From: a virus
Direction: 5' to 3' (one strand)
IMG/VR virus record: IMGVR_UViG_3300042876_000444
Coordinates: 1-36,803 of that record
DNA: 36,803 nt
Positions 1 to 36,803 of this stretch are shown here, piece by piece. Under the pieces are notes generated by a model. It was not told the DNA's origin. It searched no databases and saw only the letters and a program-made list of their open reading frames with translations. Within the stretch, counting starts at the first letter, position 1. Each line of letters starts with the position of its first letter. Both the position numbers and the translations under genes were made by a program.

Positions 1-131
1 AATCGATCCAGCAAGAGTACGCCAAAAAACTTGCGGAACGGCTAGATCCGGAAGAAAAAGAAGAAGAGCAGCCGGAAGGTCAGGCTGGAGCAAAGACCTT
101 TGACGAACCTATCCCCGACGACATTTTCTAA
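1..131 (+). CDS. ssb: Single-stranded DNA-binding protein, C-terminal end (partial)
   Basis: The reading frame is open from base 3 to a TAA at 129-131, and its start lies outside the window. The visible 42 residues are a lysine/glutamate-rich linker followed by a strongly acidic tail ending DEPIPDDIF. Bacterial and phage SSB proteins end in an acidic linker and a DDIPF-type tip that docks recombination and replication partners, and this tail differs mainly by lacking the proline before the final Phe. The next gene, 11 bases downstream, is a RecB-type nuclease, which fits a recombination operon. The OB-fold that would prove the assignment is not in the window, so the call rests on tail and context. 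Confidence 0.55.
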   Translation, partial: SIQQEYAKKLAERLDPEEKEEEQPEGQAGAKTFDEPIPDDIF

Positions 132-142
132 GGAGAAAACCC

Positions 143-808
143 ATGGCAGTAATTGACAAGACCCTGGCTTCCAAGAGCCGACAGCATACCGTGTACAAGA
201 CCGCAGACGGGACCCGGGTCCCGGGCGTAACAACCGTCCTCGGAGTCCTCGCCAAGCCCGCCCTCATCGCATGGGCTAACCGCATGGGCCTCCAGGGCAT
301 CGACACGACCAAGTACGTCGACGCCGCCGCCAAGGCCGGAACGGCCGCGCACGAAATGATCCAATGCCACCTCACGGGCATGCCCTTCGACTCCACGCAG
401 TACCCCCAGGACCTCCTCGACCTGGCCGTGAACGGCTTCATCAAGTACCTGGATTGGGAGAAGGGCCACAAGATCGAGGACGTGCATTCGGAAATGGGAC
501 TCGTTTCCGAGAGCTGGAAGTACGGCGGGACCATCGATATGTACTGCAAGCTGGACGGGGTCCCTACCCTCGTCGACTTCAAGACCAATTCCAGCGGTAT
601 CTACGGGGAAATGATGCACCAGGTAGCCGGCGGATATCGGCAACTTCTCGGAGAAAACGGCTACCTCGTCCATCAGGTCCTCATCATCCGCCTCGGGAAG
701 AGCGACAACATGGACCTCGAGGCCAGGATGATCGGAGACTGGGATCTCCACTGGGACATTTTCCGCGAGTGCCTCCACCTCTACAACCTCTTGAAAAAGG
801 TGGCCTAG
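143..808 (+). CDS. PD-(D/E)XK (RecB/Cas4-like) phage exonuclease
   Basis: A 221-residue protein with the ordered motifs of the RecB-like PD-(D/E)XK nuclease family. GTAAHE lies near residue 70, GGTIDMY near 131-137 with the metal-binding Asp, VDFKTN near 148-153 giving the D...K catalytic pair, and a downstream Q...GGYRQLL segment matches the QxxxY motif. In phages such enzymes resect double-stranded DNA ends next to an SSB and an annealing protein, and here it directly follows the putative ssb. The start is ATG 143, preceded by AAGGAG at 131-136. Length is normal for single-domain family members. The nuclease fold is well supported, while the exact polarity or substrate is inferred from context. 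Confidence 0.8.
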   Translation: MAVIDKTLASKSRQHTVYKTADGTRVPGVTTVLGVLAKPALIAWANRMGLQGIDTTKYVDAAAKAGTAAHEMIQCHLTGMPFDSTQYPQDLLDLAVNGFIKYLDWEKGHKIEDVHSEMGLVSESWKYGGTIDMYCKLDGVPTLVDFKTNSSGIYGEMMHQVAGGYRQLLGENGYLVHQVLIIRLGKSDNMDLEARMIGDWDLHWDIFRECLHLYNLLKKVA

Positions 809-812
809 TCCC

Positions 813-1241
813 ATGGTCGAAATCTTGAGGGCGCAGCGGATCAAGACCGGATCCCACCTTCTGGTGACGTTCCAGGTCGACGGCTACTACCGGCCCTTCC
901 TGGCGAAGCTCTTCCGGGCAGGATCGCAGAAGACGGACGACCGCTACACCCTCAAGATCGACCTTCCCCGCCGGCCGCGCACGACTGGAGAGGGAAGCCA
1001 AAGCCATCATATCAACGGCCACGTCCAGCAGATCGCCATGGAAACCGGCGCGAGCTTCCAGGCCGTCAAGGAATACGCCAAGGCCGAAGCCGTCTCGGAA
1101 GGCTGGGGATTCACCACCCTCCCGAACGGCGACGTCCTGGCCAATTCAGAATCTACCGCGACCGTCGAGCAGGCATCGGTCCTCATCGAGGTACTGCATC
1201 GACTGGCCGCAGAATGGAGCATCCATCTTGTTGAAGAGTAG
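813..1241 (+). CDS. Possible NinB-like recombination mediator
   Basis: A 142-residue protein starting at ATG 813, four bases after the exonuclease stop. The N-terminal half is beta-rich and basic, with a KIDLPRRPR stretch. The C-terminal half, from about residue 64, is helical and contains SHHINGHVQQIAMETG and SESTATVEQASVLIEVLH. The arrangement of a short basic N-terminus, a histidine-containing helix, then a helix introduced by S/T-x-x-Q-A resembles phage NinB/Orf-type proteins, which help load recombinases onto SSB-coated DNA. The position between an exonuclease and an HNH nuclease fits. The resemblance is by eye and weak in places, so the function is tentative. Confidence 0.4.
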   Translation: MVEILRAQRIKTGSHLLVTFQVDGYYRPFLAKLFRAGSQKTDDRYTLKIDLPRRPRTTGEGSQSHHINGHVQQIAMETGASFQAVKEYAKAEAVSEGWGFTTLPNGDVLANSESTATVEQASVLIEVLHRLAAEWSIHLVEE

Positions 1242-1524
1242 AAGCAAAGAGGCCAGCGACTACGCCCAGGAGCATCCCTGGTGTGAGGCATGCGGCCAAC
1301 ACGCATCAAGCGAGGTCCACCATATCGCCCGCCGTTCCCTTCCGGGGACCGAGGACGAGGAGAACTTCCTGGCCCTCTGCCTCTGGTGCCATAAGCGATA
1401 CCACGACCACGGCTGGCAGACATTCGTCAAAGACTTCCCGCACATCGAGCCCAAGATTCAGCAGGCACGAGCCGCGCACGGGCTTAAGGGATCCTCAACG
1501 AAATTATGGAGGTACGAACCATGA
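1228..1524 (+). CDS. HNH endonuclease
   Basis: A 98-residue HNH protein. Residues 19-22 form CEAC, followed by EVHHI near residue 32 (the metal/general-base histidines), then CLWCHKRYHDH near residues 50-60. This C-x2-C / HH / C-x2-C...H set is the zinc-supported HNH fold. The start is taken as TTG 1228 because no ATG occurs upstream of the first cysteine pair and a GGAG lies about eight bases before it, giving a 14-base overlap with the previous gene. Family members nick or cut DNA. In this early position it could be a recombination nuclease or a homing-type enzyme, and a packaging role is less likely because the terminase genes are 4 kb away. Confidence 0.75.
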   Translation: MLKSRSKEASDYAQEHPWCEACGQHASSEVHHIARRSLPGTEDEENFLALCLWCHKRYHDHGWQTFVKDFPHIEPKIQQARAAHGLKGSSTKLWRYEP

Positions 1525-1628
1525 GGGGAATCATCTACAGGCTAGGCGTCCGCGTGAAGGAATTCGGCGAGCAGCGCCGGGTCATCGTGCTCATCCTCCT
1601 CGGGCTCTGGATAAGGGATAGGGTATAG
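1521..1628 (+). CDS. Small single-pass membrane protein (35 aa)
   Basis: An ORF of 35 codons starting at ATG 1521 in an ATGA overlap with the HNH gene stop. It has a strong GGAGGT ribosome site at 1508-1513, seven bases before the start. The protein has a basic N-terminal third (MRGIIYRLGVRVKEFGEQRR) then one hydrophobic helix, VIVLILLGLW, and a short basic tail. The overlap, the good ribosome site and the placement in the early operon argue that it is translated. No family is recognised. It may act at the inner membrane early in infection, but that is inference from the helix only. Confidence 0.5.
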   Translation: MRGIIYRLGVRVKEFGEQRRVIVLILLGLWIRDRV

Positions 1629-1631
1629 AAA

Positions 1632-2615
1632 ATGGCCCGCATTCGGCACATCAAGCCCGAGACCTACTTCGACGAAGACCTCGCCGCTTGCAGCTTCCCG
1701 GCCAGGTACATTTTCCCCGGCCTCTGGTGCCTGGCCGACTGCAAAGGACGCCTCGAGGACCGTCCGGCATGGATCCGAGCCCAGCTTTTACCCTACGACC
1801 AGGGGATCAACATGGACGAGCTCCTCCAAGAGCTCACCAAGGGCGGATTCATCACGCGCTACACGGCCGACATCGACGGCGAGCCCGTGGCCTTAATCCA
1901 GGTGAACGCCTTTTCTAGGCATCAAGTCCTTTCTGGAAAAGAAGCTCACGAGGATTCCCGCTACCCTGCCCCAGAGAAGATTTCACGCGGGGAAGTGATG
2001 GTGAAGCGACGGGGAAGTGATGGTGAAGTGATAGAGCACGACCGGGAAGCGAAAGGGAACGAGGGAGGGAGGGAAGTGAAGGGAAGGGAAAGGGAGGGAA
2101 TACAAGAGCCGGCCGCGGAAAGTCCGCAGCCGGTTACGCAGGACCTCGAGCTCGAATCGACTCCACCGGAAGACACCCTCGAGGATGTTCTCTGGGAGAC
2201 CTTCGCCGGATTCAACCACGGACCGAACGGCAAGCCGCAGTACGCGAGCTTCCCGAAGGAGCGCGAGGGGAACAAGCGTCTGGCCAAGCTGATCCGACGG
2301 TTCGCGCCGCCGGGCGAGGAAAAACCATTCGCCAAGGAATTTCTCCGGACGTTCTGGCGGCTCAAGTCCTCGACGGACCGATTCTGGCGATCCCAGCCCA
2401 TGACCCCGTCGGCACTCTCCGCGGCCGGGACCTTCGAGCGGATCCTCGAAGAGCTCAAGCGGCGCCCTACCCCCGAGGACCTGTCCGGGGACTGGCTGGC
2501 CGAACTGGCCCAAGATCAAGCGCAAAACGGGCCGGACGCGAAATTACCCCAGGACGACCTAGCGCGTTCAGCCTTACCCCTGGTTAACCGGTTGTCCAGC
2601 GAGGTTATGGCATGA
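1632..2615 (+). CDS. Phage replication initiator (O-/DnaD-like)
   Basis: A 327-residue protein. The N-terminal 100 residues begin MARIRHIKPETYFDEDLA and contain GLWCLADCKGRLEDRP, the hallmark of phage replisome-organiser proteins with a winged-helix DNA-binding domain. A low-complexity, charged linker at about residues 120-165 follows. It is encoded by a repeated purine-rich DNA stretch (see 1989-2100). The C-terminal domain, about 180-300, is helical with WxxFAGFNHGPNGKPQ and FLRTFWRLKS. By analogy to lambda O, the N-terminus binds origin repeats lying inside the gene and the C-terminus recruits the helicase loader. It starts at ATG 1632 just after the small membrane gene and ends in an ATGA overlap with the next gene, a likely loader. 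Confidence 0.65.
   Translation: MARIRHIKPETYFDEDLAACSFPARYIFPGLWCLADCKGRLEDRPAWIRAQLLPYDQGINMDELLQELTKGGFITRYTADIDGEPVALIQVNAFSRHQVLSGKEAHEDSRYPAPEKISRGEVMVKRRGSDGEVIEHDREAKGNEGGREVKGREREGIQEPAAESPQPVTQDLELESTPPEDTLEDVLWETFAGFNHGPNGKPQYASFPKEREGNKRLAKLIRRFAPPGEEKPFAKEFLRTFWRLKSSTDRFWRSQPMTPSALSAAGTFERILEELKRRPTPEDLSGDWLAELAQDQAQNGPDAKLPQDDLARSALPLVNRLSSEVMA
1989..2100 (+). repeat. Intragenic iteron-like repeats and G-quadruplex-prone purine tract (candidate origin)
   Basis: An 18-base unit starting GGGGAAGTGATGG occurs at 1989-2006 and again exactly at 2011-2028. The core GGGAAGYGA recurs at 1990, 2012, 2044 and 2071. From 2061 to 2100 the plus strand is purine except one T at 2077, with G-triplets at 2063, 2067, 2071, 2081, 2086, 2092 and 2096. 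That meets the canonical four-run quadruplex pattern twice. The block sits inside the replication initiator gene between its two domains, as iterons do in lambda O. Origin function is inferred. Confidence 0.5.
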
Positions 2616-2983
2616 CTCCGGCGGCATTCGTGGCCGAGATCCAAGGCTATTACGGGGTCCCCTATCCTGACGGCCAGAAAAAGGCGATGGCGGCATACCT
2701 CCAGACCGTACCGGAGGACGAGCTTGGCTACATCGTGGCGCAGCTCTTCAAGACCTACACGACGGCCTACAGCAAGGCGCCTGCCCCGCCGGACATCGCC
2801 GTCATCGAAAGGGCGCGCGAGGCCATCCAGGATGAAATGCGGGCGATACGGTCCAAGAGTATGGCAGTCGCCCTCCTGGAGGACAACGAGGAATACGCGA
2901 CACCGGAACAGGTTGCCGCCGTGATGAGGGAGATCGGAGAACTAGCGAAAGCGCGGAGATTCCGCGAAAGGAATGAGTCATGA
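2612..2983 (+). CDS. Possible helicase loader (G39P-like) replication protein
   Basis: A 123-residue protein starting in an ATGA overlap with the initiator stop. The N-terminal 70 residues are helical: an opening FVAEIQGYYGVPYPDGQKKA segment, then LQTVPEDELGYIVAQLF, then APAPPDIAVIERAR. This order, with IQxYY, a central helix pair and a PPDIAxI motif, resembles the N-terminal domain of SPP1 G39P-type loaders and inhibitors of the replicative helicase. The rest is a charged helical tail with no ATPase motifs, so a DnaC-type loader is excluded. Adjacency to the initiator supports a replication role. The family match is by eye only. Confidence 0.4.
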   Translation: MTPAAFVAEIQGYYGVPYPDGQKKAMAAYLQTVPEDELGYIVAQLFKTYTTAYSKAPAPPDIAVIERAREAIQDEMRAIRSKSMAVALLEDNEEYATPEQVAAVMREIGELAKARRFRERNES

Positions 2984-3135
2984 AACTATCACGCCTACTC
3001 GACGCGCTGATCCTAGCCATCGTCGGCACGGCGGCGCTGCTCCAGCTCGCTGGGCACGTCGTGACGTGCGTGGCGCGCAAGGTTGTCACACGGCTGTATA
3101 AGTCTGCTGGGTTAAGCTTACGCTGTCGCGCGTAA
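2980..3135 (+). CDS. Small membrane protein (51 aa)
   Basis: A 51-codon ORF starting at ATG 2980 in an ATGA overlap with the preceding gene, with AAAGGA about ten bases upstream. Residues 6-24 (LLDALILAIVGTAALLQLA) form one hydrophobic helix, and the tail is basic (VARKVVTRLYK). It is the last gene of the overlapping early block before the cassette island. The last part of the ORF encodes the hairpin at 3116-3137. Function is unknown. The overlap and ribosome site are the reasons to accept it as a gene. Confidence 0.45.
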   Translation: MKLSRLLDALILAIVGTAALLQLAGHVVTCVARKVVTRLYKSAGLSLRCRA

Positions 3136-3137
3136 GC
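3116..3137 (+). other. Perfect 8-bp stem-loop at the end of the early block
   Basis: GCTTACGC at 3116-3123 pairs with GCGTAAGC at 3130-3137 across a six-base loop. It lies six bases before the first cassette boundary (G3143) and overlaps the stop of the small membrane gene. No T-run follows, so an intrinsic terminator is unlikely. It may be part of the target recognised by the integron integrase, because IntI enzymes favour structured sites, or simply an RNA-stabilising hairpin. Confidence 0.4.
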
Positions 3138-3159
3138 GGGATGTTAGATGGATTCTTAG

Positions 3160-3179
3160 CCGTAAAACAAGTTTTACGG
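3160..3179 (+). promoter_or_regulatory. Perfect 9-bp palindrome upstream of the cassette 1 ORF
   Basis: CCGTAAAAC at 3160-3168 and GTTTTACGG at 3171-3179 form a perfect inverted repeat around AA. The two-base centre is too short for a good RNA hairpin, so a dimeric DNA-binding site is more likely. It lies 47 bases before the ORF start. No clear promoter hexamers were found around it. Confidence 0.4.
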
Positions 3180-3196
3180 ACACGAACTAAATCGCG

Positions 3197-3220
3197 GCCT
3201 GAGCGTATCAGGCAAAGGAG
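3197..3220 (+). promoter_or_regulatory. Hairpin abutting the Shine-Dalgarno, cassette 1
   Basis: GCCTGA at 3197-3202 pairs with TCAGGC at 3208-3213, and the very next bases are AAAGGAG (3214-3220), five bases before ATG 3226. Cassette 2 has the same layout: GCCGA at 3565-3569 pairs with TCGGC at 3583-3587, followed at once by AAAGGAG at 3588-3594. The 13 bases GGCAAAGGAGTTT are identical in the two leaders. Confidence 0.5.
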
Positions 3221-3225
3221 TTTTT

Positions 3226-3468
3226 ATGCACTACCGAAATGGTCGGGAAGCACAGAACGGCGACAAGATCGTCAAATTGGAAGGCGGGAAAATCGTATCG
3301 TTCGGCGTTCTGCATAGCGCAGTTCCCGGCAACGATTATTGCAATGGAAACATTGCGGTAATTCAGGCACCGAACGACATGGCCTGCATGGTGGATTGTC
3401 TGCACGTTGACGATCTTGTCGCAATCCTCGCCGAAAAAGGTCTGGATAAACGACCGGCTGGAAAGTAG
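3226..3468 (+). CDS. Cassette 1 protein, unknown function (80 aa)
   Basis: An 80-residue protein, the only ORF of cassette 1, with AAAGGAG five bases before its ATG. The N-terminus (MHYRNGREAQNGDKIVKLEGG) and following strands look like a small SH3/KOW-type beta barrel. The middle holds PGNDYCNGNIAVI and the C-terminus a helical CLHVDDLVAILAEKG. Cysteines fall at about residues 39, 54 and 59. I recall similar small proteins starting MHYRNGREA in environmental bacteria but know of no assigned role. It is soluble, with no signal peptide or membrane helix. Being cassette-borne and carried by a phage, an accessory or host-interaction role is possible, but that is speculation. Confidence 0.7.
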   Translation: MHYRNGREAQNGDKIVKLEGGKIVSFGVLHSAVPGNDYCNGNIAVIQAPNDMACMVDCLHVDDLVAILAEKGLDKRPAGK

Positions 3469-3479
3469 CAGGCCGCGAC

Positions 3480-3537
3480 ATCTAACAACGAGTTCGACCT
3501 GACAATCAGTAGATTGCAGGTCAACTCAATGTTCGGC
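3480..3537 (+). other. attC: attC site of cassette 1 (integron recombination site)
   Basis: R'' is ATCTAAC at 3480-3486, matching RYYYAAC. L'' is 3490-3501 and L' is 3517-3527. R' is GTTCGGC at 3531-3537, one mismatch from GTTRRRY. GAGTT(C)GACCTG pairs with CAGGTCAACTC, leaving C3495 unpaired. Then A3502 is unpaired and CAATC (3503-3507) pairs with GATTG (3512-3516) around an AGTA loop. On the bottom strand the unpaired bases are a G and a T, the extrahelical bases known to direct IntI to the folded attC bottom strand. The three-base unpaired spacers AAC and AAT flank the arms as expected. All hallmarks are present. Confidence 0.85.
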
Positions 3538-3810
3538 GGACGCCAAAGCGTCATAATAAGTTATGCCGACAGGCGCAAACATTCGGCAAAGGAGTTTAAC
3601 AATGCAATGTTACGAATGTCGGCATTACAAAAAAGACACTGAGTATAGCGGTCTTGGGTCTTGTTCGAGTGATGAAGTTTCCGGTCGGCTTGTATTCGGA
3701 AATGCCGACTACTTTTGATAGCGGATGACTTCGGCTGTCGCTTTGCCGAAGGCACCGAACAAGCTAATCAACCTGACTCGGGCGAATAGCCCTCGCAGGT
3801 TATCAGCATG
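3532..3810 (+). mobile_element. Integron gene cassette 2
   Basis: A 279-base segment between G^TT points at 3531/3532 and 3810/3811. It begins with GTTCGGC and ends in an attC whose inverse core is ACCGAAC, complementary to its own starting core at six of seven positions and clearly different from cassette 1's pair. It carries one 38-codon ORF with a good ribosome site. A GACGC/GCGTC hairpin lies at 3539-3552 and a CTTCGGC/GCCGAAG hairpin at 3729-3751 after the ORF. Composition is A/T-richer than the phage backbone. The TTAGACC after it belongs to the original target. Confidence 0.8.
3602..3718 (+). CDS. Cassette 2 protein, cysteine-containing, unknown function (38 aa)
   Basis: The ORF starts at ATG 3602 with AAAGGAG at 3588-3594, seven bases upstream, and ends at TGA 3716. 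The protein opens MQCYECRHYKKD, with Cys3 and Cys6 in a C-x2-C pair and a further Cys21 in GLGSCSSD. This could bind zinc as a half-knuckle, possibly as a dimer. It is the only ORF on the cassette strand with a ribosome site. No family is recognised. The shared leader with cassette 1 supports translation. Confidence 0.55.
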   Translation: MQCYECRHYKKDTEYSGLGSCSSDEVSGRLVFGNADYF

Positions 3811-3816
3811 TTAGAC
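3754..3816 (+). other. attC: attC site of cassette 2 (integron recombination site)
   Basis: R'' is ACCGAAC at 3754-3760 and R' is GTTAGAC at 3810-3816, a full GTTRRRY match. The left arm GCT-A-AT(C)AACCTG pairs with CAGGTTAT-C-AGC on the right, leaving C3769 unpaired. A3776 is the second unpaired base, followed by an imperfect stem CTCGGGC/GCCCTCG. The first unpaired C is nine bases after R'' and the A is seven further on, exactly the register of the other attC. The sequence of the arms otherwise differs from the first site, as expected for independent cassettes. Confidence 0.82.
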
Positions 3817-3850
3817 CGATACAGACGCCCAACGCGGAGGAGGGGAGAGG

Positions 3851-4078
3851 ATGGAATATGTAATATTCGACATGGATTTCCTTGAAATACCTTTCCAGGA
3901 TTATCCGGTAGACAATCTCGTAGTGTGCCATGATCCGCAAAAAAGATTAGGGACGGTAACTTGGGCGGTTGTAAAAGTCTATAGTCCGGGTTCACCTCCG
4001 GACGCACTTGGTTTGTTTTGGGAAAAAGAAAATGCTGTACGCTTTGCCGAAACATTCAAACAGGAGGCCCCCAAATGA
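3851..4078 (+). CDS. Small accessory protein, unknown (75 aa)
   Basis: A 75-residue acidic protein starting at ATG 3851 behind GGAGGAGGGGAGAGG, an unusually purine-rich ribosome site. The sequence is beta-rich with an aromatic core (VIFDMDFLEIPFQDYPVDN) and ends in a helix. There is no membrane segment. It starts 34 bases after the second attC and no further attC follows, so it is probably phage-resident rather than a third cassette. Base composition is still A/T-rich. It ends in an ATGA overlap with the next ORF, starting a chain of small overlapping genes. Function unknown. Confidence 0.6.
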   Translation: MEYVIFDMDFLEIPFQDYPVDNLVVCHDPQKRLGTVTWAVVKVYSPGSPPDALGLFWEKENAVRFAETFKQEAPK

Positions 4079-4170
4079 GCGAGTGTGTCGGCTGCCCTGG
4101 CGGTGGGATAGACTGCGCGGATAACTGCTTCAAAAAAACCCAGGAGGCCACAAAACGGGCGGAAAAATGA
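4075..4170 (+). CDS. Cysteine-rich micro-protein (31 aa)
   Basis: A 31-codon ORF in ATGA overlaps at both ends: ATG 4075 with the previous stop and TGA 4168-4170 with the next ATG. GGAGG at 4063-4067 lies seven bases before the start. Cysteines at residues 4, 7, 14 and 18 (CVGC...C...C) suggest a tiny zinc knuckle. The rest is a charged helix. The double overlap is the main support. No family recognised. Confidence 0.45.
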   Translation: MSECVGCPGGGIDCADNCFKKTQEATKRAEK

Positions 4171-4514
4171 GCGGAAAACGATTTGGCGAATGGAGCATAT
4201 CCGACGCTCTGCGTGAATGCGGTTTAATCGATCCACTCCCAGGAACGGCGCAGTATTGCGTGAAGCAAGAGCTAGACCGCCGCGCCGACACCGCGCAAGC
4301 CGACGATGCCGAGACGGTGCGGGCGCTGGAGGATGCTGCAAGAGAAATCAACAATCTTTTACAGCCGAATTACAAAACTTATTATGGCGAAGATAACGGA
4401 CAGCGGGTTACTCTCGATTTAGACGGCGATGTTTTCGGCATAGCGTTGACTAATCTTGATGACGCCCTCTCCGTCCTGTCCCGCCTGTCCGCCGGGAAGG
4501 GGGAGCCGAAATGA
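4167..4514 (+). CDS. Early accessory protein, unknown (115 aa)
   Basis: A 115-residue soluble protein. The N-terminus reads MSGKRFGEWSISDALRECG. A helix about residues 40-65 (DAETVRALEDAAREINNLL) is the kind found in small phage NinX/Eaa-type accessory proteins, and a beta segment VTLDLDGDVFGIAL and a last helix follow. It overlaps both neighbours by ATGA. No catalytic motif is evident, and the similarity to accessory phage proteins is only in style. Function unknown. Confidence 0.55.
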   Translation: MSGKRFGEWSISDALRECGLIDPLPGTAQYCVKQELDRRADTAQADDAETVRALEDAAREINNLLQPNYKTYYGEDNGQRVTLDLDGDVFGIALTNLDDALSVLSRLSAGKGEPK

Positions 4515-4708
4515 AAACCCGTCATAGTTTCAACGATAAGAACGGCATGCATTGGACAGCTTGCTCTGAATGTAATCGGGGCGGGAATGGAATGGACAAG
4601 GATAAATGTTCTTGTGGTTGGCAAGTGAAACGCTTTAACGGGCAAGGGTGCTATATCGGAACCGAGATGAATTACACGCCGCCCATTACCCCATCGGGGA
4701 AGGAGTAA
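4511..4708 (+). CDS. Cysteine-rich small protein (65 aa), possible zinc-binding
   Basis: A 65-residue protein beginning in an ATGA overlap. Cysteines fall in a CSEC pair near residue 18, a CSC group near residue 33 and a single Cys near 47. A CxxC plus CxC arrangement around a glycine-rich loop (NRGGNGMDKDK) is compatible with a zinc ribbon. A/T-rich codons match the surrounding accessory genes. Likely a small host-takeover or regulatory protein, but no family is recognised. Confidence 0.5.
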   Translation: MKTRHSFNDKNGMHWTACSECNRGGNGMDKDKCSCGWQVKRFNGQGCYIGTEMNYTPPITPSGKE

Positions 4709-4712
4709 ATAA

Positions 4713-5213
4713 GTGAAGTACATAAAAAAGCCGGTTGAGATTGAAGCGTTTGTTTTTGTGGGCGGAAGCGTGGAGCCTGGATGGCCTATCGGATGGCTTT
4801 CCGTCCCTCATGTTTTTTCTGACGATGGTGAGAGCGTTATCATCCCGACACTCGAAGGAGATCACCGAGCGGATAAAGGTGATTACATAATCAAGGGCAT
4901 CAAGGGCGAGTTCTATCCATGCAAGCCGGACATTTTCGTATTGACATACGAACCCACCTGGCCCAGCGGCCAGGACGAGGCGCGGGAGTTTCTTTTTAGC
5001 CTTGCCTCACTAAACGTGCAGGATAGAGTAATAGCTATCGTAGCCCGCGATGCCGCCCAGCGCGCCCATGGCAGACGCGACGCGGCGGAGGCGTTTTGCA
5101 AAGCGTGCCCTGGCGAACCTACGCCCAAATGCAAGATTGGATGCAAGGCTCTTAACACTATCCTCGGCGAGGTGAAGGGATCCGGAGGACAGCCCCCGGA
5201 AAAAGGAATATAA
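4713..5213 (+). CDS. Widespread phage hypothetical protein (PGDYIIxGxxGE type)
   Basis: A 166-residue protein starting at GTG 4713 with AGGAG at 4701-4705. The first 90 residues have the recurrent phage pattern KKPVEIEAF, then IPTLEGDHRA, then GDYIIKGIKGEFYPCKPDIF and TYE, which I recognise as a very common but uncharacterised phage domain. The extra C-terminal part (about 95-166) is helical with four cysteines in ACPG..CKIGC and looks like a separate module. It is the last gene before the terminase operon. Function unknown despite the common domain. Confidence 0.65.
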   Translation: MKYIKKPVEIEAFVFVGGSVEPGWPIGWLSVPHVFSDDGESVIIPTLEGDHRADKGDYIIKGIKGEFYPCKPDIFVLTYEPTWPSGQDEAREFLFSLASLNVQDRVIAIVARDAAQRAHGRRDAAEAFCKACPGEPTPKCKIGCKALNTILGEVKGSGGQPPEKGI

Positions 5214-5225
5214 TCCAGGAGAACG

Positions 5226-5879
5226 ATGCCCGACGCCCTTTTAACGCCGGAAGACGTGGCGACACCGATTGACGCCTTGAACCACCGCGAGAAGCGATTC
5301 GTCCATTCGTACCTCGCCGATGGACGTTTCTGCCTGTCGGCGGCCGTCGCCTACGCCTACCCCGATGTCCCGCCGGAGCGCCGGGCGACCGTAGGGAACC
5401 GCGTCAGGAGCCGGCCGCACGTCAGGGCCGCGATCGCCTACCTCTGCGACCAGTCCGTTGCCTCGCTCCGGGAGCGCATCGAGTACACGCTGGCCCGATC
5501 CTTGAGCCTCCAGGCCTTCTTCAACCCGCTCGACATCATCGACAAGCAAGGCTTCCTCCGCCCGGAGATCGACCGGGACAACCTGGGCGAAATGGCCACG
5601 CTCATCCAAAGCATTGACGCCAAGACCGGGACCGTGAAATTCGTCGACCGCCAGAAGGCCCTCGGGCAGCTCATGACGCTTATGGGATACGCGAGGGAAG
5701 CGCCGCCGCCGCGGGGCGATACCGTAGAAAACCACCTGCACGTCGGGGAAATGACCCCGGCCGTAGCCGAATTACTCGCCAAGATAATCAACGGAGGATC
5801 GCAGAGTGAACCGAAAGGAAGCGAATCTATCGTACAAGCTATTATTGGAACAAGCGCAGAAGGAGGGGTCGACCCATGA
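5226..5879 (+). CDS. terS: Terminase small subunit
   Basis: A 217-residue protein with AGGAG five bases before its ATG. Residues 18-70 (NHREKRFVHSYLADG...SAAVAYAYP...VGNRVRSRPHVRAAI) form the helix-turn-helix DNA-recognition domain of the Terminase_2 small-subunit family. A helical oligomerisation region follows (FFNPLDIIDKQGFLRPE, then DRQKALGQLMTLMGY), then a flexible tail. It selects the packaging site and activates the large subunit, whose GTG start lies inside its 3' end with a 74-base overlap. That overlap suggests translational coupling. Assignment is supported by the pair and by position. Confidence 0.85.
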   Translation: MPDALLTPEDVATPIDALNHREKRFVHSYLADGRFCLSAAVAYAYPDVPPERRATVGNRVRSRPHVRAAIAYLCDQSVASLRERIEYTLARSLSLQAFFNPLDIIDKQGFLRPEIDRDNLGEMATLIQSIDAKTGTVKFVDRQKALGQLMTLMGYAREAPPPRGDTVENHLHVGEMTPAVAELLAKIINGGSQSEPKGSESIVQAIIGTSAEGGVDP

Positions 5880-7320
5880 AGTCCTACGGACATTAACCCG
5901 GAACGACCCTTTCTTCCGCCTGGTCCACATCCTCCACCGGCCGGACGCGGACAACGATTGGGTCTATGAGCGATGCCGCGAGGTCCAGGAGAACCCCTGG
6001 GGATACCTCGACCTCTGGGCGCGCGAGCATTACAAATCGACGATCCTCACCTTCAACGGGACGATCGGCGACATCATCAACGACCCGAACGGGACGACGG
6101 CCATATTCTCTTTCAACCGGCCGATAGCCAAGGCATTCCTCCGCCAGATCAAGTACGAGCTCGAGACGAACGAGAGCCTTAAGGAACTTTTTCCCGAGAT
6201 CCTCTACCAGAACCCCAAGAAGGAATCGCCCAAATGGTCCGAGGACGAGGGGATCACGGTCAAGCGGACGAGCAATTCCAAGGAGGCGACCGTCGAGGCC
6301 TGGGGCCTGGTAGACGGGCAGCCAACCTCGAAGCACTTCAAATATCGCCGATACGACGACGTAGTCACCAAGGACACGGTATCAACGCCGGAAATGATAG
6401 CCAAGACGAACGATTCGATCCGGCTTTCCTACAACCTCGGGACGGTCGACGGCAAGCAGGGCTTCGTCGGGACCCGCTACCACTACGCGGATACCTACCA
6501 GATGCTCATAGACAACCAGACGGCCATCCTCCGGTTATATACGGCCACCGAAAACGGGAAGCTCGACGGCAAGCCCGTACTCTGGCCGGAGGAAATCCTG
6601 GCGAAGAAGGTACGGGACCAAGGCCCCTACGTTTCGGCCTGCCAGCTCTTCAACGACCCGGTTCAGCAGGACGCGCAGGGTTTCCGCGAGGAATGGCTCC
6701 GCTTCTGGAATGCCGACCGCTTCAACGGCTTGAACGTCTACATCCTCGTGGACCCGGCAAGCGAGAAGAAGCGCGGGTCGGATTACTCGGTTTTCTGGGT
6801 AGTAGGCCTGGGAGCCGACCGGAATCTCTACGTCCTCCGGATTATCAGGGACCGCCTGAACCTCGTGGAGCGCGCGAATATCCTTTTCAAGCTGCACCAG
6901 GACTACACCCCCGTCGCGGTCGGATACGAAAAGTATGGGCTCCAGGCCGACATCGAGCACATGAAAGACCGCATGACCCGAGACAATTACCGCTTTCCTA
7001 TCATAGAACTAGGTGGTCAGACGCCCAAGCCAGACCGGATCCGGAAGCTCTTGCCGCTCTTCAACCAGGGCCGGATTTTCCTTCCGAATACGGCTCCATA
7101 TACCCAATACGACAAGACGCCCGTGGACCTCGTCAAGATATTCATTCAGGACGAGTACAAGGCTTTCCCTTTCACGGCCCACGACGACATGCTCGACAGC
7201 CTGGCCCGCGTCCTCGAGGAGGACTTATGCGCCGTATACCCTCGAGGGGATCGCCACGACCCAATGAATTCCATGCGATCGAGGGAGCAAAAATACGATC
7301 CACTTGACCATGGCCTATAA
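5806..7320 (+). CDS. terL: Terminase large subunit (ATPase-nuclease)
   Basis: A 504-residue packaging motor. WAREHYKST at residues 71-79 is a deviant Walker A of the kind seen in phage terminases of this clade (H-x-K-S-T without the classic GxxGxGK). YRRYDDVVT near residue 185 is the Walker B region. The RNase H-like nuclease domain opens with VDPAS at Asp316, continues with GSDYSVF, and closes with HDDMLDS at Asp460/461, together forming the metal site. The start is GTG 5806 because GGAGG at 5792-5796 precedes it and no other start has a ribosome site. It pumps DNA into the procapsid through the connector encoded downstream. Confidence 0.92.
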   Translation: MNRKEANLSYKLLLEQAQKEGSTHEVLRTLTRNDPFFRLVHILHRPDADNDWVYERCREVQENPWGYLDLWAREHYKSTILTFNGTIGDIINDPNGTTAIFSFNRPIAKAFLRQIKYELETNESLKELFPEILYQNPKKESPKWSEDEGITVKRTSNSKEATVEAWGLVDGQPTSKHFKYRRYDDVVTKDTVSTPEMIAKTNDSIRLSYNLGTVDGKQGFVGTRYHYADTYQMLIDNQTAILRLYTATENGKLDGKPVLWPEEILAKKVRDQGPYVSACQLFNDPVQQDAQGFREEWLRFWNADRFNGLNVYILVDPASEKKRGSDYSVFWVVGLGADRNLYVLRIIRDRLNLVERANILFKLHQDYTPVAVGYEKYGLQADIEHMKDRMTRDNYRFPIIELGGQTPKPDRIRKLLPLFNQGRIFLPNTAPYTQYDKTPVDLVKIFIQDEYKAFPFTAHDDMLDSLARVLEEDLCAVYPRGDRHDPMNSMRSREQKYDPLDHGL

Positions 7321-7350
7321 AGGTGTATACTGGAATGAGCCGGGGGGCTT

Positions 7351-7884
7351 ATGGGTATTGGCGATTTTCTACAGGACGTGGCCTACTTCACGCTTTCGCC
7401 GATCCATGAGCTTGGTCATTGCCTGTTCGGATGGTTGTCCTTCAACCCGACGTTCATCACCGGGTGGACGACATCGGCAGTCTTCCGGGACGAGTTTTTC
7501 GTTTCCATCGGCGGAGTGCTTGGCGAGTGCCTTTTCTTGCTAGGCGTCGCCGAGCTGGTAGCGTGGAAGGCCAAGAAGAGGGCGACCTGGTGGGCAATCA
7601 CCGGGATCCTGGCCGTCCTGGTTTTCTTCGGGATACCCGGAGGAACCTCGGACATCGCCTTCGATAAGCATTTTGCGGGATCAACGGGCGTAGGTTGGGC
7701 AATCTACTACGTCGGTTTCGTGGCGACCATCGCCGCGGTCTTTTACAGGAGAGGGAGAATATGGGCGATCCGGCGACGGACCTCTCGAAACTCTCACCGA
7801 GCCAAATCCGCGTACAAGAGTTTGGGGTCAACCCCTGGCTCGTCGATCCCGTCGGCGAAGCATTCCGCGCCCTCTCGGGCTTAA
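7351..7884 (+). CDS. Membrane protein with HExxH zinc motif
   Basis: A 177-residue protein starting at ATG 7351. SPIHELGHCLFGW at residues 17-29 holds HELGH, the zinc motif of M50-type and related membrane metallopeptidases. Hydrophobic helices follow at about 48-68, 73-93 and 107-128. A GTSD motif lies between the second and third and may supply a further ligand. The last 40 residues are basic, serine-rich and overlap the next gene by 124 bases in another frame, so their sequence may be constrained only by that gene. Presence between terminase and connector genes is unusual. It may be a moron or may act in assembly or membrane remodelling, and proteolysis is not shown. Confidence 0.6.
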   Translation: MGIGDFLQDVAYFTLSPIHELGHCLFGWLSFNPTFITGWTTSAVFRDEFFVSIGGVLGECLFLLGVAELVAWKAKKRATWWAITGILAVLVFFGIPGGTSDIAFDKHFAGSTGVGWAIYYVGFVATIAAVFYRRGRIWAIRRRTSRNSHRAKSAYKSLGSTPGSSIPSAKHSAPSRA

Positions 7885-8522
7885 TCAAGAAACTACCTAC
7901 CAAGAAATCCGACTCCCGCACGGACCGCCTTTACGACCTCGCCAACGCCTACCAAGCAGCCATCAAGTCCGGCGACCCGGAAAATATCCGCAAATTCGAG
8001 AAGACCCTCAGCCAGCGCGACCTCGTCGCGGCCATAGACTTCGCCGCCAAGAATGGCATGCTGTCCCAGGCGGAGAAGGACAAGGCCTACGCCGCCATGG
8101 GAACCAAGCCCGCGGCCGGACAGCTTGGATTCCTGGGCGTGACCCAGGCGGAGAACCCCGAGCCCTCCAAGCCAGTGACCTTCGGGGACCAGCCGATCGG
8201 CACCGAGCCCGCGGCGAACGCCTCTCCCGAGGGGAAGGGCTTCGACTTCAAGACCGACGAGAATGGAAAGGCCCCTGCCCGCTTCGAGTACCAAGACAAG
8301 GACCACCGCACCGAGCAGCCGGGCCTCAAGCCCATACAGACCATGCTTGCCAAGGCCGGGGCTTATGCCGCCGGCGCCAATTCTTCCCCCGACGGATACT
8401 TCGGTGACGACACTCTCGCCGCCGTGAAGGCCTTCCAGGCCCAGAACGGACTCGACCCTACGGGCGCCCTCGATGAGGAAACGCTTAACCGCCTCAAGCT
8501 CAAATCAGAGCGGGGCCGGTGA
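7761..8522 (+). CDS. Peptidoglycan-binding virion or assembly protein
   Basis: A 253-residue protein. I start it at ATG 7761 because AGGAGAGGGAGA lies just upstream. Residues 60-110 are helical. About 120-180 is a low-complexity linker rich in P, G and E. Residues 191-247 form a peptidoglycan-binding type 1 domain (LKPIQTMLAKAGAY..., PDGYFGDDTLAAVKAFQ, then TGALDEETLNRL). No catalytic domain is visible, so it is not by itself a lysin. Encoded directly before the connector with a GTGA overlap, it may be a virion-associated protein that anchors the particle or its ejection apparatus at the cell wall. Confidence 0.6.
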   Translation: MGDPATDLSKLSPSQIRVQEFGVNPWLVDPVGEAFRALSGLIKKLPTKKSDSRTDRLYDLANAYQAAIKSGDPENIRKFEKTLSQRDLVAAIDFAAKNGMLSQAEKDKAYAAMGTKPAAGQLGFLGVTQAENPEPSKPVTFGDQPIGTEPAANASPEGKGFDFKTDENGKAPARFEYQDKDHRTEQPGLKPIQTMLAKAGAYAAGANSSPDGYFGDDTLAAVKAFQAQNGLDPTGALDEETLNRLKLKSERGR

Positions 8523-10204
8523 AAGCAGAAGCAAGACCCGAAAACCGATCCATCCAAGACGAGAAGCTCAAGGAAGACCTCAAGCAGCAACTTGAGCAAC
8601 TCCGCACCGTCCGCCAGCCGTGGGAAGGCCTCATCAAGGAATGCATGGAGTACGCCCTCCCCCGCCGCTCGACATGGGACGACGCGGAGACCGAGGGGAA
8701 TAAGCCCTCCAGGCGCCTCTACAACACCGAGGCCATCAAGTACCTGGGGCTCCAGTCCAAGGGCTTCCAGGGCTACATGATCCCCCGGAATTCCACCTGG
8801 TTCAAGCTTAGAATCGCGGGAAAAGAAAAGACCCCGATAGGCGCGCAACGCTGGCTCGAGGAAGTCGAGCGCATCATGTACGGCGCCTTTTCCATGTCCA
8901 ATTTCTACGACGCCATGAGCGAATTCATCCCGGACTCGGGATGCTCCGGGACGGCCGTGGTCTATATCGGCGAGGGAGAGGGTGGAAAAATCCAGTTTTC
9001 CCCGCGCCATCCCTTCGAGTCCTTCATCGCCCAGGACGAAAACGGCGAGGTCGACACCCTCTTCCGCGAATTCCGCATGACAAGGCGGGCCATGATTTCC
9101 CAATTCGGGGAGAGCTCCGTCTACCAAAACGTCAAGCTGGGAGCGGAAAAGAACCCCTACGAGAAAGTCCGGATCCTCCACGCTGTCATGCCCCGCGGAT
9201 CGGCAGGAAAGGCCGCGGGATCCAAGAGATTCGCGTCCTACTACCTCGACCTCGAGAACTCGCACATGCTCCGGACGGGCGGATACGACGAATTCCCCTA
9301 CCTGGTATGGCGCCCGACACGCAATTCATACGAGACCTATGGGCGCAGCGCGACCATGGACGCCCTGCCCGACATCAAGATGCTGAACCAAATGGCGAGG
9401 ACGACCATCAACCTGGCCCAGATGATATCCGACCCGCCCCTGAATATCCCAGAGTCCATGAAGGGCTTCGAGCAGATCGTCCCGCACGGCTACAACTACA
9501 ACGCGGCCGGACAGAAGATCGAGCCCGTCGTCCTGGGGCAGAACTACCCGATCAGCCTGGACGCCGTGAACCGGCAGTCCCAGCTCGTCAAGGACTCCTT
9601 CAACGTCGACTTTTATCTCCTCTTGTCCCAGGCCCAGCAGTCCGGGCATGAGAAGACTGTCCGCGAGGTCATCGAGCTCCAGGGAGAGAAGGCCGCGATC
9701 CTGGGCGTGACGATCAACAGCTTCGAGTCCGAGGTCCTCCAGCCCTGCATCCAGCGCATGTTCGCCATCCTCCAGCGCCGGGGAGAAATCCCGCCCATCC
9801 CGCAGGATCTCCAGGCGGTTGGCGGACGCATCGAGATCGACTACGTCGGCCCGATGGCCCAGGCGCAGAAGAAATACTACCAGACGCAGGGCGTGACCCA
9901 AGCCCTGAATGTCTTCCTGCCCGTGGCCCAGGCCATCCCGTCGATGATGGACCGGATCAACCCCGACGAGCTGGGGAAGGCCATCCTGGACGGCTTATCG
10001 ATGCCCGCGATCATCCAGCGCGACGACCAGGAGGTCGAGCAGGTAAGGAAAGCCGTGGCGGCCCAGCAACAGCAGATGATGCAGCAGCAGATGGGCATGG
10101 AGCAGGAGAAGACCATCGCGGCCAACGTGGACAAGCTTAACCAGCAGGTCCAGCCCGGATCACTCCTCGAGTCCATGGGTAAGGCCGCCGGAGGCAAGCG
10201 ATGA
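8519..10204 (+). CDS. Head-to-tail connector (portal) protein
   Basis: A 561-residue portal of the podoviral Head-tail connector family. The N-terminus has the recurring pattern EQLRTVRQPWEGLIKECMEYALPRR, then RLYNTEAIKYLGLQSKGFQGYMIPRNSTWFKL. The centre holds DSGCSGTAVVYIGEG and PYLVWRPTRNSYETYGRSATMDALPDIK in pieces typical of the clip/stem region. The C-terminus is glutamine- and methionine-rich (about residues 510-535). It forms the dodecameric ring at the packaging vertex and joins the tail. The start GTG 8519 overlaps the upstream stop by GTGA. Size is close to T7 gp8. Assignment is strong. Confidence 0.88.
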   Translation: MKAEARPENRSIQDEKLKEDLKQQLEQLRTVRQPWEGLIKECMEYALPRRSTWDDAETEGNKPSRRLYNTEAIKYLGLQSKGFQGYMIPRNSTWFKLRIAGKEKTPIGAQRWLEEVERIMYGAFSMSNFYDAMSEFIPDSGCSGTAVVYIGEGEGGKIQFSPRHPFESFIAQDENGEVDTLFREFRMTRRAMISQFGESSVYQNVKLGAEKNPYEKVRILHAVMPRGSAGKAAGSKRFASYYLDLENSHMLRTGGYDEFPYLVWRPTRNSYETYGRSATMDALPDIKMLNQMARTTINLAQMISDPPLNIPESMKGFEQIVPHGYNYNAAGQKIEPVVLGQNYPISLDAVNRQSQLVKDSFNVDFYLLLSQAQQSGHEKTVREVIELQGEKAAILGVTINSFESEVLQPCIQRMFAILQRRGEIPPIPQDLQAVGGRIEIDYVGPMAQAQKKYYQTQGVTQALNVFLPVAQAIPSMMDRINPDELGKAILDGLSMPAIIQRDDQEVEQVRKAVAAQQQQMMQQQMGMEQEKTIAANVDKLNQQVQPGSLLESMGKAAGGKR

Positions 10205-10515
10205 ACCCCGCCATTGCATGGCTTAAGGACAAGCACCCCGACGAGCAGATGGCGGAGATCCAGCGCCGTTTCCGCATAGTTTTCGATGGCATCGATGGCA
10301 CGTTCGTCCTGGCCGTCCTCCTGGACGACCTGGGATTCTGGCGGAACGCCGATTCCCCCGGGACGATGGAGCTCAAGAACTTCGGCACTTTTCTTTTAAG
10401 GGACAGGCTAGGGATGCGCGACTTGGTCGACGTTACCCAGGCCCTCCTCACGACAGAACCCAAGGAGATACCGCATGGACGCACAGACCGCGCCGACGAA
10501 CCCGACATCGGATAA
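10201..10515 (+). CDS. Bbp19-like small phage protein
   Basis: A 104-residue protein in an ATGA overlap with the connector gene. The core FRIVFDGIDGTFVLAVLLDDLGFWR, followed by MELKNFGTFLLRDRLG, matches the pattern of the small Bbp19-type proteins that follow the connector in Bordetella BPP-1-like podoviruses. It has helices and no membrane segment. The last 14 codons overlap the scaffold gene start. Its biochemical role in those phages is not known to me. Position suggests morphogenesis. Confidence 0.55.
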   Translation: MNPAIAWLKDKHPDEQMAEIQRRFRIVFDGIDGTFVLAVLLDDLGFWRNADSPGTMELKNFGTFLLRDRLGMRDLVDVTQALLTTEPKEIPHGRTDRADEPDIG

Positions 10516-11362
10516 TTCGCCCGCGCCCGCGCTTACGGAGGGGAGCACCGGAGGCTTCCTGGACGGAGTAATGTCAGCCAATTCCGGCGATGGTGGGAAG
10601 GAGACCCCCGCGCAGACGACCCCGGCCCAAGGCCAGGGAAGCGAGCCCGAGAAGACCCAGGCCACCGCCCAGCCCGCGACGCCGTTGGCGACCGCGGAGG
10701 GCAAGGGCGACATACCCGCATGGACGAAGCAGCTCAAGGCCGACCTCCAGGGCAACGCGAGCCTGACCAAATTCCGGGATATCTCGGAAATCGGGAAGGC
10801 ATATCTCGAGCTCGAAGGCAAGCTAGGGTCCGCCATCATCCCGCCGGCGAAAGACGCCCCCCAAGAGGCATGGGACGCATTCCATCAGAAGATGGGACGG
10901 CCCAAAACCCCACAAGACTATTCCCTGGAAGCACCGAAAGACCTTCCCAAGGGGATGAACTACACGACCGAATCCACGAAGGAATTCCGCGAGCTGGTAT
11001 TCTCGCTTGGCCTGTCCCAGGACCAAGCCTCGAAGCTGCATTCCTCCATGCTCCAGGCGTCGATTCAGGCGACCGCGGCCCAAACCGCGGCCCGCGCGAG
11101 CGAAGCCAAGGCATGTGAGGCGGCCCTCCGCGAGGAGTACGGGGACAAGTACCCCAAGAGGATCGAGAACATCCGGCGCGCTGTCACCACCTTCGGGGAC
11201 AAGGAAATCATCAAGAAGATCAGCGAGCGCGGGCTGGACTGCGACGTGGGCTTCATGAAATTCCTGTCGGCCGTGGGCGAAGAACTCCGCGAGGACTCCC
11301 TCGTCGGCGCGAACGCCGCAGGATCATCCACCGAAAAAGGCTTTGCGTTCCCGGGAATATAA
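10475..11362 (+). CDS. Capsid assembly scaffolding protein
   Basis: A 295-residue protein with AAGGAG before ATG 10475. The N-terminal 75 residues are disordered, rich in P, A, T, G and Q. A folded helical part begins around WTKQLKADLQGN, followed by IPPAKDAPQEAWDAFHQKMGRPKTPQDYSLE, a signature common to podoviral scaffolds. Long helices at about 180-275 would form the coiled rod. It sits directly before the major capsid gene, the usual place, and would direct procapsid assembly before being expelled. The overlap with the Bbp19-like gene is 41 bases. Confidence 0.8.
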   Translation: MDAQTAPTNPTSDNSPAPALTEGSTGGFLDGVMSANSGDGGKETPAQTTPAQGQGSEPEKTQATAQPATPLATAEGKGDIPAWTKQLKADLQGNASLTKFRDISEIGKAYLELEGKLGSAIIPPAKDAPQEAWDAFHQKMGRPKTPQDYSLEAPKDLPKGMNYTTESTKEFRELVFSLGLSQDQASKLHSSMLQASIQATAAQTAARASEAKACEAALREEYGDKYPKRIENIRRAVTTFGDKEIIKKISERGLDCDVGFMKFLSAVGEELREDSLVGANAAGSSTEKGFAFPGI

Positions 11363-11377
11363 AACCGGAGGCCTTCA

Positions 11378-12349
11378 ATGGCCACCCTTAACGCGATAGA
11401 CCAGCTCTCCCCCCTCGAGGTAGCGCGCCGCCAGGCCAATGGCGAGACGCGCAAGATCATCGAGGCTTTGTCCGAGACCAATGAAATCCTCATTGACGCC
11501 CCGATCCTCGAGGCCAATGACGGAACCGTCAACAACACCACCGTCCGGACCGTCATCCCTTCGGGAACCAGGCGTCTGTACAATGAGGACATCCTCAGCC
11601 ACGCCTCGAAGACCAAGCTGATCCAGGACTACATCGAAATGCTGGAGGACTACTCCGACGTGGACGCCGACTTGGCCGACCACGCCCCCAGCCGCGACGC
11701 CCTCCTCCAGTCCGAGTCCGAGGCGTTCCTCCAGGGCATGGGCCAGACCCAGGCCGACGACATCGTCTACGGCAACCGGGCCGCGGATCCCGCGCAGATC
11801 ACCGGTTTTCAGCCCAGGTACAACGCCCTGGCCTCCGGATCCGTCGTGGCCCCGGCAACCGCCGCGTCCTCGAACGGCACGAGCCTTTGGATGGTCAAAT
11901 GGGGTCCCCAGACCTGCCACTTGATCTACCCCCGCGGCCGCAGCTCCGACCTGGGAATCAAGAGGGAATTCGTCGGCAAGGTCCACGCCCCGACCTCGAA
12001 CGGCAAGCACCCGGTCTACGAGACCTTCTTCTCCACCCACTTCGGTCTGGCGGTCAAGGACCCGCGCGCCGTGAAGCGCGTCGCCAACATCAAGACCGAC
12101 GGAACCGCGTCCGGCGAAGAGATCGTCAAGCGCATCCTGGCCCTCAAGAATTCCTTCCCCGCGGGGCAGGGAAACATCGTCCTCTACGCCAACAGCATCG
12201 TGAAGACCGCGATCGAGGAATACCTCCTGGGACGCGCGAACGTGAACTACACCGTCGACGACCCGTGGGGCCGCCCGACGACCCAGGTGTTCCAGATGCG
12301 CCTCCGCCAGGTGGACGCCATCATCAACACCGAAACGATCCTCAGCTAG
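11378..12349 (+). CDS. Major capsid protein
   Basis: A 323-residue coat protein, beginning at ATG 11378 after a GGAGG site. The order of segments fits the HK97-like coat group found in BPP-1-type podoviruses (Bbp17-like): an N-terminal arm (ARRQANGETRKIIEALSETN), an extended strand with TVRTVIPSGTRRLYN, a spine helix with DADLADHAPSRDALLQSESEAFLQG, an IVYGNRAADPAQITGF segment, and a C-terminal LRQVDAIINTETILS. Strong codon bias toward GC-ending codons agrees with high expression. A terminator-like hairpin lies 17 bases after the stop. No protease is encoded nearby, so maturation is probably scaffold-driven. Confidence 0.88.
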   Translation: MATLNAIDQLSPLEVARRQANGETRKIIEALSETNEILIDAPILEANDGTVNNTTVRTVIPSGTRRLYNEDILSHASKTKLIQDYIEMLEDYSDVDADLADHAPSRDALLQSESEAFLQGMGQTQADDIVYGNRAADPAQITGFQPRYNALASGSVVAPATAASSNGTSLWMVKWGPQTCHLIYPRGRSSDLGIKREFVGKVHAPTSNGKHPVYETFFSTHFGLAVKDPRAVKRVANIKTDGTASGEEIVKRILALKNSFPAGQGNIVLYANSIVKTAIEEYLLGRANVNYTVDDPWGRPTTQVFQMRLRQVDAIINTETILS

Positions 12350-12365
12350 GCAGACCCGAGCCTGC

Positions 12366-12391
12366 CCGGCCCCGTATGGGGCCGGTTATTT
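12366..12391 (+). terminator. Terminator-like hairpin after the capsid gene
   Basis: CCGGCCCC (12366-12373) and GGGGCCGG (12378-12385) pair perfectly around GTAT, followed by TTATTT. The short T-rich tract suggests partial termination, which would lower transcription of later genes relative to the capsid gene. Confidence 0.65.
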
Positions 12392-12408
12392 CCATTAGGA
12401 GTAAAGAC

Positions 12409-12825
12409 ATGATGCCTTTCGATAGTAAACACGTTATGAGCGAGGCGCAGTCCTTCGCCAGCGCCGCCGGCGACGTGATCTCCACCAACGTCATCAATCT
12501 CGGAACGGGAGCGGACAACGGCGACGGCGCCGAACTCTTCTGGGAGGTATGGATTTCCACCCTCATGGCGGGAACCGCGGGCTCGACCCTGACGATCACC
12601 CTCCAGGACTGCGCCACCGAAGGCGGGACCTACCGCACCGTCCTGGCTACCAGGGCCTTCGCCATCGCTGACGTGATCGCCAGCAAGGACAAGCCCTTCC
12701 TCCGCGTCGGCCTTCCCGGCGGAGTCCAGGGCGTCCGCCAGTTCGTCCGGACCCTCTTCACCATCGGCACGCAGACCTGCTCTGCCGGCGCCGCCACCTC
12801 CGCCCTCACCGCGAAGGCCGCGTAG
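12409..12825 (+). CDS. Capsid decoration protein (Bbp16-like)
   Basis: A 138-residue protein starting at ATG 12409 with TTAGGAG at 12395-12401. The upstream in-frame extension is rejected because it runs through the capsid gene. The motif FDSKHVMSEAQSF followed by STNVINLGTGADNGDGAELFWEVWI and LTITLQDCATEGGTYRT is that of small beta-rich Bbp16-type proteins encoded right after the coat gene in BPP-1-like phages. These are taken to be head-decoration or cement proteins. The fold is predicted all-beta with no membrane segment. Confidence 0.65.
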   Translation: MMPFDSKHVMSEAQSFASAAGDVISTNVINLGTGADNGDGAELFWEVWISTLMAGTAGSTLTITLQDCATEGGTYRTVLATRAFAIADVIASKDKPFLRVGLPGGVQGVRQFVRTLFTIGTQTCSAGAATSALTAKAA

Positions 12826-13094
12826 TGGCCGCGGACAACAAGTCGCTGTCCGCCAAGGACTACGAGGACGCGCAGAAGCTCCCCGCGGGGTTCGAGGAAC
12901 CCACCATTGCCCGCCCGGACATGATTCAGACGGACGAGGGCATCAAGAAGGCCGACGAGAAGGCCCAGCCGAAAGAGGGCCAGTGGGTCAAGGCGACCTG
13001 CAAAACCCTCTACCAGGACGTGCTTTTCTACGCCGACGCCAAGCTCTTCATTCCGGAGGGCCAGGACGTTCCCCCGAACTTCACGCCCATGTAA
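12825..13094 (+). CDS. Small head protein, unknown (89 aa)
   Basis: An 89-residue acidic/lysine-rich protein starting at GTG 12825, sharing one base with the preceding stop. The first half is helical and charged (SLSAKDYEDAQKLPAG), and the second half has strands with VLFYADAKLFIPEGQDVP. It stands between the decoration and tail-tube genes, so a minor structural role is likely. A perfect GC-rich hairpin follows nine bases after the stop. No family recognised. Confidence 0.55.
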   Translation: MAADNKSLSAKDYEDAQKLPAGFEEPTIARPDMIQTDEGIKKADEKAQPKEGQWVKATCKTLYQDVLFYADAKLFIPEGQDVPPNFTPM

Positions 13095-13102
13095 CCCAAG
13101 CC

Positions 13103-13128
13103 GCCGGGGGCACCGCGCCCCCGGCTTT
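13103..13128 (+). terminator. Terminator-like hairpin between head and tail genes
   Basis: GCCGGGGGC (13103-13111) pairs with GCCCCCGGC (13117-13125) around ACCGC, followed by TTT. It separates the head-decoration block from the tail genes. The T-run is short, so termination is probably partial. Confidence 0.6.
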
Positions 13129-13142
13129 CCTGGAGGAGAATC

Positions 13143-13865
13143 GTGACCGACCTTGAAATAGCGAACGCGGCCCTCGACCGCTTGGGGTCCCGGACCATCA
13201 CCAGCTTCGCGGACGCCACGCACCCCCATGCCGCCATGGTCGGCCGATTCATCACGCAGTACCGCGGCGAGATCCTCCGCCTCATCCCCTGGCCCGTCGC
13301 CCTTAAGGACGTGGCCCTGGTATCCCTGGACGCCACCGCATCCGCTTGGGTCGGGAGTACCGCCTATGCCGTCGGGGCCATACGCGTCAATGGCGGGAAC
13401 ATCTACGCCTGCATCACCGCTGGCACGAGCAACGCGACAGGAGGCCCGACGACCGCCGCGGCCGACATCACCGACGGGACCGTCCACTGGCGCTATCTCC
13501 GCGCCCTCGGGACCAATTTGTCGGCCTATAGCTACCGATACGCAGTCCCGGCCGACAATCTCCGGATCAAATCCGTCGGGGACGGAGCGCCGTACCAGAT
13601 GGCCTTCGGGATAATCTACTCGGACGAGGACGCCCCCCGCCTGGTCTACGTCCATACCCTCGACTACACCCTTTTCGACCCGATCATGACCGACGCCCTC
13701 GTCCTCCGCCTGGCCGCTGGTATCGCCAAGACCGTGACCGGCGAGGCCCGTCAGGATCTCATGCAGGAATTCCAGTCCATCATCGGCCTGGCCCTCGTGG
13801 CTGCCGTATCCGAGGCCTCCGAGCGCCCGGTCAACCCGGGATTATGGACGGAAAACAATGCCTGA
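13143..13865 (+). CDS. Tail tubular protein A
   Basis: A 240-residue protein starting at GTG 13143 behind GGAGGAG (13132-13138). The N-terminus (LEIANAALDRLGSRTITSFADATHPHA) and the C-terminal helix set (ALVLRLAAGIAKTVTGEARQ) are the signature of T7 gp11-type adaptor proteins, which form a ring below the connector. A separate beta module at about 66-120 (AYAVGAIRVNGGNIYACITAG) interrupts the fold, an insert often seen in related phages that may face outward. The stop overlaps the next gene by eight bases. Confidence 0.85.
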   Translation: MTDLEIANAALDRLGSRTITSFADATHPHAAMVGRFITQYRGEILRLIPWPVALKDVALVSLDATASAWVGSTAYAVGAIRVNGGNIYACITAGTSNATGGPTTAAADITDGTVHWRYLRALGTNLSAYSYRYAVPADNLRIKSVGDGAPYQMAFGIIYSDEDAPRLVYVHTLDYTLFDPIMTDALVLRLAAGIAKTVTGEARQDLMQEFQSIIGLALVAAVSEASERPVNPGLWTENNA

Positions 13866-15609
13866 AAAACAAGTCCAGACCGACTTTTCCGGCGGCATCC
13901 TCTCCGAGAAATTCGCAGGCCGTTTCGACCTGGGCGCCTGGAAAAAATGCGTGTCCCAATGCACGAATTGGGCGCCTACCCCGCAGGGAGGCCTCACCTA
14001 CAGGCCCGGGACCTCCTGGATCATGGCGCCGGCCGCCAAAGCCCGCCTCATACCATACCAATGCAGCCCGACGACCAACTTTTTGTTGGAAATATCCTCC
14101 GGCTCGATGCGCGTCATCCAGAACGACGCCCTTGTCTCGACCATCAGCGTCCCCTGGACGACCTGGACCGATATATCCGAGCTCCAATTCGCCCTTTTGG
14201 GCGGGTCCATGTTCTTCTGCCACCGAAACCACGCCCCCCGGAAGCTGTCCTGGTCTGGCGGCACGACATTTGCCTTCGGGACTCTTTCCATCACCGGCAA
14301 CACCACCGACATCGACGGGAACCCGACCGTCCTCCCCTTCCAGTCCGCCGGGAACTACCCCGGAAGCGTCTCTGCCCTGGCCGGGCGCGCGGTTTTCGCC
14401 GGGTCGATCAATCAGCCGCAGGCCGTTTGGCTGTCCGAGCCCTACGAGTACGAGGCTTTCCACTACTTCGAGACCGTGACCACAACCTATACCCAGGTCA
14501 AGGACTCTGCCGAATGGGCCGACCCGCACGTCCCAGAGACCGAGGAGGTCAACACGAGCCGGAACGTCGTGACGGACGCCTCGGCTATCGAGGTCGAACT
14601 GGCCAGCGACGAAAACGAATACATCCTGGGCATGGTCTCCTCGCGTGACCTCATTATCCTCACGTCCTCGAGCGAATGGATCATACCCGAGTCGATCACC
14701 GGCACGAGCCCCAGCGCGACCATCCAGTCCAGGAACGGATCCACCCGGCTCCAGCCGCTCATGGTCGGCCAGCAATGCTACTTTGCCGCAAGCCCGCGAT
14801 CCATTCTGGCCTATGCCTACTCGAGCAACTCCGAGGGATACAGCAGCCAGGATATTTCCTTCAATTCCGAGCTCCTCGCCACGGGCGTGGTAGATATGGA
14901 CTTCGCCCAGCATCCAAGCCAGACGCTTTACTGCGTCCTGGCCGACGGGACCGTGGCTGTCATGGAGATCAACCAGGCCCTCCAGTCCGCCGGCTGGTGG
15001 CTTTTTAGCACGACCGGGACCGTGGAATCCCTGGCCGTCATGCCCGGGGCCGACGGGGACGACGATGTATACCTCTCCGTCCTTCGGGGGGCGACCAGGT
15101 CGATCGAGAAGCTGGACCGCTACTGGACCGGGAAGCACCTGGACAATGCCCGGACCGTAACGGCCGGCAGCGGGACAGCCTCCGGGCTTGCGCACCTGAA
15201 CGGCCAGGCGGTCTACGCCGTCAACGGCTCAACCGTCCTCGGGCCCGCGACCGTCTCCGGGGGCGTCCTCACCCTGGCCGGCCTGGCGAATGGGACGAGC
15301 TACCGAATCGGGATCCTCCAGACCGCGACGATGCGGATGCTCCGCGTCATGTCCACCACGGCCGACGGCCAGGTCGGGATGATGGAGGACAAGCGGATTG
15401 CCCGCGTCCTGGCCCGGGTATACAAGACCTACGCGCTCAAGATCGGGCGGACGGCCGCGGCCGTGTTCCCCCTGCCCATAACGACCGAATTTACCGGGGA
15501 CCAGGTCTCCCCCTTCAATGGCGATTGGGACACCGACGGCTGGGTCTACGTCGTCCAGGACACGCCCCTGGCGGCCACCGTCCTCGCCCTCATTGTGGAG
15601 GTACTGTAG
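13858..15609 (+). CDS. Tail tubular protein B (nozzle)
   Basis: A 583-residue protein. The opening VQTDFSGGILSEKFAGRFDLGAWKKCVSQ and the following NWAPTPQGGLTYRPGT give the pattern of T7 gp12-type nozzle proteins: TxFxGGxLSP, then a GGxxxRPGT element. The middle has beta-propeller-like repeats, and SREASDL-type elements correspond to DLIILTSSSEWII. Its length is below T7 gp12 (about 800), implying loss of one or more blades. It forms the conical tail tip. It overlaps TTPA and ends one codon before the next ATG. Confidence 0.82.
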   Translation: MPEKQVQTDFSGGILSEKFAGRFDLGAWKKCVSQCTNWAPTPQGGLTYRPGTSWIMAPAAKARLIPYQCSPTTNFLLEISSGSMRVIQNDALVSTISVPWTTWTDISELQFALLGGSMFFCHRNHAPRKLSWSGGTTFAFGTLSITGNTTDIDGNPTVLPFQSAGNYPGSVSALAGRAVFAGSINQPQAVWLSEPYEYEAFHYFETVTTTYTQVKDSAEWADPHVPETEEVNTSRNVVTDASAIEVELASDENEYILGMVSSRDLIILTSSSEWIIPESITGTSPSATIQSRNGSTRLQPLMVGQQCYFAASPRSILAYAYSSNSEGYSSQDISFNSELLATGVVDMDFAQHPSQTLYCVLADGTVAVMEINQALQSAGWWLFSTTGTVESLAVMPGADGDDDVYLSVLRGATRSIEKLDRYWTGKHLDNARTVTAGSGTASGLAHLNGQAVYAVNGSTVLGPATVSGGVLTLAGLANGTSYRIGILQTATMRMLRVMSTTADGQVGMMEDKRIARVLARVYKTYALKIGRTAAAVFPLPITTEFTGDQVSPFNGDWDTDGWVYVVQDTPLAATVLALIVEVL

Positions 15610-16476
15610 ATGGCCTTAGATTGGGGAAAAGTAGACTGGAAAAACGACTGGTGGAAGTATGCCCTCATGGGAGGGGCGACCCTGGTATCGCCTATCGTGG
15701 GAGGAAGCATCCTCCTTGGGGCTCTGGCGAACGAAGAAGAACGCCAAAGGGTGAACCAGCAGCAACAAGATGCGGAATCAGAACATACGGCAACCGAAGC
15801 CGCCACCGACGCAACCTGGCGCAAGCAGATGCAGGAATCCGAACGGCAGGCTGGCGACATAGAGGCGCAAATTGCCGAACTGTCCCGCCGGGCTGAGGCC
15901 AATAACGAATCGAGCATCGACCAACTCAAGACGGCCTACGGCTACGACGGACGGATCGGTACGGCTTGGTCGGATTACATCAACAATTCCACGGCCGCCC
16001 GACAATCCCAAGGATCCTACAAGCAAGCCGCGGCCTCTTCCGGCCTTAAGAATTCAGGATCGATTCAGACGATGGGGACCATGCTGGACCAGAACATCGC
16101 CCAGGCCCAGCAGATCCAGCGAGACGCGATCGAGGGAGGCCTCCGCGCGAACGTCTCTGGAATCAAGGACCAATGGGACTCGGCTCAATTCACCATAGGG
16201 CAGGCCCGGGAAGATGTAGCCAATTTGAGAGAGGACTGGGAGGGCTTTAACTGGGATAGCTTCATCAATCCCGCCGGGGATTCCTTGAACCAGCAGTTGT
16301 ACCAGACGAAGCGCGCCGCATTGGACGCTTCCTGGACGCAGCAGAACCGCCAATTCCAGTACGCCCTCGAGGATTCGGATCCGTTCAACATTTGGAACAT
16401 CGCCAATGGGGCCAAGAGCGGCATCGACTTGGGGCTGAACCTCTTCGGGAAAGCCATGAGCTTCGGGATGATCTAG
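15610..16476 (+). CDS. Internal virion protein (gp14-like)
   Basis: A 288-residue protein starting immediately after the nozzle stop. One hydrophobic segment near residues 19-38 (ALMGGATLVSPIVGGSILLG) could cross the envelope. A Gln/Glu-rich coiled region follows (about 43-95), then a helical region with SQGSYKQAAASSGLKNSGSI and a C-terminal amphipathic stretch. Composition, size and place match the smallest ejection protein of T7-like phages, which helps build the trans-envelope channel. Sequence similarity is not claimed; position and topology support the call. Confidence 0.6.
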   Translation: MALDWGKVDWKNDWWKYALMGGATLVSPIVGGSILLGALANEEERQRVNQQQQDAESEHTATEAATDATWRKQMQESERQAGDIEAQIAELSRRAEANNESSIDQLKTAYGYDGRIGTAWSDYINNSTAARQSQGSYKQAAASSGLKNSGSIQTMGTMLDQNIAQAQQIQRDAIEGGLRANVSGIKDQWDSAQFTIGQAREDVANLREDWEGFNWDSFINPAGDSLNQQLYQTKRAALDASWTQQNRQFQYALEDSDPFNIWNIANGAKSGIDLGLNLFGKAMSFGMI

Positions 16477-16485
16477 GGGAGAACC

Positions 16486-18399
16486 ATGACGCCATTTGCG
16501 CAGTTTCTTAAAGGCATTCCGGACACCGTCAACACGGGCATGAACATCATCGGCCAGGCCTTCCAGATTGAGAAGGCGGCCGCCTTCGACCGCATCGAGG
16601 CGAACCTGGCCCAGGAGTCCATGCGCTTCCGCGAAAGCCTCAAGACCGACGAGGATTACGACCAATTCATCAGCGAAGACGGGAGCACGGGGAAATACGC
16701 CGAATTCCGCAAGCGCATGGAGGGCATGGTCAAGTCCGAAACGGGCGGGAAGCTCTACCAGGACCAGGCCCTCGTTTTCCTCAAGAACTCCCTCGTCAAC
16801 GACGAGCAATACGCGCGCCAATTCCAGGCCCAGCAGATGGTCAACGTCGGGCTCAAGAAGAGCATCGCGTCGACCGTCCAGATCCTCTCCACGGTAAAAG
16901 ACGACCCAGCGACGTGCGCGGCCGAAATGAGCCAGAGATACGCCGACGGCCTCGAACGATTCGTCAACTCGGGCGTGATGCTCAAGGATACCTATGACGC
17001 CGTCTGGAAAGAGAACATGACGCCGTTCGTCGAGAACAACGTCGTGCAGGAAGTAAGGAAAGTCTTGGACATGGGCGGCATGGAGGCCGTAACATCTTTC
17101 GCGGGGTGGCTCCAGGCTAATCCCGCATATCTCGCGGGTGGCGACGACGTTCCGGCTGTTACCTTCGACAAGGACACCGTTATCGCAATAGGACAAAAGG
17201 AATCCGAGGCCCGCCGGAAGCTCCGCGCCGAGGCGTGGGACAAGGAAATGTCCGACACCCTCCTTATCGGGAAGAACATCCCCATGGCCAAGGAAGTCCT
17301 AGGGAAAGCCCGGGCCGACATGGAGGACACCCAGTATCGGTACTGGGCGGGAGTCCTCGACGCGCAACTTCGTCCTTCTGCCGCGGAGCAAAACCGCCAG
17401 CAGGACGAAGTAGACGAAAACGTAAAAGCCGCATATTTCGCTATGGAACGGGCCGGAGCCCCGCGGGCAGAACGGGAGAAATTCATCAATGGGTTTCAAG
17501 GTATCGCCTCCACAGACCTGCTTCGGACACTGGCCAAGCAGAACAACAGCCCGGAATACGAAGACGCCGCGCTTGCTGGAGTAATTGACAAGGTCAGAAA
17601 AGACAAGAAGATCGACGACGCAAAAGCCGGGGAAATTGTATGGGCACTCCAGGAATACGCGCAAACCTCTAGGAACCTCACCGACCCAAGAAAATACGAC
17701 GTTTTCCTCAAAGACCTCCTAGCAGAAGACTTCCGAAAGGAGCTATTCGATGGATTGAAAAATTACACTAGGGGCGGATGGATCGCTATGAAATCCCCCC
17801 TCGAAGAGGATCCGCTGGAGAAATACCAGAAGCGTATCCAGGCCGGAGAATTCTCAGGCCTCGTCATCGCATGGCCCGTCAATGGAAAAGACGGGAAAAG
17901 CAATGACTTTGTTTTTGATGCCCCAAATATCAAGTCTCTCAAGGTTTTCTACGAAGGCCAGAAATCACTCATTCCTCAAGATTTCGGGGCTGACGTGAAA
18001 TACGAACTCAGATACGCCAACAATGGGCAAATGTCCTTCCTCATCGACGGGAAGGAATACGCCTACATGATCCCCGAAGGCGGATTCGACGAAGCCCTCA
18101 TGGTGAAGAACAAGGACTCCTGGGTCAAAACAGAATCCCCGAGCGACCTCAAGGCAAAGCAGGACAAGGAAGCCAAGAAGCAGGCGGATAAAAACAAGCA
18201 AGCCGCAACGGCAGAGGCGGAGAAAAAAGCGATCCGCGGGCAGCGCGACGAGCAGGATTATGGCAGGGACTCCATTAAGCCCCCGAACTTCAAGGGGTCG
18301 ATTGCGGAATGGAACGCCCTCACGACCGAGGAGCGAAAAAAAATCAAGCTCCAGGCAGATCCTAAGTGGCTGAAATCGCAGGGGATAATCAACATATGA
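16486..18399 (+). CDS. Internal virion protein (637 aa)
   Basis: A 637-residue, almost wholly helical protein starting at ATG 16486 behind GGGGAG. It has an amphipathic N-terminus (FAQFLKGIPDTVNTGMNIIGQAF), long charged helices to about residue 400, a small beta-rich part near 460-535 (GLVIAWPVNGKDGKSNDFVFD) and a Lys/Ala-rich helix around 555-585. No lysozyme or transglycosylase motif is visible. The place corresponds to T7 gp15-type ejection proteins. The stop overlaps the giant gene by ATGA. Confidence 0.6.
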   Translation: MTPFAQFLKGIPDTVNTGMNIIGQAFQIEKAAAFDRIEANLAQESMRFRESLKTDEDYDQFISEDGSTGKYAEFRKRMEGMVKSETGGKLYQDQALVFLKNSLVNDEQYARQFQAQQMVNVGLKKSIASTVQILSTVKDDPATCAAEMSQRYADGLERFVNSGVMLKDTYDAVWKENMTPFVENNVVQEVRKVLDMGGMEAVTSFAGWLQANPAYLAGGDDVPAVTFDKDTVIAIGQKESEARRKLRAEAWDKEMSDTLLIGKNIPMAKEVLGKARADMEDTQYRYWAGVLDAQLRPSAAEQNRQQDEVDENVKAAYFAMERAGAPRAEREKFINGFQGIASTDLLRTLAKQNNSPEYEDAALAGVIDKVRKDKKIDDAKAGEIVWALQEYAQTSRNLTDPRKYDVFLKDLLAEDFRKELFDGLKNYTRGGWIAMKSPLEEDPLEKYQKRIQAGEFSGLVIAWPVNGKDGKSNDFVFDAPNIKSLKVFYEGQKSLIPQDFGADVKYELRYANNGQMSFLIDGKEYAYMIPEGGFDEALMVKNKDSWVKTESPSDLKAKQDKEAKKQADKNKQAATAEAEKKAIRGQRDEQDYGRDSIKPPNFKGSIAEWNALTTEERKKIKLQADPKWLKSQGIINI

Positions 18400-21300
18400 G
18401 CGACATCTACGAGGCCACCGATAGCATTTTCGAGAAGCGGCTAGGAGTACTCCGCGAGAAGTATCCCGATGCCGTCACCGGAATGGACCAGAACCAGCAA
18501 CAACTCACGGACAGCATCTATACCCGGAGCCTGGCGCAGACGTTCAACGACCTTCCGCCCGAGGACCAGGAGGACGAGGCCTACAAGCTCATGTCCTCCG
18601 TCCTGGTCAGCAAGATGCTCCGGCAGGACGCCTCGACCGTATACGACAACTGGGACGCCACCGTCGAGACTTGGCAGGGCTCGAAGATCCGCCCCAAGGA
18701 CTTCTTCGACCGGACCCGCATGGCCTGGAATTCCGGAGTCCTGAATACCCAGCTTGGCATCGCGTACAGCAAGAAGATGACCCAGGAGATCAACGGCGAG
18801 GACACGGCGCAGATCGACCAGGAGATCGCGGCCATCGAGGCGAAGATGCCGCCGTCGATCCAGTACAAGGACATCCTCCCGCGCGCCTTTTTCGGCGCGA
18901 CAGAAATGGTCGGCCAGATCGTCCAGAACCAGGTCGAAGGGTACAAGGCCGGGCTTCCCCGGGCCACCGCCCTGGCCGGGACGGGCGCAGCCCTGGCCGC
19001 CGCCGCTGGCGTCGCCGGACCGCAGGCTCTCGTCCCCGAGGAGATCCTCACCGTCCCGGGCCTGGCAGGCGCCATGTTCACCGTCGGGCTTGTCTCCTCG
19101 AGCGTCGAGACCATGGCCAAAATCGAAGCCGGCCTCGCCTACAAGGAAATGCGGTCCTGGAAGGACGAGAACGGCCAGGCCCTCGACCCGGCGATCATGC
19201 AGCAGGCCGCCATGGCGATCGGTGGCGTGAACGGCTTCATCGAATTCGCCCAGGACGTATTCCTCCCGGGCGTCGGCGAGATACCCAAGGAGCTCCTCAA
19301 GAAGAGCCTGGGCGAGGGCATGATGAAGGTTTTCGCCAAGGACTCCCTCAAGGGCCCCGTCATGGCCCTCGCCAAGCGCCTGGGCGTCGACAAGGCGGCC
19401 GCGGCGCTTGGAAAGGCCGGCGCGGCAAAGGTCCTCACGGAAACGGCAAAGACCGCCATCGGGGAAACGAGCCAAGAAGTGGCCCAGGAAGTCGTCTCCG
19501 TCATCGGGGAGGAATGGTCCAAGGCCCTATCGAACAACCTCAAGGGGACGCAATTTGAAGCGGCCCGGCCCGAGGACATCAAGGAGCGACTGGTCCAGGT
19601 AGCAACCGATTCCGTCCTGTCCTTCGGCCTCTACGGGGCCGTGGCCCACGGCGCCAAGGGCGCGGTCTCCCTCGCGCAGGGCAGGGGCAAAATCAACGCC
19701 CAGGCCAAGGCCGACGTGGACGCGGCCACCCCTGCCCTCAAGGAGATATTCGGAACCCCGGACGGGGAGGCGGCCGTCCGCACCGAGAAGGGCGACATCT
19801 ACGTCCAAACCAGGAAGGGCTCCACGAGCGCCGAGGGGGCCACCGCGGCCAAGGTCCTGGCCGGAAGCCCGAAGACCGGCGAGAAGTATGGCGTGGCCGA
19901 CTACACCATCGAAGGCGACACCGTCCGAATCTCCGACGTGACCGTGGACCCGACCCTGGCCGACTCCGACGCCGTGGTCGAGGCCCTCATCCGAAAGGTG
20001 GCCGAGGACGCGCCCGGGCTCCAGATCGACGTGGACACCGAGAACGAGGCGGTCCAGGCCGTCGTCTCCCGCATGACCGAGCAGAACCCGCGTGGGAAGG
20101 AATTCGGCGTCCAATGGTACGAGGCCGACTCTGACATCGGGCAGGTCCGGGATTTCGTGGGGTTCAAGCAGAAGATGGCCCAGGTATTCACCAAGGCGAC
20201 CACCGAGCAGATCGATTTCACCGCCTGGCAGGTCAAGCAGCGCGCCGCCCGCGTGGGCATGACCCCCGAGGCCTACATACGAAAATGGTACGCCCCTGAG
20301 GCCTTCACCAAGACCATGCCCGTTGAAGCCGAGCGCGCCGTAGCCGCGATGGACACGCGCCGGAACATCATGGGAACGACGGTATTCCGTGACTCCCGCG
20401 CCCTCATCTACGCCGCGCAGAGCGCCGACTTCCGCACACTCCAGCATGAAATGGTTCACTCGTTTTTCAACGAGATCGAGGAGACGCAGGCCGAGGACTA
20501 CCAGACGCTTTCCTCGGCGTTCGGCGTCGTGGACGAGCAGGGAAAGGCCCGCGCCTGGACCGATCACGACCGGGAGCGCCTGGCATACAGCTTCGAGAAG
20601 TACCTCGAGACGGGCCAGGCAGAAAACCCGGCCATGAGGAATATCCTCCAGAAGATCGTCGATTGGATGGTCTCCACCTACCGCACCATCGCCGGGAAGA
20701 TGAAGGTCACGCCCGAGATCAAAGCGGCCTTTGACCAAATGTTCGCGGACCCGACCTCCCCCATTTCCGAGGCCGCGCAGACCGTGGCCGAGAAAGCCGA
20801 ACAGGCACCCCTTTTCCAGGAAGCGCAGGGGGCACGATCGGTCTCCACGATCATCTTCAAATTCCCCGAGTCGCTTAAGGCCTACTCGGACATCCATTCC
20901 CAGGCCCAGGTCTCAGGCGTCCTCAACGTATTCGGCCGCGGCGTGGTAGACGCCAAGGGGAATATGAAGATTGGGGACGTAGGATCGAGCCATGCGCAGC
21001 TAGGCCAGGGCATGACCGACGCCAAGCGCTTTTATTTTGGGTATTCCCGCGAGAAGCAGGCCGTCTACGTCGTGGCCAAGAACGGAATGGACGAGTCCTA
21101 CATCCGAAGCCCCGCGGTCCTCCAGAAGATCCTTTCGTCGGTATTCGACAAGTACCGGCTCAACGTGGCGCAGGGGAAGAGGTTGGCATTCGCGGAGAAG
21201 GAAGGTCCGGGAGTCCTTTTCCAGTACGCAGGAGAAGGATCGGAGCTCGAGACTAAGGAAAAGAAAAGCCTAAGCGTCGCCAAAGCCATGCAGGAGAAAG

Positions 21301-24300
21301 GCGAGAGCCAGGAGACTATTCGGCTTGCGACAGGATGGTTCCAGGGGAAATATGACGGGAAATGGCGGACTGAAATATCCGATAAAAGCGCCTTCTATTT
21401 CCACGCTGATCGCTTGCAGGAAAACAAGGCCGTTCGGTTAGGAGAGATCCTTGATTACCCCGAATTATACAAGAAATATCCCGAGATAAAGAACGTTTCC
21501 GTCGCAAGCCTTCCAAAACGGGACGAGGCCTATGGCCCTGTCGCCGCACTCGGGGAGGATCGCGCAGGAAACAAGTATCTCCTCGTCAATGCGGAAGCCA
21601 TGCCCAACCAGTGGGAATTGGACAAAGTCATCGCGCACGAGATCCAGCATTGGATCCAGGAAAAAGAAGGATTTGCAAAAGGGGCCAATTCTGACGAGAT
21701 CCGAGAGCGACGAGCGGAACTCAAGAAGGAATGGGAAATCGTCTCAACCGCCTACAACATGGCGCGCGACCTCGCCAAGGGAGGGAGCATCGACACGATT
21801 ATCTCGCAATATGAAGAGATAAACGAACGGCCTATCGATTACAGAGAAATGTCCCTGGCCATGAATGAAAGTGTCGAGGACCTCAAGGCCCAAGAAGAGA
21901 CCCTTAGGATCCAGCTTGAACCGCTTGGAGTGCTGTCGGATAAAAGCATATCGATATATCACCTTACCGCCGGGGAAATCGAAGCGCGCGACGTTGAAAG
22001 CCGGTTTGGGTTAAGCGATTCACAGCGTAAAGCAATCCCGCCATACTCGTCGGAAAACATCCCGGAGAAAGAAGCCATCCTCTTCCAGCTCACCGACGAC
22101 GAAATTCTCAAGACCGCCCGCGATTCGACCGACTGGAAAGACTTCATGGGCGTCCTCGAGGCGTTCGGAGACAACGACGAAAAGACCGAGGGCATGAGCA
22201 AGGAGCAGAAAGAAGCCTGGTACAAGGAGGCTTTCGACCGTCTCCGACAGGATGGCGAGCCCGACCAGAAGCGCCCCGCAGCCGAGGCCGACCAGGAATT
22301 CCGCCAGAAGGTATCCGGCCGCATGGGCGAATTCCTCCAGGCCATTTACTACGCAATCCTGGGGCCGGACCAGAACAACGCTCCGGCCGACGCCGAGGAA
22401 GCCGCACTCTTCGACCGCCAGGCCGAGATCCAGACCCGACTCGAGAAGGACATGCATCCGACCGTCAAGAACGCCGCCCTGACCGTGGGCCGCGGGAAGG
22501 AGCTCACCGAGCGCACCGAGAAGGCCATCCTCACCCTCATGCGCAAGGATGGCGCCGTTTCCGAGTACCGCCGCTGGTGGGCCGAGCTCATGCAGGACGA
22601 AGAGCTCCAGGACGTTGACGAGACCGCCACGGCCGAGGCCCTGCCAGAGATCGACGACGGGGAAGGACGCCCGCGAACGAGCATCGAGGACCGGCTAAGG
22701 CTCCAGCGCGCCGTCAAGAACGAGGAACTCCGCAAGAAGATAGCCACAGGCGAGATCGTCGTGGACCGCGACGTGGCCGCCTACGTCAAGGACCTGGACG
22801 AGCAGAAGTCCGGCCTCGAGGAGAAGCTGGCCACGGCCCAGAAGGACTACCAGGACATCGACGGCCGCCTGACCACCTACGAGAAGCACTTCCGGCACCT
22901 CACCCGCGACCTGGCCGAGCGCGAAAAAGAGATCAAGGCCCAGGACAAAGAGCTGGCCGACCTCCTGGAGGGACGCGAGCGGGCCAAGGACAGGGCAAAG
23001 CAGGCGCGGGAAGCGTCCGCCGAGAAGCAGGCCAGCCTCTTCGAGGCCCTCTCGAGCGCGCGCAAAGAGTCCCGCCTGGCCATCAAGACCATCAAGGAAG
23101 AGCTGGCCGCCCTTAAGGACAAGGAAGTGGACCAGGCCCGGGTCGATGCGATGGACAGGGCCGAGGCAAAGATCGAGGAATACAAGGGCCACGTCAAGGA
23201 GATCCAGGACCGGAAGAAGGAAGCCAAGCGGATCCGGGACTACAAGCTCGAGCTGGCCGACCGCATCATGGCCAAGATCCCGCAGTCAGTCGCCTTCGAG
23301 CAGCGCGAAGAGATCCGCGCCCTCCAGAAAGCGCTCGACCCGCACTTCCGCCGAGCCCGGATCAAGTGGAAGGGCGAATACCTGGACATCGCCACCCTCC
23401 GGGATAATCCCGAATTCGCGCGGGACTCCGGCCTGTCCGCCGAGGTCATCGACATGCTTTCCAAGCGGTCCCTCGGGGAATGGTCCCTGGCCGATCTGGA
23501 GGAGCTGGCCCGCCGGATCGACGACCTCGTAGCCATGGGACGCCGCAAGCGCGACTTTGAGGTTCTGGAATGGAAGCGCGACCGCTACCTCCTCACCCGC
23601 GGGATCATCAACGACGTACTGGCCGCCGGGAAATACAAGCCGGCCTCCGCCTCCGGATCGGACGAGCGCGGGAAACAACTCAAGAAAATGGACAACTTCT
23701 CCCGGTCGGTATTCCTCCAGACGCACAACATGGCCCGCATCGCCAACCAGCTCGACGGGGGGACGAACGGCTGGAACACCAAGGCCCTCGTCACCGATGA
23801 GCGCGCGGCCCGGGCGGAGAAGCTCCGAAACATGGACCGCCGCATCGAGAAGATCCAGGCGGAAATGAAGCGCTTGAACCTCACGCCCCAAGACCTCTAC
23901 AAGGTCAAGAAAACCATTACCGGGATCGGCCCGGACAAGTCGGACGTGACCTTCACGGCCTCCGACCTCATGTATATCAGGATCGGCCTGGAGAACAAGG
24001 AGACCCGAGCGGCCATCATGTTCGGAAACCTGGCGAACCAGAAAGAGCGCGCCGAGACCGACCGGACGATCCTCGAGCTAGAGGCGAATGAGAAGATCGT
24101 CACCCTCCAGCGCGCGATTTCCGAGGCCCTGACCCCGGAAATGATCGAACTCACGGACCTCATCGGCCAGGACTTCGAGGACGAATTCGGCCGCATGAAC
24201 GACGTTTTCATAAAGGAATTCAATAACACCATGTCCCAAGTGGCCGCGTACGTCCCCATGATCCGGCAGGACACGTCCGCATCAGGGGAAAAGCACGAGA

Positions 24301-25703
24301 AGGCCCAGGCCGAGGAACTCTTGAACGTGGGCGGCGTTTCCATTAAGCGAAGCCCCGACAAGGGCATGACGATATCCCGCGTCAAGATTTCCCCCGAGAA
24401 CCAACGGGCCATCAAGCTGGACCTGTACGGGACATGGCTCACGGCCGTCGAGCGCCAGGAGCATTTTACCGCATACACCCACTACGTCCGCAGCCTGAAC
24501 GCAGTCTACAAGGGGAACTCGATGGAGTCCCGATCCTTGCGCGATACCATCGTCAATTCCTGGGGCGCCGGTACCATGCGCTACATCGAGGAGCGCATCA
24601 CCGAGATCGCCAACCCCTCAAGCATGGACTCGAGCGCCGGCATCGACAAGATCGTCCGAGCGCTCCGCGGGAACCTGGGCGCCGCGTACCTTGGCTGGAA
24701 AACCTCCGGCATCGTAAAGCAGGCCCTCACCTCGCCCGCCCCATTCCTGGCCTACGTTGACCCCGTCACGATGGCCGGAGCGGCGTTCGAGTACCTTTCA
24801 AGCCCCAAGCAATTCGAGGCGGCCGTGAAGCAGTCCGAGGTCATGAAGCACCGCGTCATGAGCCCGATCCTTGAGGCCATCCGGAAGGCGAAGATGGACC
24901 CGGGCGTCAATAAGGCCCTGGCCACGGTATCCGACCTGGGCATGAAGGGCCTCGAGGCCGTGGACTGGCTTTCCGTTTCCATCGGCTGGAAGGCCGTCTA
25001 CAACTCAGCACAGGGGAAGATAAGCAAGGGAGGCGAATTCGCCACCATCGGGGCCAAGACCTACCGAGTCCAGCCCGGCGAACACCAGGAGCACGTCTAT
25101 ACCGCCAGCGAGATAGCCGACGACATCACCCTGGAGTGCCAGCCGTCCGCCGATCCGGCCGACCTGGCCCCGCTCTTCAAGAGCAAAGGGAAGGGCGGCG
25201 AGGCCCTTAAGGCCTTCACGCAATTCCAAAGCGCCCTGAACGTGATTTACCAGCAGATATCATACGACGTGCCCAACGCCATCAAGAACAAGCGCCTGGG
25301 CGCGGCCGTCCGCATGATCGGGGCCTATGTCCTGGCCGGGATCCTGGTCGGCATGGTCTCGCGCGGTCCTGAGGACGACGACGACGACAAGCGGGACGAC
25401 GTGGCGTTCTGGGCCATGACGCAATTCACGGACTCCGTCCCACTCGTTTCGTCCTACGTCACCGGCCTGGCCAAGAAAGTCGTCACAGGCTCGAACGAGC
25501 GGCCCTATCAAAGCCCTATGTTCCCATTCGTATCGGAGATTTACGCAGGATCGATCAATGTCACAGATGGCGACTGGCAGAAGGCAGCGCAGAACTTCGC
25601 GGAGGCCGTCGGCTACGGGGTCGGCTTGCCAGTATCGGGAGTCAAGGAAGCGATTCGGGCGGGCGAGGAAGGCCCGGGCGCCTTAGTAGGGAGAAGGAAC
25701 TAG
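18396..25703 (+). CDS. Giant polyvalent internal virion protein with two zincin motifs
   Basis: A protein of 2435 residues. ATG 18396 is chosen, in an ATGA overlap, over a GTG thirty bases upstream. Residues about 185-235 are hydrophobic. HEMVHSF at 684-690 is a zinc metallopeptidase motif with a helical follow-up (RLAYSFEKYLETG). Residues about 960-1220 resemble the LPD23 domain of large polyvalent proteins: GWFQGKYDGKWRTEISD, then HEIQH at 1081-1085 and EGFAKGAN. A long coiled coil spans about 1440-1640. A helical core follows, with a membrane segment near 2306-2322 and a DDDDD run after it. Such proteins are packaged and ejected into the host with the DNA to aid entry or counter defences. 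The role is inferred from domain style and location. Confidence 0.75.
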   Translation: MSDIYEATDSIFEKRLGVLREKYPDAVTGMDQNQQQLTDSIYTRSLAQTFNDLPPEDQEDEAYKLMSSVLVSKMLRQDASTVYDNWDATVETWQGSKIRPKDFFDRTRMAWNSGVLNTQLGIAYSKKMTQEINGEDTAQIDQEIAAIEAKMPPSIQYKDILPRAFFGATEMVGQIVQNQVEGYKAGLPRATALAGTGAALAAAAGVAGPQALVPEEILTVPGLAGAMFTVGLVSSSVETMAKIEAGLAYKEMRSWKDENGQALDPAIMQQAAMAIGGVNGFIEFAQDVFLPGVGEIPKELLKKSLGEGMMKVFAKDSLKGPVMALAKRLGVDKAAAALGKAGAAKVLTETAKTAIGETSQEVAQEVVSVIGEEWSKALSNNLKGTQFEAARPEDIKERLVQVATDSVLSFGLYGAVAHGAKGAVSLAQGRGKINAQAKADVDAATPALKEIFGTPDGEAAVRTEKGDIYVQTRKGSTSAEGATAAKVLAGSPKTGEKYGVADYTIEGDTVRISDVTVDPTLADSDAVVEALIRKVAEDAPGLQIDVDTENEAVQAVVSRMTEQNPRGKEFGVQWYEADSDIGQVRDFVGFKQKMAQVFTKATTEQIDFTAWQVKQRAARVGMTPEAYIRKWYAPEAFTKTMPVEAERAVAAMDTRRNIMGTTVFRDSRALIYAAQSADFRTLQHEMVHSFFNEIEETQAEDYQTLSSAFGVVDEQGKARAWTDHDRERLAYSFEKYLETGQAENPAMRNILQKIVDWMVSTYRTIAGKMKVTPEIKAAFDQMFADPTSPISEAAQTVAEKAEQAPLFQEAQGARSVSTIIFKFPESLKAYSDIHSQAQVSGVLNVFGRGVVDAKGNMKIGDVGSSHAQLGQGMTDAKRFYFGYSREKQAVYVVAKNGMDESYIRSPAVLQKILSSVFDKYRLNVAQGKRLAFAEKEGPGVLFQYAGEGSELETKEKKSLSVAKAMQEKGESQETIRLATGWFQGKYDGKWRTEISDKSAFYFHADRLQENKAVRLGEILDYPELYKKYPEIKNVSVASLPKRDEAYGPVAALGEDRAGNKYLLVNAEAMPNQWELDKVIAHEIQHWIQEKEGFAKGANSDEIRERRAELKKEWEIVSTAYNMARDLAKGGSIDTIISQYEEINERPIDYREMSLAMNESVEDLKAQEETLRIQLEPLGVLSDKSISIYHLTAGEIEARDVESRFGLSDSQRKAIPPYSSENIPEKEAILFQLTDDEILKTARDSTDWKDFMGVLEAFGDNDEKTEGMSKEQKEAWYKEAFDRLRQDGEPDQKRPAAEADQEFRQKVSGRMGEFLQAIYYAILGPDQNNAPADAEEAALFDRQAEIQTRLEKDMHPTVKNAALTVGRGKELTERTEKAILTLMRKDGAVSEYRRWWAELMQDEELQDVDETATAEALPEIDDGEGRPRTSIEDRLRLQRAVKNEELRKKIATGEIVVDRDVAAYVKDLDEQKSGLEEKLATAQKDYQDIDGRLTTYEKHFRHLTRDLAEREKEIKAQDKELADLLEGRERAKDRAKQAREASAEKQASLFEALSSARKESRLAIKTIKEELAALKDKEVDQARVDAMDRAEAKIEEYKGHVKEIQDRKKEAKRIRDYKLELADRIMAKIPQSVAFEQREEIRALQKALDPHFRRARIKWKGEYLDIATLRDNPEFARDSGLSAEVIDMLSKRSLGEWSLADLEELARRIDDLVAMGRRKRDFEVLEWKRDRYLLTRGIINDVLAAGKYKPASASGSDERGKQLKKMDNFSRSVFLQTHNMARIANQLDGGTNGWNTKALVTDERAARAEKLRNMDRRIEKIQAEMKRLNLTPQDLYKVKKTITGIGPDKSDVTFTASDLMYIRIGLENKETRAAIMFGNLANQKERAETDRTILELEANEKIVTLQRAISEALTPEMIELTDLIGQDFEDEFGRMNDVFIKEFNNTMSQVAAYVPMIRQDTSASGEKHEKAQAEELLNVGGVSIKRSPDKGMTISRVKISPENQRAIKLDLYGTWLTAVERQEHFTAYTHYVRSLNAVYKGNSMESRSLRDTIVNSWGAGTMRYIEERITEIANPSSMDSSAGIDKIVRALRGNLGAAYLGWKTSGIVKQALTSPAPFLAYVDPVTMAGAAFEYLSSPKQFEAAVKQSEVMKHRVMSPILEAIRKAKMDPGVNKALATVSDLGMKGLEAVDWLSVSIGWKAVYNSAQGKISKGGEFATIGAKTYRVQPGEHQEHVYTASEIADDITLECQPSADPADLAPLFKSKGKGGEALKAFTQFQSALNVIYQQISYDVPNAIKNKRLGAAVRMIGAYVLAGILVGMVSRGPEDDDDDKRDDVAFWAMTQFTDSVPLVSSYVTGLAKKVVTGSNERPYQSPMFPFVSEIYAGSINVTDGDWQKAAQNFAEAVGYGVGLPVSGVKEAIRAGEEGPGALVGRRN

Positions 25704-28700
25704 ATGGCGAAGCTGAAAACCATAGCCGGCGACCTCCAGGTGAACGGGGCCATCGACGCCGTCGGAGGCCTGAACTCCAACGCGCAGATTTCCATTACGA
25801 CGAAATCATCGGCCGCTAACGGGTCGGTCCAGGTCATCCGAGGCGACCTCGCAGCGGCCCAGGCGGCGATATCCGACATGGCCGACGACGGTAAACTGAC
25901 GCCTGTCGAAAAGCAGGCTCTCCTCACCATTTGGAACGGAATCGAGAGCGAACGCCCGCGCGTCATCGCCCAGGCCCATTCCGTCGGGATCCAGGACTCC
26001 GACGCATCCCTCGTGGCCTACAATGCCGCGTACACGGCCCTGTACAATTACCTTTTTGGAACGGGTGGCGTCCTCGTGTCCATGGAAACAACGGCCACGA
26101 TCATCCGCGCGACGATGGTATCGCTTTTCAATGCTTACTATTCCTCCCTCACCATCAGCACGGATATCCAGGAGGCCATGCTCCAGGGAATAAGCGATGC
26201 CCAGGCCGCGGCCGACGCAGGCGCGAAGGTCTGGATCTCCTCCTCCCAGCCGACGATCTCCACCCGCCCGAACGCGATCAACGGCGACACCTGGGTCAAT
26301 ACCGGGTCCGTCGTCAACGGCCGCAACCCGATGCTCCTGGCCGTCGGTGGTGCGTGGCTCTTGCAGGATTCCGAGCTTCCGCTCGACCCGGCGGCGTACT
26401 ACAGCTTCGACGATCATCCGGACTTCCCGGACAGACTAGACGGAATTTCATATACGAGCAACTTCGCTACGGCGGACGGATGGACAGCAAACGCGAACGG
26501 GCCTATCACGGTATCGGGCGGCTCGCTAGTCGTCGCCGCGAATCAGCAGTACGCCTATCGGGCTGGAGACTTCAACGGGAAAAACGTCCGCGTCAAGATA
26601 ACCGCGGGCTCTGCGGGAACTTACTACATCGGATATCGAACCACGGGCGGAACGTACAAGCTCACGGCCTTCCCACGTGTTTTCGCCTCTGGAGAATCAG
26701 CCCTCATAAACGCCAGCATCGCTGAGGCTACCTCTCATGTCTTCGTTGGCAACGGTACGCAGGCCTTCACCATGCAGAAGGCGCAGATCGGCACCGGCGA
26801 ATACTCTTCTCCGACCCCCGACAACTCCGGCAAAGGGAACAACCTCACGGCCTACGGCGTAACCCCTTGCGATGGAATAAGTGGCAAGGGGATCATGTTC
26901 GACGGCGTGAACGACTATCTCAGAACGATCCTACCCCTCGACGCAGTTCCCGACGTTTGGAATATCGAATTCGAGTACGTTGGGCATCTCCTTGCAACTC
27001 GGCAAACCTTTGTAAACTACAAAGGCTACTCGAATACCGCAGGGTATATCGATGCTAGACGACAAGAAAATACCAACGACTTAGCTTTCTCTTACTGTTC
27101 GGGCTCAACCTATGCAATGGTGCAGTTCTCTAATTTCTTTGTCGGATTCACCGATGTACGATGCAAAATCGCATTTGAAATCAACTGGGCAACCGGAGTA
27201 ATAAAGGCATGGCGTAACGGAGCTTATATCGGAAGCGTGACAATGGCTACTCCGGTAAAACCCACAGCCGGATCATACATTTACTACGGATCGTACCAGG
27301 GAACAAACCATTTCACGGTTGGAACCATAGACGAGCTTGTCCTTTTCTTCCGCGCTCTCACCGACGCCGAAGCCCGCGGCCTCTACCTCGCCAAGGCCCT
27401 GCCCAAGGTCTACACGCTCGCCAACTGGCAGAGCGACCAGGCCGCAAGCGACAGCGTCATAACGCCGGGCGAAAAGCTGGCCATTTACTCGCGCTGGTAC
27501 GCGATCAACGGCGACGGATCGACCACGGGCACGTACTGGACCGCGCGCGCCGCCGCCGACGCGCTGAGCTTCTCGACGACCACCGGCCCGCTCAAGACGC
27601 TCATCGACGCCCGCGATGCGCTGAACGCCTACCTCTACACGTCGACCGGTATTCTCTCGGCCGCCTACTGGCTCAACAACATCCAGATCGTGCCGGCGAC
27701 GTATCAAGCCGCTTGGGCCACTTACGACGCGGCGCTCGACGCCCTCGATCGCGCAATCGGAGCGACGAATGCCGCAAACGCCGCCGCCGCCGCTCAAGTC
27801 GCTGCCGAAGCATACTCCGACGGGCTCGACGACGCCCTCCGGCTCCAGACGGACCGAGCGATAACCTACTACACCCAGACGGGCGATCCGTCCACGGCCT
27901 GGACCACGGACGCGCTCAAGGTCCTGCACAAGGGCGACTACTGGCGCACAGCGGCCACGGCGCAATGGAAGGTCTGGACGGCGTCCGCCTGGTCCGTCGC
28001 CATAAACGACCCGCTCGCCCAGGCCGCCGCCGACGCCGCGCAGGACACGGCCGATGGCAAGACTACCGTATTCGCCACGCTGGCACTCGCGCAGGCCGGA
28101 GCGGAAATCGGGGACCTCTTCCTCGACGCCGGGCTTCTGTATCGCGCGACCGTGGCCGCAGCATCGATCACCCTGGCCAACTCGACCCGCCTCACGCCGA
28201 AAAGCTGGGGCAGTCTCGCCACCGCGCCGTCTTCCGGCATGATCGCGAACGACACCTACTACAACACGACCTTGAGCGTCTGGTACTACTACAGCGGATC
28301 GGCCTGGGTATCATCGAGCGTATCGATAGCCGACGCGGCGCCGCAGTATCGCGGGATTGGTATTCTCGCAGGCGCCACGACGCGGGCATTCCGCAAGGAC
28401 GCTGTCGACGCCAACGGAACGATAACCAACGGGTCTTCCGTGACGCCGAACGTCGGGGACTGGATGATAAACTACGCGGCCACGAACCTGGCCATCGGTA
28501 TCTATGTTTGGGGCGGATCAACGTGGACGGCGTCAACCGACTACAAATACATCGGCGGAGAAGCGGCAATCGATCTCTGCTACCTCGGAGTCGGCGGGAT
28601 CACCGTCTCCGGCCTCACGACATTCCTCACCGCAATCATTAAAACGCTTTTCGCCAAGTATATCACGATACTCTCCGGAGGCGCTATCAAGGGCGGGACG

Positions 28701-29267
28701 CGCTTCAACGACGCGGGAACGGACCTCGGAAGCGGGACGGGATTCTGGCTTGGGGCGAGCGGCATACTCAAGGCGGTATCGGCCATCCTGGATAACTGCA
28801 CGATTAGCGGGGAGTTTTATGCGAGCAATGGAAGATGCCGCGTCACCGGAGACAGCGTAATTGTAACCAGCTACGACCAACGCGTGGCAGAACCTTCCTC
28901 CGGGTCAAAGCTCGTAATGGACTCAGGAGGGATGGCGTTCTATATAAAAACAAGCGGGACATGGTCACAGCGTGCAACCATTCCTGCATCAGGAGGATTC
29001 TACGACCAAGGCACGAATGGCCTACATACTGAAGGTCCTATTGTTAGCGGCGACACCCTTTCAGTCGATGCGATAATCGATTACGGATATGCCATTATAG
29101 GAGCCTGGCTATCGTGTGAAAGAGTAAAGCTAGACGCTCACGCTACAGATACTGCCCCAGCAATAGATGCGGGATCATTAGTAAGGGCTTACTCCTCAGA
29201 TGACGGTCCACGATATTGTGACGATTCTAGCTGGAAACATTTTCAGATGATAGCAGGATGGCGCTAA
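25704..29267 (+). CDS. Tail fibre / receptor-binding protein
   Basis: A 1187-residue protein starting the base after the giant gene stop. Residues 60-170 and 585-690 are two divergent copies of a helical unit (LTPVEKQALLTIWNGI versus ITPGEKLAIYSRWYAI, both followed by a YNYLF/NAYLYT and a second helix). A LamG-like lectin fold begins near 231 (AAYYSFDDHPDFPD) and ends near 565 (DELVLFFRALTDAEARGL). Another beta module at about 247-372 interrupts it. Residues 950-1187 are a beta-rich tip with A/T-richer DNA. The likely role is adsorption to surface glycans. The modular make-up and late position support a fibre or spike. Confidence 0.78.
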   Translation: MAKLKTIAGDLQVNGAIDAVGGLNSNAQISITTKSSAANGSVQVIRGDLAAAQAAISDMADDGKLTPVEKQALLTIWNGIESERPRVIAQAHSVGIQDSDASLVAYNAAYTALYNYLFGTGGVLVSMETTATIIRATMVSLFNAYYSSLTISTDIQEAMLQGISDAQAAADAGAKVWISSSQPTISTRPNAINGDTWVNTGSVVNGRNPMLLAVGGAWLLQDSELPLDPAAYYSFDDHPDFPDRLDGISYTSNFATADGWTANANGPITVSGGSLVVAANQQYAYRAGDFNGKNVRVKITAGSAGTYYIGYRTTGGTYKLTAFPRVFASGESALINASIAEATSHVFVGNGTQAFTMQKAQIGTGEYSSPTPDNSGKGNNLTAYGVTPCDGISGKGIMFDGVNDYLRTILPLDAVPDVWNIEFEYVGHLLATRQTFVNYKGYSNTAGYIDARRQENTNDLAFSYCSGSTYAMVQFSNFFVGFTDVRCKIAFEINWATGVIKAWRNGAYIGSVTMATPVKPTAGSYIYYGSYQGTNHFTVGTIDELVLFFRALTDAEARGLYLAKALPKVYTLANWQSDQAASDSVITPGEKLAIYSRWYAINGDGSTTGTYWTARAAADALSFSTTTGPLKTLIDARDALNAYLYTSTGILSAAYWLNNIQIVPATYQAAWATYDAALDALDRAIGATNAANAAAAAQVAAEAYSDGLDDALRLQTDRAITYYTQTGDPSTAWTTDALKVLHKGDYWRTAATAQWKVWTASAWSVAINDPLAQAAADAAQDTADGKTTVFATLALAQAGAEIGDLFLDAGLLYRATVAAASITLANSTRLTPKSWGSLATAPSSGMIANDTYYNTTLSVWYYYSGSAWVSSSVSIADAAPQYRGIGILAGATTRAFRKDAVDANGTITNGSSVTPNVGDWMINYAATNLAIGIYVWGGSTWTASTDYKYIGGEAAIDLCYLGVGGITVSGLTTFLTAIIKTLFAKYITILSGGAIKGGTRFNDAGTDLGSGTGFWLGASGILKAVSAILDNCTISGEFYASNGRCRVTGDSVIVTSYDQRVAEPSSGSKLVMDSGGMAFYIKTSGTWSQRATIPASGGFYDQGTNGLHTEGPIVSGDTLSVDAIIDYGYAIIGAWLSCERVKLDAHATDTAPAIDAGSLVRAYSSDDGPRYCDDSSWKHFQMIAGWR

Positions 29268-29824
29268 TGAAGTATTTCTTCAGAACAACCGACAATCTTG
29301 GGACTCCAAACGTGGTAGACGCACGCACTGGGATTTTTTCAAACGCAGAAAGTATTGAAGGATACTATTGTGTAGATATTGACAAATATCCTGAATATTT
29401 TCCCAACGTAGAAGACGAACGCACAAAAGAACGAAGGATTGTCCAGCGCGGACTGATGGAAGGATGGGAAAATCTTCCGCTCAAAACCTTCGACCCGGAA
29501 ACTGGACAATTTGCTGACTTTGATCCCTATGCCTGCGAAGCGCTTCAGCGATGGTATCGCCGAGATCATGTTATACAACCATCGATAGTAAAAGCAATAA
29601 ATCCCGGCACCGAGTACAAGAAGATCCGCCGCGCCATGCTCGCCATCCTCGACGCGCTCAAGGACAAGAAGCTCGAAGAGCACGAGGACATCATCGCTTT
29701 CCGCGAGTACAGCGCGAGCATCGAGGCCTTCATAGACGCGAATCCCAAGAGCGTGAAGCGGGACATGCGCGAGATAAATGGGACGAAGAAAAAAGACAAG
29801 GAGGGCGCAGATGGCGGTTTGTGA
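29267..29824 (+). CDS. Possible tail fibre assembly chaperone
   Basis: A 185-residue protein. The start at ATG 29267 (TAATG overlap with the fibre stop) is preferred over ATG 29258 because AGGA at 29254-29257 gives proper spacing only to the former. N-terminal strands (KYFFRTTDNLGTPNVVDARTGIF) are followed by aromatic-rich turns and a helical C-terminus (KKIRRAMLAILDALKDKK). The first 110 codons are A/T-rich like the fibre tip, whereas the rest is GC-rich. A small gene right after a fibre with matching composition is typical of a cognate chaperone. No family match is claimed. Confidence 0.5.
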   Translation: MKYFFRTTDNLGTPNVVDARTGIFSNAESIEGYYCVDIDKYPEYFPNVEDERTKERRIVQRGLMEGWENLPLKTFDPETGQFADFDPYACEALQRWYRRDHVIQPSIVKAINPGTEYKKIRRAMLAILDALKDKKLEEHEDIIAFREYSASIEAFIDANPKSVKRDMREINGTKKKDKEGADGGL

Positions 29825-30173
29825 CGCGCACGAAGGAATGGCGGGAAACATCGAGCACCTGAGAAAAAGTGTTGACCAACTCTACGACCTCAACCGGCAG
29901 GCGCTAAAAGAAGCGGGAGAGACGACGCGGTCAATGGCCCAGCTCTTCGAGAGCACTGCGCAAAACGAGAACAACCTCCGCGAATTCAAAGCCGAAAGCT
30001 CCGCACACCTGAGCGCCCAGGACAAGAAGATGGACGACATCCTCGCCGCCGTGTCCGCCCTCAAGCGCCGCCGGTCTCCCGCCAAGAGCATTGCCATCGT
30101 CGCCGCGTCGCTCCTCGGGGGCGGAGGGCTGGCGTCCATCATCAACGCAGTTTTTGGAGGCGTGAAGAAATGA
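29811..30173 (+). CDS. XhlA-like coiled-coil membrane protein of the lysis module
   Basis: A 120-residue protein. GGAGGG at 29800-29805 fixes the start at ATG 29811, inside the end of the previous gene. A coiled coil at about residues 12-82 (VDQLYDLNRQALKEA..., LREFKAESSAHLSAQDKK) is followed by a basic RRR cluster and one C-terminal transmembrane helix (IAIVAASLLGGGGLASIINAVF). This topology matches XhlA-type proteins and other small lysis-associated membrane proteins. It directly precedes an endolysin with an ATGA overlap. It may assist the holin encoded downstream. Confidence 0.55.
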   Translation: MAVCDAHEGMAGNIEHLRKSVDQLYDLNRQALKEAGETTRSMAQLFESTAQNENNLREFKAESSAHLSAQDKKMDDILAAVSALKRRRSPAKSIAIVAASLLGGGGLASIINAVFGGVKK

Positions 30174-30649
30174 TCCACCGCGACCTAAACCTTTTGACAG
30201 ACGACATGCGCCACCGGCTCAACACCGCCATCGCGCGGCTCATCCAGGCCGACCTCCCGACCTATGTCTACGAGACGCTCCGGGACGACGAGGTGCAAGC
30301 CGCCTACTGCGCGCAGGGACGGATGCCGCTTGATGAAGTGAACGCGCTCCGGAAGTCGGCAGGACTCTACCTCATCACCGAGGCGCAGAACCGATCCAAG
30401 ATCACGACCGATCCGCCCGGAGGCCTGGCGACCGTCTACAAGGGCGTCGGACACGGCAATGGGACGGCCGCCGATCTTGTCCCGCTGCGCGACGGAGACC
30501 TCTGGTGGAATGCGCCCGAAGAGGAATGGACCAAGCGCGGGGTGATCTATGAAAGCGCCGGCCTGGTATGGGGCGGGCGATGGGCAAAGTACGGGGCGCC
30601 CGGATGGGACGGCCCCCATGTTCAGTTGCCGAGGAGGACCCCTGCATGA
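30170..30649 (+). CDS. Endolysin, M15-family peptidase
   Basis: A 159-residue protein. GHGNGTAAD at 94-102 matches the M15 motif HxxGxAxD, giving zinc ligands His95 and Asp102. Glu128 in YESAGLVWGG is the probable general base, and His150 in GPHVQL the third ligand. This is the L-alanyl-D-glutamate or D-Ala-D-Ala peptidase type of phage lysin, cutting peptidoglycan stem peptides. There is no signal peptide, so it needs a holin; one lies at 32642. It overlaps neighbours on both sides by ATGA. Confidence 0.82.
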   Translation: MIHRDLNLLTDDMRHRLNTAIARLIQADLPTYVYETLRDDEVQAAYCAQGRMPLDEVNALRKSAGLYLITEAQNRSKITTDPPGGLATVYKGVGHGNGTAADLVPLRDGDLWWNAPEEEWTKRGVIYESAGLVWGGRWAKYGAPGWDGPHVQLPRRTPA

Positions 30650-32640
30650 GCATGAACCCTGTCAACAGCACGAGCGGCTATTCATACGCGGAGGTTGTGA
30701 GTCTTGATACTGATGGCACCCTCGCGCTCCAGGTTGGCGATCGAGTCGCCGTCAAGATATCGGGGCACAATGCCGCCGGGAATATCCCGACAGCATCGGT
30801 TGGCGTCGTCGGAGGGTCTGAGGTAGGCGTCGCGCAAGAATGGTCTCTGTACAACGGGGCCGTTGACCTCCTCGAACGGTTCTTCGTCATCACCATCACC
30901 GAAGCGCGCACGGCGGCCATAAGGCTGTCCCTCACGTCTGGCTTGACCGTCGTCGATATGCAGGCCCTCCAGGTCCGTCCCGATGCCGGGGAGACGATAA
31001 CCGTCGTCGACCACCGGCCCGCCTATGGCGCTTCCGCGACGATCCAGTCCGGCATGATATCGGCTTCGGGGGACGATACCCTAGCCATTGCGGGAGGATG
31101 GAACCGTGCGGGAACGGCACTAGCCAATGAACAGATCGGCGGAGTCGCGGCCGATGGATACCGTCGCAGCGGGCGGGGTGGCATTTGGTGGAGAGCATTC
31201 TCTTCCGCTCAGAGCGACATCAGGGGCACGGCTACCTTCGGCGACAATGACACCTGGTTAGCGGACATCATCTTCCTCGTTTCGGCCGTATCTGGGCCCG
31301 TCGGGCATACCCTGGCCTACAACGCCAACGGTGCCACGCACGGAAGCGCCCCGGCATCAAGCTCCAATGCGGCGGACGCGCAGATTTCTGTCGCGGCCCG
31401 GCCGATCCACATGGTCCGCTTCGGATACATCTTCACCGGCTGGAACACCGCCGCCAACGGATCGGGCACGGCCTACGCCGCAGGCGCCACGCTCACGATG
31501 CCCGACGCGGACGTGACGCTCTACGCCCAATGGACGGCCTACGTGGGAGGGCCGCGCGTTATCCGCAACGGGACGCACGACCCGGCCTCCTTGACCGATG
31601 CGCAGGTTCTCGCCGCCGCCGCGCTCAAGGTCTACGTCGAGCATGCCTCCGTTGGTCAGGACGTTTTTGGGGACTCGGACGTTGATTCGAGCACGGGCGT
31701 CGACCATAACGAGCTCACCGACCTATGCGGCCTAGCCCTACTCTACGCGCAGAATCCCCGGTATAGCCTTCTTCGCGATCATCACGCGTCCGGATACTCC
31801 GCCGCCTGGTTCTCTAGCCATAACGGGATCCAGGACAATTTCCGGGGTAATCCAGGACTTGCCGCCAAGCTGTCAGGCTTCGCTTCTTCCCTTTCGGCCC
31901 TCGGGGCTGTCGTTGGGGTGGCCTTCCAGAAGGAATGCTTCATCGACGCTTCGGCCGACCCTGATGCCGATTTCGACGCGATCCGGTCGGCGCATACCAC
32001 GGCCCAGGCGGCGAACCCCGGGGTCGTCATCCCCCTCGTGACCATCCCGATCGAGACAGCGGCGAACACCGACCACAACCCAACATCACGTCAGCACTCA
32101 AACGTAATGATCCGCCAGTATGGCGTCGAGAACAATCTCCCGCTTTGGGATATCGCCGACATGCAGTCCGACGGAGGAACGGAAATATCTGGCGGCCGGG
32201 AGTGCATGGTCTCATCATACAGTTCGGACGGCGGGCACCTGAACGAGGCAGGAAAATTGAAGATCGGCGGCTCCGTGTGGCGCCTTTTATCTCTATCCGC
32301 AAGCATCTTAGGAGGTGGAATTGTGGCGAGCTTAGCGTATACGCCTACCGTCGGGGCAATGAAGAACTTCAACGACGCATCGGGAACTAAGACGATTTCC
32401 AACGGCGCGGCCAAGGGGACGCTCGCCGCCGCGGCTGTCGTCTATTCTCTTCTCGGGACAAAGGGTATCCCCCTTGTGACTGTCGGGGCAGGCGTGACGG
32501 CCTACTACTCGACGGACCCAGAACTGGCCATGGACTCGACGAGTCGGAACTGGACGCAGATATCGGGGGCTCTCACGGCACGACCCGCGGCGATCGCCTT
32601 TTCCGGGACGGGGACCTACGAGCTTTTCGTAGGAGAATAG
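30646..32640 (+). CDS. SGNH-family hydrolase with Listeria-Bacteroides repeat (tail spike or surface enzyme)
   Basis: A 664-residue protein starting at ATG 30646 after GAGGAGG. Residues 1-215 are beta-rich and of unknown fold. Residues 222-297 are a Listeria-Bacteroides/Flg_new repeat (LAYNANG, FGYIFTGWNTAANGSG, LYAQW). An SGNH-type hydrolase follows: VEHASVG with Ser335 as nucleophile, then DGGHLNEAG with Asp528-x2-His531, the family's catalytic pair. The last 100 residues are another beta module. SGNH enzymes remove acyl groups from polysaccharides or lipids. On a phage this would suit deacetylation of host surface glycan. Whether it is a virion component is not shown by sequence. Confidence 0.7.
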   Translation: MSMNPVNSTSGYSYAEVVSLDTDGTLALQVGDRVAVKISGHNAAGNIPTASVGVVGGSEVGVAQEWSLYNGAVDLLERFFVITITEARTAAIRLSLTSGLTVVDMQALQVRPDAGETITVVDHRPAYGASATIQSGMISASGDDTLAIAGGWNRAGTALANEQIGGVAADGYRRSGRGGIWWRAFSSAQSDIRGTATFGDNDTWLADIIFLVSAVSGPVGHTLAYNANGATHGSAPASSSNAADAQISVAARPIHMVRFGYIFTGWNTAANGSGTAYAAGATLTMPDADVTLYAQWTAYVGGPRVIRNGTHDPASLTDAQVLAAAALKVYVEHASVGQDVFGDSDVDSSTGVDHNELTDLCGLALLYAQNPRYSLLRDHHASGYSAAWFSSHNGIQDNFRGNPGLAAKLSGFASSLSALGAVVGVAFQKECFIDASADPDADFDAIRSAHTTAQAANPGVVIPLVTIPIETAANTDHNPTSRQHSNVMIRQYGVENNLPLWDIADMQSDGGTEISGGRECMVSSYSSDGGHLNEAGKLKIGGSVWRLLSLSASILGGGIVASLAYTPTVGAMKNFNDASGTKTISNGAAKGTLAAAAVVYSLLGTKGIPLVTVGAGVTAYYSTDPELAMDSTSRNWTQISGALTARPAAIAFSGTGTYELFVGE

Positions 32641-32641
32641 C

Positions 32642-33115
32642 ATGGCGGGGGATATCAAGATCGATTTACAGGGCTTGCAGGGGCTAGTCACGGGAGGAGC
32701 GTCCGCTTTTAAGACGGTGGTGGAAACCATCAAGGGCAAGGCCACCCTTGACCCGAAGGACCAGGCTATCCTAGACCAAGCCATCCTCGAGCACGAGGCC
32801 AAGATGCAGGAGCTCGAACAGGCCATCCCCCTGGCTATGATCGAACTCAACAAGATCGACGCGGCCAGCAAGAGCCTTTTCCAGTCCGGGTGGCGGCCGT
32901 TCATCGGCTGGGGTTGCGGCGTCGGTATCGTCGCCTACTACCCCGTCCGCGTCGTCCTAGGCATGGGATTCTGGTGCTGGGCTTGCATCCAGAAAGGAGA
33001 GCTTGTCCCCATGCCCGACCTGGGGATCATGGACCTCATCGGCCTTGTTTCCTCAATGATGGGATTCGGATACTTCCGGACTCGCGAGAAAGAAAAAGGA
33101 GTGGCCTCGTCATGA
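32642..33115 (+). CDS. Holin, 3-TM (GTA holin) family
   Basis: A 157-residue protein starting at ATG 32642 behind AGGAGA. Residues 35-75 are a charged helix (LDQAILEHEAKMQELEQ), then SLFQSGWRPFIGWGCGVG, the characteristic entry to the membrane part of the GTA_holin_3TM family. Hydrophobic helices follow at about 88-120, and a further one near 128-142. It would permeabilise the inner membrane to release the M15 lysin. It is followed in ATGA overlap by a lipase-like gene. Confidence 0.78.
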   Translation: MAGDIKIDLQGLQGLVTGGASAFKTVVETIKGKATLDPKDQAILDQAILEHEAKMQELEQAIPLAMIELNKIDAASKSLFQSGWRPFIGWGCGVGIVAYYPVRVVLGMGFWCWACIQKGELVPMPDLGIMDLIGLVSSMMGFGYFRTREKEKGVASS

Positions 33116-33678
33116 CTCTCCTCGAGGAATTCCGAATATGCAATGGCGGATCCTACCAGAATACCAAGAGCAAGGTCTCCTGGAAGATCGTCGGGGACAC
33201 CATGTATTTTCAGCCGTCCAGCGGAGCCGAGGACTGGTGGAAGAATATCACCATCATCCCCTGGCTCACCAAGATCGGCGGGAAGTGGATGCTGGTCCAC
33301 CTGGGATTCCACCTGGCATGGCTCGAAGTGAAGGACATCGTTGAGCGCGCGATGGTCAAGCGATTCAGCGGGTATTCCCATGGCGGCCCCCTGGCCGCGC
33401 GCGCCGCCGCGCACCGTGGCCTACCCGCCGACGTGTTCGGATGCCCGAACTTCCTCCTCTGCCCCTCGGATGCGTCTAGGGCGATATTCGACGAGGTCCA
33501 CTTCTACCAGAACCCCAACGACATCATGACGCGCCTGCCCAGCGGCTATACGAAAGGCCGATACTGGCAGACCCTCGGAGGCCGGGCCTCTATGCCCCCA
33601 GGTTACGATCCATTCCAATGGCTGACCGGCCATACCCCTGCCGAATATGAACAGCGACTCGCGGCCATCGGTGAATAA
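33112..33678 (+). CDS. Lipase class 3-like hydrolase
   Basis: A 188-residue protein starting at ATG 33112 in an ATGA overlap with the holin. GYSHG at 87-91 is a G-x-S-x-G nucleophile elbow with Ser89. VHLGFHLAW at 62-70 is the preceding strand motif of class 3 lipases. NPNDIMTRLP at 134-143 supplies the probable Asp137, and GHTPAEY at 173-179 the probable His174. All four stand in class-3 lipase order. It has no signal peptide. In the lysis cassette it may hydrolyse envelope lipids or esters to finish lysis, comparable in idea to LysB enzymes but not homologous. Confidence 0.65.
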   Translation: MTLLEEFRICNGGSYQNTKSKVSWKIVGDTMYFQPSSGAEDWWKNITIIPWLTKIGGKWMLVHLGFHLAWLEVKDIVERAMVKRFSGYSHGGPLAARAAAHRGLPADVFGCPNFLLCPSDASRAIFDEVHFYQNPNDIMTRLPSGYTKGRYWQTLGGRASMPPGYDPFQWLTGHTPAEYEQRLAAIGE

Positions 33679-33928
33679 GTACACGGAGGCGGCCAGGGAC
33701 AACCTCCTGGCCGCGGCCGGCCGCTGGACACCTGAAGAGCAGCGCGTCGCCGCGGAACTCATCGAGACCTATTCAGGTATGGCGGACAGCACGGAGCGCG
33801 TTATTCACGACTTCGTGAAGGCTCTCGAAGCTTTCGACTTGCGCGAGGCGGCCCGAGTAGTCGGTCGATTACCTTCACCTGGTCAGAATAATCGTATAAC
33901 TCCCGATGGGTGTAGCCTTCCTGGGTAG
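33671..33928 (+). CDS. Small protein convergent with the integrase, unknown
   Basis: About 85 residues when started at GTG 33671, overlapping the lipase stop; an in-frame ATG at 33647 is an alternative. Helical (YTEAARDNLLAAAGRWTPEEQRVAAELIETYSGM in two helices). The last 40 codons run antisense through the end of the integrase gene, overlapping it by 128 bases, and the final part (SPGQNNRITPDGCSLPG) looks like read-through rather than folded protein. The gene may have lost its original end when the integrase module joined. No family recognised. Confidence 0.4.
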   Translation: MNKYTEAARDNLLAAAGRWTPEEQRVAAELIETYSGMADSTERVIHDFVKALEAFDLREAARVVGRLPSPGQNNRITPDGCSLPG

Positions 33929-34916
33929 AATCATTTGACCAGCCCAGCGCGGCCCGGATTCCCTCGTCCGAAACGCCGTTTCCCCGTAGGTGGGTATTCA
34001 GGGAATGGCGCAGCGAGTGAAGGGTGACCCCGGGAACATCCGCGGCGATGGCTACCTGGCGGAATTCCTTGGCCCATCGGGTATAGCCCATGCCGGAGAA
34101 AACGAAGGCCTCCGCGTCATCGTCCCGCCGCAGCTCGAGGACGGCCTGCAGGGCGAGCGGATAGGGCGCGGTTCGGAACTTTCCCCACTTTGGCGGCAGG
34201 ATCTCGGACGTGGTTTGATCGAGGGCCTTGGTTATGGAAATGGTCTTCGCCTTGACGTTCAGGTCCCCCCAGGTAAGGGCCCTAACCTCCCCCGCCCGCG
34301 CGCCCGTCATCGCCGCCGTGACCGTGGCCGCCCAGTGTTCCCAGCACGACCACCGAGAGAAGAGCAGGAGCCCGCGGACATCCACCAGGGGAAGGGCCTT
34401 GCGCGCTTTCTTGGGATAGGCGACCTGGCCGATCTTGGCGCAGGGATCGCGGGTCATGTACTCGAGGAAGAGCGCCTCGTGGATCGCCACGGAGAAGAGG
34501 CGCATAGCGACGTTCACCGTCCGGCAAGCCCCGAGCGATTCGACCAGGCGCCTACGGAGCCCGAGCACGTCCCCGCGGGTCAATTCACCGAGCGCGATGG
34601 AGCAGATCGGATCCGGGAGAATGACGCGCTCCAGGAGCGAGCGGTTTGCCTTGCGGTTTTTCTCCGCGTAGTTTTTCCCCTCATCGCGCAGCCTGGTGAT
34701 ATGCGGGCACGTATCGGAATAGAACGGCTTGAGGAAGTCCCCGACGAGCGTATCGGAGCCAGTGGGCTGGCCGATGATGCGCAGGGCTTCCTTATGCGCG
34801 GCCTTCTCGTTCGTCTTTCCCGTGGAGACGAAGACGCGCTTCCCTCCGCGCCGGAAGCGGACATAGAAAATGTCACCCCGCCCAGCAATCTTCCCGACCC
34901 AGTAATCAGTATCCAT
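33801..34916 (-). CDS. int: Tyrosine integrase
   Basis: A 371-residue site-specific recombinase on the minus strand. Start at 34916 (MDTDYWVGK) is preferred because GGGGGT lies upstream; a start at 34937 would add seven residues but has no ribosome site. The N-terminal arm-binding part (about 1-55) and a core-binding domain (about 56-165) precede the catalytic domain. There Arg207 in TGARAGEVRAL, His300 and Arg303 in HSLRH, Trp326 in LGWS and the nucleophile Tyr335 in GYTH are all present. It lacks the extra helix motif of integron integrases, so it is a phage enzyme. It is encoded next to its att core and arm-type repeats. Confidence 0.88.
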   Translation of the reverse strand: MDTDYWVGKIAGRGDIFYVRFRRGGKRVFVSTGKTNEKAAHKEALRIIGQPTGSDTLVGDFLKPFYSDTCPHITRLRDEGKNYAEKNRKANRSLLERVILPDPICSIALGELTRGDVLGLRRRLVESLGACRTVNVAMRLFSVAIHEALFLEYMTRDPCAKIGQVAYPKKARKALPLVDVRGLLLFSRWSCWEHWAATVTAAMTGARAGEVRALTWGDLNVKAKTISITKALDQTTSEILPPKWGKFRTAPYPLALQAVLELRRDDDAEAFVFSGMGYTRWAKEFRQVAIAADVPGVTLHSLRHSLNTHLRGNGVSDEGIRAALGWSNDSTQEGYTHRELYDYSDQVKVIDRLLGPPRASRKLREPSRSRE

Positions 34917-34936
34917 GATGCCTACCCCCGTTGGCA

Positions 34937-34956
34937 TGGTTGCAAAGTGGTTGCAA
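34937..34956 (+). repeat. Arm-type integrase sites, left of attP (two TGGTTGCAA)
   Basis: TGGTTGCAA occurs at 34937-34945 and 34948-34956, 11 bases apart, one helical turn. The same pair with the same spacing occurs on the other side of the att core. The repeats lie just upstream of the integrase start, so binding could also repress it. Confidence 0.6.
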
Positions 34957-35015
34957 TACCCATGCGTTAAGTATCGGCAGGAGCGGGGCGAATCCGTTAT
35001 TCGTTGTTTTGTATT

Positions 35016-35113
35016 GAATTACGAAATGCGACCAGAGGGACTCGAACCCCCGACCTGCTGCTTAGAAGGCTAAAATAGCCTATTTTCAAAGAATTACGCC
35101 AAAACGAATTACG
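35016..35113 (+). repeat. GAATTACG direct repeats around the att core
   Basis: GAATTACG occurs at 35016-35023, 35091-35098 and 35106-35113, one just beyond the tRNA 3' end and two on the other side of the core. The latter two are 15 bases apart. They may bind an excisionase or a host factor. Function inferred from placement only. Confidence 0.4.
35027..35070 (-). other. attP: attP core: 3' half of tRNA-Arg(TCT)
   Basis: Read on the minus strand, these 44 bases are the anticodon loop CTTCTAA, its 3' stem GCAGC, a variable loop, a T-arm with GGTTCGAGTCC, the 3' acceptor strand TGGTCGC and the discriminator A. The 5' half (D-arm and GCGACCA acceptor strand) is missing; A/T-rich unrelated DNA stands there. 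This is the usual crossover region for tyrosine integrases that regenerate the tRNA after integration. Anticodon TCT identifies tRNA-Arg. It is not a functional tRNA gene here. Confidence 0.8.
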
Positions 35114-35177
35114 CGCTAACTCGTTTCGGGGCCTAAACTAGGCACTCCACCGTAGACCATGGCAGACCATGGCACAA

Positions 35178-35206
35178 TGGTGCAAATGGTTGCAAATTGG
35201 TTGCAA
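35178..35206 (+). repeat. Arm-type integrase sites, right of attP
   Basis: TGGTTGCAA at 35187-35195 and 35198-35206, 11 bases apart, same orientation and spacing as the pair at 34937-34956. A near copy TGGTGCAA at 35178-35185 precedes them. Just before, AGACCATGGCA is repeated in tandem at about 35154-35174. Confidence 0.6.
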
Positions 35207-35227
35207 TGGTTTCGCACAACGCGAAAA

Positions 35228-35593
35228 TCAAAGCGGGGATCGCAGGTAGAAAAGATCGTATACCGCGACGGTAAAATCCTTGTCTTTGTTTTCAGGTAAA
35301 GAAAAGTAGTAATCAAAGTAGCTTATCATTATTTCAATTACCCCATCCTCCGAATCACGAAGGCTTTTGCGCGACGCGAGAGCGGAAACATACCATTCAG
35401 GAACCGGCTGGTTTTTAGGAAGCCACACTTCGAGCTTTCCCCTGGCGTCTTCACCTAAAAAAAAGCCGTAACAAAGGATATACCGTTCGTTCTCTGACAG
35501 GCTGTTCCAAAAATATCGCCCGACGATGGAATCCTCAGCAAAGGCCACCGCCCCCGCCAAGGCAAACAAGAGTACGAATAATGTCTTTTTCAT
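35228..35593 (-). CDS. Secreted protein, unknown (lysogeny-region moron)
   Basis: A 121-residue protein starting at ATG 35593 on the minus strand, with AGAGGG just upstream. The first 19 residues are a clear signal peptide (MKKTLFVLLFALAGAVAFA, cleavage after AFA). The mature part has many aromatics (RYFWNSLSENERYILCYGFF, YFDYYFSLPEN) and one cysteine. Being alone between attP and the regulators, with A/T-richer codons, it looks like a cargo gene expressed from the prophage and exported by the host. A TATACT at 35612-35617 (minus strand) could be its -10 box. No family recognised. Confidence 0.6.
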   Translation of the reverse strand: MKKTLFVLLFALAGAVAFAEDSIVGRYFWNSLSENERYILCYGFFLGEDARGKLEVWLPKNQPVPEWYVSALASRKSLRDSEDGVIEIMISYFDYYFSLPENKDKDFTVAVYDLFYLRSPL

Positions 35594-35718
35594 GGTTTAC
35601 CCTCTAGCGCAAGTATAGCGCATTTTCCGGAACCGTGCTATTTTTCTATCCGCCTCCGCAAGTGCCGAGCCCATAGGGTAAAAACTTGCTCCAATCCTCA
35701 TGGATGGAGCACGTCCCT

Positions 35719-35907
35719 ATGATCGACTTCAAGGCGCTTGTGGTTATGCATTCATTAACCGAAGACCTAATCGCAAAAGTATCGGGAATTTCACCTCGTA
35801 CAGCACGGGCCTACATAGCCGGGGAAAAGCATTGCCCCGAGCCGGTCCGTAGGCTCTTGGCCATATATTGCCGCGAGGAGAAGCTCGAGGACTACTTAAG
35901 CGACTAG
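35719..35907 (+). CDS. Small helix-turn-helix regulator
   Basis: A 62-residue protein starting at ATG 35719, with GGAG at 35706-35709; longer in-frame starts upstream lack a ribosome site. The segment LTEDLIAKVSGISPRTARAYIAG is a helix-turn-helix, with the turn around SGIS and the recognition helix PRTARAYIAG. A C-terminal helix (EPVRRLLAIYCREEKLEDYL) probably mediates dimerisation. Size and place suggest a Cro- or CII-type phage regulator. Target not evident. Confidence 0.6.
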   Translation: MIDFKALVVMHSLTEDLIAKVSGISPRTARAYIAGEKHCPEPVRRLLAIYCREEKLEDYLSD

Positions 35908-35922
35908 GGCGCCCTGGCGCCC
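35907..35922 (+). other. GC palindrome after the HTH gene
   Basis: GGGCGCC at 35907-35913 and GGCGCCC at 35916-35922 are inverted around CT, overlapping the stop of the HTH gene. No T-run follows. It could be a weak terminator stem or a binding site. Confidence 0.3.
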
Positions 35923-35933
35923 GCCGGGGGACC

Positions 35934-36116
35934 ATGACCAGCCACGACTTGCGCGAGCTTCGCGCGCAGATTTACGAGGAAATGAAGAACGGCGCGCGCA
36001 TGAAGCGCCTTGCCCACCGGGAGGGAAGCCGACAAGACGAGGCCTATTGGCGCGCGTATGTCGAGAGATCCATCCGTTTCCTCTCCGCTCTGGACCGTCT
36101 CATCGTCGAGGAGTAG
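35934..36116 (+). CDS. Small helical protein, unknown (60 aa)
   Basis: A 60-residue, highly charged helical protein starting at ATG 35934 after CGGGGGACC. It follows the HTH gene by 26 bases and probably shares its transcript. Sequence LRELRAQIYEEMKNGARMKRLA and a second helix suggest a hairpin-type small binding protein. Its last 73 bases overlap the end of the opposite-strand gene 36044-36304, so the two transcripts are antisense to one another. No family recognised. Confidence 0.4.
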   Translation: MTSHDLRELRAQIYEEMKNGARMKRLAHREGSRQDEAYWRAYVERSIRFLSALDRLIVEE

Positions 36117-36304
36117 CTGTCCCGTAAAAGGGAAATGATATAATCGCGCGGATCGTCGCCAGATATCCGCGCAGCTTCTTCCATGGCCTCGTATGTCGCC
36201 CGGGCCAAGCTAACCGTCGCCATCATCGAATCGTCGTCCAAGAGACGCACGTCTACCATGTCCGCTATGGGCGTTGCGGGAGCCCTAAAATTAATGAGTT
36301 CCAT
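36044..36304 (-). CDS. Ribbon-helix-helix-like protein (second gene of leftward operon)
   Basis: An 86-residue protein starting at ATG 36304 on the minus strand with AAAGG about eight bases upstream. A strand (MATVSLARATYEAMEEAAR...) followed by two helices (EAMEEAARISGD and PRDYIISLLRDSY) has the ribbon-helix-helix outline of Arc/CopG-type DNA-binding proteins, followed by a basic tail. It lies 18 bases after the first gene of the operon. Its end overlaps a rightward gene. Role in lysogeny control is inferred. Confidence 0.5.
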   Translation of the reverse strand: MELINFRAPATPIADMVDVRLLDDDSMMATVSLARATYEAMEEAARISGDDPRDYIISLLRDSYSSTMRRSRAERKRMDLSTYARQ

Positions 36305-36322
36305 TTTTCTACCTTTCTTTTC

Positions 36323-36691
36323 TTATCGGCCGGTCCCGTCCTTTTCAAGAGGTCCCACTTTTTTGCCTGACGAAATCCGCTTTTTTGCCACGGGAGGCGC
36401 CGTCCTGACGTAGTCGGGCTTGCCAGGGATCGGCTGGCCGTATTCTTCTTTTCGGACAATACCCCGCTTAGAAAGAGACGCGACATTTAGAGAAACAATT
36501 TCCACAGAAGTGTTTGTCTCAGACCTACAAGACAAATCAGCTCTATATACCGACACGTCGAGGCCATTTTCTTCCAGGTAATCAAGAACCGCCCCGTACA
36601 AGACTTCCTGGGCCGAATCCTCATTTTCAGCGAGTTTTGTATTGAACACCTTCCTCACTAAATCAGGGACACGCGCGGCAACTTGTTTCAA
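36323..36691 (-). CDS. Ribbon-helix-helix repressor candidate (first gene of leftward operon)
   Basis: A 122-residue protein starting at TTG 36691, chosen because AGGAGG at 36697-36702 (minus strand) lies five bases before it. The N-terminus KQVAARVPDLVRKVFNTKL gives the DNA-binding ribbon and first helix, and SAQEVLYGAVLDYLEENG the second helix of an Arc-like fold. The C-terminal half (about 55-122) is a strand-rich, basic extension. The promoter upstream holds repeated TAACATGC elements, probable operators, suggesting autoregulation and control of the rightward early promoter. Best candidate for the lysogeny repressor. Confidence 0.6.
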   Translation of the reverse strand: MKQVAARVPDLVRKVFNTKLAENEDSAQEVLYGAVLDYLEENGLDVSVYRADLSCRSETNTSVEIVSLNVASLSKRGIVRKEEYGQPIPGKPDYVRTAPPVAKKRISSGKKVGPLEKDGTGR

Positions 36692-36721
36692 GTCAACCTC
36701 CTACAATGCCAACATGCTAAC

Positions 36722-36749
36722 ATTATAGCACAACTCCAAGAAAATGCAA
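36722..36749 (-). promoter_or_regulatory. Leftward promoter of the RHH operon
   Basis: On the minus strand TATAAT (36722-36727) is a perfect -10 box, with TTGCAT (36744-36749) 16 bases upstream as a weak -35. AACATGC (36711-36717) and TAACAT (36718-36723) overlap the -10 and start region. Confidence 0.6.
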
Positions 36750-36768
36750 GAAACCTCGAAAACCCCTC

Positions 36769-36797
36769 TTGACGGGTGCATGTTACCGTGTTAACAT
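36769..36797 (+). promoter_or_regulatory. Rightward early promoter
   Basis: TTGACG at 36769-36774 and TAACAT at 36792-36797 are separated by 17 bases, a good sigma-70 spacing. It directs transcription out of the window's right end, presumably to early genes that precede ssb in a circular map. Confidence 0.6.
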
Positions 36798-36799
36798 GC
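36778..36799. promoter_or_regulatory. Operator: inverted TAACATGC pair
   Basis: GCATGTTA (36778-36785) and TAACATGC (36792-36799) form a perfect 8-bp inverted repeat separated by six bases, covering the spacer and -10 of the rightward promoter. Related AACATGC sits in the leftward promoter at 36711-36717. A repressor bound here would block the early promoter. Confidence 0.6.
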
Positions 36800-36803
36800 C
36801 GAC

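Follow-up and report, generated by a model that had tools for sequence, protein, structure and literature searches.

What would an enzyme resembling the class 3 lipases, best known from fungi, do directly behind a phage holin? The question is raised by positions 32642-33678 of IMG/VR virus record IMGVR_UViG_3300042876_000444, the whole 36,803-nt stretch of which was analyzed and is referred to here as the window. The span comprises two genes, coding for a holin (157 aa; 32642..33115, plus strand) and a class 3 lipase-like hydrolase (188 aa; 33112..33678, plus strand). The initial annotation linked the second gene to the holin and placed it in a lysis module together with an M15 lysin and an SGNH hydrolase.

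The lipase gene and its neighbors

The ATG of the lipase gene (33112-33114) and the TGA of the holin gene (33113-33115) have two bases in common, forming an ATGA (33112..33115, plus strand; gap of -4), and the lipase thus starts inside the holin stop, as first annotated. A likely ribosome-binding site, GGAG (33098..33101, plus strand), lies 10 bases 5' of the ATG, and from the ATGA we infer that translation of the two genes is coupled. The holin is of the GTA_holin_3TM type (PF11351, E 2.7e-14, 54.2 bits against a cut-off of 24.8; phrog_3427, E 1.2e-17). The lipase motifs GYSHG (residues 87-91), NPNDIMTRLP (134-143), and GHTPAEY (173-179) are all present in the order originally described, and residues 89, 137, and 174 are S, D, and H, agreeing with the numbering Ser89/Asp137/His174. 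Hydropathy reveals no hydrophobic N terminus, signal peptide, or membrane segment in the lipase; the hydropathy rule used missed the membrane segments of the window holin. The lipase was also considered as a spanin and rejected, there being no lipobox, N-terminal hydrophobic stretch, or membrane segment.

The surrounding genes run in the order 1,187-aa fiber-like protein, 188-aa protein, 131-aa protein, M15 lysin, fiber-like protein with InlB repeats, holin, lipase, small open reading frame (ORF), and an integrase on the opposite strand. The 131-aa protein (29778..30173, plus strand) has one C-terminal hydrophobic segment with a coil-like part before it, a layout that suggests a holin or XhlA-like protein, and it matches no Pfam or PHROGs family above the cut-off. 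The M15-type endolysin (159 aa; 30170..30649, plus strand) matches PF13539 (E 4e-6, 27.8 bits against a cut-off of 25), the phrog_465 endolysins (E 4.8e-11), and PDB 2vo9 (E 1e-3). With this lysin ∼2.5 kb upstream and the holin overlapped, the lipase has the place of a lysis-cassette gene. The small ORF (33671..33928, plus strand) has a GTG start overlapping the lipase stop and an end overlapping the integrase gene; its longer frame (33647-33928) has Pfam matches only at E above 0.1 and none in PHROGs. The tyrosine integrase (33801..34937, minus strand) matches PF00589 (E 1.1e-13) and phrog_1 (E 3.5e-38). The late region also includes an ORF of 2,445 aa (18366-25703).

The module was proposed to attack peptide, ester, and lipid bonds, and its M15 member stands on the PF13539 and phrog_465 matches, whereas the SGNH hydrolase, and with it the third activity, finds no support. 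The protein at 30646..32640 (plus strand) matches the InlB/Flg_new repeat (PF09479, E 3.1e-11, with the longer start), and no SGNH domain is found in it with Pfam (InlB/Flg_new only), PHROGs (no match), or NCBIfam; the part at 31558-32320 has no match, SGNH or other, among PDB sequences. Judged by its Listeria-Bacteroides/InlB-type repeats, it is likely a fiber or adhesin, and the SGNH partner enzyme was dropped.

Another, independent IMG/VR contig, L002, shares 99.99% identity with window positions 1-17317 and also matches 36047-36802, with ∼3.4 kb between the two; because L002 joins both window ends, the window is most of a ∼40-kb genome that is circular or circularly permuted. The bridging ∼3.4 kb includes an ORF with Gly-Asp/Ser-Tyr repeats. 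By a home-made rule, no lipobox ORF of at least 40 aa is present on the window sense strand, nor is there a lipobox ORF on either strand of L002 701-4300, and for this reason no ordinary o-spanin or u-spanin is seen in these regions. On the window antisense strand, 15 start choices pass a loose lipobox rule and were taken for chance frames.

A divergent class 3 lipase-type hydrolase

Compared on its own, the window lipase has no match at E 1 in Pfam, including PF01764, and a weak one in PHROGs (phrog_21992 esterase/lipase, E 0.027). No match was obtained among PDB sequences, among 50,697 phage records (tblastn, E up to 1), or among 72,556 plasmids, its own peptides have none in IMG/VR, and it has none in GTDB genomes; by these comparisons the protein is by itself close to an orphan. 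Relatives were found through a degenerate DNA pattern around GYSHGG, which yielded 13 IMG/VR loci, 11 of them with the same protein layout; one of the 11 is a fragment (L086) and was retained in alignments. L088, by sequence a different kind of alpha/beta hydrolase, and L097, a frame of 76 residues, were dropped. The S, D, and H are common to all 12 aligned sequences (11 relatives and the window lipase).

A profile of the 11 phage relatives, built without the window lipase, scores the window lipase at 55.3 bits (E 5.8e-16), and none of 2000 shuffles of the lipase matches this profile at E 10, so that membership in the GYSHGG family is more than chance. Among window six-frame stretches of at least 50 aa, apart from the lipase itself, just the longer frame containing it matches at E 10. 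The profile of 36 lipases of a sister group (see below) likewise scores the window lipase (21.4 bits, E 2e-5), with no shuffle listed. All 12 aligned members match phrog_21992 at E 1 or better (best, 6.2e-23), as do 11 of the 12 for PF01764 Lipase_3 (best, 4.9e-18). Among PDB sequences, the 12-sequence profile, with the window lipase included, picks out the lipases of Thermomyces and Rhizomucor (E 4.7e-21 to 1.3e-17); in the E 4.7e-21 match, Thermomyces lipase, Ser146 and Asp201 align on the family Ser and Asp, and the His lies beyond that profile alignment. When 61 phage rows, a number of them near-identical, are aligned jointly, Ser89, Asp137, and His174 are identical in 61/61, and so are Gly87, Ser89, and Gly91 of the GxSxG elbow.

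Structure prediction, which had been put forward as a means of refuting the assignment, returned an alpha/beta-hydrolase core, with Ser89/Asp137/His174 conserved and in order. AlphaFold2 with 21 sequences (the window lipase and 20 phage relatives) gave a confident model (pLDDT 88.5, pTM 0.87); a model from the single sequence (pLDDT 35.2) was discarded. The first Foldseek matches in the PDB are feruloyl esterase A (E 1.2e-8) and the Rhizomucor and Thermomyces lipases. Structural re-alignment covers 173-175 of the 188 residues at an rmsd of 2.7-3.0, with Z scores of 18.2 for feruloyl esterase A and 17.7 for Thermomyces lipase. The latter is covered up to residue 265, a range that includes His258, which we take to be its catalytic His. 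The best BFVD match of the model is a 'Lipase' of Siphoviridae sp. ctnpt50 (E 5.6e-11), and mycobacteriophage LysB is absent among the structural matches listed.

The initial assignment to lipase class 3 is thus borne out by the conserved Ser-Asp-His, the profiles, and the class 3-type fold of the model; on sequence and model, the identification as a class 3 lipase-type alpha/beta hydrolase holds, and ester hydrolysis is the predicted activity. The likeness to the class 3 lipases (PF01764 Lipase_3; Thermomyces/Rhizomucor, feruloyl esterase A) lies in the fold model, the GxSxG elbow, the Asp in ND-I/V-x-x-LP, and the late His. These enzymes differ in having about 260-270 aa against the 188 aa of the window lipase, which is without a signal peptide, has no lid helix in its model, and carries GYSHGG instead of GHSLGG. 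In the model, strand 50-55 is followed almost immediately by strand 58-63 without a helical lid, for which reason the enzyme could equally well be an esterase or a lipase sensu stricto; with feruloyl esterase A as the top match, it may act on small or sugar esters. Within phages, the window lipase is a divergent relative of the phrog_21992 esterase/lipase family, which is annotated in Burkholderia phage BgManors32 and archaeal virus vir526 and is filed by PHROGs under 'other', not lysis.

Recurrence beside lysis-type genes and other locations

Close association of class 3 lipases with lysis-type genes is found repeatedly among phages. In BgManors32, the order begins with a coil-like protein that has a single hydrophobic segment, followed by a GH19-type endolysin (phrog_181, E 3.5e-56), an HNH gene, a 109-aa holin-like protein, a lipoprotein, and a lipase (PF01764, E 1.8e-15; phrog_21992, E 1.4e-79), with the lipoprotein and lipase genes overlapping by 4 nt. 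Shewanella phage vB_Sb_QDWS has a 67-aa coil-like protein, an endolysin (phrog_181, E 1.1e-64), minor tail and hypothetical genes, a 69-aa holin-like protein, a lipoprotein, a lipase whose gene overlaps the lipoprotein gene by 4 nt, and an opposite-strand integrase, nearly the same plan as the window. The 109-aa and 69-aa proteins have two hydrophobic segments each and no family match at E 0.05, and are putatively holin-like by layout only. The two lipases are found by the window-group profile (E 5.6e-17 for BgManors32 and 1.5e-13 for QDWS). Hujiaoplasma phage zrk29-1 (OP650936.1; host given as Tenericutes bacterium) and QDWS (OK094664.1) are both 47,902 in length and have the same lipase match; they may be one phage, with the host label doubtful.

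A scan with the BgManors32 lipase gave a sister group of 34 IMG/VR loci, related to the window group by profile-profile comparison (probability 99.6%, E 2e-24). An adjacent upstream gene is present in 29/34, it overlaps the lipase gene by 4 or 1 nt in 27/34, and it codes for a lipobox in 25/34; in L137, L138, and L164, a lipobox frame ends directly 5' of the lipase and was left out of the 25 by the frame rule. Among control ORFs, 13/243 have a lipobox: five are upstream lipoproteins missed by the rule (L137, L138, L164, and L160 and L161, in which the lipobox gene ends 352 nt upstream of the lipase) and eight are a second small lipobox ORF. The controls therefore contain the signal itself, since all 13 are lipoproteins of lipase loci. 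The 40 lipases in this analysis form 27 clusters at 90% identity and are thus not one phage counted repeatedly.

The lipobox gene adjoining the lipase is of the MKKLMLLAAG..LAAC type and is found among L132-L165 (the 25/34) and in BgManors32 and QDWS (L121:3450-3938 and L125:4540-5004). Its product might be a u-spanin, a second hydrophobic segment being present in several, or could guard the cell against the lipase. The second small lipoprotein upstream of the lipase, with a shared C-A-G-x-A-x-Y/F-x-V/I-x-P-F, occurs in eight loci (L136:1301-1651, L142:2216-2530, L152:642-956, L155:642-956, L159:2260-2574, L160:1866-2183, L161:1866-2183, and L164:2029-2478).

Membrane-type partners are seen as well. 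In L096, the lipase start overlaps a gene whose product has a hydrophobic segment at the C terminus (phrog_937 hemolysin, E 2.7e-7), with a YkuD-domain protein next, and in L085 the lipase overlaps a one-segment membrane-like protein; some loci are one contig fetched twice (e.g., L096/L098/L166 and L085/L111/L172). The L085 lipase may start earlier, with a hydrophobic N-terminal segment (10435-10534), unlike the window lipase. Because such lipases adjoin lysis-type genes elsewhere, the link between lipase and lysis genes is not peculiar to the window phage. The initial remark that lipases of this class are no standard part of phage lysis agrees with the literature searched (titles and abstract openings), in which no description of one in a phage lysis cassette was found, and yet they recur beside lysis-type genes in other phages. 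It is this repeated partnership that the present analysis adds.

The partnership is only one arrangement within the wider family. In 25 tabulated loci, the lipase overlaps a membrane or lipoprotein gene in five (the window, L111, L098, BgManors32, and QDWS) and does not in 20, which include archaeal virus vir526, cyanophage Cr-LKS4, and Xanthomonas phage XacN1; four of the 25 (L100, L102, L108, and L113) were measured from non-start codons and their gaps are off by some bases. Near relatives of L096 are mixed, with a membrane-like gene 8 nt away in L169 and no adjacent gene by the rule used in L167 and L168. In L112 and L117 (34-35% GC), the lipase follows long fiber-like genes and precedes an opposite-strand integrase; hosts of these low-GC phages may have a single membrane. 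Near holins of the window type, in regions from six phages of 48 records, no lipase is annotated and neither lipase profile has a match, with both positives matched. The lipase family thus looks mobile, with the lysis operon only one of its homes.

Among relatives of the window terminase and portal, the window lipase is in 0/50 of the loci (50 of 81, chosen mainly for length, with many fragments maybe short of the lysis region, and searched without a known positive, so that an empty result by itself shows nothing), and phrog_21992 (E 0.10) and PF01764 (E 0.04) each have a weak match in 1/50, in a bacterial MAG. Our guess is that the lipase gene was acquired apart from the phage backbone. Two further arrangements were observed. 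In phage all-k141_1748665 (L130), a 170-aa protein (2959-3471; phrog_8035, E 2.5e-30) overlaps the stop of a holin of the same type by 4 nt, occupying the place that the lipase has in the window. In L107 (9959-11988), a second lipase-like fragment (11683-11985) lies 3' of the lipase, separated from it by a homing-endonuclease gene (10732-11682; phrog_655, E 3.9e-20), and is perhaps a duplicate split by that gene.

Proposed role and alternatives

We would give an even chance to the window lipase being a LysB-like accessory lysis enzyme that is released through the holin and cuts envelope lipids, possibly in the step that disrupts the outer membrane. The enzyme, a small soluble lipase or esterase of the class 3 kind (a serine hydrolase with Ser89-Asp137-His174), would be made together with the holin by way of the start-stop overlap. 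Having neither a signal peptide nor a membrane segment, it would be held in the cytoplasm, like an ordinary endolysin, until the holin opens the membrane. Once in the periplasm, alongside the M15 lysin, it would hydrolyze esters in the lipids of the envelope and so help to remove the last membrane barrier, the job of LysB in mycobacteriophages and of spanins in most Gram-negative phages. The gene itself, the fold model, the conserved triad, the overlap with the holin, the recurrence beside lysis-type genes, and the lack of a sense-strand lipobox ORF support this role; in it, we infer catalysis by the window lipase, its substrate, its late expression, an outer-membrane host, and participation in lysis.

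LysB is similar in being a phage alpha/beta serine hydrolase of the lysis module with an accessory role, and mutants deleted for it are described as defective in lysis, with release delayed and burst size reduced (PMC6116114). It differs in being cutinase-like and in cutting mycolyl esters, whereas the window lipase is of the class 3 kind, and there is no sign of a mycobacterial host. In phages of Pseudomonas syringae pv. actinidiae, a GDSL lipase is described upstream of the holin and endolysin (PMC12173070). This also places a lipase beside lysis genes of a Gram-negative phage, but the enzyme is of the GDSL type, has a carbohydrate-binding domain, and precedes the holin. Spanins possibly serve the same step, outer-membrane disruption, but are a membrane-fusion device, whereas the window lipase is an enzyme without lipobox or membrane segment.

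It is possible, if rather doubtful, that class 3 lipases, either alone behind a holin as in the window or coupled to a lipoprotein as in BgManors32, QDWS, and 25/34 sister loci, are an undescribed enzymatic route of outer-membrane lysis in Gram-negative phages, and that the window lipase stands in for a missing spanin. A survey of spanins lists 91/677 genomes without one and asks for another route; the word 'lipase' occurs 0 times in its main text (PMC6139136). Alteromonas phage AD45-P1 is on its spanin-less list (PMC6139136) and has a holin with 37.7% identity to the window holin over 71% of the length; annotation and lipase profiles place no lipase beside it. Replacement of spanins by the lipase was not adopted as a general rule, as most sister cassettes have a lipoprotein; in phages of the BgManors32 type, the lipase would be an addition rather than a replacement, because the adjoining lipoprotein could itself be a spanin.

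Several other roles have to be weighed against accessory lysis. The lipase could act after lysis, freed with the progeny to clear extracellular polymers or ester-linked groups (capsule, EPS, and LPS debris) and ease spread. Without an export signal it would be released only at lysis, the top solved structure match is a feruloyl esterase, an enzyme whose substrates are polysaccharide esters, and in L112 and L117 the lipase lies 3' of long fiber-like genes. PghP of Bacillus phage PhiNIT1 offers a precedent (PMC12173070). However, such a role gives no account of the close overlaps seen repeatedly with holin or lipoprotein genes, and we consider it unlikely. Similar doubts, a little stronger, attach to the lipase being a passenger (moron), a gene for lysogenic conversion or superinfection exclusion at the end of the late operon by the integrase, and elsewhere perhaps paired with a protective lipoprotein in the manner of lipase effector/immunity pairs. 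An opposite-strand integrase adjoins in the window, QDWS, L112, and L117, an adjacent lipobox gene is present in 25/34 sister loci, and two cassette lipoproteins match a superinfection-exclusion family very weakly (E 0.058 and 0.089). The lipase start codon, on the other hand, overlaps the upstream holin gene, the sole sigma-70-like match in 29000-35700 is at 29050 (against a mean of 2.6 in shuffles, and for the sigma-70 type only), the lipase is without a signal peptide, and its partner in the window is a holin, not a lipoprotein.

Coupling to the holin without an export signal would also suit a cytoplasmic phospholipase or acylhydrolase that alters the lipids of the inner membrane and thereby sets, or makes sharper, the moment at which the holin triggers. 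This is improbable: an active cytoplasmic lipase could harm virion production, the sister lipases are coupled to lipoproteins and not to holins, and the literature searched yielded no precedent. Least probable by far is a virion part used at entry like the tail-associated depolymerases, a role to which the contigs with the lipase 3' of long fiber-like genes might point; the protein is a small single domain with nothing left for virion attachment (residues 1-183 of the model align to lipases), and its start overlaps the holin stop.

As an accessory lysis enzyme, the lipase would maybe be a little-noticed tool for opening bacterial envelopes at the end of infection and, if so, would carry the LysB concept to phages other than those of mycobacteria. 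A one-gene hydrolase that recurs in overlap with holin or lipoprotein genes and keeps its catalytic residues is a concrete and testable candidate for the envelope-lysis step.

An outer membrane of the host is assumed in this account, the source being an IMG/VR record. The hosts named among the 48 holin-relative records include Vibrio, Alteromonas, Pseudoalteromonas, Roseobacter, and Paracoccus, and for the phage portal, Pelagibacter HTVC phages are the best among the matches listed. Near the integrase is a gene for a 121-aa protein (35228-35593, minus strand) that has a signal-peptide-like N terminus and no Pfam or PHROGs match; it is possibly a lysogen-expressed gene and a clue to the host.
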